Source of the DNA: Sclerodactyla briareus
Lineage: Eukaryota > Echinodermata > Holothuroidea > Dendrochirotida > Sclerodactylidae
Direction of reading: 5' to 3'
Assembly: GCA_026419785.1 (NCBI GenBank)
Contig: JAODTK010005749.1
Location: forward strand, 1-64,000
Length of the DNA stretch: 64,000 bases
Positions 1 to 64,000 of the stretch are shown piece after piece. A model generated the notes under the pieces. That model did not search any database, had not been told where the DNA came from, and saw only the letters and a list, made by a program, of their open reading frames with translations. Every line of letters starts with the position of its first letter. Position 1 is the first letter of the stretch. The translations under genes were made by a program, and so were the position numbers.

Positions 1-1287
1 CAAGCTTAAAACAAAACAAAAATGATTTTAAGAACAAGTAACCTAATATAGTAAAGATTATCTTTGCATGTTCCACAAGAGTCCCAATGGCTGGCACATT
101 AGCTCACCCTGGGGGGGGGGCCAAACATATCAGTAACTATAGTTGCTACGAACCGAAATGAATGGGTGTTTTGATTGGTTCATTCCAATGTACATCAGAA
201 CTGCTTTGGATTGAATCATTTGCAATTGTAACAGGCTCTAATAATAGATAGATACCACTGTTAGACTACCTGGGGCCCACATGGGCGCCTTGGGATTAAT
301 TAGACCATCATTTATTGACTGGAACCATCAACATCAGCACTGTGTACCCAAATTTGTAGGAGGTGAAGCATTTTGCTTGATTCCAAGATGGGCCCTTAGG
401 CCCACACTGAGCCCTGGGTATGTAAATCCTGAAAACCCTGGAGGTACAGCTTTTAGACCATCATTATGGACTGAACACATCAACACTGGCGCCAAAATTT
501 GTATGTAGGAGGAAGTAGCAATTTGAATCAAATGTGAAAAGACTAAATACAGATGGATAAATAAATAGACAGCATGATCGCAATACCTCACCCAGCCATA
601 TGGCCGAGGTGAGCTGAAACCATAGTTGAACTTAATTGTTTACACAGAAGTGGATAAAACTATCCATCACTTTTTCAGGATACTTTACTCCAAAGCATCA
701 GGTGAGATTCATAGATTCATGTGAGGACTTTTAGTTCCTGATTTATCATTATTTCAAGGGCATTTGCCTGTTATTTTCAGAGCTCTGGATTTGCCTCTCA
801 CATATGACAATAGACTGCTTGAATATTAGTATGTTGATTTCAGGCCCTTAATTATGATTACACAGAGGAAGGTCCAGAGGAGACTTCTTTGATTCCCATG
901 AGGCCAGTTCAATTGAAATGTCTATCCATTCCAATCGGCTCAGGAATATTTGGTTCTTGCCCGATTTCAATTTTATGGTGGATTAGAATAGAGTTTAGTG
1001 AGTTGTCGATGGCATGGATCGCAGAAGTGGAGCATGACCACTCCCCATTCAGAGGGGACAATATGCTAGCTCGTCCAATACCTAGCATTATGCTACCTGC
1101 AAATGGAAGGGTGGTGACCATACCATTGCTCAGCGGTTTTTTTACCCATACTTATTAATTAATCAGCAAGTTGGAATGTTTGTACCTGAACACCATCTTG
1201 AAGCAAAAAAACTTGGGACGTACAAGTAAAATTGGCAGAAGCTTGAAATAACCCAGCTGCCTATTATTCAAAGTGTGATTTTCTTAC
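1..1287. other. AT-rich non-coding DNA, likely intron
   Basis: No gene is recognised here. It includes a ten-base poly-G run at 111-120 and a diverged direct repeat (300-378 and 452-525). On the minus strand, TTCCATTTGCAG near 1100 could be a splice acceptor. The frames after it contain either stops or no kelch motif, so I do not call an exon. Confidence 0.4.
300..525. repeat. Diverged two-copy direct repeat (~152-bp offset)
   Basis: The segment starting TTAGACCATCATTTATTGACTG near 300 returns near 452 as TTTAGACCATCATTATGGACTG. Both copies continue into CATCAACA..CACTG and then AAATTTGTA..GGAGG. The copies differ by several substitutions and gaps, so the duplication is old. No function is seen. 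Confidence 0.6.
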
Positions 1288-1344
1288 CTGCCACTCCATG
1301 GGTAGTGTCCCGTTTATGAAGTGTATGTTCAGTCTTCTTCTATC
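1288..1344 (-). CDS. Kelch gene exon following LFGGRFQ
   Basis: Exon of 57 bases with acceptor CTTTTTCCTCACTCAG and donor CAG|GTAAGAA. It reads DRRRLNIHFINGTLPMEWQ in phase 0 and continues directly from LFGGRFQ in the exon at 11371-11451. The pattern R.(M/L)ND(L/I)H..N..T..W that follows FGGR in KLHDC1/2-type proteins is matched, except that the aspartate after N is missing (one codon short). The match of phase, order and motif across a 10-kb intron is the main reason to accept it. The next exon, expected to start with a GRSWH-like blade, could not be identified between 1 and 1287. Confidence 0.55.
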
Positions 1345-2255
1345 CTGAGTGAGGAAAAAGTTTATAAAGGTGTATTAAAGATCATCATAATGACACATAC
1401 ACCAGTCTCTAAGTATTTAAGACTTATCCCCTGAGATTCGTTTTCCCAGAGACACTAACAAATATCAGAGTATTACATTAACAGTTAAAAAACTTATTTA
1501 CAGCCATGTATCCATTGTATGAACAGTTCAGATTGATATTTTTTACCTTTTGGTCAAATAAAGTGTCATACTCTGGCCTAATCTGATTTGCATTCATTAT
1601 TTTTACTGACTAGGGAAACTGAAGTTTTTTTGTTTGGGGGGGCGGGAGAGGGGACTGGTCCAATCATTGGATGTGATATGATGCGTGCCCTTCATGATAT
1701 GAATCACTTGAGAAATGGAGCGATCAATTATGAATATGCACATCATTAATATGAAAGTAAAGATTTTGAGCGCAACTCTCCAAAGGAGGAACATGACTTC
1801 CTTACAACACACAGTTTACAACGGGTTGGCTACTTGCTTAAACTTCTGGCAAGTTGGTCTCCTCTTCCTGTTGACTGCCTCTAGGTTTAAATGGATTATA
1901 CAGCTGTGGCTTCAACTAGAGTCTCTGAAGTGTTGAGTCGGCATTCTGTAATAAACTATTCAAACCGTTTACCCGCGAAAAACACCCAATCTATTGTAAT
2001 GAACGCTAAGCTAACATTATTTAGCCGTGACAGATAAGTATGTCACACGGTGATATACAGCAGTCAGCACTTGGATATACACCAGACAGCCATGGTAATC
2101 ATTAGGCCTTCACCAGTACAGTGGAAGCACTGCACTTGAATATGCCGAAGTTTAACTTGCAAGACCTCAATTACTAGACCCACAAGTGGAAAAAAAAAGT
2201 TAACATGATCGCTGAAAAAACTAATTTGTCAGAATACCTGACCTTCATACAACTT
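1345..2255. other. Intron sequence without recognised content
   Basis: AT-rich DNA between the exon at 1288-1344 and the GC-rich mobile element. No repeat, RNA gene or conserved reading frame was recognised. Confidence 0.4.
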
Positions 2256-2361
2256 GGCGTAGCCCTGAGCAGGAATTCTTATCCCTGCCTTGTTCGCACG
2301 GGCCTCTTCGAAAAAGCGTATAACCCCGCTCTGTTAGTCGGGGCTCTTTACGAAGAACGTA

Positions 2362-2649
2362 CCTAACCTTCTGGAATCATAACTAATGCGTTTTGGAATC
2401 AACTGCCCACATATCGGACCTAAATACCACCAACAAACCCTTTTGGATTCGCGCTACCGTCCCGACTACACATAGCGGTTTAGTGCCACCATAGGCAAAT
2501 TAACTCTTAGTCCCAACCGAATAATCCCCAAGAGCGCGGTGGGTGCGGGATGTCCCCAGAAGGTCGTTACGACTTCCCGTAAATACCCCGCTCAACATGA
2601 CGTGGTTATTTAACTCAAAGCTCCTACCTTCTGTGGAATAACTAATGCG
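2362..2649 (+). repeat. Short direct repeats near the end of the DIRS-like element
   Basis: CCTAACCTTCTGGAATCATA followed by ACTAATGCG at 2362-2390 recurs as CCTACCTTCTGTGGAATAAC followed by TAATGCG at 2623-2649, 261 bases away. Ngaro and PAT-type DIRS-order elements end in split direct repeats, so these may be one such pair. No matching partner was found at the right end. Confidence 0.5.
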
Positions 2650-2781
2650 ACATACCACCGCTCCTGGAGTGGGCGGGCGAAGGGAATACTAAGGAGTACT
2701 CACCACTGGAGAAGGCTGCTCTTTTACTCTTGTTCCAGCGACGACGAGAGGCGACGACCGGCTATCGCCGTTTTACCCATA

Positions 2782-2980
2782 TTAACACTGGGGGGGGTCC
2801 CACGCCCGTTTCTGCAGTCGGCCGGAACGAGAGGACATTCCAGACTCTGCTAACAATACTTCACGTAGGTAAACAGAAATGAACGTATTGGGAGAATTCC
2901 AACCTGCTGCCTTTAGAATCTCTCTCCAAGGACTCCCCTGATAGGGCCCAAGTGACCATGGCCCGACATGCCATTGCTCT
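2782..2980 (-). pseudogene. C-terminal remnant of a tyrosine recombinase
   Basis: The minus-strand stretch REILKAAGW then NSPNTFISVYLREV at 2925-2857 fits the end of DIRS/Ngaro-type tyrosine recombinases, where (D)IL.AAGW....TF...YLRD contains the nucleophilic tyrosine region. Only about 200 bases separate it from the RNase H region, far too short for a full recombinase of about 300 residues. Most of the domain must have been deleted, or the reading is rearranged. No other recombinase block was seen. Confidence 0.5.
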
Positions 2981-3129
2981 GGGACGTTGTCCCGGCAGGC
3001 CATTGGGGTAAGCTCTAATGAAGGCCTGGACGATCCATCGTGAAAGTGGTGATCCTTTGAGGCTCGTCTGTGTGGACGCAGTTTGTGGTTGCGTTCGCTG
3101 CGAAAGGTCTTAGCTCCGGGTACCACATT

Positions 3130-3700
3130 TGATTGAAGATGGCTGCCGTCACTGACTTTGGGAAGTGACCCGAGGAGTGGCCCAGGAAACTCTGGATAGG
3201 CAATCCGTCCTGGAGTTCTCCACCCCTGGAAGGTGTTGTCGCCCTGACCGACACCTGTGTCGGGCTCACCCATTGAAAACAGTTCCACTTTATCACCACA
3301 GGCGAAACGAGCGTGTCCCGCCCTGTCCTGTTGAAATCCACCACTACCGAGCGTGTTGTCCTTCTGAATCAACACGGTTTTGCCTCGACCCAGCGCTCGA
3401 ATCCATCCCCGAATGGCCACGAGCAACCCGCTAAGAGTTTCGAGGGCGTTGATGGCCAACGACGCAAGGGGGGTTCCCACGGTTGAGCCAACGTTTTCAC
3501 TGGCCCATAGTGGCTCCCCATCCCGAGAGTGCCGCATCGGTCGTCACTATTACGCCCGAGGATGATGTAGGAACGACACGCCTCTTACCCGATTTGCGGG
3601 ATCTGACCACACTGAAAATCTTGAGGTACAGGGGCCCGCTGACCCTGTGAGACAGAGGGTGAACCGTTGGGCGGAAGCGAGCGAGCAGGTGAACTGCAGT
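3130..3700 (-). pseudogene. RNase H domain of the DIRS-like element
   Basis: On the minus strand, LYMRFTAVHLLARFRP near 3700 matches the linker (R.LQ....) between RT and RNase H in DIRS elements. VTTDAALSGWGAT near 3545 matches the RNase H start (TDAS..GWGA) with its first catalytic aspartate. After a frameshift near 3520 the next frame carries ASLAINALETL (family: H.N.LEL) and VLIQKDNT near 3365 (family: DNT with a catalytic aspartate). The remaining C-terminal part is mixed between two frames. Confidence 0.75.
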
Positions 3701-4385
3701 GAACCGCATGTACAGTCGACACAGGGGACCAGGTCCACTACAACTCGCCGGTAGAGACACCCAGGCAGACCGCCATGGCTCGGGCCGTCGGGGATGGAGA
3801 CTCCTGGCAGAGTCGGCTCCCTGTTACACTGCCTGTACCGCCCTCAGTTGGGGTCGCCATCCCCATGATCAGATCTATCTCGTCCCCCATAAAGGTCACT
3901 TTCTTACACGGAGTCAGGGAGGCCTTAGTGGGATTTATTAACCACCTCCCAGTCCCGGGGAAGGTCGAGTACCCGTTGGGGTTCCGTCAAGACCTTTTTC
4001 TGAATGGGGCCCATTATAAGCAGTTCGTCCAGGTACTGAAAAATCTGTACCCGCCCTGGCGGAGATAGCCCCATCACTCTGGTGATGCTTGTACATGTTC
4101 TCGGGGCCGTCTAAGGCCGAACGGAGGGCTTTGAACTGGAGCGACCGGCCTTCGGAAGACGAAAACCCCGCCCGGCTGGGTCCTCTTCGTTACTGTATTT
4201 TAGATACTCATCCGAGAGATCCATAGTCTTCGCCCAAGTCCCTGCCGCAACTGTGACCCAATCACGGACAGCGTGTCCCTTCTGAATCGTAAGGGGGCGA
4301 ACGTGGTGATAGAGAGGCCGCAAATTGATAATGGAGCGCCCACTCCCTCCTTCTTGGGCGCTAGAAAGAAGTTGGATGAGAACAG
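3700..4385 (-). pseudogene. Reverse transcriptase domain of the DIRS-like element
   Basis: Read on the minus strand. SNFFLAPKKEG near 4376 corresponds to the family's (F/V)LVPKKDGG..RP start, followed by TMDLSDEYL near 4230 for the first catalytic block (usually SLDLKDAYL). QYLDELLI at 4038-4016 is the active-site box, normally YLDDLLI. The second catalytic aspartate is thus glutamate here. SLTPCKKVTFMGDEI near 3905 is the thumb-side motif S.L.P.Q...FLG. Frameshifts separate the blocks near 4100 and 3950. The domain is recognisable but inactive as written. Confidence 0.8.
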
Positions 4386-4699
4386 TAGGGAGTATGGGTC
4401 CTCCCCCTCCGTGATGCTCCTTTGTGTAGGATGTCCCCGATCTCCGCGTGTAGGGACTTTGCGCCTTCGACCTTCCGCTGGGGTCTGGTCACCCGTCGTC
4501 GTCGTTCCGACTCGGGGGGCGAGGTAAACTCCAGGCATCTCCCTGCAGCAACCCACCGTTGACCGAACCCAGCGATCCTCCGTTGGAGAGGTCCACGCCT
4601 TCCGCGGGAACCGCGTCTCCCCCTCCCGCCCACTGGATCCGGGATAACGGAGACTGCGGCAGCTGGGATATTCATTGGGAACTGCCTCCACGCTTCCCT

Positions 4700-7343
4700 C
4701 GCGAAGATCTGCCTCTTGCAGGCCGCGAACGGAGCGGGAAGGGGCCTGGCAGATTGGGAAGGGGATTCCCTGGCTCTTTGTCGCCCTTCGCCTGGTTTGC
4801 GCGCCTCGACTACGTTGGCCCCTCTGCTGTGATCTTCCCCTGGACTGCGCCCTCCTTGCGGTTGTCCTACCCGAAAGCGCCTGCGACGTAACGTCGTTTT
4901 CGTTTTCTGAAACGTCTCTGTCTAGATACTTCGGCAGCGACGCGCCGGCGGTGTAGTCCCCCGCCGCAGAGCGTCCCCAAGCCTGAAGGGGGAGTCTGAG
5001 TGCCTAGCTGCTATTCGTCCACCCAACATAGGATAATCCTGGCCGACGGAGTCCGTGTAGCCTTATTGTGTGCCACCCGCAGAATATTGCTCCACGTGGA
5101 AACGGTACAAACTGCCGAGAGAACATTCCACCCAGAGTGGTCCATCTCTGGTCCCGCGTGTCGGGTGGTGAGACCGTAGCCACTCTTTTACCATGAACTG
5201 CAAGGCCCTTCTTTGAGCCCGAAACGGGCCGCCCTATCGAAGCTACATAGGTTTCCAGTTCCGTTTTTCACGGCGGTGTCCTGTTTACCTCGTAACGGCA
5301 CCACTGTTTCCCCTCGTGCGGTGGCAACTGCCCCTTTTGCCTTATCAAAGGCGTCCCATGCTGCTGGGGGCTACGGAGCGGCGAATGAAATCGCCTAACT
5401 TGGGATTCGGTGAATGTAGGGCCCTATCAATTGCAAGTGGAAGGATGACGCCCTTCTGCCTGGCCATACCTCTAATAGCTTTGCAATTCCCCGTCGAATA
5501 GCAGTTTTGGGGCGGTTTTGTGGCTCGGTACTGCTCGAGCTCTAACCCCCATGATAGCCTGTGTCCATGCCGTATGGAGGAAGCTTCCGCGACGGAAGGT
5601 TTGCGGTACCGGCAGCTTTGTAATGATCTGAGAGTAACTGGGCGATTCTGTTCGTTATCCTCTGTAAGGATTTTATCGATAGACGACGAGAGAGTTCATA
5701 CCGCTTTCGGGGGTTCCGGGCTTGCTCGCGGGTGTGCCCGCTTTGGTGTCCTCCAGTTGAGCGCTTGAAGAGCGGCTCAACCGTCGCGCGTCCCAGAGTC
5801 TCGTCCTCGTGCCCTCTGATACAATAGAGAGCCAGATTCCTCGCCTCGCCGAATTGTCTTCTTTCTCCGCGTCTAGCCGTCGAGGCATATCTTCAAGCTC
5901 ATCTGCCCTCCGTGTGCCGTACCCGGATTGTCCAGTCCCCGTACTATGGGCGTGTCGGGTGCCCTCGACTGCGTGTGCCTGTGAACCCAGGGTCGTGACC
6001 AAGATGAGAGCTGAGCGCTCTATGCGGATTATTTCCGCTGGCCGTATGGGGGGGCGTACGCCCTATCTCTCGTGGAGAGTTGAGCGACGGGACGTCCAGG
6101 TCGTGCTCGGTGAGCGGGAACCGTCGTGAGGAATGGCTTGATCGGCGTTCGACGCATCGTCTGCTTCGGGACCTTTCCCTAGAACCGGAGGTCGACCGTG
6201 AGGGCGAGTGTCTGGACGATCTAGCGCTCGATCTGGACCTGCGTCGGGATCTGTTTCTGGCCTCCCTTCTCTGCGGGGAGCGGCTACTGCTGCGTATCCT
6301 GGCCTCCTCCGACCGAATGGGACACATCCCGGTCGATTTTTGGGGCTGGAACTAGGGTGACCCTCGGATTCCGCATCCGAAAATGCTCCTGTGTGCGGGG
6401 CATAGATAGTGCAGAATTCCAGGTTGGAGGTGTAACGGGTTGATACCCGCTTGGTATGGCTGGAGGCGGCAAAATCCCGAACGTGATGGGACCTGAGGGG
6501 GTCCCGAGCCTGCTGATGGGCTTCGCTCTTCCTCGTGAGGCGGCTTCCCTGAGTTAGGGACCAGCGTCCTAGCCAGTTGTGGAGCAGTGGGTTGCCGATC
6601 GCGCCAACGACCGTGGGTGTTGGTGGGGGTACGGTGGTGGCATCCTGTACCGTCGTAACCGCTACGATCGAGGGGGGGTTCCCGTATGCGTGTCCCTGGC
6701 GTCTTGATCCGCTTGGCAGTTTTGGCTGAGGCCCTGACAGTTGCTTGTCCCCACTGGTTACCCTTGCCAGTGACTTTTTTTAAAAAGAAAAAAGTCCTGA
6801 CTCTCTTAACCGGTGCCTGTACCGTATGAGTGGTTTCCGTGCGGGTAATGCACCTCTCCAATGTCCCTCACTGAGCCCTGAAGCTTACTGGCGTGTCCTA
6901 TCCGTGTATAGACACATCCTCCATCGAAGGGTTCACGGACTCACCGGCGGAGGGAACCACTGTTGGGTGCCCCTCTCAGGGCCCGTGTTCCAAAGCTCTT
7001 CTACCCAGAGCCTACTGTGCGTTCCGGCGAAGAACCGAAGACCGTATAAAATCGGCTGAAGCGTAGGTCCGGTTCCGTGTTGGGCGCCTCTCTAAGGTCC
7101 CCACGGACTAACTCACGTCCTCTCCTGGGTGGCCTACTAACCTCTTCTCAAGGGTTGAGACCGTAAAAGCGTACGGTAAACCGTCGCGAAAATGCAGCCT
7201 GGTGTCCTGGTGGTGTGTTTGCTCCTCTCTCGAGGGCGCCACGGGCTCATAGTGACTCGATGCTCCAGAGTCCGGCCCGGCTTACGGTTACCCTTGTATG
7301 TATACCTTACCAAAACCTGGTTCGAGTAGTAGATACGGAACAC
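4700..7343 (-). pseudogene. Gag-like region of the DIRS-like element
   Basis: Several overlapping frames on the minus strand read as a basic, low-complexity protein. Around 5944-6327 it is strongly arginine/serine-rich, and near 6352-6861 rich in proline, threonine and arginine. A plausible start lies near 7343. Such composition is common in nucleic-acid-binding gag proteins of DIRS-order elements, but no specific motif proves it. At least five frame changes separate the open pieces. The position directly before the reverse transcriptase is the main support. Confidence 0.45.
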
Positions 7344-9025
7344 CTACAGACCGTTATGACGATCCGTTCCCGGAGTCGAGAACTCTACGGGGGCTCAGGT
7401 CAAATTCGAAATTATTTTGAATGAAGCTTGTTCCTCGGACTGACACGGGCGACTTAAGAACCTACCGGGGTATCTACTAGCTAGGACCGCCTCCGACTAC
7501 CCTGGTCCGCTTGATAAGCTGGACCTCAGCGACTTATAATGTACACTGGTGTAAGGCAGCAAGATTATTTCTCTGAAAGTTCTTCACAGTTCACACAGAA
7601 AAAAGAAGGAAAATTCCCTAAGTGCAGCTTTTGGAAGTCTCCCTGATGGGCACCTACCCTATTCCGGTACTTACCTCGCCTTTATTATGGTGAGTCTTTG
7701 GAAGGGAATAACCCCCGTGGGGCGGCCTGCTTTGGGGTGGGACACCTGTCGCTAGCCAGCGAAGTAGTACCTCTTCAACCGCCCACCGCAGCTTTCCTTT
7801 CAAACCTGGACTTCTTGCGGATGATTAGGTTGTCCGTACGTTCTGCTGCCTCAACGCACCAGATAATCGTCGGTGTGGTCTGTAACATTGTGCAAAAATT
7901 AGGAGAAAATCCTGCTAGTAAAGTCGTCATGTGTGGAGCGAGGTACACAGCGTTCTTGCGCCCTCTAACATACTGCCTCTTACCTCGATATAATCTGCAA
8001 ATTAACCTAGAGAGCAACTCTGACAATGCATAATGTGACCTCAGCATTTAACAAGTTTGGGGGGTCACGACCCTCCCGAAGGGGATACAAGGCCGATTTG
8101 TGGAAAATTTCCCGTTCGGACCGCACACGGATTCCTCAGGGGGGAGGGCCTGTGTGGAGAGATAGAAACGGTTAAGTGTCACGTGACATATGAGGTGTGA
8201 GGGGAACATAGGGGTACCAACCCCCCCCCATCACCTGAGGTGCCTGCCCCTCCCTACCGGAGGGGGGGTATACACCCTGCTCGGATGCCGAAGCACGTCG
8301 ATGGGTCGATCTTCGGCGAGCTCCCCCCTACTACTGGGAGGGCAACGGTCTCGAAGGGGTCCACAGGATAGCCCCCCCTCTTATCTATCCCTTTTTTTCA
8401 ACACAAAAATGGACATTTGTTGCCCTGGGGTCAGATGAGAGCCGGCAAAACATCATAATAAATCCCGGTCTGATGGCCCCCAAGGCAATCCATAAGTAAC
8501 AATACATGAATAATTTCAGGCCCAACAGTAATAATATGCCATGAACGACCCAATGAAATGAGGTCTCATGGCGGCAGGCCAGCCATAGCCGAGGCGTGAA
8601 CAAGCCCAATGAGGGCTTTGTACGTGTTAGGCCTCACATAAACGCCTCACCGAGCAGGCAAAGCGGGAGCGGCGCACCCCGTGTGTACAGTGAGTGAGAA
8701 TGCTAACGATAACCCAATGTAGGATCGGTTGACACCCCGAGCAAGACCTCAAATGAAAACTTCCTAACGGGAAGGGCGGCAAGGCCGACGAATGTTGAGA
8801 GTGGGTGCTCAAACGACTCTCCAAATTCAGTATTGTGGCAGTAAGGGGAAGCACGCCTAAGCTGGCGAGACCTGGGGGTAGCCCAGCGGCGCGCCAAAGT
8901 CTCGACCGCAGGACACGGAGGGGCCTATGCAAACACAGGCAGTGGAAAAAATGGCTCCCGCTCTCAGCACGGCGAAACTCGCTCGCACTGGGAAACGTGC
9001 CTACGCACCGTCCAAAACGGTAAAT

Positions 9026-9860
9026 TCTATATGCAACATGAAGAGAAAATGATACATCACCGGATTTCCACAGGAAAGACTTGAAAGCTAATTTAGTTGA
9101 TGAACGATCACGAACAAGGGCATTACTCTATCAATACAACCTGGGTTTTGAGTCGTACCAAAAAGGATATTTGCATGATGGTGGCGCTAATCCGCTATAC
9201 GTGTAGTCGGGTATGGTATCGCCGCATCCAAAAGTTTGTGGTGGTATTTAGGTCGATATTTCTGAGGCGGTTGGTTGATGTCCAAAAAGCATTAGTTACT
9301 TGATTCCAGAAGGTAGGCAACTTCTGAAGAAATGGAGATTTCTGATTGGCTGGTGGCCTTCAACACCCAAAATGAAGCTTCTACAATTTCTGATAGATTT
9401 CCTAGTCGGTCTGAGAGCCTCCTTGGGTCGGAAGCATAACACGAGGCACTTAAGTAAGTTTGAGTAAAAAAAAATGGACAACAGAATTGTGGAGTATTTA
9501 ACACAATGAAATATTGGAATACATAACGAGCACACGGTACGGATGCTTGTGGACAACAGGTAAACAGGTAAGGCACACATGAGACAGCACTCTGCATCGG
9601 AAGTTCATATATCTGGATTTTTTTTTTGTACACCACTTGGAGCTGGATAGAAACGGTCTGTTTGAAACATAGTGCAATATACAGTGATTTGCATTACGCA
9701 GTGCCGAAATTCCTGTTAAGTAATTAGATAATTCCAATTAACATCTGTGGTTTGCATAATCTATCATGAGTGAGCAACGGCTTCCAGAGCAGGAAGTAGT
9801 GTGGTCAGGGAAGAATTTTGTCAAATTATGCTTCGAAAAGTTCTGTCTCCGCCTCAAGAG
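9026..9860. other. Intron sequence without recognised content
   Basis: AT-rich DNA between the retrotransposon and the 42-bp array. Short open stretches on both strands show no known motif. Confidence 0.4.
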
Positions 9861-11226
9861 CCCAAGTGTTCAGTCATAGGGATGAAGGAATAGCAGGCAG
9901 GGTCCAAGTTCATGTCATAGATTAATAGCATAGCATTCAGGGCCCAAGTTCTGTCATAGGGTGAATTGCATAGCATCAGGCAGGCCATAGGATGATGGCA
10001 TACAGCAGTGCTTCAAGTTTCATGTCCTAGGGATAATGACATAGCAATCGCAGTGCCCAGTTTCATGTCAGTATGGATTGATGGCATAGCAAGCGTGCCC
10101 AAGTCATGTCATAGAGATGAATGGCAATCGGCAGTGCCCAGTTCAGGTCATAGAGATGAATGGCATAAGCAGGCAGGGCTTCATAGGGAGGAATGCATAG
10201 CAGGCTTAGTGCTCAAGTTCATGTCAGAGGGATGAAATGACATGCAATCGCAGTGCCAAGGTCATGTCCTAAGGAATGAATGGCATTAGACAGCAGTGCC
10301 CAAGTTCAGGTCATAGGATGAATGGCACATAGCGCAGGCCCAAGTAGTTCCGGTAATAGAGAGGAATGGCTAGCAGGCAGGGCCAAGTTCATGTCATAAG
10401 ATGAATGGCTTTATAGCATGGCATGGAAGAAGTTTATTCGTAGGGATGAATGGTTATAGCAGGCCGGGAAGCAAGTTCATGTCAAAGGGATGAATGGCCA
10501 TAGCAGGAGGGGCCCACGTTCATGTCATAGGGAATTAATAGCCATAGCAGGCACGGCCAAGTTCATGTCTAGGGATTAATAGCATAGAGGGCAGAGCCCA
10601 AGTTTCATCTCATAGGATTGAATGGCTATAGCAGGCCAGGCGCAAAGAAATTTAATGTCAGAGAGATGAATGGTATAGCAAAGGCAGTGCCCAAGTTACA
10701 TTGTCATAGGGATAATAGATAGCAGGCAAGCCCCAAGTTCATGTCATACGGGATTAATAGATAGCAGGCAGGTCCAAGTTTCATGTCCTAGAGATGAATG
10801 GATATAGCAGGCAGGCGCAAATTCATGTCTCATAGAGAGAAATGGTGATAGCAAGCAGTGCCAAGTTCGGTCATAGGGATTAAAGCATAGCAGGCAAGGC
10901 CCAAGTTCATGTCAGAGAGATTGAATGGCATAGCAGGCAGGGCCCAAGTTCATGTCATAGAGAGTGAATGGTTATAGCAGGCCGGCAAAGCAAGTTCATT
11001 TAGTAGGGATGAATGGGATGAGCAGGCAGGAAGCAAGTGGAAGAAAGTTCACGTCATAGGGATGAATGTCGCACCATAAGCAGGCAGGCCAAGTTAATGT
11101 CATAGTGAGATATAGCAAGCAGGCAAGGCCCAAGTTCAGTCATAGGGGATGTAATAGCCATAGCAGGAGGGCCAGCTCATGTAATAGAGAATGAATGGCG
11201 AAGCAGGCAGTGCACAAGGTCATGCC
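9861..11226 (+). repeat. 42-bp minisatellite array (~32 copies)
   Basis: The unit is close to AGTTCATGTCATAGGGATGA followed by ATGGCATAGCAGGCAGTGCCCA. Copies are imperfect and differ mostly by one-base gaps, so unit length varies from about 38 to 46. The array ends about 145 bases from the kelch exon at 11371-11451, inside the intron. No protein is read through it for more than a few units. Confidence 0.9.
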
Positions 11227-11370
11227 ATGGTAAAGCAACCTCTTCGTTCAGATTCCTGGTATGCCGGCAGTGGGGTTGTGGCATGGTAAGGGACAATGCG
11301 GCATCGCCACGTTGTAGATGACCCCCACATGCTCCCAATAACATTTTGAGATCAGCGCAGATCAACTCAC

Positions 11371-11451
11371 CTGAAATCTACCACCGAATAGAAAAGCCTC
11401 TGTGTCCGACAGCACCAGCTGGAGGAAGCACGGATGACAGGGCACTGTTCC
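11371..11451 (-). CDS. Kelch gene exon, LFGGR blade
   Basis: Exon of exactly 81 bases (27 codons, phase 0 to 0). It has a long pyrimidine tract ending CTTTTTCTAG before it and a perfect donor CAG|GTGAGT after it. It ends in SDTEAFLFGGRFQ, a classic kelch strand with the glycine doublet and arginine. The first part, GTVP followed by CHPCFLQLVL, has the spacing from proline to GGR seen in KLHDC1/2 (P..R..H.......F.FGGR), but the usual R and H are replaced. A compensating pair of one-base errors could explain this, because the next frame reads RAS at the right place. The intron below it is ~10 kb and holds the 42-bp array and the DIRS-like element. Confidence 0.6.
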
Positions 11452-14259
11452 CTAGAAAAAGATTGATGACAAAGAAATATTGAAACTTGTGATCCAGTCA
11501 GTTCCTTTTAATCATCCACATGCGATTCCACATCATCTCACACTAAATTAGACATTCCTATCACACATTTTTCACCAGAAATATCACCAAGACCAAGTCT
11601 GCAGCATGAAAATTTCAGTTGATTTTGTTTTTATTTAGTACGTCCAAATTTTTGATAATGGCGCCACAATGCTTGAGATTACTTAGTGAATGTTTCGCTC
11701 ATCAGTAGGGTTGATGTTAAGAATCATGCATCACTTTAACTATATCAAGCGCAATTATAACTCAAGTATACAGGGACGGAAGTTCCTCGGAAATAGGAGG
11801 CATAACCTGAAGTTTGTGGTGAAAGTTGCAAACTAGACAATCAAGGAGAGAAATTTGCAGAGAGTTATTGATGGGTGGAATAGCCTCCCGGAAATGGTAC
11901 TTGTCTAATGAAATGGAATAACTGAAAAAAGTCTCATTTTCAAGCAATGGGCACAAAATTCTTCAATTCTCCAATTTTCAATGGAAAATTATGGAAATGG
12001 GTGTCCGTACGCGGCCTGAGAAATTGCGACAAGTAATGGAATATAACGAGCCAGAGATGCAAGAGGTCACACGCACAACGGGATGCACAGCACAATCACT
12101 AGGCTGACTATCACACTAGCACTTCTAGTGTTCAGATGACGTTAGTAATTTGATACATGCACAGCTAAGCTTTTCAATCACTCGCAATGAATTTGTACAA
12201 AACCAGCGGCATTTCGATTTTCTTCAACACACACACTGATTTCCAATGGGGGGTTTGCAAGAACACTGAAAATGCTGAATTGTACGAGTGATTGTTGATT
12301 CCGAAATTGAGCTTTGATGCGCATCGACCTACAGTAGGTTACACAGATTTCCATGAATGAATGGACTAATTCACTGGTTAGGCATAAAACAATTATAATT
12401 AATCAGGCTAATTAGCAAAGATATATCACATTTGAAACAAATTCAGACCGTTGTCTTGCGCCAAACATCATGCAAAATGGAGGCAATGTTCATTGGCAGG
12501 GTGTTGCAGTTAGTTTAGGGCTACTCATAGTTGTGTGAGGCCTGTGGGTTGACTGGGCCATGTGGAAGTGCACCAGTAGGATGCACAATACATGACACAC
12601 ATATGGCCACTCATGGACTGATATGAATGGTGTATTGAGGGTGTGTGTGAGTGTGTTCAACAATACATCCTATCAACATATGCATCTAAGAACATAGAAA
12701 CTACCATTTGGGTACGGGGAACAGAAATGGAAAATCATGGAGAATGGAGGTTGGAAACTTGCCTCTTGTGAAATGAGAATCCAAAGGCTATACAGACTAC
12801 ACTAACTAAACTGTCACTCAAAAGTGATAAACACCATGGAGCATAGACACTGTCACTCTGTGTAATCAATGTTATCACATACCGAGTTGTCCGGTCTCTT
12901 CAATCTGTTGTGTCTAATGCTTGTATTCAAATGTTTGCATGTTCCAGCCGCTCATCTATAGTGGAAAAAAAGAAGGATTTTATCATTTCAGTTTTCTCAT
13001 GCAAACCCAAAAGATTCCTGAAATAAACGTATGACCGAATACAGGGGAAGGGAATGGTACTAGGTATTATGGGTAACATAGATGCTTTCACAAATTTCCA
13101 TGCAACCAAAATGACACCATCACGACCAACAGCAGTATGTTCCTAGCTATACCAAATTCATCATTTCAACAGGACAAGCATTGTTGACTTGATACACGTT
13201 TTAAAACAGAAACAGTACGGGCTCAGCACTCACTCATGAGGGGGAAGGAAACGTAATAAAAGTTTAAGTCGTCATCAAAAAGGGTTAACAACGGTTAACA
13301 TGTCCACAAGACTCATGCCAAAATATAAACTTAATGACAGCAACATGGTTATTGCCCATGAACATCCGCCCAAACAACACTCAGAGATGTGCTCACACCC
13401 CGGCGGCAGTAGGTGATACCTTGCACCCATCGTTCAGGCATTTTACCTGGTGCTTCTCTCCTGTTTTTCCATTCCTACAATACGTACTTTCCAGAACTTC
13501 TCACTGTCTTTTATGACCTATTTACCCCGGCATCAGAGGTTCTGGGCAATCCCTGCACCCACATTGGTCCCATTAGAGTTAGGCCACCATCAGCCCATGA
13601 CTTAGCTGTGCCCACGAATAGCCCACAGTGCCCCTGAGCAAACCCATTTTGCATTGATGGAAATGCTCACTGGCGATCCTCAGAAGTCACAGATAGGAAC
13701 ATGGGAAACAGACATGTATGATGGAAGTAATAATAACAAGTCCATCTGGGAAATTGGGTCCACGAATGGACAGGGAACAGACACAGACATATGGTAGTCA
13801 CCGCCCATTGTCTTGTATCATCAGACTGGTGTGTGTTACAAAAAAAAAAACTATGTGATGGTGATCGATCATGATACTGCTTGGGGATGAGTCCTCCGTA
13901 TGCTAGTCTTATTCTGAGAGAATGATTCTAATGCATGTTAACTGGATTCAACAAATACCCGTACCATTGCTCCATATACACCAGTATACCCATTGCTCCA
14001 TATAAGTCTCTATTTCATTTCTCTGAAACTTTTTTGATAACTAGGATCCTGTACAGTAGTCTATTTGTTTGATTGCATCTTCATGTGCTACTTCTTCTAT
14101 TTTCAGTTTCAATGAAAACTATTTTGTCAGTTGATAACTCCTGATCCTGCTACAGGTGTATATTCTGTTGATTGCAGCTCATGTTGTACATTATAGCAGT
14201 TATCAGTCATGAGTCAGTTTCGGGGAGATCCACAGGTATATGCGATTGAAATGACTTAC
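11452..14259. other. Intron sequence without recognised content
   Basis: Mostly unique AT-rich DNA with no recognised gene or mobile element. A ten-base A run lies near 13840 and short GT-rich stretches lie near 12600-12660. Confidence 0.4.
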
Positions 14260-14332
14260 ATTGAATGGGTCATGGCTGCCCATGTCATGCACCCAGGAAT
14301 CATTAGCACCGTTACGAATATCAGGTCCAGAC
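14260..14332 (-). CDS. Probable kelch gene exon, NDSWVHDM strand
   Basis: Weaker exon of 73 bases. The donor CAAT|GTAAGT is a near-perfect consensus. The acceptor TTTGAG is acceptable, but its pyrimidine tract lies about 20 bases further up. It supplies the single base needed after the exon at 20287-20390, then 24 codons containing SGPDIRNGANDSWVHDMGS, and ends at phase 0, which is what the exon at 11371-11451 needs. NDSW..DM is typical of the second strand of a kelch blade. Against it: the glycine-doublet strand expected between EGR and this segment is absent, and the frame just upstream of the acceptor has a TGA. It could be a chance open stretch. Confidence 0.4.
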
Positions 14333-14460
14333 CTCAAACATGATTCATCATGTCAACAAACAAAGAAGTACAGAAAGGGGTTTCATTGCTCTGTGTTATG
14401 TTCATTCAATTCAATTATTATATTCCAGTTGAACAACATTACATGTAAATGTATAAAAAA

Positions 14461-15842
14461 TAAACATTATCGTCCAAAGATATAAGTAACTGGGAAAGAA
14501 GGGAGACCGGTAAGAAGCTGTATAAACAGCTTATTCACCGCAAACAAAAACAAACAAGAGATAGACACTAAGAGAAAGAAGGGGGGTGAGCAACCTGTAT
14601 ATAAGACAAAGAAGATAAGAGGAAGAAAAAATACAATAACATATTCCATTATGTATTCAATCATGCTATAGAATTTCCTTTATCTAGCCCAGGTAAAAAG
14701 AGGTCATTTCATTACCAACAGGCAACACTATCAATTTGCCTTGTTAAGTGTTTTCAATTCAACAATGTGACTGTAATGGATGATGCCACGGATGGAAGAC
14801 AAGAGGCCTAATCCACGAAGAAAGAAGAGAAGAAAATTAGTTTTTCTTATCTTGTGATTATTGTTGTAGATTTTTTTCCAGGATTAACCCCAAAGATTAA
14901 CCCCAGAGTTTGCATATTACAAGTTTACCGAAGCTTTGTTTTGTATTAACTTTGTATTTTACTACCAGTGTTCTGTTGTGTGTACCATGTACACTACAAG
15001 GGTGTCAACAATTTGGGCAAAAGAAGATACTTGCCCTATTTCAACTCTGGAATCAGTTGAATTTGGTCGGAGGTCTATTACCGCCAAACCATGCGAATGG
15101 AAATATAACAAAGTCAAGTCATGATACCATTCTAGTTTCCAGCGAAGTTTTTTTGAACATATATCGTCCGAATGATATAAAGTACTGGAAAAGAAGGGGA
15201 GACCGGTACGGAGCTGTATAAACGCTTATTCACCGCAAACAAAAGCAACAAACAATAGTAGACACTAAGAGAAAGAAAGGGGGTGAAGCAACCTGTATAT
15301 TGAAGACAAAGAAGATAAGAGGAAAGAAAAAATACAATAAATATTCTCCATTATGGATTCAATCATGCTTTATAGAATTTCCTTTATTAGCCAGGTGTAA
15401 AAAAAAATAGGGTCATTCATTACCAAAAGGCAACACTATCAATTTGCTTATTTAAGTGTTTTCAATTCAACACATTTGGACTGTAATGGATGATGACACG
15501 GATGGAAGACAAGAGGCCATAATCCACGAAGAAATTAGTTTTTCTGATCTTGTGATTAGTGTGTAGGTTTTTTTTTTTTCCACGATTAACCCAAAAGATT
15601 AACCCAGGTTTGCAGATTTACAAGTTACGAGGCTTTGTTTTGTATTAAATTTGTTTTTACTACCAGGTTCGGTGTGTACCCTGATACACTACAGGGGTCA
15701 ACAATTTGGGCAAAAGAAGATATTGCCCTATTTCAACTTGATACAGTTGACATCATGGTCGGAGGTCTCATTACCGCCAAACCATTTGTGATGGAAATAA
15801 CAATAGTCAAGTCATGATTACCATCGTTTCCAGGCAGTATTT
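14461..15842 (+). repeat. Tandem duplication with a 694-bp offset
   Basis: The segment beginning ATTATCGTCCAAAGATATAA near 14468 returns near 15162 as ATATCGTCCGAATGATATAA, and both copies run to AGTCAAGTCATGAT..CCA near 15125 and 15820. Similarity extends over the whole unit, including matching A/T-rich and GAGACCGGTA blocks. The copies differ by many small gaps and substitutions. Short open frames in both copies are shifted relative to each other, so I see no coding role. Confidence 0.85.
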
Positions 15843-15905
15843 GCCATTTAAGATAATAGGGCATCAATTTTTTGACAATTACTCTCCAGTGACTTTTCAC
15901 AAGTA

Positions 15906-15933
<28 letters not shown>
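15906..15933 (+). repeat. Poly-C run of 28
   Basis: An uninterrupted run of 28 cytosines followed by CTCCTCCCCC. It is the longest single-base tract in this half of the window. Length is likely unreliable in the assembly. Confidence 0.9.
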
Positions 15934-15936
<3 letters not shown>

Positions 15937-16334
15937 TCCCCCATCACTTCTGAGAAAGTAATGATGCATCATGCTGGGCTGGAAGCACACTAAATGATAC
16001 ATGTCAAAACATCTTGCATTCTTTGAATTCATTTTGATTTTACTCTCCTGCTTTGGTGCAGGCTCTGAAACCCTTTAACTAGCACAGACACATGAGATCA
16101 GACATTCTGTGTTTTCTCTGGCATGCAGTGTTCAAAAATCTTCATTATCGCCATTTTAACATCCAATTTTCCCTTTCGTGGATTAAAACAGTTATGCAAC
16201 ATGAATTGATATAACTGTCTTGAATCAGTTTTGGAGGTTTCCCAAGAGGTTCCATTTCAAAAGTAAACATTGGTACATACAATCATGCCGTCTTATGTCA
16301 ACTTAAATTTCATCGGGAGTTCTCTACAGTTGCA

Positions 16335-19300
16335 GCCCCGTAACCCTACCAATTCCGCAGTCACACCCTTCAACATACTGGGTACAAACTCAGCCACTTA
16401 CAGAATGAGTAGAGCCCAGGAACCCTACCAATCAGCAGTCACACCAACTCAACATGACGGTACAAACTCAGCAGCTTCCATACATACTGATAAGACGCCC
16501 AGTAACCTACCAATCTAAGGCAGGCAAACCACTCCAACATGACGTACAAAATCAGCCGATACATACTTAAAGAGCCCAGTAACCCATACCAATCCGCAGC
16601 AGTAACACCACTCAACATAACTGTACAACGCAGCCACTCACATACTGATAAGAGCCCAGTACCCCTACCAAATATGCAGTCACACCACTAAAACATAATG
16701 TACAAACTCAGCCACTACATACTGATAGAGCCCAGTAACCCTACCAATCCAACAGTCACACCACTCAACATGACAGGTACAAACTCAGGCCACTACATTA
16801 CTGATAAGAGCCCAGGAACCTACCAATAGTAAGCAGGTCACACCACTCACATGATGGTACAAACTCAGCCGCTTACATAATGATAAGAGCCAAGTAACCC
16901 TCCATCCAGCGCCACACCATCAACATAAAGGTACAAAACTGCAGCCACTCTTACATACTGATAAGAGCCAAGTAACCCTACCAAACAAGCAGTCACACCA
17001 CTCAACATGACGGTACAAACTCAGCCGCATACATACTGATAAGAGCCAGTAACCCTACCAAACAAGCAGTCACACCACTCAACAGACTGTACAAACTCAG
17101 CCGCATACCTACTGATAAGAGCCCAGTAACCTACCAATCCAGCAGTCACACCACTCAACATGGACTGTACAAACTCAGCCGCCTACATACTGCTAAGAGC
17201 CCAGTAACCCTACCAATCCAGCCGAGTCACACCACTCAACCTAACGGTATCACAACTCAGCCGCCATACATATATAAGTAGGCACAGTCAGTAACCCTAC
17301 CAATCAAGCAGTCACACCACTCAACATAATGGTACAAACTCAGCCACTTACATACTGATAAGAGCCAGTAACCTACCAATCTAGCAGTACACCACTCAAC
17401 ATAACTTACAAACTCAGCCACTTACATTACTGATAAGAAGCCCAGTCCCAGTAACCCTACCAAACAAGCAGTCACACCACTCAACATGACGTACAAAAAC
17501 TCAGCCACCTAAATACTGATAAGAGCCCAGTACCCCTACCAAGCTAGCAGTCACACCACTCAAAATGATGGTACAAAAACCCTCAGCGCTTACATACTGA
17601 TAGAGCCCAGTAACCCTACCAATCCAGCAGTCACCACAACATAACGGTACAAACTCAAGCCACTTACATACTGCTAAGAGCCAGCTAACCCTACCCCAAT
17701 CTAGCAGTCACAACCACTCCATTACGGTACAAACTCAGCCGCATACATACTGATATAGAGCCACAGTAACCCTACCAATCCAGCAGTCACACACCTCAAC
17801 ATGCCTGTACAAACTCAGCCGCATAAATAACTAATAAGAGCCCAGTAACCTACCAATCCAGCAGTCACACCACTCAACATGACTGAACAAACTCAGCCGC
17901 ATACATACTGATAAGAGCCCCAGAGCCAGTAACCCTACTACCAAACAAGCAGTCACACCACTCAACATAACGGTACAAACTCAGCCGCATCCAGACTGAT
18001 AGAGCCCCGTAACCCTACCAAACAAGCAGTCACACCACTCAACATGACTGAACAAACTCAGCCGCATACATATGATATAAGAGCCCAGAACCCTACCAAT
18101 CCAGCAGTCACACCACTCACATGAATGTTTACTACAAACTCAGCCGAAGACATAACGATAAGAGCCAGAACCCTCATCAGCAGTCACACCACTCAACATT
18201 ACGGTACAAAACTAGCCGCATACATGCTGATAAGAGCCCAGTAACCCTACCAATGAGAAGTCACAACACTCAACCTAAAGGTACAAAACTCAGCGCATTA
18301 CATTACTGAATAAGAAGCCCAGTAACCCTACAAATCCAGGCAAGCAGTCACACCACGCAACATGACTGTACAAACTCAGCCGCATACATACTGAAAGAGC
18401 CCAGTAACCCTACCAATCTAGCAGTCACAACACTCAACATGACTGTACAAACTCAGCCGCATACATACGATACGAGCCAAGTAACCCTACCAAACAAGCA
18501 GTCACACCACTCAACATGACTGTACAAAACTCAGCACTTAATATGGATAGAGCCCAGTAACCCTACCAATCCGCAGCCCACACCACTCAACATGACTGAA
18601 CAAACTCAGCCGCATACATTACTGATAAGAGCCAGTTAACCTACCAATCCAGCAGTCACACCATCAATAACGGTAACAAACTCAGCCACCTAAATACTGA
18701 TAAGAGCCCAGTAACCCCTACCATCCAGCAGTCACACCACTCCAACATGACGGTTACAAACTCAGCCGCATATACATACTGATAAGAGCCAGAACCCTAC
18801 ACAATCAGCAGTCACACACTCAAGGACTGGGTTAACCAAACTCAGCCGCTACTACTGATAAAAGCCCAGTAACCTACCAATCCAGCATTCACACCACTCA
18901 ACATGACTGTACAAATTCCAAACGCCATATATACTGATAAGAGCCCAGTACCCTACCATCCAGCAGTCACACCACTCAACATGGAACGGTACAAACTCAG
19001 CCGCATACATACTGAACGAGTCCAAGTTAACCCTACCAAACAAGCAGTCACACCACTCAAAATGACTGTACCAAAACTCCAGCCGCATATTACATACTGA
19101 TAAGAGCCCAGTAACTCTAGCCGTCACACCACTCAACATGACGGTACAAACTCAGCCACCTAAATACTGATAAGAGCCCAGAACCCTACCAATCCAGCAG
19201 TCACACCACTCAACATACGTACAACTCAGCCACCTAAATACTGATAAGAGCCCAGTAACCTACCAATCCAGCAGTCACACCACTTCAACATAACTGGTAC

Positions 19301-19403
19301 AACTTAGCACTAAATACTGATAGAGCCCAGTAACCCTACCAATCTAGCAGTCAACCACGCAACATGGACTGGACAAAACTCAAACCGCATACATACTGAT
19401 AAG
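16335..19403 (+). repeat. 78-bp satellite array (~39 copies)
   Basis: The unit reads about ACTCAGCCGCATACATACTG, ATAAGAGCCCAGTAACCCTA, CCAATCCAGCAGTCACACCA, CTCAACATGACGGTACAA. Variation among copies is dominated by one- and two-base gaps plus recurrent alternatives (CCAATCCAGC or CCAAACAAGC; ACGGTAC or ACTGTAC). The array sits inside the intron between the exons at 14260-14332 and 20287-20390. Confidence 0.95.
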
Positions 19404-19777
19404 CACTCGCCTCACGTTTGATGTCAGTTTGATTCTGTTCTAACCCCACACAAGCATTTTTTGCCATCCTGCTGTTAGTTCAGCAAGATATTCTCAAGCT
19501 GACTGGCCAATTAATTCACCCCAATGGGCAAACAAAGTTAGCTCCAGTTGAAATGCCAAACCAGTTTTAGATGTAGGAAGATGTTTTCTCCTCCCGTAGC
19601 CTAGCTGGATTATTCTCCCCTTATCAAATTTGCTATTCAAAATTTGCTGTGTACCAAACAATGATAGATCACTATTTATTTAGGTCTTGGGGAATACCCT
19701 ATCACCTGTTTCACTACCAAGACAAAGACCTTAACCCATGCCTCCCCTACCCCACTGACCATTTGTCCTTCAAGAAG
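19404..19777. other. Intron sequence without recognised content
   Basis: Unique sequence between two arrays. No exon with acceptable splice borders and kelch motifs was found here. Confidence 0.4.
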
Positions 19778-19972
19778 AACCCTAGTACTGCTACAGCAAT
19801 GCTATGACTGGACTGCTGAACCCTGTACTGCTACAGCAATGCTATGACCTTGGCTGCAACCCTAGTCTGCTACGCAATGCTATGACGGACTGCTGAACCT
19901 AGTACTGTACAGCAATTCGATGACGGACTGCTGAACCTAGCACTGCTACAGCACTTTATTGAAGGACTGCTG
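19778..19972 (+). repeat. 41-bp minisatellite (~5 copies)
   Basis: The unit is approximately AACCCTAGTACTGCTACAGC followed by AATGCTATGACTGGACTGCTG. Five imperfect copies, the last ones diverged. It lies in the same intron as the 78-bp satellite. Confidence 0.85.
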
Positions 19973-20286
19973 GCAACTCAGAGTCAACCAGCTTGAAAAG
20001 TTATAACAAATACATTTGTTGTTTATGAAATGGCGCAAAAATGATTGGGTCGTCACACAGAGAGAGGAAGCTGAGAAATACACACCACTAGGCAACTTTT
20101 ATTACCACACTAACACTATTGTATTATTTGTAGTATTGTCATCATCACAAATCTCCACCAAGTCATCCCGTTTTTTAGCCATTTCGTAAGCCAGTCAGGA
20201 ATTTATTTTATTAACAGATCCTGCTGTACGTGACACATTCCTGTGTTGCATCGACAATGACCACCGAATCAAATCATGGACCTTAC
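19973..20286. other. Intron sequence without recognised content
   Basis: AT-rich sequence just below the donor of the kelch exon at 20287-20390. Nothing recognised. Confidence 0.4.
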
Positions 20287-20390
20287 CTGCCCTCATAATA
20301 CCAAGAGACAAATTTGTCCCTGTACTGCGGGATGTCTCCTATGGCTTCAGTGTCCTGCCACATCCCTGACGAAAGATCTAAACAAAACAG
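20287..20390 (-). CDS. Kelch gene exon, LFCLDLSSGMW blade
   Basis: Exon of 104 bases between a strong acceptor (CTTCTGTTCTATTCTCCTCCCAG) and a consensus donor (CAG|GTAAGG). It starts at phase 0 and reads LFCLDLSSGMWQDTEAIGD, then IPQYRDKFVSWYYEGR, the last codon being split by the intron. Seen: the hydrophobic strand LFCLD, a conserved tryptophan, then GD.P..RDKF.SW.Y.GR, the regular spacing of one kelch blade turning into the next. Established: KLHDC1/2 proteins carry a similar RDKL..W.Y...L segment. Joined to the exon above it gives a continuous WGGY...LFCLDL blade. Expected next is a strand ending in a glycine doublet; no such exon was found, so a short exon may be missing. Confidence 0.65.
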
Positions 20391-20850
20391 CTGGGAGGAG
20401 AATAGAACAGAAGTTTAGAATAGAAGTTTATGGCATTGGGCAAGCAAGGTATCAGAATGATTCAAATTTTGTGATTGAGTGTGAATTGACTGCAGCTCAC
20501 CACACTATAATCTATCCTATGAATGGGTGGTGGATGGTAGGTAGTAGAGAATGCTTGATGAAAGCAACAGGGAAACTGTACTGAATGACACTATATATAG
20601 GTCTTGGACTAATGCGCCCGTTTTGAGGACAAAACAAAATGCATCACACTTTGCTGTTTGTTTGCTGAACTATGTGATGAAAAACATGAAAGAAATGATA
20701 ATCTTCTCAAGTTGTTTTATTCAGCAGAACAAATTATACCAACAACAATTGCTGCTTTGAACTGGCCGATCCTTTTTCAGTCAGCAGAACCATCGTTGGT
20801 TCCAAAAGTTATTTACAAATTACTCAAGTTTACCCAGGCTGATGCGAACC
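20391..20850. other. Intron between two kelch exons
   Basis: Contains the polypyrimidine tract and acceptor (on the minus strand) of the exon at 20287-20390 and otherwise no recognised content. A plus-strand open stretch at 20276-20584 overlaps the exon antisense and is judged a shadow. Confidence 0.5.
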
Positions 20851-21293
20851 TACCTCTTTAGAATGATGGTATTCTCCACAGACAGGAATACAGTACCAAC
20901 CTCTTTAGAATGATGTTGGTATTCTCCACAGACAGGAATACAGTACCCACCTCTTTAGAATGATGGTATTCTCCACAGACAGGAATACAGTACCCACCTC
21001 TTTAGAATGATGTTGGTATTCTTCCCAGACAGGATGACAGTACCCACCTCTTAAGAATGATGGTATTCTCCACAGACAGGAATACAGTACCCACCTCCTT
21101 AGAATGATGTGGGTATCCTCCCCGGACAAGAATACAGTACCAACCTCTTTAGAATGATGTGGGTATCCTCCACAGACAAGAATACAGTACCAACCTCTTT
21201 AGAATGATGTTGGTATTCTTCCCAGACAGGATGACAGTACCCACCTCCTTAGAATGATGTGGGTATCCTCCCCAAACATACATCTTCCCAAGA
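20851..21293 (-). repeat. 47-50-bp array reaching into a coding exon (9 copies)
   Basis: Units begin near 20851, 20897, 20947, 20994, 21044, 21091, 21141, 21191 and 21241. On the minus strand each contains GGAGAATACC or GGGGAGGATACCCACATCAT, then TCTAA(A/G)GAGGTGGGTACTGT. The unit at 21241-21293 lies largely within the exon that encodes VWGGYPHHSKE and carries the donor AG|GTGGGT. Other units therefore repeat a piece of exon plus a potential splice donor. Confidence 0.9.
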
Positions 21294-21356
21294 TGACAGA
21301 TACAGCTGCTCCCAGATCTAACAGTCATTGTGGTAGCTGAGGTCTGGTAACGCAAC
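21245..21356 (-). CDS. Kelch gene exon with VWGGY blade
   Basis: This is the most upstream exon I can support. The acceptor is good: a pyrimidine-rich stretch ending TTTGCTTGCAG lies just above 21356. The first base completes a codon, then 37 codons follow and include RSGSSCICHLGKMYVWGGY. The RSG..(C)..GKMYVWGGY pattern is that of a first kelch blade in KLHDC1/2-type proteins, where a histidine usually follows RSG; here it is serine. I place the donor at AAGGAG|GTGGGT, which leaves phase 0 and fits the next exon. The last ~30 coding bases, reading PHHSKE, belong to the first unit of a 47-50-bp tandem array, so several alternative donors exist. The upstream exon with the initiator methionine was not found. 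Confidence 0.6.
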
Positions 21357-21940
21357 CTGCAAGCAAATAATACAATTGAGAGACAGATTATTCTTAAAAT
21401 TCTCATAAATGGCTTGATGTCCTCTACCTATATTAGTGAACTTGTGCCCAGGCGTAGTCTTCGTTCTTCTTCATAAAATTAATTGTTGGTTCAGGGTGTT
21501 GAAACCCAGGCATATGGTTTCCCTGCTCTTCTCTGTGTCTGCCTCTGGTCTTTGAGATTCCCTCCTAATAAATATCAGAAATATATCTTTCTTGGGTACA
21601 TTTGAAAAGGTTTCTAAGACTAACCTGTTTACACAAGTTTGAGGGTATTCTTTTTTCTTCCTCCTTTTTGTGGAGCACATAGGGGGTTACTTTGTCATTA
21701 TTATGTGCTATAAAATCAATTTATTATCATCGTTATTATTATTAGCATTATTTTTTATTATACGCACACATAAACACTACACTTCCACCTTCTGCTATAT
21801 CTCAAAATCTTCTGGTCACTAATTCATTCTCAAACTTTAACTACCACCAGGACCAGTGGGGTAGTAACTTGCTTAGTCTCATTTTTCTTCTCTTTTTTCC
21901 TGGAGGAGGGGGGGGGGTGGGGCTGGAGGCATGAATCTCA
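21357..21940. other. Sequence upstream of the first supported kelch exon
   Basis: AT-rich DNA with a GTTATTATTATT-like stretch near 21725 and a ten-base G run at 21908-21917. A short first exon could lie here or further up; none was recognised. Confidence 0.4.
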
Positions 21941-22457
21941 ATCTCTGTATGATCCATGACATCTGGGCTGTTGGTGATCTCTGTATGATCCATGAGATCT
22001 GGACTGTTGATGATCTCTGTATGATCCATGAGATCTGGACTGTTGATGATCTCTGTATGATCCATGACATCTGGGCTGTTGGTGATCTCTGTATGATCAA
22101 TGAGATCTGGACTGTTGATGATCTCTGTAAGATCCATGAGATCTGGACTGTTGATGATCTCTGTAAGATCCATGAGATCTGGACTGTTGATGATCTCTGT
22201 AAGATCCATGAGATCTGGACTGTTGATGATCTCTGTATGATCCATGACATCTGGGACTGTTGACGATCTCTGTATGGACCCATGAGATCTGGACTGTTGA
22301 TGATCTCTGTAAGATCCATGAGATCTGGACTGTTGATGACTCTGTAAGATCATGAAGATCTGGACTGTTGAGGATCTCTGTATGATCCATGAGATGTGGA
22401 CTGTTGATGATCTCTGTTATGACCATGAGATCTGACTGTGATGATCTCTGTTATGCA

Positions 22458-22631
22458 GGGTTCAACTTAACTGGATTAGCTAGCAGTGTGGCATAGCCAA
22501 ATTGGCATATAAGTGCTTAATTCATACACAATTGCTTAGCATTCTGTGAATAGCAACACACACAAGGCTTGGGGAGGGTCGGCCATTTTCATTGAAGAGG
22601 CTAATCGAAAAACGATCACTAAATTGAACCC
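22458..22631 (+). mobile_element. MITE-like insert, copy 1, in the 36-bp satellite
   Basis: About 174 bases starting GGGTTCAACTTAACTGGATT and ending AATTGAACCC, so the ends are imperfect inverted repeats. It is AT-rich and has no reading frame. The interior contains TTAGC-rich stretches and CAACACACACAAGGCTTGGG. Whether it was ever a transposon is inferred from the terminal symmetry. Confidence 0.6.
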
Positions 22632-23354
22632 ATTCGTATGATCATTGAGATCTGACTGTGATGATCTCTGTATGATACATGAGATCTGGACGGTGATGTT
22701 CTCTGTATGATCCATGACATCCTGGATGTTGATGTCTCTGGATTATCCAGGAGATCTGGATGTGATAATCTCTGTATGGACCATGAGAGCTGGGGCTGTT
22801 GATGATTCTGTAGAGCCATGCGATCTGGAGGTGTTGATGGTCTCTGTCGTATGATCCATGAGATCGGACTGTTGATGATCTCTGTATGATCGATGAGATC
22901 TGGACTGGTTAATGATCTATGTATGACCATGAGATCTGGACTGTTGATGTCTCGGGAGGATGATCCATGAGATCTAGACTGTTGATGATCTCTGTAGGAT
23001 CCATGAGATTCGGGACTGTTGATGTCTCTGTATGATCAATGAGGATCTGACTGTTGAGGATCTGGGTATGATCAATGAGATCTGGACTGTTGATGATCTC
23101 TGTATGATCCTTGAGATCTGGACTGTGGATGATCTCTGTATGATCCTTGAGATCTGGGTGTTTGCGATTTGTATGACCCATGAGATTGACTGTTGATGAT
23201 CTAGGTAAGTCCGAGATCTGGACTGTTTATGATCTCTGTAAGATCCATGAGAAACATTGGAACTGTTGATGTCTCTGTATGATCCATGAGATTTGGGCTG
23301 TTGCGTCTTCTGTAGGACCCATGAGATCTGGCTGTTGATGATCATATAGTATCA

Positions 23355-23522
23355 GGGTTCAACTTAACGATTAGCATCGCAGTTTGCTAGCCAAATTGGC
23401 ATAATTGCTAATTCATATTCAGCAATGATTAGCATTTGTGACTAGGCAACACACACTAAGGCTTGGGAAGTCTGCCTTTTCATTGAAGAGTGTAATCGAA
23501 AACGAATCACTAAATTGAACCC
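23355..23522 (+). mobile_element. MITE-like insert, copy 2
   Basis: Second copy of the ~170-bp insert, beginning GGGTTCAACTTAACGATTAG and ending AATCACTAAATTGAACCC. It is 897 bases after copy 1. The terminal symmetry is clearest here: the complement of the end reads GGGTTCAATTTAGTGATT. Confidence 0.6.
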
Positions 23523-24065
23523 AGTCTGTATGATCAATGAGATCTGGACTGTTGATGATTCTGTATGACCACAGAGATCTGGACTGTTGATGATCTTTTT
23601 ATGATCCATGAGATATGACTGTTGAGTCTCTGTATTATCCATGAGATCTGGACTGGTGATACATCTCTGTATGATCCATGACATCTGGGATGTGATGAGC
23701 TCTGTATGATCAATGAGATTGACTGTTGATGTTCTATGTCGTATGATCCATGGAGGACCTTGACTGGTTGATGATCTCTGTTATGGATCCATGGATCTGG
23801 ACTGTTGATATTATGTAGGACCCATGAGATCTGGACTGTGAGTCTCTGTAATAGAGCATGAGATCTAGACTGTTGATCATCTCGGTATGATCCATGAGAT
23901 CTGGACTGTTGATGTTCTTAGATCCATGAGATCAATGTTGATGATCTCTGTATGATCCAAGAGATCTGGACTGTTGATGATCTTTTTATGATCCATGAGG
24001 ATTTGGGCTAGTGACGATCTCTGTAAGATCCATGAGTTCTGGACTGTTGATGATCTCTGTATGCA

Positions 24066-24233
24066 GGTTCAACTTAACTGGCTTAGCATAGCAGGTTGCT
24101 AGCCAAATTGCGCAGGATGCTAACATATCCACAATTGATAGCATTTTGGGAATAGGCAACACACACTTATTGGCTGGGAAGTCTGCCATTTTCAATGAAG
24201 AGTGATACATCAAAACGAATCACTAACTAACCC
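24066..24233 (+). mobile_element. MITE-like insert, copy 3
   Basis: Third copy, starting GGTTCAACTTAACTGGCTTAG and ending near CACTAACTAACCC. It lies 711 bases after copy 2. Its end is slightly eroded. Confidence 0.55.
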
Positions 24234-24965
24234 ATCTGTATGATCCATGAGATCTGGAATGTTGATGATCTCTGTATGCTCCATGAGATCTGGACTGTTG
24301 ATATCTCTGTTGATCCATGACATCTGGACTGTTGATGTCTCGTATTATCCATGAGATCTGGACTGTGATAATATCTGGTTATGTGATCCATGAGATCTGG
24401 ATGTTGATGACTCTGTATGATCCATGAGATATGGAAGGTTTTGATGGTCTCTGTCGTATGATCAATGAGATCTGGACTGTTGAAGATCTCTGTATGAATC
24501 CATGAGATCTGACTGTTGATGAATCTATGGTATGACCCATGAGATCTGGACTGTTGAGGGTCTCGGTGTTATGTCCATGAGATCTCGACTGTGATGATCT
24601 CTGTATGATCCAGTGAGATCTGGACTGTTGCGTCTCTGGATGATCAATGAGATCTGGCTGTGAGGATCTCTGTATATCCATGAGATCTGTGAATTTTGAT
24701 GATCCTCTGTAGATATCCATGAGATCTGGACTGTGATTGATATCTGTTTGATCCATTGATGAGATTTGGGCTGTTACGATCTTGTATGACCCATGAGATT
24801 GGACTTGTTGAGGATCTCTGTAAGATCCTGAGATATGGACTGTTGATGATCTCTGTAAGATCCATGAGATCTGGACTGTGGATGATCTCTGTATGATCCA
24901 TGAGATGGGTGTTGGCGATCTCTGTGTATGACCCATGGATTCTGGACTGTGATGATCTCGATGCA

Positions 24966-25137
24966 GCGGTTCCAAATAATGGAGTGCTAGCAGTTTGACT
25001 AGCCCAAATTGCATAAATTGCTATCATATACACAATTGATTAGCCATTTTGTGGATAGGCAACACACACTAAGGCTTGGGAAGTCTGCCATTTTCATTGA
25101 AGAGTGCTAATCGAAAACGAAATAACTAAAGTGAACA
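24966..25137 (+). mobile_element. MITE-like insert, copy 4
   Basis: Fourth copy, with a damaged start (GCGGTTCCAAATAATGGA) and an end near AACTAAAGTGAAC. It lies 900 bases after copy 3, repeating the copy 1 to copy 2 spacing. Confidence 0.5.
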
Positions 25138-25681
25138 CTTCTGAGGATCCTGAGATTGGAATGTTGATGATCTCTGTATGATCCAAGAGATATGGACTGT
25201 TGATGATCTCTGTAGGATCCATGAGATCTGGACTGTTGATGTTCGGTAATCATGAGATCTGGGAGCTGTTGTAATCTCTAGTCTGATCCATGAGATCTGG
25301 ATGTTGATTATCTCTGGATGATCAATGAGGATTGGACTGTTGATGTCTCTGTAGTATGATCAATGAGATCTGGACTGTTGATTATCTCTGTATGATCCAT
25401 GGGATCTGGACGTTATTATCTATTTATGACGCCATGAGATCTGGACTGTTGATGTCTCTCTTCATATGATCCATGAATCTAACTGTTTGGTCTCTGTATG
25501 ATCCATGATATCTGGACTTTTTGTCTCCTGTATGATGCCATGCGATCTGGACTGTTGATAGCCGTATGATGCCATGAGATCTGGCTGTTGCTGATATCTT
25601 ATATGATCCATGAGTATTTGGGTCTGTTGACGTCTCTGTATGCGCCTAAGAGATCTTGGACTGTTGATGATCTCTGTATGC

Positions 25682-25866
25682 AGGTCTTCAACTTAACTGG
25701 ATTCCATAGGCATTTGGCTACCAATTGGCATCGATTGCTAACATATCCATCATTGACGAGTCATATTTTGTCAATAGGGGTGGGCAACACACACTAAGGC
25801 TTGGGATGTCTGCCTCTTCATTGAATAGTGTTCTACATCAAAAACGAATCACTAAATTGGAACGAA
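25682..25866 (+). mobile_element. MITE-like insert, copy 5
   Basis: Fifth copy, starting AGGTCTTCAACTTAACTGG and ending near AATCACTAAATTGGAAC. It lies 716 bases after copy 4, repeating the copy 2 to copy 3 spacing. The satellite fades out about 90 bases beyond it. Confidence 0.5.
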
Positions 25867-25956
25867 CAGGCAATGCAACCTTTCTTGTATGATCCTAGAT
25901 ATCTGGCTGGATGATGGCCTGAGCTCTGGTCTGTTGATGATCGTCTGTATGATCGT

Positions 25957-28492
25957 TATTCATGTACTTTAAGTCTTTAGAATTAAACATCTTAAGGATT
26001 GTTGGTGCTATTAGTCCAGCATGGTACGTACGAAGAATTGGATTGATTTATTTCGAATATCAGTTTTACCAAGCATTTCCTCATTCTTCTGTCAAATCTT
26101 TTTAATCTACAGGATGCTCTGGATTTGCGCACTGGCCTTTACTGAAGTTCTTTCGCTGTCATTCATTAAAAAAAGAGAAGGCTAGGAATTTGAAAAATAT
26201 ATACCTTCCATGTATGGATAATGTGCTCTCAATGTGCGACAATCAAACGTGGCTCTATAGAATTTTGTATTATATTAGCAGATCGCACTCAGTTTTAGCT
26301 TTCCAGATCATGATCCCTATGACATCACTCGGAGGGGCATATTTCTCTGATGGAATGGTTCTCTAACTTGGCTTGGCAAATAAAAAAGAATGACTTAATG
26401 AACTTGTCAATAATGATCAGGTTCACATATTGAACTGCCCTCTGAAAGAGAGGTTGGCTGCGACTCGGCTGGGCAAGACGGGCAAGAGAAGCTAAACAAC
26501 GCGCCTATCAGGCCACATATTTTGGATCCAGAGGCGTTCAACCCTAATCCGTCGGGTGGTCCGTAGGCGGTTGAAATGAAGGACCCTACCAGGGGTCTCA
26601 ATCTGGGGTGGGGCCTACTTCCTGAACATTGGCATCCTGGACAACAATCGGCCATGGAGTTTATATATTAACTGGTGGACATAAGACTGGTATTGGTGCC
26701 ATGTTCAAAGTCCCATCAGAGGACCACAAACGCAAAGGGAGGAGGCATCCTAATGGGTGATAACATCGTTAGAAGACACATCCAGTTTGTGCACACTCTA
26801 TCTGTGAATTTCTCATACCATTTGCCCAACGACATACCTTTGTTTGCTTCATAGTGATGATAATATGTAATTGTGACGATTCTGGAACATCTCAGTGAGT
26901 GTACCCTGTTTCAGTAACCATAAAATTTCTTGGCGGAATCTTTCCAGACCATTATCGTATTAGAGGGCTTCTGTTCAATGCAATTTCTATCCAATCCAAA
27001 AAACTGTTGACCCCACCATAATAATCATATTCCTTCTGTCAAAACTACCACTTGTCTCGGAAAAACGATTAACTGTAACCTTGCTTAGTCACCGCATACG
27101 ACTTAATACCTGTAATTTTTGGCTATCATTGTATTGAAATATCTCTGAGATTTTAACATTTTCATGGAATAGCTCACTTTACCCTCTAATGACCTTTGAC
27201 CTACATTTATTTTATCCCTCTCTCCCTAAATGATCTACACTAGGAACCATTGTCTTCATGTTGTATGGTTATTTGTTGGTTCCAAATTGGTGGAATGCCC
27301 TTTAACTACTACACATGTCTTAGTTCCGTTACATACCCCTCAATTTTGGTTAGTTTTGTTTACTTGTTTGTTCTTTCAACTTTGATATTGTCTATACTAC
27401 GAGGTAGTTTACAATTTTACTCATTTTCTGTCCATTATTACACTAATCGGACTGGGCAAAATAGTTGTATAAAAATTAAAAATTTTGCTATATGTACAGG
27501 TATGAGGTAAGGGGAAAAATAAGGAAATTTTGTTAGTTTCGTTACATAATTCCAGGTGGTCTGAATTTGTTCCTTAGCCCTAGTGTACCTCACATACAAT
27601 AGAATTTTTGTTGTGGATCCTAAGCAGTACCTAATTCGACAGGATAATATGTGTTTAAGTTGCTCAATTGTGTTTTGAATAACAACACTGAACTGCTATG
27701 CATGGTCCTTTTAGACACATGTTCTATCCCGAAGTAGCGTTTTTGTTAGTTTAATACAAAAATTGTAAACAAATCCCATTTGGTATGAAACATTGAGGAA
27801 TTTGAATTTGAATTGTCTATTACACAATGGTGTACTTTGTAAAGTCAACATGCATAGTTTTAAAATTTAGTGCCCTGAGCTGTTTTAGCTTGGAATAGCT
27901 TTTTTTTTCAATAATGAAAAGCCAAAATATTTGTTCAACTGTGTTTGCTTTCAAGTATTAGAATCATTTCACCCACACAAAAGATTGGGTATATATGGCT
28001 CGGACAAATGTGCGATTGCGGTTTTTGCAGCGCAATTTTTTTTGGGGTGGGGGGGGGGTAATTTTGGGTTTTCAAAAAAAAACATGAAAAAACAATAGAT
28101 GTTCATTTGGGGAAACCCTCAAATAATTTATATGGTTAACTACTAATCTTAAGCTGTGCTTACTTGGTGCACGGATCCCGCAACCTGTGAGTCGTAACGG
28201 AACATATGCTGCCCATAAACATCCACGTAGATGCATGCAAACATCTTATCCAAATTCCAACTCCAAATAAAATCGAAAAAACACAGGAAGCTAGCTTTTT
28301 TCAATCTGCCCGCAGATTGCGGAAAGAACGTAACATTAATAATTTGTTCCGCGATTCACGGGGTGTGATTTCCCGATTCATGCGCCCATAAACCGCTCAT
28401 TGAAATACACGAAAGAACTCTTTCCCTCCCTAAATAGCCATGAGAACAATTTTCCATCTCGAATTGCAAGGAGGAATTCTAGAAAAGGAGTG
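25957..28492. other. Spacer DNA without recognised gene
   Basis: AT-rich sequence. A minus-strand open stretch at 26407-26655 starts with ATGGCCGATTG and is the only GC-richer patch, but it shows no known motif. A ten-base G run lies at 28049-28058. Confidence 0.4.
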
Positions 28493-28537
28493 TTTTTTTT
28501 TACCCCAGCAAATCACCATTTTCGGGGTAAAAAAAAA
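28493..28537. repeat. Hairpin with 14-bp perfect arms
   Basis: TTTTTTTTTACCCC at 28493-28506 is exactly complementary to GGGGTAAAAAAAAA at 28524-28537, with a 17-base loop. A further GCTGGGGGTAAAAAC follows at 28541-28555 and could pair with the left arm instead. A related hairpin in the opposite orientation lies at 29043-29094. Confidence 0.75.
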
Positions 28538-29042
28538 CATGCTGGGGGTAAAAACAAGTCCACACTCTTAAAACATCATACTACCAAAGAAAATGTACCA
28601 AACTACTAGGCATAAATGTCAATACATTTCATTTCAAGAATACCCTATTTGGCATTTTCAATGGAGATTTATATCAATAAACCCATTCTCAAACGATTAA
28701 CTTGGGGAAAGGAGGCCCACCTCCCTAGACTGGTCAAGCAGGATTCCATCAAGACTGTTTGATATACTGTATATTTCCCTCCAAAAAATAATGACCATGT
28801 TTCATGAGTTTTTTATGTCAGTATGACCACCCAAATTGGAATGTATACATACATCTATTGTTTTAGGATATAACACTAGGCTCAGAATAGCATCCTACTG
28901 GTTAAGGCAGCAGGCAACAGTAGTCATAAAATAAGTTATGTAATGTGGTATGATATCAAGTTAAGGATAGATATACTCACTATGTCAATCATATAGCAAT
29001 TCCAACATTCTGTGCTGAATAAAAATCATTTTTGAGAAAAAA
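28538..29042. other. Spacer between the two hairpins
   Basis: AT-rich sequence with no reading frame of note. It could be the body of one element bounded by the hairpins, but no flanking target duplication was seen. Confidence 0.35.
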
Positions 29043-29094
29043 GGACTTTTTTTTTTACCCCAAATGGCAACAAACGCTGGGGTAAAAAATGTCC
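29043..29094. repeat. Second hairpin of the same family, inverted
   Basis: GGAC, a T run and ACCCCA at 29043-29062 pair with TGGGGT, an A run and GTCC at 29078-29094. Read on the minus strand it matches the hairpin at 28493-28537 through ACCCCAGC, CCATTT and GGGGTAAAAAAAAA. The two are therefore copies in inverted orientation, about 550 bases apart. Confidence 0.7.
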
Positions 29095-29169
29095 ACATCA
29101 TTCGAGAAAACCAGGAGAATGTGAGGGGTAATTACATTGTGATTTCATGTAGGTCAACAAACTTTCCCA

Positions 29170-29900
29170 TCATACCGCATAAAAAACAATCACCTTTCTC
29201 TCATCATCTCCACTCCTGCTGAGGTTACTTCTGGTGTCCCACAGGGATCTGTCCTGGGCCCATCCTTTTCCTGGCATATATGATGATATTGATAAGGCTG
29301 CTCTTCCGAAGTTCGTTTGTTTTGCTAAGGACTGTGTGTGTTATCAGGTTATTGAGAACACTGATCAATGCAATCAACATCAAGCTGATATCACAAAACT
29401 TGGGATGATGGGCGGACAGATGGGGCATGAGATTCAGGGCATGTAAAGTGTAATTAGTCTATTCCAGGAAACGGATTCCCACTCATATTATATTGGGCTT
29501 GAATGAGTTCAACTTACTGAGTCAATGCAAACATATTTGGGGGTTTTGATCACTCAAGATATGAAACTGGGAAGACATATTCAGGTGTCGGCATAAGGGA
29601 AACAAAATTATGGGTGTTCTCTACAAAAATTCTTCTTTTGTCCAGATGTGAAAACTGGCCATATACCAAGTCTTCTTAGACCTGTGGTGGGAAGATGCAA
29701 CATGTTGGACCCCACCACCAATGTATTTTGGAAGATAGTCGTCATGAGGCGATTTAGAGGAGAGCGCCGGTTTGTGCGTCAGGACTATTCAGAGAGCATG
29801 GGTACCGTCAATCTTTCCAATGACCTTGATGCTAGTCCCGCTTCTGAGGGTGAAAACACAACAGGACTCATTCTTTTTTGCCAAGGGAATTTATAGCAGG
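29170..29900 (+). pseudogene. LINE reverse transcriptase fragment (palm to C-terminus)
   Basis: Begins inside the palm with TSGVPQGSVLGP near 29230, the block that precedes the active site in Jockey-superfamily non-LTR retrotransposons. The active-site box FADD appears as FAKDC at 29321-29335. The thumb follows in another frame (YLGVLITQDMKLGRHIQ near 29535), and then the C-terminal block WDPTT..(E).V.RR..RFV..DY with RRFVRQDYSESMGTV near 29765. At least three frame changes and stops make it a fossil. No 5' end, endonuclease or poly-A tail is seen. The clade cannot be fixed beyond CR1/Jockey-like. Confidence 0.75.
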
Positions 29901-32900
29901 CAGATATCCAGTCTACCATTGTCTCCGGCTCCAGGTTCTTCGTAGAAGTTTAGAAGTTGGCATATGCATGATATGCACTATTGTCAGTTTGATGCTCGAC
30001 GAAACTGTTGCAAGTATAGTTCATGCCAAATACCTATCGTTGACTGGAATAGTATTTCTGTCGTATCTTCTGTATATCTGAACTGTGTGTTCAGTTAAGC
30101 TATTGCTCTCTTAGTTAGTAAGAATATTAGGGCTTTATTTTTGTATCTCAACGCATTCTTGGTGAAAAAAATTCTGTTGTTCATGTGTCACTGTATCCAG
30201 ACAAAGAGAAGAAGGAAGAGTTCAATATTTTATCGTAGGGTGATAACGTTTGTGACAGTGCTTCAAACCCTCAAGATTTGATATTTCAGAATAGGGGAAA
30301 ATCAGCGGGGTGGAAGTAGCAGTTCAGGGTTGGTTGATTTGATCACGTTGATTGAATCACTATTCAATCGCAAAATATACAAGGCAGAATGATTTTTAAC
30401 ACATGTAGGTATCCCTCCTCTAAACATTCAAAAAATCAACAGCATTTCGAATTTCACAGGAATTAGGTTACACGCTCCCAAATCACAAGTTTTATAAGCT
30501 TTTCGGCTGGATTCAATGCTCTGATGGAAGGGGAAAATTCTATGCTTTCGCACGTTATGCCATGGTCTTTCATAAGAGCATATTAATTATTATGGAGAAA
30601 AGGGCAGTATAGCCATACTGTCCCCAAAATAGGCCTAACCTAATACTGTATGAATGATAGCAGTAATCTTTTCATTCAAAATGTTGCCATTAGCCACCAC
30701 AGTAGTAATATTTCTGAAATATATGAGCTGACTGATTATTATCTATGTTCCAAAACAATGATTCACAAGAGTCTACAAATTTAGTATATTTGAGTTCAAT
30801 TGTTGCACTATGCTTTCGGGCCATGAAGCAAGCACCATCCAAAAAAACTTTCAAGAAAACTATCCGGAAATGAAAAAGTATTACCGGTAGGTAAACCTCA
30901 ATTAAACCTCAGTGAACCTAATGATGGGTGGCATGGGTTTCATATTCCACTTCCCATAATTTTCATCGATTTGATGTATATCTGTGTGTAGATATGGTGA
31001 CAAATTAGTGGACATCGATATCACACAACTGGTCTTAAATTTCGGAAGATTCTCAAATTCTAAGTTAAAATTAGGACCCAAGGGGGGCCATCCAGGTGGA
31101 TACAAAACCAAAGACCACCAATGGACCATGTTGGCCATGTATATGGTTTACTCTGACACTGCATGGTCCTGATAGGTGCAGTGTCTATGATGCAAGTGTT
31201 ATGTGCTGAATATTCAAAGGAAGTTCAAGCCTCAGAGCCTTCAAATACCCAGATTGCGAAGTGCTCGTAGTGTATACGGGTTATATGTCAGTGGGTATGG
31301 CCATTTTACCAAGGTTTAGGGAACATTTGAGACCAAGTGAGAATGTGGGAATGTGAAAAAATTAACAAAATTAACTTACCAAAATTCAATGTCTTTGATC
31401 AACTGAATATTTCGCTATGAGGTTGGTTGAGTATGATACTATTTAATGTTTGTTTGTTGAAATTTTTGGACAAAAGCTATCGATTCCATCTTGACTGAAT
31501 ATGACACTGAAGGTTGTCAAATTACTGGGCAGAGGGGTCCGATACTGAACACCTTACCCTAGGCCTAATCCTAATCTCATTCAGGTGATAATGATGGGTA
31601 TACATTATGCAATCAAGCCCCCGGAGTTCATGTTCTTGTTCAATTCAAATACTCCAATGTGGCCCTAACAGCATTCGATTGGGGGAGGAGAGTGGGGAGA
31701 GAGAAACTATTGTTGTTCCGGCGGGCACAGTTGGAATTGCCCTCTGGAGTCCGTTTTCATTATCCAAATGGGCTATGTCTGGGGGGGGAGCTGTTCCACC
31801 TGGGGAAATGGTTATTGGGAAGTATGAGTTGCCAGCGAGCACCAAACATTGAGGTACTATGTTTGAAACGAGTGAGTGTTAGATCTAGTACGACTAGTGT
31901 GTGGAACAAAAATGTTTTGAGAAGGAACTAAAGTTTGTCATGGATGATTTTATGACACGTATAAAGAATCAGTAATGATACGTCTACATTCAAGCGAGGG
32001 CCAACCCAACCGTTTTTTGACATAATGTCGTAGACTGTCAGAGCTTTTGGACGGGCCAGTGACAACAACCTGCCAGCCCTCTAGGATGGATTATCTCAAG
32101 TTAGCCCAAATGCATTGAGAGAGGCTATTTTGTGGAAAGGCTAATGACAGATCCAAATCTTATCATTCCACATAAATCCTGAAAGTCGCCCAAACTACCC
32201 CAACACTCTAACCCTAAACCCACTCCTGGAACACTAATCTCAATACACCCGGTACAGTACACATGGTTATATCACGAATCATGCCAAAAATTAGTTGTAG
32301 GGATCCGATTGAAGATGAGATTAGGGGTAGTGTGGGTAAGGCTTAGGTGACAATAAGCTTGAGATTACATATAACCAACCCTAAACTTGGCCTAGGCCTA
32401 CCTAGTACGTATCAGACGAAATTTTACTGTAGCACACTTCCCATTGAGGGTTTTTTGACCGAAATCCGTCACCTCATGCCTCCAACTTCTCCCTCGATTA
32501 CACAGCCTCGATAACTTTTAAAAAACATCATTCAAGAACATTCTAATCCAAAACAATATGAAATTTTAATAGTTATGGAGTTGATATTTACAAGCTAAAT
32601 TTTTACTGTAATAATTGGTGAAAATCAACATTGTTTTTTTCCAGCCTGTCTTGTTTTGAAAACATAGTTTTGTAAAACAAAGTGTTGCCACTCAGGGTCA
32701 TTTGGCGATCCTTTATTCTATGGGCACAGCAAGATTTCCATATGAATTTCATGATTTTACATAACTTAAGAGTGGCACCGCGAACAACAACTTTGTGAAG
32801 TGTCTGATCAATTGTGATCAATGAAGTTTAAGAGGAGTACTGACTGATTCGGGTTGTTGTAGTGCGAGTGCGTATATTATCACATAGGACTAGATGCCAT

Positions 32901-33216
32901 AGGGAACACAACGCATGCTTGCAGTCAGTTTACGGCCATATGAATAAACTGTGGGGGTGCAGTGCTGTCTGATGTATGTGTTGGGCGATACGTAATGGAT
33001 TAGCATTGACGCGTGAGGGGTAAATATTTGGTAATTCTCCTCTGCCAAAGACCAAATATGGGGAATGATAAAGTTCTAAACCTTTTCTGAAACTACAATA
33101 ATTGTCTTTTGGGTATATCAATTGGGATGCAAGTTGTCAGAAACTGAAGTTGAAATAGAAAGTTGGCAACTTAGCAGCTTTTAGCCGAAAAAAACAGCCT
33201 AGGCTCAAGTTGTGAA
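29901..33216. other. Spacer DNA without recognised gene
   Basis: AT-rich, with scattered AGGCCTA and CCTAACCCTA-like words near 32200-32410. Short open stretches near 31640-31930 have no known motif. Confidence 0.4.
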
Positions 33217-33249
33217 CGCAGGCTTTAGTACAGGTTACTAAAGCCTGCG
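33217..33249. repeat. Perfect 14-bp hairpin
   Basis: CGCAGGCTTTAGTA at 33217-33230 is exactly complementary to TACTAAAGCCTGCG at 33236-33249, with a 5-base loop CAGGT. No poly-T follows and no gene is adjacent, so a terminator role is not suggested. Confidence 0.85.
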
Positions 33250-33744
33250 AGCGCAGGGCTAGGCCTACCCCTAATATTAATAATAATGGTTATACATATA
33301 TGCAAGCATACTAATTTTATACAATACACTCAGGTACACATCCTGACAGGGGTAGACATATGCAATTATACGGCCTAGGCAGCCTACCCCCCAACTCAAA
33401 CGCAATTTGTTAGTGGAACTGCTACACACGATAAAGTTATAAACTCTACAATTCTAGGATACGCCTAATGTTAACGAGACGCATAAACGCTAGGCCCTAA
33501 ATTTATGTTAGTCAATAGTTATTTTTATCGGATAACACAGATTGTAGATCTGAATCACATTGTGAAACCACACCAAATCCTCCCCAAATCAGCATCCTTG
33601 CCACTAACTGCAAAGGCACATGGCCCTCCTGCCTCTGTGGTCAAAATAGTCGGGAAACTGCAGAGCGGAGTACATGATTCGCTGGCCTTAACCGTCAACC
33701 AAGGTTTTATCACACTCCAAGCACGTTAGTAAAATAGCCCCCTA

Positions 33745-35115
33745 TTAAGGTTGCTTTACTAGGCATGCGAATCGCTGCGCATAGGCGAATACGCGATTCG
33801 CCTGGCTGGCGAGGAATCGCGATGTCGCGTTTTGTCGCGGGGGTATTTACTAGGCACGCGAATCGCGACTCGAGAAATAAAATCGCAGGGGAGCACAGAA
33901 CTAGATGAGCGGCTTTTAGCGCTATTTAGCGGCGAAAGGACAAGAAAGAAACTGGCGCTCGCAAAGCACATCAATTTAGGCAAGATGTCTATTGCCACAG
34001 GATATACTTCCTCATTGAAGAAAATACAGAGGAGACGCAGTGTCACCCAAATGACGACAACTACTGTAGGTTATGGGCCTATAGGCATATAGGGCGCGGG
34101 CCGGTATGTCCCTTAGAGAATTTCCACGAAATGGGTGACACACTCCTAAAACAAAAGAGGGAATGTACACTCCCATGACGGTGCGGTGATCATCACTCCA
34201 TTCCACTCCATTTCACTCCGCCATTGTAGAAAATCTTCGCACCACTTACCTGAATCTAGGATAATAATAATACGGATAAATCATTATCCTGATTATGGAG
34301 CATACTTCACTCTTCTGAGTGGAATTGAAGTGTGCTGACGGAACCACTGCTCCAATGTTTTCCATAATCTCACAGTACGGATCTTCGCCCATAATCTAGT
34401 GATACTGCCTCTATTAGAATGAAATTCCACTCTACATTCGAGGTTTGCTGAGTGAAACTTAATTAGAGTGAATCACTCCTTTTAGAAAGCATGCATGAAT
34501 GACATGAGTTATAATAGAAATGCATGACATTTTCCGGGATGACGTTGTTCAGTAGTTTGGGTAGGTTCATGCCTGGGTGGGTCGAAAAAAGGCTAAAAAT
34601 AACATTCCCTGGGCTGGTCGAGTCCCCGAGTAGATCTATCAAACCCGATTGCGGAAAATTCCCCAAAACTTTGGAGAATTCCCACCGATCAGGGTTTTAA
34701 TAAAACGCTCCAAAAATCCATCATGCCGTCTATTCGAACATATGGCACAGTTAGAATAATGCAATAGACATGTAGGTCCTATTTAACAGGCGAAATAAAG
34801 GGGATTGCACGATGTATGTGACACGATATGCCTATATTGCAGCAAAATACTGAAATTCTCTTTATACGGTGTCCCATTTCGCGTCCTTCCATATCGGTTC
34901 ATAACAGCGAGTTGTCGTTAGCGCGAGAAACGCGATTTGATTTGTCACCGGACAATTCGGTTTTTGTCGCGACCCGCGACAAAAAATCGCACATTCGCAC
35001 ATTCGCGGATCGAGTGCCTTAATGATAGACACATATAAATAACACAGGAGCGGAAAATAGTCTTTGTCGCGTATTCGCACAGTCGCACCTTCGGTGCCTA
35101 GTAAAAGCACCTTAA
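33745..35115. mobile_element. TTAA-flanked inverted-repeat DNA element (non-autonomous)
   Basis: A TTAA at 33745-33748 is followed by GGTTGCTTTACTAGGCA. The other end reads TGCCTAGTAAAAGCACC followed by TTAA at 35112-35115. The ends are inverted repeats of 17 bases differing by one shifted base pair. TTTACTAGGCAYGCGAATCGC occurs at the left end and again about 90 bases in, and both ends are rich in GTCGCG and CGCGAATCGC words. TTAA duplications are known for piggyBac, Kolobok and Sola3 elements; a TAA/TTA duplication (Harbinger) is also possible. No transposase frame of adequate length is present. Confidence 0.7.
34961..34985. repeat. Hairpin inside the TTAA element
   Basis: TTTTTGTCGCG and CGCGACAAAAA are perfect 11-bp arms around an ACC loop. 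This is a subterminal palindrome of the kind transposases can bind, but binding is only inferred. Confidence 0.7.
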
Positions 35116-35289
35116 TTCTGGAAGTCCTCGCCTAGAGACTGTACCAGTAGTAGTATAATTATGTCAAAATGAACAGGCCATCGCTGGTGGATATGCATCG
35201 CCTGAGGCCATAGAATCCTATGATCCCCCTCCTCCCCCCGCCTTTTTGGGCAATGGCACTGATGGCAATATGGATCGTTATTAGGGATT

Positions 35290-35745
35290 CACCTATATGC
35301 TCTCCTATATGGTTTAATCAAATTGAGCACCGAGTTCAAAATTATGCTGCCCGCGTGCTGGTGGGAGCATCGAAGACTCTCAAGTCACACCCATTTTATG
35401 TGACCTCCAATGGCTCCGTATTGTTATAAGCTGATGCTATGGTATATAAGGCCTGAACCAATTTAGCTCCTATCTAATCAGCGGTTGCTTATGCCTGCCA
35501 GATGAGCCGCTCACACCTCTTCGCTCTGTGACATAATGCTCTCATTGTGCCTCGTTCCCGTCGTCTGGGTGACAGAGCTTTCTGTGTGTCGCACCCCAGT
35601 TGTGAACTCGCTTTCGGTGAACATTAGGTGTAATACACTGTAATAGGCCAGACTAGCTTTTCTTCCCGCTTTCCTGTTCTCGCCTTGAGCATTTGAGGAA
35701 AAAATTGGGATATGTGCGGCATTATAAATCTTCATTATTATTATT
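35290..35745 (+). pseudogene. LINE (L2/CR1-like) 3' end
   Basis: IEHRVQNYAARVLVGASKTL near 35320 matches the block near the C-terminus of L2/CR1 reverse transcriptases (VQN.AAR...G). It is followed in other frames by an RLGDRAF(C/S)V..P-like stretch near 35570 and FSRLEHLRKKLGY near 35680. The sequence ends with ATAAATCTTCATTATTATTATT, the short tandem tail typical of L2-type 3' ends. It is 5'-truncated and frameshifted. Confidence 0.65.
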
Positions 35746-35859
35746 CAGAGAATTCTAGTGTGCCGTTCCACAAGATTTTTCAACTATTTAATTTTGACAA
35801 ATTCTTTGGGGCGGTGAGAACATACCCAACCCTCTATAGCTACGCCCTGTCGTATCGGA

Positions 35860-37200
35860 CGTGACCTCCGATGACATTGAAATCAGGTTATGTTTGAATA
35901 AGAACCATCAGAGTCCACCACCCACCACGTTTCGTGTAAAAAATCGGACAGAATCATTGGTTCGCGTTAGACCTCGAAAAAGAGGCAGCAGTCATGGCAC
36001 GAAACCAACTTTCCAACCGGAAACACTGGAGGAGGGTATCGGAGAGGCCTATGTGTCGTGGTCCAAACCGAGTTAGGTTTGCGTCTTCTGATTGTGCAGG
36101 AAGTCGTTATTGTGGGCCAATCAAGCTTCTGATGCTGGTCGTTGTATATATGCATTTGTTCGATGATCAGTATAAGAGCAGTTCATCGGGCACGTTGTGA
36201 CTCGACGGCCTGGAATTCTCCTTTCACTCTCTGCCAGTCGAGATTTGTCCATAGAGTAGAATAGAGACGAGTGACTTGAACGGACGGAACGTGGGCGGTT
36301 CAAATGATGTTGCTTTTCCATATCTATTCAGTCTAGCAACAGCGCTGCCGTGGCTGTTGCAATCCGGTATGCGGATTTACCGCTGACTGGTTCCATCTGG
36401 GTGAGAGTGCTCCAAAGTATTTGACATTGGAGGAGAGTCAAGAGGCTCGCCTTGCAGTGTGATGTACTTGGGTGTTGCTCTGCTATTTACCAGTTCTGGA
36501 ACTTTTCTGCACTGATATCCATGCCACAACGGTTAGTGGCCCTTGCCAGTCTGTTAGTCAGGAGGTCTTGTAGCTTGTTGATGCTTCCAGCCATCATGTC
36601 GATGTAATCGCGCGCGAACTGGCAAAAGTGGTCGACCTCCAATAGAAATTGTTGTAGCCCCCTGACACATCGGTAGTCGGGAGGGTCTCTGCATTATTCT
36701 TTCCAGAGAAAAATTGGAGAGTGTTGTGAGGGGGGGGGGAGAACGGGCAACAGTGTCTGGAAGAAGCAAATGCCTTAATTGATGTTAGGAGACCTGCGCA
36801 ATGGAGTGCTCATAGAGTGCTTGGATAACTTTAAACAAGCCCCACTTCGATGTCGAAGTCTCGAACCTGCCACAGGCCTTCATGCCAAACTCTATCAGGC
36901 CTTGTGAAGTCGTGAATGAAGTTGTGGAAAAGGTCACGTTGGTGTTGTAGGTGTTTCTCGATGAGAACTCTGCAGTTGAAGATTTGCTCAACCGTACTCG
37001 ACCAAGCCCTGAAGCCGGCCGTTCTTCGGCGAGTATCTCCTCGATTTTAGGTAGGCGGTGAGGATTATGCGCAGCATGATCTTATAGGGTGGCCTATTAA
37101 GCGATGGTCCTGAGTTCTGGCAGCGCCTTAGATTGCCTTTTTCGACAGAGGCATACCAGTGACTGTGCCATTCCTTTTGGCCCACTTCTTCGCTACCAGA
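35860..37200 (-). pseudogene. RTE-like LINE reverse transcriptase fragment
   Basis: On the minus strand, from 37185, LRRCQN..R..SL....KIMLRIIL matches the N-Y-R-x-I-S-L fingers block of endonuclease-type LINEs. Then AGFRAWSSTVEQIFNCRVLI near 37000, FDRVWHEGLW-like residues near 36890 and KVIQALYEHS near 36825 follow in shifting frames. VKYFGAL near 36430 is the thumb block, with C-terminal traces near 36290 (KIRLYSTL-like) and 36120 (DQHQKL.W..). Frames change at least six times. The last part lies next to the plus-strand LINE tail at 35745, so two LINE fragments meet tail to tail. Confidence 0.7.
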
Positions 37201-38010
37201 TTTTTATGGCGAAGAATTGTTGTAAGTGCCTTTGTTCGCTCTCATCGCCATCGTTTTTGGTCAGAAATTCGCGGCGAAGCAAGACATTAAAGAACATAAT
37301 ATTTTTTCGCGAAGGGGGATATACATGATGGCAAACAGAGCTTACATGATCCAGTGTGATACAACAAAATATTATTCAGTGCAATAACGCATGTCATCAC
37401 AGTTGTGTTTCGCAACCGTAAATAATGGACCAAGCCGCCCATAATGCACATGTTCCTAGCTATCCACCCAAGCAAGTAGATAATTCCGATTTCTCATGAG
37501 ACCCAGTGATATGTGACGTCATTTAGGCGGGTTTAGGTTCGTACTGCTTTACGAGTGGCAGCATGCAAAGTGAAATATACCAGCTAAGACCATTACTTTC
37601 GATCATTGATATGGTCAGGGTGAGGTTTAACGTGGACAGCGACAGCGAATCCACATTTGTTCAATCGCATGGAAGATTGTTGTTATTGAAGCGGAGTCTA
37701 TACGTTTTCATAACGTAGGCCAATTGCGGGGGCGTGATAGGCCCGGGTGGAGCATAACTCCTGATGAAATAGTCAGTGATGGCGGGGGGGGGGGTGGGTT
37801 GGTAATGTTGTCGCAGACTACCAAAATCTTGGAGCCTCTGACAAGTTCTGACCAGGGTTCTATAGTCCGAGACAGCACCTCTGTGGAAGATAACACGATG
37901 CGTATACGTAAGGATAAAAAAGGCCTACGGCTAAGTTTCGATGTTTACATCACGTGCAACCGAGAGGATGTTGGGGCCGTCCTCCCAAGTGCGATAAGGT
38001 AGTCGCCAGA

Positions 38011-38077
38011 ATACATAAATCATACATACATACATAATACATACATACATACATACAACCTACATACATACATACTA
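38011..38077 (+). repeat. CATA microsatellite
   Basis: Repeated CATA with a few interruptions (TACATAATACATAC, ACAACCTACATAC). No neighbouring gene. Confidence 0.9.
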
Positions 38078-39520
38078 CGAATAGAGTGGTGGTCCAACTG
38101 ATAAAATGCATGACAAACAAGCACTATTGCAGTTTTAAAGATGCCATACTGATATATTTCGAGGTCACCAGGACCCCATCTTCCAGGCAAAATTCGACGG
38201 GACACTAATGCTTTAGCATCATACAGCCGGTACAAGTAATTAAAATACGAGAGCTTCTGATTAACAATGTACTTGCAGTTGATAAGGCAGATACCATAGG
38301 GGAAGGAAATATAGAAAAGGTCGTGAAAGTAGGGTGATTGGAAAATAGCATTAGAATAGCTCTGTACCACCCACTGAGGCTCGTTGCGAATGGCGACTCA
38401 ATGATCTTCGAAAGTAGGATATTAGATCAGCGCTATTACATTGCGTTTCCGCCGTTAGGATGTGCGCCGTGAGTTTCCAGCCACGCGTGGGGTAGGGTTA
38501 CTGTACCTATAAAGACTATTCTAAATAGGATTTCGTAGAGTGCTGTGGGGGCAAACATTCCATAACTTTCAGATCTCACAGTTATTGTCAATGATATGAA
38601 ACTGCTGTCCTTTTGATTCGTTCATTTAGCAATGACGCCTCGGAAGAAAATTGCACACCTTCTTAATGATTCAACACAACATTGTGTCACGTTTACATAT
38701 TGTTTGGTATAATTCATTAGATAACCAGGCAAACAGGTGTTGGGTAAATATTTTGATAAAAATACAAACACGAAGCAAACATTAATAACAAACAATTTAA
38801 TATTTTTAGAGGGTATGCCTAGTCTAGTCAGCAATTACGCCAGTAGGAAAGATGGGATAGTAATTGTAAAATCTGATTCCTTCCGAAAATATTATCTTAG
38901 TTTGAAGAAGCTGGTCTTGAAATTAGGATGAAAAAACATGTGGCTGCGGAGTTGTTTTCGTGTTATTTCTGCCAGAATACAACGAGAGAACAATAACCAT
39001 CGTGTTTATATGAAATGCTTGAACTCTGGCCATTGCCCTCCCGAATTTTCGATCCAATTTATGACAGTATGCACCTTGTACCATGATCAGTATTATCACC
39101 TGTTTTTGTTAATGGGATGCGTGTCAACTGAAACATGACTATCTGGAATTTGCCTACTAGAAGTTCATGGTTTGTTCGGCCTTCATTACTTACGTTACTG
39201 CTTTAAAGGTTAATTTCGAGGCTGACTGCGCTGGATTCGGGTTAACAGTATATCCCGAGGCTGAGTATGTCAATGCAATTTCTCCGCCCTGCTCGCTTTT
39301 CGCTATTGGTTTTATTCTCACATCGACCTCATAGTACAATTAGAGGAGTTCTCTCCTAACTGGTACGCATGCTCCAGTGATTGTATACACTGGTTGAAAT
39401 TATGTACTGGTTATTTTGTCATCCTCACCTAACTGCAACGATGTCGAACGAAAAATACTTTTTTCAGTTGCAGATAATGACAACAACCCAACGACACAAA
39501 AAACCATGAAAGTATAAGCG

Positions 39521-39551
39521 TTTTAAACCCAACAAGAATTGGGTTTTAAAA
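39521..39551. repeat. Hairpin TTTTAAACCCAA / TTGGGTTTTAAAA
   Basis: Twelve-base arm and its complement with one extra T, separated by CAAGAA. No function suggested. Confidence 0.6.
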
Positions 39552-39727
39552 ACCTTCTTTGTTTGTAGGGGAATCGCATGCCTATCAGCTAGGCCGGAGG
39601 CGCTATTTAAATGCTTTACATATAAATTGCACTACCGAAGTCCCACCATTAGAATCATTGAAACTGAACGTTGAACATGTCCTGCAAGTTTTTTGTTTTT
39701 TTTTCTATAGACTGTGACTACATTCTG

Positions 39728-39895
39728 CGTAAATTATGCAATTTAGACCATTACAGTTGTCCTGCAGTTATCCCTGTCTGAAACTTTAAATAAAAATCTC
39801 AGGGATCAATGACCACATCTACCAATTTCGTGAAAGTGCAACAAACCATAAAATCCTGAATATTTGCATAAATCATGCAATTTGAAACATTTTCA
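39728..39895 (+). repeat. Diverged ~140-bp repeat with GCATAA..ATGCAATTT core
   Basis: GCGTAAATTATGCAATTTAG near 39729 and GCATAAATCATGCAATTTGA near 39869 are about 140 bases apart. A similar core recurs near 41690 (GCATGAATTTAATGCAATTT), so it is part of a dispersed repeat family with its own periodicity. Confidence 0.5.
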
Positions 39896-40977
39896 TCAAC
39901 AAATGAATCATGTTAATTAGACATAATTAAATGACCTCGCGTGACCCCATATTTATTTTTACACTTATCGGGCTACATGAACCAGTTTTTGTGAACTTTC
40001 CGACGAGCCTAAAAAAATCCCAAAAATTATTTAGGCTACTTAATTAGCATATTTTACGCTCATGAAACCTAATCGTGCTTGTACCTGCTATCCCGTACTG
40101 CAAATGCTAATTGTAGCCTACGGCTCGTCCGTTATCTTGCTATCGAGCCCCAACAATGAATTACATGAAATAGGCAAATTTTCGATGCCACTGAAGATTC
40201 AATTGACTAAGCGCTTATTTTGTACTTCAGTACTCCGGTGCTGAAAAGGGAGAGCACTTAATAACAAGTTGCCCGGAACATATGGTGCGTTCTTTCGAAT
40301 CTTGTATATACCGTATATACCAGATAAAACGCGTTCTTTTCGGTACAACAAGTGGGTGACTTTAATGTGACTTGGATTATCTGATGAACCTCCACTTGCA
40401 CGGCTTGTATCAAAATGGCGACAATTCCCGATTCCTCTCCATTCAGAAATTGAGAGTCTTCCGAAATGTTCCATCAAGAAAAGGTAAATTCTGTGAATAA
40501 CTTTATAGATAAGAAGGTTAGGACCTGTATTCAGGCGATTGAATTGAAAAATACGTACGTATGGAGCAATTGCATTCAATTAGTGCAGCGTCGAACGTCA
40601 GAAAGCGAGGACATATTGCGTAACCACTACTCTGTGCATTGTAATGACACGGTGGAGTTTTCGATTGGCCTCTGACACAAGCCAGCTGTATTGAAAAGTG
40701 TTGGGGGTCGAAAGAACGCTTTCAACCAGTTGGGAACTCGTAGTAACGGTAATAGAATACGAGTTCGAAAGAACGCAGCAATTACGATGCAGGTTTTTTC
40801 GCTTCCAGTCATCGTGTAGTGGAGTGTGGATGAGAGACGGACTATTCCACCACTCGCTGTGTTTATGTGATAGAGGCCTCCAAAATTGGTCGACAAACAA
40901 AAAGCAATCCTACTTTATTTGAAATTAGACCTGTGTAAACACAACCAGCTGAACTACCATCGATTGTGTTATAGTGT

Positions 40978-41100
40978 GGCTCGATCACTCAGCCGGTAGC
41001 GCACTGGACTATCGACTGAAGAGGAGCTTGAAGACTGATCGGTGTACACGCAGGGCTATTCGTACATGGCTAGGGCTCGATAGAGTGCTGATCATGAGTC
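40978..41100 (+). repeat. Possible tRNA-derived SINE head
   Basis: GGCTCGATCACTCAGCCGGT followed by AGCGCACTGGACTATCGACTG resembles the 5' half of a tRNA with an A box (..AGCCGGTAGCGC) as found at the head of many SINEs. The anticodon stem does not pair, and the B box (GGTTCRANNCC) is not clear, so it is not a functional tRNA. A body and tail were not identified. Confidence 0.35.
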
Positions 41101-41183
41101 GATCACGATTCTGAGTCGTTCCGCGGCGTCCTTTTTTGTCTCGCCTGAATGAATTCAGGAAAGAGACTAGTGGTCACCTTTTT

Positions 41184-41307
41184 GGCGCGCGCCGCCCGCG
41201 CCGCGGTGTGTGGTGTGGTTGTGTTTGCGTGTGTGTGTGTTTGTGGTGTGGTGGTGTAGTGTGTGTGTTTGTGTGGTGTGTGTGAGTGTGTTTGGTGTGT
41301 GTATGTC
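41184..41307 (+). repeat. GC palindrome plus GT-rich microsatellite
   Basis: GGCGCGCGCC at 41184-41193 is a 10-bp palindrome followed by GCCCGCGCCGCGG and then about 110 bases of imperfect GT/GTGTT repeats. Alternating purine-pyrimidine sequence of this kind can adopt Z-DNA. Confidence 0.85.
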
Positions 41308-43969
41308 ACACTTTCTTGTTTAGGCAGATTTCTCACAAACCGTGAGGCATTATGACGAAAATGTTGTGTGTAACACCGGGGTTGGATGTTCCCGATCTGA
41401 TTAGATTTTGGACAGCAAAGTCATTCATTAAGTTGGGTAAATTAGCTTATTCTATGATAATTGTATTGTTCTTGAAACTCGTTAGCAAGATTACAAAGAA
41501 ACCGTAGTGCTACAGTGAGGTCGTTTGGGGCATGTAGGCTGGATGACTGGGAGATGAACTGATCAGATTTCAGCCTAAATATGCTAAATGACAGTGGTCT
41601 AATTGAAACTTGGTGGATGTTGGTCTACCATGGTTCCCTAGAAACTTAAAAGTGAGTCAGGTCCTGGAGGTCATTTAAAGTGTCTAATTGCATGAATTTA
41701 ATGCAATTTTCCAAAGTTCGTTGGATTTCCACAAAACTTGGGTAGATGCAAACCACCTTTGATTCTGATCATTTTAAAAGTCAGCTGGGGTCAGTAGAGG
41801 TCATTGTATGTGCCTAATTTGCATAATTTATTCCAATTTCCAATTCGCCAAACCAGTAGGTATGTTGTTAACATTTCTGGATCTGATGTGTTTGATGTTC
41901 TTATGAATTTGATTGAATTCCATCATATAATAGCTCCGTTAAAATAAAGCACTGGGGGAACGAGTATAAACCATAGCTCTGTGACAATTTTACAGCTGTT
42001 ATAAGCTGCCCACAAGCAAAACCCTCTATTACCCAACCAATTTGTTAGGTTGATTAGACCCACAAAAGTACTGTAACCATTTTTCTTCCTCTCTTTCTAC
42101 CTGGGGACGTGTGCCAACAAGGGACTTTTGTATTAGGAGTAAAACGTATTGGTTATTTAGGAATTTAGGAATTTTTATGGGTTATATGTGAAAATATGTG
42201 ATGTCGTTTCAAGGACAATGGTCTGCAGCGAAACTAGTGATTGTTGTGAAGTGAATAATACATAACACCGATCGCGCATCAGGCGAGACACTTTTTGGCG
42301 ATCGCCTCGTGTATTGCAAAAGAGAGAGTAGGGCCCACGGTTCTAATTTAAACGATCACAAAAAAATTATTAATCGTTGTTCCTGTGTGGGAGAAGTAAT
42401 TTATGCTCTCGTGTATTTGGTTTGTAATTTTAACTGATGATACATCCTGCCAACACTCTGCCAATGAGAGCAAGATAACTTGGTATGTTTCCATACCCCG
42501 TAGAGGCGTAGGACGTCAAATAGGTATGTGGGTTGCACATATTGAGAGGATGACCCGATTGTTTTTGGTGTCAGTTCAAGGGTCCTTCAAGGTTCACGAA
42601 CGAGAGGGCAAACTCAGAAAACGTGTCAGCCGATAATATAACGAACGCAGCATGTATCAAGTACAAATAGGTATGTGGGTTGCACGTTTGGCCGAGGATG
42701 AAAACCCTATTGTTTTTGGTCTTAGGTCAGGGTCATTTGAGGTCACCATAGGAAACAATCCTCATATATTTGACAACGAAACCATTTTAAGGATGTCGTA
42801 TGGAAGTTGTTCGTCTGGGCGAACTACATCTGGTGACTACTTTGCCTCGAGCTTGTGGAATTGAGTGCTAATTTTTGTGATGTCAGATTCGAACTTGTAG
42901 AAGACAACACCATTTAAAGTGAATTCTTAGATAATGTTGTAATACAAACACTCCATATCACAAGCTATCTCAATGAACGCACCAGTGTGAAAGGTCAAGC
43001 CACAGCCTCTAAAACACTGGAATGTTGTTAAATTTGACATTTGACATTGATCTGGCAACAAAACATTTAGAGGGATTTTTATAAACGAAAGTGAAAGTTT
43101 TGTTCGTCGAGGCGAACTGCATGTAGTTCGCTATGCATGGGAGCCTATTTGTCGTTGAACTTATGAAGGATTTCGTTTGTGTGGCCACCTGCTACTCCGC
43201 AAATTAAGATGCTTGTGTTCAGGAATAAAGGAAATGTTTTGAAAATAATTGTGCCCAGTGCCCCCCAAGTAAAAAAGTGGGTTAGATATTCACTGTAATG
43301 TAAAACACCTGGATGACTCCCAATTGTACACCCTTTCATCTAACACAATTGCCTGGACAGATGATATTGTCTGTGGCACTGCAGTATTGAGCATAATATA
43401 TTCACCCATGCTGTCCTATAGTCCGACGTGGTTTTTGTAATTATCACTTGTCCCGTCTCAGGACAACGCCTATGAATTGCAATGTTTACCTTGTGTATTA
43501 AGCTCTCAGTGTTCCTTGCCATATGCCATATGCATCCCCCAACTGGCTATACTTTGAAGATGGCTTGTTTGTCAATTAAAATAATCTTGCACCTCAGCAA
43601 TTTAAAGTGAAATTGCACAAAATGGTATATTTCACATTCCACGCATTTTTCCGTCCAAAATAAATTGTATATAATAATAATTGAAAGTACGTGATTCCGA
43701 TATACCGAGTTGTGCTGCACAAATTACAATATTCTGTGGTGACGGTCCAATGGGCAAAATTCGCCCTCGCTTGTTCGCCGTACCTAGCATACGACAATCC
43801 ATCTTTAAGCATATTGAACGTTTGACCCCAAAAGGGGGCGGCGTCGGCTTGCTGTACCAAATCGAGTCTCTCGGGTCAAGGTCAAAGATTGTTGTGCCAA
43901 TAAAACATCATTAATTCTACAAGCCTAGAGAACCAGCAATTCTTCATTGCCTAAGGCTAGTATTGATAT
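41308..43969. other. Spacer DNA with dispersed ~130-150-bp repeats
   Basis: No gene recognised. GAGGTCATT..GTGYCTAATT blocks recur near 41667 and 41797 (130 bp apart), and CAAATAGGTATGTGGGTTGC at 42517 recurs at 42664 (147 bp apart). TTCGTCTGGGCGAACTACAT near 42810 has a diverged partner near 43103. Confidence 0.45.
42517..42745 (+). repeat. Two-copy repeat, 147-bp offset
   Basis: CAAATAGGTATGTGGGTTGC AC is followed in both copies by GAGGATGA, then TTGTTTTTGG and an AAGGTCA/GAGGTCA block. A related period is seen in the repeats near 41667 and 39729. Confidence 0.7.
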
Positions 43970-45093
43970 ATCGACCTGAGGTTAGAAGGAAGGACGGTCG
44001 GCTCTACCATTCGGTGTATTTCTTACGGTGTTCAATGATTTGATAGAAAACTACTTACTAGATCCTTCACAGGTAGATTTAGCCGGTGATTTCAATATTT
44101 GGGTTGATGACCAAAATAGGATAGGGAAGCCACACATTTCCTTGAAATACTGTCATCGTATGGATTGAAACAACACGTGACAGTATGGAGGCATGTGTAG
44201 AAGAGATCCGTGACTGGATGAAAGGTAATTATCTCAAACCTTACTAACGACAGAAAACCTGAACTTATCCTTTTCGGCTCGAAAGCAAAGTTGTGCAAAA
44301 ATCGATGTCCCTCACTTCAAAATTGGAGACGTGTGATTCCTCCAGTTGGCCAGGTGCTAAACCTTGGTGTTATAATGGACAGAGCCATCTGACCATGAAC
44401 TCGCACATCTCTGCAAACTATTCAGTCGTCCAGCTTTCATATTAGAAGCCTAGGTAGAATCTGGATGGAAGCATCTAAGCCAACAGGCAACCGAGCAGGT
44501 GGTGCATGCATACATTACTTCTCGGCTTGACATGGGTAATGCACTGTGTTTGGTCTTCCCAACTAACAGATTCGTCGACTCCAGAGACAACAAAACACTG
44601 CTGCCCGTCTTGTAACACGCAGTAAGCCGTCTGTACACATATCACCTGTTCTTCATGATCTGCACTGGCTCCAGTTCGATTCAGAATCCAGTACAACTGT
44701 TATTGCTCGCTTTCCATGCCTTAAATCACTATGAACCACCATATGTACTGGAGATACTGGAACTCTATCATCCCTCTCGTTCTGGTCTGAGATCTGCCTC
44801 GAAATTTCTTCTGACTGAGCCGAGGTAGTCACGTCCGTGAGGGGACAGATCCTTCTCTGTGTCAGCACCCCGTTTGTGGAACAAACTCCCCGATGAACTA
44901 CGGTCATGTTCTTCACTGGACACGTTCAAGTTAAGATTGAAGACATACCTCATGAGAATTGCATTTGGTCAAGTTAACTCTACCTGTTGATTATTTTGTA
45001 CATAGGGTGTATTGTAATTTTTCTGTGAGCTCTGTGTGCGCAATGAGCGCTTTTTGCGGATTTGTGCGCGTTATAAGTTTTCGATATTATTAT
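43970..45093 (+). pseudogene. L2-like LINE with internal deletion
   Basis: The left part encodes an endonuclease segment: VFNDLIENYLLDPSQVDLAG followed by DFNIWVDD near 44095, the GDFN(I)H.D box of LINE endonucleases, then LKYCHRM or, in another frame, a FLEILSSYGLKQ reading. Within ~60 bases the sequence jumps to the late reverse transcriptase: EEIRDWM near 44205, RKPELILFGSKAK near 44255, and the C-terminal region up to APRLWNKLPDELRSCSSLDT in frame pieces near 44865-44925. The 3' end GCGCGTTATAAGTTTTCGAT then ATTATTATTA is L2-like. The palm with the active site is missing, about 1.5 kb by comparison with the family. Confidence 0.75.
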
Positions 45094-45999
45094 TAACTCC
45101 CACTGGCCTATGAAAAACTTTGATGATTTATTTATAGGCATTCTCAAACAAAGTGGACCAATCTAAACTTAATTTAAGATTTGATTTGATTTGATTGCTA
45201 CGGTTCAGGAAGCCAATTTGACTCATCAAGAAACCCTAACCGAATTTTGATCGTGGATGAGCACCGACGACAACTCGCCTTCTCTCTCGAATAGTGCTTA
45301 GAGATATCGAGGCAGGAGTGACACCAATCCCTGCTCCCGGGACCGCAATTTTACGTCCCCATCCGACGGACGATTAGTGAACTCCAGGACCTGACCCCCT
45401 TCTCAGAACCTGGAGAAGCGGAAGATGTTCGACGCGACTGCCTCACAGCCGCCCGACGGGACCTATTGCAAGTGCCCCGAAACAACCCCCCGAAAGAGAG
45501 TACGTGTATATGGCAGAGGGTGGGGATGGAGTGCCCCCCCCCCCCTGACAGGTTTCACTGGGAAGAAAGCCTGAAATACCGGAGGTAGGTGCAGGCAGAA
45601 CATCCTGTTTGATACACTGTTTCCAACAATAGCGGTACATGTAAGACCCCCCCCCCACCGCAGGTGACCCAGAACACAAAATCAAATCCAGCACAACCGG
45701 GAACAGTTCCCCCCCACCCCCACCCACCCATCACGACAGGTCCCCGCCCACAATTGCAAACAATTGAGTTTCAAGCTGAGTTGGGCTTACAACTGTAGTT
45801 GAAAACCTTTCTAAAGGCCTGGGTGAAATTAGATTTTAGATGTCTCCCAAAGCCGTTTCTGTTGAAAAAATCACGTTAATTAGACAAGAAATCAAATATG
45901 TCTCAACATCTTTGACGGTTACTGTAAATATTTACAAATTCTTGTGAGTATCTATCACGGAATCTTATCCTAACTGTACATTTGTGTAGTACTGTTTGA
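45094..45999. other. Spacer between two LINEs
   Basis: Contains two poly-C runs (45534-45545, 45647-45656) and C-rich sequence around them. No gene is recognised. Proline/glycine-rich frames here are products of the C runs. Confidence 0.4.
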
Positions 46000-46104
46000 G
46001 GCTAGGCTCACATGAGCCGTTGGTAATGGCTGTCGTCGGCTTAGCTCTACGGCTTTATTATATGTTTGTGTGTTGTGACATTTGTCACATGTTCAACTCT
46101 CAAC

Positions 46105-47365
46105 ATGTCAACCAAAACTGGATCATGTTCATCGTGTGGATCAAACCATTGTAAGCTGCTGTCATGTTTCATGTGCAAACTTGAAACCCACGCATATGAC
46201 TGCAATGATAGTGACAAGAAGTTACGCCCATCTTTCTTTGCTTCTTTAGAGTCTGCAACAAAGAATTACCCCAACTTCTACTTCATTTGTGATCATTGTA
46301 TTACAACCAAGGAAGTCAGTGACCACTCCGTAATTGCTGATCGGTTTGCAGGTATTGACCACAAGCTTGATGCTCTTACACAAGCGATTACAGCTATTAG
46401 AACTCTCTTGATTACCCGTTTCCACTCAGAGACCGTAATCCTCCAGTAATACCATCAGTTATTGTTGGTGGTTCTGGCGAGGAACCTTCCATTGTGAGTG
46501 ATCACACTACATCTACCCTGCGTGCCCCTTCTGTCGACTCACCTTCTCGATGTTATATCCACTTTCCATCAAAGTGTTGCATTCGGGGAATCACCGCAGT
46601 TGATTCTATCCGCCTCATCCACTGCTGGTCTACCCTGTCTTAAGCCGGGTAAGTACAGGAAATCAAAAATTCTTTGTACGAAGAAAAGCAGGTCCTGATT
46701 GTGACTGATGAGAACGTTTGATGTTCACGCCTTGCAGAAAACGGTGGTAGACAATTCTATCCGGTTACAACCAATTATAAATCTCAGAGGTTCAACAGGT
46801 TTTGATCTTTCCAGATGAAATGCAAAAACTGCGATGAAACTCAACTTGAGGGGTAAATTCAGTGTTTACTAGCCTGAAGAGGAGACCCCGACTATTACAT
46901 GTTGCCTTCACACCTGACTTGACAATGATTCCCTCATCACATACTATTGTTAATCAAAATCATGAGTACACAAATGGTTTGTGAGAACAAGGTAGATTGC
47001 TCATCTGAAGGTACTGTACATTAACCAACCAAAAAAAAAAATACTTGAAGGTCCCAAGCTGTTTATCGGTCAGTAATGAAGTACGTGAAACTCACCATAA
47101 TCGTGGCAATCGTCTCAACATTGTTATCCTCTTTTATTGTCTACGATCGTTCTTCATCACACGATGCAACATATGCCAACGCTTTGGTCACTTCAAAGGT
47201 CAATGTCCGACTCCATCCAGTCCATCCTGCGCCAAATGCAGCGAACCCCATGAAACGGAAAGATGTGAATCGATAGGAGTTGCGTGTTGTATCAACTGCA
47301 AGCGAGCTAAACACCCTAACAGTGACTCGCATTCAGCCTACTCCCTGAATTGTGAGACATATTGA
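46105..47365 (+). pseudogene. LINE ORF1 with PHD-like and CCHC zinc fingers
   Basis: Starts at ATG 46105 (MSTKTGSCSSCGSNHCKLLS). The first ~70 residues have cysteines and histidines spaced as in a PHD-like finger (C..C, C..C...H, C, then FICDHC), a known feature of some CR1-group ORF1 proteins. A helix-rich stretch follows (IDHKLDALTQAITAI), then a frame break at 46449. The end carries a gag-like knuckle near 47166-47365: CNICQRFGHFKGQCP, then CAKC.EPHETERC and CINCKRAKHP. Such fingers bind nucleic acid in the ribonucleoprotein. Broken in the middle by stops. Confidence 0.7.
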
Positions 47366-47439
47366 CAGCAAGACAATGACGTGCATCAATCAGCTTTTAT
47401 AAAACTCATTTAAACTGACTGGAACCAACTGGTTCAGGA

Positions 47440-49385
47440 TGATACTCGTCTCCGCTTCCCTATGTAATTGGAACAATGTACAATCTATCTGCAATAAAAG
47501 TGATGAGATTATCGAATATATTATACAGCATGACATTCGATGTAGCCTTTTCACTAAAACTCGGCTCACTACGAATTCTGGTGATATTCTGGAAAATTTT
47601 AAAGTCAACGGGTTCCGACCTACTCCAATGTACCACGCTCGAACAAGAGAGGAGGAGGTGTTGGTATCATGACCAGGAAAACTATCCATGTGAAGAATGT
47701 CAAACCCATCACAAAGTTTACCTCCTTTGAATACCATGAGGTAATCATTAACACCAACGTCGAGCGAACGCTAAACCTTGTTGTATTTTACAGATTATTG
47801 TTGTAACCATTCTCCACATTTTCAATTAGTTCTAATAGCCTCCTTGAATATCTTGCTTTTTTTCTTTCTCTGTCTGTTTTTTCTTGCAGGGATGTTAACA
47901 TTTACTGTGATGATGTGACAGATCTTTTAGCACCATAAGGTCAATGATATTCTTAATGCTTTCAATCTTTCCCAACTAATCATCCAGTCTACTCACGACG
48001 TCAGATGTCCTACGTTGGACGTGCTAATTGTTAACCTCGATCAGGTCCATCTTCGAATATCAACGACCCCAATTATATCCTGCTAAGTGTCATTTTTCCC
48101 GTTTACCACCCTTTGATATGAAGAGTAACATCCCCCAGCTTGGAATTCACTTCTTTCTTTTCTCCTTTCGTCTCTCTCCTTCCTATGCTCTCGGCGAATT
48201 GATATAAAAAAAAAGAAGTTTCACGAATGATATTAACAGTTGTCTGTTGCAATTCCCACCAGTAGTGTTTCAGTGATGCCATCTCGCATATGAGGAACAC
48301 AGTGGGAATTGCTTCTGGAAATCATGCTCTGTATTCTAAAACGTCGCGGGTGTCTTTGAAGCCCCCTGGTTTGACAGTGAAGTACAAAACACGCGTACGC
48401 TCGCAGGAAAGGCCAGAGAAAAAAATGGAAAACTTGCGGAAAGTGATAAATTGATTTTCATTCAAAAGAGGAGAGAAACCACTACTGGCGGCTTGAAGAA
48501 AAACAAATCTTATTACACTGCAAAGCTGAAGATTGTGTTGTGAAGAACCCTCGGAGCTTGTTCAAAATATTCTACAGTGTCAGTGGTATTGATTAAATGA
48601 TGGTGGTCGTGTTACCGATCATGACAATGAGTGTAGGACCTGGCTGTAACCTTTCAACAATTTTTCTGTTAACAAAAATCAGAGACTGCGTCGTGACAAC
48701 CTCCCTCCAGTGTTACAGCATTCTCTGAGGGTTGTGTTCCCTTTAGTGGCGCGATCATTGAAGTGCTTCACTCCTACTAACATTGAGGAAATCCGTTAAA
48801 ATTATCAGCCATTCTGGTAACAAATGGTTCTAAAGTGATGTGTTGCCGTCAAAAACTAATCACAACAATCTGATGTTTTGCGCACATTTGCAATCTCATT
48901 AACATTTCATTATCGACACAGGGTCTTGGACGGCCGTCAAATTAGCTGATAATACCCCAGTCTTAAGAACATGGCAATATGTGAAGTTCTGAAGGATACA
49001 GACCTATCGCTAATTCCAAATTTGTGGGTAAATTGGTTGATGTTGAACGGGGTTACTCAATCGTCTTGAAGAGCACATGTGCACTAATAAACTTCCATAT
49101 CCGAGCAACTGAGGTAAAAGAAACACATTAGCACAAGAGACGCGTTGTGAGGTTAATTAATGGAATTTACATTGCTAAGATGATCATTATGCTACTGTCC
49201 TTCTTTTACTGACTCTCTTAGCGCTGCTTCGACATGTGACCACGGTATGAATATCACATCATCAGTCTTGAATTGGTTTGTATGGTACTGATGTCAAAAA
49301 TGGTTCAATTCTTCCATTACTGACCGCAAGCCAGAGAGTTCTGATGGTGAGAAGTTGTCTAATTCTTGTGTAAGTTACACCGGGC
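47440..49385 (+). pseudogene. LINE ORF2: endonuclease and partial reverse transcriptase
   Basis: The endonuclease region reads NVQSICNKSDEIIEYIIQHD near 47487 and F(T)KTRLTTNSGDILENFKVN near 47552 (family: ETRL). After frame changes come RKTIHVKNVKPITKFTSFEY near 47677 and GDVNIYCDDVTD near 47890 (family: GDFN..). The reverse transcriptase starts near 48770 with an EEIR-type linker, KYRPI-like residues near 49005, a SGYRKHHSTET-like trace near 49105-49160 and a LLDLS(A)AFDT(V)DH-like trace at 49195-49235. The sequence stops near 49385, before the FADD active site. Strongly frameshifted. Confidence 0.7.
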
Positions 49386-52300
49386 GAAAAAAAGGTTAGT
49401 TCACGCATTCGTCCACTAATCCGTCCACCCATAGTTCACGAACGTGCGCGATCGTTACCACATGTGTCCACTACGAGTGGACGGGGGGAAAAAAACCAGC
49501 GGACACATTTTCTCGGACCAGTTAGTCACGGAGATGGAACATGTCCACTAACCGTCCACTTTGTTTGTACGCCTCCCCGCGCATTGCGTCCAGGTCTCCG
49601 TCATGTGGTTGTTCCATTCATGGGGGTGTCCGTCTTCATTTGGTAATTTTATCAGAGATCTTCCTTATAATCCAAGGTTCACAGCGTGAAGACCGCCATC
49701 AGTTCCGACCAATGTTGCTATGTACAACATGAACTCGCATTCCATATCCACTTTATATAAACCGCGAATGAGGGGACATGACAGAATCGAGTTTCAAATT
49801 TGAACTGTGTTTTATTTCGACTCAGTTTTGTCACGTCGGTAATTCAGCAAATGTACATAGGTTGATATAACCAAATACTGGCAACTGCACTTTCAATAGT
49901 GAAAGCTACTCGGTTGTATTTTGAATCTAAATGTTTCGAAGAATGCTAAAGGGAAATGAGAGTGGAAAGCTGTGACTCAAATAAGTTTATCAGAAAATTC
50001 CAACCGCCAAACGACTTTTTCGTCCATTGCAGCGAGAAAAAGAGAGCGATCTACTATTACTAATGTGAATGTGACATTGAGCGGGGAAGGAAAAGACTTG
50101 TGCAATATAAAGTAAATGCAAAATTCTTTAAAAACCCTGTCACACAAGAATGGTAATATGATTTGAATGTGAGTCACAGAAGCTTCGTTTAGTTTTAGTA
50201 TATGATACAAAAAACTGTTAACTAGAAAAGAAATATCAACTTACACTTTTCACCACTTATGGGGATCAAAAATTACTGTACTAATGTTAGTAACGTTTGA
50301 TAGAATGCAAGTTTACACTTCAGAAGCACTACTTGAGAGTTTACTACCGGAGTTCATTACGTTCAATCTGTTGACCCCGAATGCAACCACCATTCACAGA
50401 TTTGACTCTGCATTTTTTCGTCCCGTCGTCCGCTACGAGGAAAGAGGTGAGGACAATTACGCCCTATGCCCCTTTCGAACTGTGTAATTAGGGAAATAAA
50501 AACAGGTTATACCTGTGGTACCCCCCCCCTCGCACATGCACATGCGTCGCGGCGCTCCCCAACGTTACGCTAATGAGTATATAGGCCTAGGAGGTTCACT
50601 GTAATTTTGAGATGTCCATGCAGTGGGGAAAGGGTTCTGGGGGTGGCGAAGAGCAACTCGAAGTAGCTAAGTAGGCCTGGGCGCGTCCATGAACCACTTA
50701 GCGGACATCGGCTCTTTCGCGGGTTTATGACCTAAAGGCCGTGCACTGTGTAACGTACGCGCAGGTTGGTCTTTTGGGCAATACGGCGGAGTGGTTCGTT
50801 TCTAAAACCGACGGCCATATGGAGCACCTGGTTGTTTTGCGACTTAAAAAATGTCATGGACACGGAACCGTAGTGATGACGAATTTATGTGCAACCATAG
50901 TCAATAAGCTATTTCGCAATTTCTGTGCTTCAGTTTGTGGGCGTGTCTTTATGTTGCTATATAACTCTTGATTATTTTATCCGACATAAATCGGAAAATG
51001 AATATAACAAACCCCGGCTTAGTGATTTCACATATAGGGGCGACCTCGCTATCCAACCGATACCGAGATCACTCTGGCTCACAATTCTGGATGAGGGTAT
51101 CCATTCGTATTCTAGAGTGCGCTGCCACCACAGAACGTTCGGGGGGAATAGACGAGATTCTGATCAGATTCCCACCATAACGCAATAATCATTACGGCGT
51201 TTTTTGCACTGTCCGCCACGATTTGAAAACGCAACCACTTCATCATCATTTTTCGGATTTTATTGTTGGTACTCATAGGGTGGACATCTATTAAGTTTTG
51301 TGATGCAGGATCGTATATTTTCGGCCGGGGGGACGTTTTCGAAGATCGTCTTACAGGCTGTTCGGTTCTCGGTTCAACGCTGCGGTCATTCCCCATGACC
51401 TTTGACACATATCAATATCATCCATCAACTGTAAACTCCGAACTGGTTTATTCGTTTCGATGAACCAAGATGTGATATTCAATAGTGAAGAACATCACTC
51501 CCAGTCTATCGCCATGCAAACTCACTAGAGTGTCAACGAATTACCAACACAAACGTGCCAATCAACCGACAAAATTTCGACGACCTCAGCTGACTGAAAT
51601 CAATTAACCGTAATTTCTCAATGTATAACAGGCTCGTTTTCAAACTCCTACGTCCTGGCAACAGTTCCTCACTCAATGACTCTAGAATGGTTTACAAGAA
51701 AAACACCAAACAAATCTGAACAGGTTGATACTGCACAATATGACTATAGTATTCAACACGCACGTTTAATGTTTCCCAAAAAAAACAACACTTATAGGAA
51801 GTGTCACTTATTTTCTAGACACGTTGGAGCTGCCGAATCTGCCCTAAGTCTATGTCATGCTCCCCCAATCAACGAAGATACCACGTGTATCCCTGCTTAA
51901 TACTGATATGGAAACTATCCTACGGGAAATTAACGTGTCCGATGCTTGAGAATTGGGTCCACATTCGTCAGTCCGGTAATTTTATGTAATTCAACGATTG
52001 TATGCATGAATTTTCTCTCAATATATAATGATTGCGTCCTGTATTTTGTGCTTCTTGTTAATTTGTCACGATTAATAATAATTAATCGATATGCACGGAA
52101 AGTTTGTTTTTCTCTTGACATCTCAAATGGTGAAGACATCTTCAATCTGTATCGACCTTTGGGGCATAATTAGATTCATTTGATTTATGAACTGACAGCC
52201 GACTTACGACCCACTCACTATCTTCAATTGAATACTCCACTTTTTCCTTTTACGGGATCGTTTATTACTGACTGGAGGCTGGGCATTCAACCGATGCGTA

Positions 52301-55300
52301 ATTATGTCCGGAATGAATGTGAGAATCAAATATCTACTACGAAACTACTTTGCTTCAGAAGAGACACACTTTAGTTTATGCGGGAAGACCAGGAACATTG
52401 CAGTAGCCCATGCATGAGAGTAGTTCGCTAATTGGCTTTTTGTAGGAAGATTATCATTAATTTCTTTCGCGGTGATCCGGGAATATTTTGCCGTATTCAT
52501 GTTTGCTTGCTTTTTTAGAATTTTATTTTGTCTGTGTGGAACCAATATCATCTTGCAAACTGAAACTGACATATTAAGAGTCACTGGACTCCTTCACAGT
52601 TCACGTGTTTCTCACACTTTTCCACAGCTTACCAAGCTCGCAGTGACGCAACACTGGAATCCTACCTAATACGACGCGTCACAACCCTTTTCCCAGCAAT
52701 CCGTGGGGTCCCTCTGGGATTTGGTGGTCTGGGTCCCTACATGGGACCATTCAACACGACCGTCGCATATTTCTTGAAAGAAGTTGTGGGTCCATGTGCG
52801 GGATGCGATATGACTGGTATTCCGGCGTTTTATTTATGAAATGATTACAAAGGGATAGATAACCTTTGAAATGACTCGAAAAGACGATAAAAATGCGCAG
52901 TCCGTGCATATTGAGGGCTGATGCCGCTTTTGCCGCTTTTGGTAGTTTTGTTGCCTTAGTCAGTTACATTTGGCATTTGTGACTCTGTCTCTGAGAATAA
53001 CACTACAACAAATCTGACATTTTCCCTTCTGGGCGGTCGGCCGATCTCACGTGAGTTTGACATATTGTGCCATGCTCGTTCCGAGTTCCACACTATGGAA
53101 TCCTCCTCGTTTACAGGCTGTTTGATGATTGTGCTATATAAACATTTGAACCCCCCCCCCCCTCAATGATCGTCTAAGATGTTATCCGAGTGAACTCATT
53201 GATTAGAAATGTTTCTCGATTTCGGCGACTTGAGAAATTCCGCAGTAAATGATATTTAATTTATTATGTTATAACGAATTTCGCACCGTAATACGTTTTT
53301 TTTAGGCATACGCATTGCGTCACATACAAATTCGTATTTAAAACTAGCTGCCTCTCTGTTTGATATACGGACATCTCTCTTCTTTCCCCCCTCTTTTCGA
53401 CCGAGAGATACTATTATCAAGGAAAATCCCGTAGAACAAGTCGCGTCCTACACACAAGTCTTTGGGTTTGTTTTGATGATCACTGCTGGCCTGGAATGAG
53501 CATATTGGTCATTATATTATTATTTATTTATTATTATTATTTTGAATTATTTGAGTGTGTTTGACATTGACGGTCGTATTATGACTACCGTTTATAACTC
53601 GATCATTTGTCGCGTGACGAGATACTGTATGACATTCTGGGTGGGAATGTGGAACGGGCCGTAAATCGGCAAGAATCCATTGATTCTGTTATCAATAACA
53701 GAATAGAATCGTATCTGTGAGAGGATCAGGCCCATTGCATTTTATGTACCAGCATGTTATTGAGTTCCCTAAGCTCGAAGCCAGCTTTGCCAACTAGCAG
53801 TCAACCCCTTTTTCTCAATCTCAGCTGGTTGCAATAATCCCCTCGGATTGGCTGATGAGGCGTCCCTATGCAGTTTTACAAATCGGTCACACATCTCCCC
53901 GAATGCTTGAGCTTTGTAATTGTCGTTGTAATTGATTGTATTCACTTCCTTATCTTTCATTTCCCGCTCTTGCATAATAAACTGCTGTGCCATTATGTCA
54001 CTTATTAACTATTCCCGTCAAACGTTTTTACTTTAATGTGAATTTGTCATGTATGCCATTGTTTATCTGTCCCTACTCTAAGTTTGGTATTTCCCTTGAT
54101 ATGTACAGGCTTATATTACTTATTTTTGTTAATGGAAAATGAGCGCAAATTGCTCAAAAGTACATATGCGGACAGTTCTATGTCAAATCATTTCACCAAC
54201 GAATAGGCGAATTTTACATGAAATAAACAAAATTATTTTGAAAACCTTCATGATGGCAAGCCGATTGATGAAGTGCCTTCCGGTCACTATTGACTCACGG
54301 TTTACTAGTTCCTATGAACCGAACATAGTCATTTATGTTGAAGCGATTTGAGCTCTACGTTGAAAAGGCGCTAAGATCACCCAAATATCAGATTATCAAT
54401 CTCATTTGGCAGACACGTAATTGCTGCATATCAGTAGAAAAATGTCTTCTATTTCCAAATTGTACGAGAATTGTACGAAATCTTCCCTATTCACTCATAG
54501 TCAACTCATCCGTTTCGTAAAATACTGAAAGACGATTTGGGTGTTCAAATTATCACAAGATACACGTGATACAATGGGTACATTTCTAATTCAGGTGTAT
54601 GGAATTAAATCGTCAGATCGCGAAATACAGTTTTTTTCCCCGCAACACTGGAAGTGTTCGGGGATCTTATGGTATTGGGGTTAGCCGCCGTCTCCGCGCC
54701 CCGCCACGAGTCCGAAACTTCGGCGTTAGCGCAATAACCTTGGTACACTGTTCGTCCTAAGCACAATCTCGATGAGTTCGAAAGTGGTCGTCACTGCATG
54801 TCTGCTGTACTCTATTTTGCAAGTTTTAAACGAAAACCAGTTGGCCCAAAAATTTACATAAACTTGGTGTTGTGGACAAACGATGGTCCCGAGTGAATTT
54901 AAGGCGTCACCGGAGGTCAAATTGCCCGGTTTTTTGGCGAAAATACAGAGTTAGTCTGATTACATGAAACTTGATGAGTGGGGGACAAGTGGGTTCGAGT
55001 GAAAACATGACAGTAAATTCAAAGGGCACCCGAGTCTAATTTGCTTTTTATTCAAGATTTTTTCTGAACGTTTGGCGTTCAGATTCTAACGTACTTGGAT
55101 ATTTGAACTACATTGGTCTGAATCCACAGGTAGGCATTTCAAGTCACACGAGAGTTCCAATGGTACATCAACCTCGATGTGCTTTCTGTCAACAAGGTGC
55201 CACAAAGGCCGTATTCTGCGGGGATCTACACGTCGCTTTTTACCAGCCGCACATGTCTAGTTTATTTTCCTCCGCTTCCTGGTGCCCCAAACTCATAACT

Positions 55301-56160
55301 CGAATATAGAATTTGCTAAGACCACACTCTAAGCATGCTCCTCATTACAATGTGGTGTCCTCTCAAAACACTGGTTCAATTCCTGTCGATATCACCGTGA
55401 TGTTTTATCACGATTTGCACGCAGCGATCGGAAGAGATGCAATCATCCAAATGCACTCAGTGGATAGATGAAACGCGTACGGTTGTTGCAGTCTTACGTG
55501 CTCCTATCCTACCGATGGCTAACAATTTCCCCAATAGACAATAGAATCACTGGAGACTGTTAAATGCATATCAAAGGCTGTATTCACTGGAATTAATATT
55601 TATGTTACCCAAAATTAGGAAAGAGGGCACAGTCCGATATGATTAAACAAATACTGGAACAATTTAAGTGAGAACGACCTCTTTGTGCCCCTAATTACCA
55701 CCAGGTTTACTCACCCAAGAGGAAAAAGCATTAATGCCAAATTTATAGCCTGATCTGTGGCAAATCGTTCTGGACTTATCATATCCGCAAGGGTTTAATC
55801 AGGCCTTAACTCTGCTTACCTCAGATGAACCGTTGACCTGAAACATTGGGGATCGTCTCATCACGGGGAACCCACTACCAATGTGAGCTTTTTTCCACAA
55901 AATGACCCACTGCTTCACACCAAAAACACAGGATCCTTATACTCCCATAATATAACAGTGGGCCGAAAAATTTTCAGCTTGTGATCGAGACCCACGTTCT
56001 GACTCATCCATTCCATCGTGTCACAAGTTTTTTTAGACTTTTACTTTGCTGACGCGCAGAGCGACTTTGTTACCTAACCAAAAATGATGTATCATACACT
56101 CGATCATGGGAACCTCCATGCCATACCAAGCATGGACTCAATCCATCTAGGTGGGGTCCG
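49386..56160. other. Spacer DNA without recognised gene
   Basis: No mobile element or gene was recognised. Notable points are GTCCACT/GTCC words near 49410-49560, poly-C runs at 50521-50529 and 53151-53162 and an ATT-rich microsatellite at 53511-53544. The longest frames (for example 74 codons on the minus strand at 53769-53993) have no known motif. Confidence 0.4.
53511..53544 (+). repeat. ATT/ATTT microsatellite
   Basis: ATTATATTATTATTTATTTA followed by TTATTATTATTATTTTG. This kind of tail often ends L2-type LINEs, but no LINE coding trace precedes it. Confidence 0.8.
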
Positions 56161-56165
56161 ACCGT

Positions 56166-56256
56166 CCACACACCACCCCCCACCACACACAGCACACACA
56201 AACACGCGCGAGCGCTCGCGCACACGCCCCCCCACCCCACACACAGCACACACACA
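56166..56256 (+). repeat. CA-rich repeats around a 16-bp GC palindrome
   Basis: Two similar CA-rich blocks (CCCCCCACCACACACAGCAC and CCCCCCCACCCCACACACAGC) flank GCGCGAGCGCTCGCGC at 56206-56221, which is a perfect 16-bp palindrome. The whole segment is alternating or near-alternating purine-pyrimidine. Confidence 0.9.
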
Positions 56257-57769
56257 TCACTGTCATACGGCATAGATTCATGGAGATAGGAATAACATGG
56301 GAGGGGGTGACATGTTCTGGATGAGGCAACACACACTATTGGTACGCCTGTACGATGAAGACACAATAGTTGACACGCGTCTAGAATTCCTTTTCATGCC
56401 CGAAACTTTGGATCAACAGGTTTACCCAAATGTCGCTCATCTTGTGGTGGGCTCTCGATGAAGAATTCGTTCCCCCAGCTCTAAGGAATAGGCGCCTTCC
56501 CTGTGAATCCTGCTTTCTATATATACGTACTTAAACAACATGTCTGAGTGATGGGACGGGAAGGCGGTGCTGTTCGCCATCGTTGGTGTCCTGATGACGA
56601 TATGATCTTCCTCCTACCCTCTCGTCAGACATCTCGTCAACGGTTATGTTTCTCGATAACTCTCTTCATTCACTTCACGTCGCTCATTCCTTTGTTCTTC
56701 TGGCGTGAAGCTGAAATGAAGGGGTAAATACAGAGTCAACCCGATGAATACTGCATAAATCTCCCATCAAAATGAATGATCGTGGTACAATATTTTCTCA
56801 ACCCTTACTTGTCCATTTCATCTCGAAAACTGATTTTGTGAGAACGAAAATGGATTTCACGAAGCGTTCACGGGATACGAATATTATGTTATCGACTCAA
56901 CCCAGCAACTCTTGAACTGTTGTGTATAATTCACACAACATTTTGTATCTCCACACTATCCCGGTATGTGTGAGGATTAAACAACATTGGTGTAAAAATA
57001 CCATCTGTTCGATCATACATAGTCATGTGTCTTCCCACACCACACCGTCGGTAGGTGTGCACTTTACACACAGTTAAAGAGTGAGGGGTTTGGCCAATGG
57101 AGTGCGCCAGTGCCGATGATAGAAGTTTTGTTTTGTTTTATACGGTCCCATATATTTCTAGCCAGGTTTTCAGATTACTTACTAAAAAAAAATCGCTGAA
57201 CAGTATGAACCGCTGGCAGTAGACTTCGATGTCATTGACCTACAATTTCTACTTCTGAGACCTCAGATCTTTCGCTGGTTAGTTTGATGGCTTTCATTGG
57301 CCTCTAATGAATGACCACACAAATCCAGGACCGTCCCCTACTGTCCATGGTTCCAAATAGCTATTCAATTGGATACCGCAAATACATTTTATTATATTGC
57401 CCAGCTGGAACTCTTCAAATTAGACCTCACCAAAGGAATTAACCTCCCGGACTATTTTCTATGCAAACCGTTCACCCAATATTGTAGAATGGTTGTCACT
57501 AAACACGTTCAATCTCTCTCGGTACCGACACACAAGGAAAATAGCGACATAGTCGACCGAGAGTGGACAGTTTTCTGGCCTAGAGAAATGTGACCATGGA
57601 CAGATTTGACATCATACCGTATTTGACCTCCATCTGTGATGGTAATCCAATGGCTACCTCTCTCTTCTTTCTTCACCATTTCGCTCGAATGATTGCAATC
57701 TATGAGTCGGCGAGGGTGAGGCCGAATTAATTGTGCAATTATACGCACCATCAGGGAGGCGATCAATGT
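56257..57769. other. Spacer DNA without recognised gene
   Basis: AT-rich sequence, nothing recognised. Confidence 0.4.
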
Positions 57770-57858
57770 TGGGGGGGGGAGCGGGGGGGAGCGGGGGGGG
57801 GACGTGGGGGGGGGGGGGGAGGGGCGAGGGGGGGGGGGGGGGGAGGGGGGGGGGGGAC
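57770..57858 (+). repeat. Poly-G rich tract
   Basis: About 90 bases almost entirely G with single A, C or T interruptions (AGC, ACGT, AGGGGCGA). The minus strand gives proline-only frames which are not genes. Runs like this can form stacked G-quadruplexes and are hard to sequence. Confidence 0.9.
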
Positions 57859-60342
57859 GGGCGTCCCCCCCAATAATTGGTTGGGAGGGCACAATTCATT
57901 TTGTCCCCGCCCGGCCCCGGGCCGCCGATTTTGAGCCTGCATGCTATTTTGCTGGCACTGTTTCCGACATATCCAGGCACAAACAGTGTTAACACAAATG
58001 CATAATGACCTAATTATCAAGTTGAGTAATTCTGCTGCTCAACTTGTCGAAATTTTGCGCGCGTAGAACGCGCCGGGTATTTCGTGTTCCGGTTATTTCA
58101 GAACAAAAGATGTGCCTTGTGCGACATATATGCTCCTTAACAAAACAAAAAAATCCAGAATTTACCTCCGGGCTTTTCTTAATTATCAATGAAGAGGGTT
58201 GCCCTTCAATCCTTAAACAGGAATGTTAGCATTTTGGTTCGGACTGTGCTAGGTCTGGTACAGAATCGTAGTTGCAAATTCAATTAACACTGAAACCTCC
58301 TCCGCATAACCTTTTGGCAATTACAATCCAGGATGAGAGCCGAAATGAACTATGTCAACCGGGGGCACCATATAGAGTCAGTCTCCAAGTACAAAAATGG
58401 TCTTCCATCAGCTAGGCGTACACAACTAAAAATTTATTCAGTCTACCAGCCTTCAGATCAATTCCAAAGGAGTTTCACACACTTGGGGGCGTTCATTTTG
58501 CTGTTTTAGGACAATATTTTTCGCAAAATTTTCTTAACTCAGCGCCATTGAAGGGTTCGCTTATAGATTGTGGCCCTAGATAGGCCTAAATAACTCTCGT
58601 GATGATGCAGACCTTACTTCTCTAGCTCATTTCCCATTACAACATTTGGCGACGAACTAATTATCCAAATAGATTTTCCATGTACATAGAGTCGAAGTTT
58701 TGCTGTTTTGGACTATATTTTCGACAAATTTTCTACGCTAACGCTACGCGCTATGGTTGACGTTCCCCTAATGGATGGTTCGTCGTCCATACTAAGTCTT
58801 GCGGTATCACGGCAGCAGGCTTCTTTCTTCTGCCCGCCTCATAAACTCACGAATATGCGCAACTATAACAGACAGTGGTACATACAATGCAACCGGAAAC
58901 AGGGCATCCCCCCCCCCCCCCTCTCCTCTCACAATTGTTGGTGCACAATCCGACAGGATACAATGGAAATACACAGAGAATGGGGAATCTGGGGCAGAGA
59001 AATGTCAAAGTAAAAAAATAACTACCAGGACATTTCTGCGAGTGTCCGATTGTTTTACGTGTCCGGAAGAGGCCGGAAGATCTTCGGCGCTTCCACGCAC
59101 ACGACTAATAAGAGTGTGCCAATGTAATTTTAAACATTCTGGCCCAAAGCTGAGTCGGCGAAATCGAGGTCCGGCAAAATGTCAGATTTTCCCCGATTGC
59201 ACAATCTGCTGTGATCTAAAATAACCCACGTTTTGGAGCATGGTACATGTCATACCCGAAACGCTCGGGAAAGGTCCTTCATCTGGGAAGCTTGCACAGC
59301 CAAACAATTCATTGTACGCTCTGTCGCGCCTACCGATGAGGCCTCCGCTTAGACCGTATTCTTGTACCCCCTGTCAAATCCCCCCCCCCCATGTGACTTG
59401 GGCTCATTTTGAATTTTTGGTAGCTTTTCACCCCCCTCCTCGTCAGACCCTAGCTACGTCCTTCATTCAGCCACCTGTCTGACCCCCATTGGAAGTGTCC
59501 CCCTCCCATGTGCCCGTGGGTCGGCAAAGAAGAATTAAAATGGGGGTCGTAATTTTTTAGTAAAACATTCAGGTCTATCTAATTAGGTCAGAGAGGGGTC
59601 CAAGTGTGAGTCGTTGGTCAATTTGGGACTCCTGCAAAATATCGCGCTTCGCGCGAACGTAAGTGGCTGTTGCTATTGCCCATTCCACTGCTTCTTTCAT
59701 TCCCCCATGCTTTTTGTTTTATCACATCTTCAGAATGTCAGCAGCACACCCAACGCAAAACCTGAAATTATCACTGAGGCGATAAGTTTTTGAAGAACCT
59801 TTCCTGAAAAAAATTGTTATCAACTTTAGGAATGCTGCTTAACGTCCCATAAGGCACGGGACGTGCCGTTTCCTGCAATCTAGGGGGTCTGTCAACGAAA
59901 AATTTTCTTCTACGCTAACGCGCCAACCTGTGGTTGCGCTTCGCTTATAAAGATTTCGTCTTGGCCGTCCCCCCCGGTGCCCCAATCGCCAACACAAATA
60001 GCCGTCCTCGTACGCACCTAGGAAGATTCACACGTGCGGAAACAGCTTTGTAGAGAAACATGAGTGTCCCTTCATGAAACACTAAGGGGGTTGCCGTGTA
60101 CCTGTACACTTGAACCATGTGGGGTTCTCCGCTTATTTTACGACATACGAACAGTTTGAACATAGGGAACCCGTTTATATAATTATGATATGCCTGATCA
60201 ACTATTGTGCTCTGCATTGTTACGCTGCCTCTGCACTCGTACGCGTTGGTGAATGCCGCCATATTCGCCTTCCGCCCTCTATCAATCGTTTATGCCATCA
60301 CATACCCTCAAAGATTACTGATTTGGGACATTTTTCGTTTTG
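57859..60342. other. Spacer DNA with short repeats and C runs
   Basis: Includes poly-C runs at 58908-58921 and 59380-59390, the direct repeat near 58493 and 58696, and a related ATTTTCTTCTACGCTAACGC stretch near 59903. Open stretches near 58799-59224 have no known motif. Confidence 0.4.
58493..58745 (+). repeat. Direct repeat TTTTGCTGTTTT..TTTTC, ~203-bp offset
   Basis: TTTTGCTGTTTTAGGACAAT near 58495 and TTTTGCTGTTTTGGACTATA near 58698, both followed by TTTTCG.(C/A)AAATTTTCT(TA). The second copy runs into TACGCTAACGCTACGCGC, which recurs near 59908. Confidence 0.6.
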
Positions 60343-60477
60343 GGTTTTTTTTTTTTTTTCCACTTGTGCCTTCCCTCCCCCCCCTTTTGGGGGGGTTTTT
60401 TTTTTCCCCCTTTTTTTTTTTTTTTTTCCCCCCTCCTTCTTTGGATGTTTTTTATTTTTTGGGGCTTTTTTTTTCTC
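60343..60477 (+). repeat. Pyrimidine homopolymer tract
   Basis: Alternating runs of T (up to about 20) and C with one G run. Possibly true low-complexity DNA, possibly an assembly artefact. Frames read through it are phenylalanine/proline strings and are not genes. Confidence 0.85.
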
Positions 60478-63400
60478 GTGGGAATTCGTTGGTTCCGCAT
60501 CTGACCCACTTAACCAATGAGTTCTGTATTACTGTATCCCATAGATTGACACTCAGGCAGATTCAGTCAGAGAACGACATATTCTTCGTCTGGATAGGGA
60601 CGTCTCTTGGACTTTCCCCATAGTTTATTGTTTGGCGTTATTATGCACTACTATAGCTGGCCATACGCCCAGGACTGCCAGTTTAGCTGCCCGGCGTACG
60701 TTCAAAGTGATTTGATACCTGCCAAAGTCCATAATTATACGAGTTCATGGAAACAAACCCCGAACGGCGGTGTTACTCTCTGACCCCGGAAAATTATAAC
60801 TGACCGGGCCGGATTAATGACATTGGCGAGAAAAACTACGACAAAAGACCGGAATTTAAAATACTGATAGGCCTATGTCAGTTTTGGATCATTCCAGCCG
60901 GTGAGAAAACTCTGTTTATTCATCAGATCGGACCTGGAAATCAGGCGGAATGAATGACCTGTGACACCGGAATCGAATTCGGGGCAAATTCTTAACTGCC
61001 TACTACTGCCTCTGCCCTGAACTGCCTCATTATACTCTGACTACTGTATTCTCTCATTTCGTTGTTGTACATACATACCCGGGCCAGGCCTTCGTGATTG
61101 GCGCCTTCTAAGCTCCACGTCTCCGTTACTGGTCTGCCCTTTACGGCATGATAATTCATGGCGAGGGTTCTTACTCGTTGTACCTGTAACGGAGAACAAT
61201 AAGTATGATCGCTATTGCATTCCATATTCCTTTGGTCTCTTTTTGCCGAGGAATCTAGTATGGAATCTATGTCTTACGAGAAAGTGTGCGGTCGTCAACG
61301 TGAAAGGATAGTTCCAGACAAAAAAAAAACAAAAGTAGTACATCACCGTATAGGAGCGGATCACTGACTTTTTTCTTTTTTTCCTGCTTTCAGCCTCTTA
61401 TTTTCTGAACTATTACTGAAGTTATACTGTCATTTTTTCTTTTCTGACCTCACCCTTTTTAATACGACACTCTGCTTACAAATGATATGATGGAGCATTA
61501 ATATATACCGACAGTAAGGTGTACTTTTCCAAGGCTTCCGAGCGTACTTGTAGCTAACATCTATCTGTTATGAGTACTATCGATAGTTCCAAAAAACACG
61601 TACAGTGAACATGGGAGGGGGGGGGGGGGGGGGCGATTCTACTCAACGAAAACGTGAATGGGCCGTGAGAATGACCTTGTGTTTTCGGAATCCGCGACAT
61701 CCTCTGTTGTTTTCACAAGTTCATTAATTGCTGACGTATTAACCTGGTATCATAGTGCATATTCCTGCATTGTTGTGCAATGTCGACCCAAGATACGTTG
61801 AAGAGGCACGCAAAGGCCCATCCGAGATTTATCTTCGCTGAAATAAAACGGATTCAATGAAGTCTCATTACTTGTACCGTCTCTGATCGAACTGAATAAG
61901 ATAGCAAAAAACACGCAGGAATCAAGGTTCTCTCACGGACGTGTGTGGTTTACACTGTTTTGTTTTGTGAATCTGCATTTGATTCAGCTTACTGTATGTA
62001 CCGACTTATTCCATCAATTACATGAATAATTCTTCATGAAAGCTCAACATCGATAACATGTTCCCACAGCTATAGAGGTGTCGTGCAAAATGACTTCTTT
62101 CTTCAAAAAATAACAAGGCAAAATGCACTTCATCTAGTACAGACGTTCTGAACACGTCGGGTGAAGCACCCACGTATTTTCAGCTTGTAATAGGCGGGGG
62201 GGGGGGGGGGGTATAGGCGAGGGAGAATATATGCTTCACCACCAGACCCCCCCGCAACAAAGGCGGGACACGGCAAAGTCGATCGAAAGCCCAATTACGG
62301 AGTAATCAACTATCCAGACCTTCCGGGTCATCGAACCCGTCTCGTTGAAGTTACAACCTCACTCCACCCTCCACATCAGTTCTCCCCTAACGTCTGATGT
62401 TAAATTCACTAAAACCAATCAGCCAATGAGTGCGCGCGAAGATTATGATGAGATACAATACACTATTAAACTAGGATTAACCGAAGCTCGATATAATTTG
62501 TCAGCCATCCAGTTTTGCCAGTGGGGGCGAACCGGGGGCATTCGGGGGGCCGCCCCATTAAAAATGAGGGGATGCATGATCACCCCCCCCCCCAATATTA
62601 CCAGCCGCTAAAACGTCGTCTTCCCATTTTTCATGCTACTTGTCGATCTGTCCGATCACACGTATACTACAATATATAATGTACAATTTTCCGAAAATCC
62701 GGGGGATCCCTGGCCGCCGTCCCTTACTATAGGCGACTTTGTTCCCCCCAACCGCTTCTTCACTACCCGTGAAAAGTGAAAGCCGTGAAACTTAAAATTA
62801 ATGGATGACTATGACTGACCATTTGGTATTTTGGACTTTTGGGTATTCCACATTGGGAAATCTTATATCCCTGTTGTTTTCCTGAAGAGTTTCAGTCGAA
62901 AGAGTTTCAGTGGTGGTCTGGGTAAGGGTGGGGTGAGTATTATGGGGAGCATGGCGAGGATTAAGGGCGTAGGTTGCGGACATTGGAACCAGAGCATTGA
63001 GAAATCGCTGGATTCTCGCTCCATAAAACACTCGGGAGGTGCCTTGTCTGGTCGTCTTGGGGGTTTAAACACCCCCCCCCCCCCCCAAAAAAAAAAGCTC
63101 CGCGCCAACTGGTGATGACGATCCACGTAGATAGTCCCCACATATTTGCCAAAAAATAGATCATTTTAGAGAGTGGAGTGAGAACTTTGTCAAATGGTCA
63201 TAAAATCTGCACCCAGGGGAAGTGCAAGTAAAAATATCCCCACGTGTTCAGACCATCACTTAAATACATATCTAATTTTCTCACATGTGTGTGTTCGTGC
63301 CTACATAAATGAAGCACAGCAGACCGAATTTGGCATGCGTACGTAGCGCGCAAAGGTTTTTTTTTTTTTTTTTCCCAAGATTCCTCACTCGCAATGGTTG

Positions 63401-64000
63401 AATTGTGACCTTTCAAAGCGTTTCGGGTACAACATAGTCAGAACAACTGGGGGAGGCCGTAAGTCTTTTTTTACTCGGACAACAAACGGCTAGTATTCCG
63501 CAACGTGAAAAATGAGTTCGAAATTAACAGCGCAACTGCCACACGATTGTCGCGCCGAGTCGGCCGAGCCGTGGCAACTGGTAATTATTTTTCGTGGAAT
63601 ATAATACAATGAAATTACCAGAATACCACAAACGCCCACTAGGCTGTGGCTTGCGCGGTAGCAGACGCAACCCCCCTCCCACGTGGGAGGCAGAGAGATT
63701 TTCCGCCAATGTCATCTATTTATATTGCGGGGGCTTTCGATTGGCAGAAATGGCGCGCCCTGGAACAATCCCCCCACCGTTTCTCGTTCCCGGTTAAAAA
63801 TTTACATAATCGGTTAACGAGCGTTTTTACATGAATCATTTTTTTTACAACTATCCGGTTCAGGAGTTTTTTACGTTATAGGTCAATTCCTTCTACATTA
63901 TAGAGTAATGTTTATGGGTATTTTTTACATTCTCTGGCATGTTTACATATCGGCCAATTTTCTTTTATCAGTTGTAACCCCGCCCTGATCTACGAGTAAG
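60478..64000. other. Spacer DNA without recognised gene
   Basis: Contains poly-G runs at 61617-61633 and 62196-62211, poly-C at 62583-62593 and 63072-63086 (followed by ten A), and a T run near 63357-63374. No exon, RNA gene or mobile element was recognised up to the window end. Confidence 0.4.

Follow-up and report, generated by a model that had tools for sequence, protein, structure and literature searches.

A putative hAT-type MITE within a 36-bp minisatellite, probably inserted once and co-amplified into a compact two-level repeat

Introduction

Complex higher-order repeats (HORs), frequently with extraneous elements, are called usual in the available text of PMC5615363, where several mammals and insects are named as examples and the units of human alpha-satellite HORs are given as more than 95% identical. 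Satellites and class II elements are connected in numerous cases listed in the accessible part of PMC9659126, including a mariner-like element within the satellite DNA of Messor ants. Titles and abstract openings in the literature yielded no description of the locus presented here.

Here we present the organization of a minisatellite array that probably received a single miniature inverted-repeat transposable element (MITE) and then grew by a two-step tandem duplication. The window, that is the whole stretch of DNA that was analyzed, covers 64 kb at the start of a 362-kb contig; genome searches covered 319 Mb in 3171 contigs, and this size together with the presence of tubulin genes marks the genome as eukaryotic.

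Organization of the array

A 36-bp minisatellite with the monomer ATCTCTGTATGATCCATGAGATCTGGACTGTTGATG fills positions 21941-25953. Tandem Repeats Finder delimits the array at 21941-25680 with 104.3 copies, from where degenerate monomers continue to 25953. The minisatellite is split by five inserts of about 175 bp, and the blocks between them measure 20.33, 15.33, 20.28 and 15.28 monomers. These sizes bear out the alternation of about 20 and about 15 monomers, with a period of about 1.61 kb, that the first-pass annotation had proposed. The order along the array is P0-I1-A1-I2-B1-I3-A2-I4-B2-I5, followed by a degenerate end E; block limits vary by 1-2 bp between analyses. The features are as follows.

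P0, 21941..22455, plus strand: first satellite block, about 14.3 monomers of 36 bp, the first 300 bp free of indels
I1, 22456..22632, plus strand: MITE copy 1 (CAGGGTTCAAC...TTGAACCCA)
A1, 22633..23352, plus strand: long block, 20.3 monomers
I2, 23353..23524, plus strand: MITE copy 2, followed by the right copy of the target-site duplication, TCTGTATG, at 23525-23532
B1, 23525..24063, plus strand: short block, 15.3 monomers
I3, 24064..24234, plus strand: MITE copy 3, flanked on both sides by TCTGTATG (24056-24063 and 24235-24242)
Left target-site duplication copy at I3, 24056..24063, plus strand: 8 bp, TCTGTATG, monomer phase 3-11
A2, 24235..24963, plus strand: long block, 20.3 monomers, in register with A1
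I4, 24964..25140, plus strand: MITE copy 4, altered at both ends, with an approximate 3' limit
B2, 25141..25680, plus strand: short block, 15.3 monomers, in register with B1, with a terminal TCTGTATG at 25673-25680
I5, 25681..25879, plus strand: MITE copy 5, the most altered, 3' limit approximate
E, 25880..25953, plus strand: last 2.4 monomers or so, degenerate, after which the array stops

BLAST searches of the window with each insert as query found the five inserts in the satellite at the places first noted, and their spacings of 897, 711, 900 and 716 bp hold. The exact starts, at 22456, 23353, 24064, 24964 and 25681, had been set 1-2 bp too far to the right and were moved because the dispersed copies described below put the 5' end at CAGGG. 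I5 contains extra bases in its middle and close to its 3' end. With all five inserts as queries no sixth full copy was detected in the window, the best other match being 28 bp of I4 at 56311-56338 (E 7e-4). No further locus of the 36-mer was found in the genome, all 34 matches lying within the array in a search that can miss common words, and an exact-pattern scan of prokaryote contigs gave 0 matches. Judged from these searches, the minisatellite appears to be locus-specific.

The insert as a member of a dispersed family

A genome search with the consensus of the five inserts returned at least 40 matches, five of them in the window and 35 elsewhere. The latter sit on 35 other contigs with 81-95% identity, and 23 of them cover family positions 5-173 of 176, or more. 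All 35 were retrieved for the definition of the family ends and consensus. The consensus is 177 bp long, starts with CAGGGTTCGATTTA and ends with TAAATTGAACCCTG; the ends as defined by the dispersed copies are CAGGGTTC(A/G)ATTTAACTGG...ATCACTAAATTGAACCCTG. Dispersed copies bear the terminal inverted repeats CAGGG...CCCTG, whereas the copies in the array have CCCA(G) in place of CCCTG at the 3' end. When the 35-bp ends of the array consensus were locally aligned to each other, 12 of 2000 shuffles matched the result. An exact 8-bp target-site duplication flanks nine of the 35 dispersed copies, and no copy has an exact one at any other length from 5 to 12 bp; with at most one mismatch the 8-bp count rises to 12 of 35, against 0 among randomly paired flanks.

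CAGGG ends together with 8-bp duplications are the signature of hAT transposons, and we take the CAGGG...CCCTG inverted ends of this family to be of the hAT type. The mobile, MITE-like nature that had been suggested for the insert is thus supported by dispersed copies, defined ends and 8-bp target-site duplications. By its sequence the insert would be a non-autonomous DNA transposon of about 176 bp, a putative hAT-type MITE, with other superfamilies that make duplications of about 8 bp as formal possibilities.

The genome contains 38 matches to the hAT dimerisation domain, which represent remains of hAT transposases. Comparison of 30 of these 38 loci with the ends of the MITE confirmed no autonomous hAT element with the same ends, the end matches being no better than those of shuffles (best 15 of 20, against 14-16). 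One hAT transposase-like locus (L100, C2088:80001-89500) has at 6114-6125 a 12-bp end identical to the 3' end of the MITE, located 0.6 kb beyond the hAT domain; neither a partner end nor an 8-bp duplication was found for it, and it is a possible representative of the parent family. Another locus (L102, C2020:185500-190500) holds at 2177-2705 a copy of the MITE that appears to be interrupted near its position 26; the interruption, of about 350 bp, is probably a nested insertion. A partial relative outside the 40 scored matches (L101, C252:266000-274000, at 2915-3032) spans family positions 1-114 with 79% identity and the exact 5' end of the family. The insert core had 0 matches in viral contigs in an exact-pattern scan.

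These dispersed copies bear on a reading in which the satellite belongs to the interior of some larger mobile element, such as a tandem-repeat MITE or a Helitron-like element, and each supposed insert is the junction between two such elements in tandem. Elements of this kind are well known, as stated in the accessible part of PMC9659126. Here the dispersed copies own the ends of the insert and the 8-bp duplications, and no 36-mer was found adjoining them, so that this reading is extremely improbable.

Target site and monomer phase

The empty monomer has the structure GATC-TCTGTATG-ATCC and the filled one GATC-TCTGTATG-element-TCTGTATG-ATCC. Only I3 retains both intact copies of TCTGTATG; I5 retains the left one and I2 the right one. 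On the left side, monomer phase 11 is the best fit for I1, I3 and I5, with phase 7 scoring equally for the latter two, and I2 lies at 10-11; the right junctions of I1-I3 fall at monomer phases 2-5. No phase could be read at the junctions of I4 or on the right of I5, and I1 agrees apart from minor changes. All legible junctions place the inserts at one monomer phase. The occurrence of TCTGTATG at a single phase therefore probably reflects one insertion followed by co-amplification. The first-pass annotation had favored such a history, and the common target phase and the in-register monomer variants described below indicate that it is probably correct.

Two states that are rare in the family recur among the array inserts: C at family position 11 occurs in 4 of 5 array inserts but in 2 of 35 dispersed ones, and A at position 176 occurs in 3 of 5 and 0 of 35, respectively. 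Variants are also shared across the blocks by the monomers that follow the insert; the seventh monomer, for instance, has gained TG, C or both in each of the four blocks. A tree of the 40 copies fails to unite the five inserts; 4 changes are needed, and 70 of 500 shuffles gave a number as low.

A series of separate insertions by this MITE, directed to a preferred target site, would be compatible with the past mobility and dispersal of the family, with monomers that present the same 8-bp target every 36 bp, and with the failure of the five inserts to form one branch of the family tree. Such a series is nevertheless very unlikely: the blocks match in register and alternate in size, the two family-rare states are common to the array inserts, the 12 best target-site duplications of the dispersed copies lack a strong consensus, and a tandem repeat lies within 300 bp of only 5 of the 35 dispersed copies and is never the 36-mer.

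Register of the blocks

Monomer variants common to A1 and A2 at matching positions amount to 91.0 bits, against 15.4 +/- 9.1 after permutation (0 of 5000 as good), and those common to B1 and B2 to 37.5 bits, against 11.8 +/- 6.7 (p 0.0002). At zero shift A1/A2 score 4.3 bits per monomer, other shifts giving 0-1.9. B1/B2 score 2.3 bits at zero shift and 0-1.4 at other shifts, save for a shift of -8, which reaches 2.8 bits but over fewer monomers. Plain alignment gave 503 for A1/A2, against at most 438 in 19 register-shifted controls, and 343 for B1/B2, against at most 302 in 14 such controls. The alignment of 36-mers at matching positions, proposed earlier as a check, thus found both block pairs in register, beyond permutations and shifted controls. 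In both pairs, monomers that occupy the same position in successive units resemble each other more closely than those at other positions do, the relationship by which an HOR is recognized. There are two A-B periods plus P0 before I1, which falls short of the many successive units of an HOR. Over 1727 columns the successive A-B units match at 81%, with 12% gap columns, below the figure of about 95% for alpha-satellite HORs; this value is probably lowered by sequencing error and weighs little, and a homogenised HOR is not claimed.

In most comparisons A and B also match each other in register from the left end. Over the first ten monomers the four A-B comparisons gave permutation p values of 0.004, 0.002, 0.07 and 0.0005. 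Left-end alignments exceeded all shifted controls in three of the four, A1/B2 being the exception, and right-end alignments exceeded the controls in one of four only. Long and short blocks are thus related over about their first ten monomers, which adds one level of history to the model of the first-pass annotation. The last 252 bp of P0 scored above shifted controls against the tail of A2 (185.6, controls 173.4) and slightly above them against that of B1 (164.2, controls 159.4); scores were below controls against the tails of A1 (166.2 versus 177.0) and B2 (154.0 versus 164.6).

From the relatedness of A and B it follows that a unit of block plus MITE was probably duplicated first, that the copies then diverged by about five monomers, and that the pair was duplicated afterwards. 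In this history a hAT-type MITE of about 176 bp would have entered one 36-bp monomer once, duplicating the 8 bp TCTGTATG. The MITE and its neighboring monomers would then have been tandemly duplicated, probably via unequal exchange or replication slippage. The two daughter units would have come to differ by about five monomers (20.3 versus 15.3), and a second duplication of the A-B pair of about 1.61 kb would have given the present succession from P0 to I5.

A more active part for the MITE, in which fork stalling or breakage at its foldback seeded repeated duplication with a fixed run of monomers, is very unlikely. The single strand of the consensus folds back with paired ends at a z of -2.0 (5 of 200 shuffles as good), and that of I2 at -3.2 (2 of 200). 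With this effect the MITE would have imposed a regular two-level order on a minisatellite that had been plain before. The array behaves as neutral repeat DNA, with no function indicated.

Similarity among the inserts

Neighboring inserts are 0.781, 0.788, 0.744 and 0.641 identical (I1-I2 to I4-I5), and alternate ones 0.736 (I1-I3), 0.796 (I2-I4) and 0.615 (I3-I5). The expectation that I1 would resemble I3, and I2 resemble I4, more than their neighbors fails: neighbors are as similar, which the first-pass annotation itself had named as a refutation of its model. Non-family states common to exactly two inserts number 21, of which 8 join I4-I5, 4 join I1-I4, 2 each join I2-I4, I3-I5, I1-I5 and I2-I5, and 1 joins I3-I4. 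They are given little weight because several fall at gaps or altered ends; still, they do not favor alternation, and they make the model slightly less probable and its two main rivals, an assembly artefact and independent insertions, slightly more so. A tree of the inserts with their 35 relatives is nearly a star with long tips, and the one well-supported of its 37 inner branches unites I4 and I5. A pairing of each insert with the block preceding it (I1, I2 and I4 versus I3 and I5), suggested by a few motifs seen by eye and two sites, finds no support in the full list of shared states and is no more than a guess.

The similarity of the inserts is a weak test, most differences looking like sequencing error or ambiguous gap placement. 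Its failure weighs little here because the array shows one-base indels like those of unpolished long reads and because the monomer variants support the model independently. Raw insert similarity in unpolished repeats can mislead on duplication history in either direction.

Sequence quality and possible false duplication

From about 22250 on, the divergence of the array from its consensus in 150-bp windows amounts to 1-10% for substitutions, 0-6% for insertions and 1-8% for deletions, the last reaching 16% in the degenerate end. Indel events and substitutions number 64 and 57 in the inserts, against 265 and 325 in all 35 dispersed copies, of which the five best-matching have 0.1-0.2 indels per substitution. 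In one alpha-tubulin gene of this genome, two pieces agree nearly letter for letter with known tubulin, with one frame-shifted stretch between them. The conserved pieces of the alpha-tubulin loci are frame-shifted, by one stretch in L066 (C2306) and over several frames in L069 (C894), and the latter, a second alpha-tubulin-like locus, may be a pseudogene or poorly corrected. Such breaks point either to pseudogenes or to indel errors that remain in the assembly. Unique DNA would thus seem to be better corrected than repeats. Poorer correction of repeats would explain the misleading insert similarity, and it leaves room for a false A-B duplication.

Such a duplication would arise if there were one real A-B pair and two error-rich reads had been laid end to end, joined through the MITE; the 1.6-kb period would then be false and the MITE within the minisatellite still real. 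In its favor, single-base gaps account for most differences between the two periods (133 of the 159 runs of gaps, with 12% of columns gapped and 7% substitutions), the array is rich in one-base indels from about 22250 on after an indel-free first 300 bp, and the 43-mer and 77-mer arrays, two other long ones in the window, are similarly noisy. Against it, I5 and I3 differ by gaps of 11, 7 and 6 bases, which are long for the usual error, and the false join must lie inside an insert or preserve the monomer register. Even so, no fewer than three inserts would be left, along with two blocks of unequal size. We regard an assembly artefact as unlikely, and a real second duplication of the A-B pair as the preferred reading.

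Surroundings of the array

The array had been described as gene-proximal, for which we see no support: of 43 listed reading frames, 20 were tested against Pfam and 0 of these show a convincing host gene. They gave a weak below-cut-off match to ZU5 and two below-cut-off matches of the reverse strand of the satellite. Rfam and tRNA scans of the window were without matches.

The region of 9.8-26 kb is rich in minisatellites. Besides the 36-mer, 40-mer, 50-mer and 38-mer arrays occur, and further long arrays with many one-base indels lie at 10181-11228 (about 42-mer) and 16334-19403 (77/78-mer). Positions 2000-8000 are GC-rich (53-59%) in a background of about 41% and contain many overlapping broken frames, many of them on the minus strand; the piece at 4111-4488 had no Pfam match, and its translation resembles, by eye, what we take to be a DIRS-type reverse transcriptase. 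Two plus-strand frames at 46045-47365 have cysteine-rich, zinc-finger-like motifs and look by eye like ORF1 of a non-LTR retrotransposon; a zinc knuckle at 47.0 kb gave a weak Pfam match below the cut-off (E 0.047). A long G-rich run at 57771-57856 and homopolymer runs at about 60250-60500, judged from translations, are possibly sequencing artefacts.

Comparison with known systems

With hAT-type MITEs, of which the mar family of Drosophila is said to be an example, the insert shares the short non-coding form, the CAGGG inverted ends, the 8-bp duplications and the dozens of dispersed copies; it differs in that an autonomous partner with the same ends is not confirmed. Insertion and co-amplification in a satellite is a known sort of event, of which this locus is a further case that alters no general view. 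Its value lies in a compact two-level repeat caught early, in which a probable single insertion marks the unit, so that better data could give the order of the duplications.

In the Messor ants a class II element likewise lies in a satellite repeat, and it belongs to a different superfamily from the present MITE (PMC9659126, accessible part). The composite transposable-element arrays, or tandem composite repeats, of human and ape are tandem units of mobile elements and other repeats, and the available portions of PMC9186530 and PMC11168930 describe no MITE-minisatellite dimer of the present kind. As in the complex HORs treated in the available text of PMC5615363, monomers and a foreign element would have been copied together as a longer unit, whereas the present array of 4 kb, for which one locus was found, has just two periods, 81% alike as assembled.
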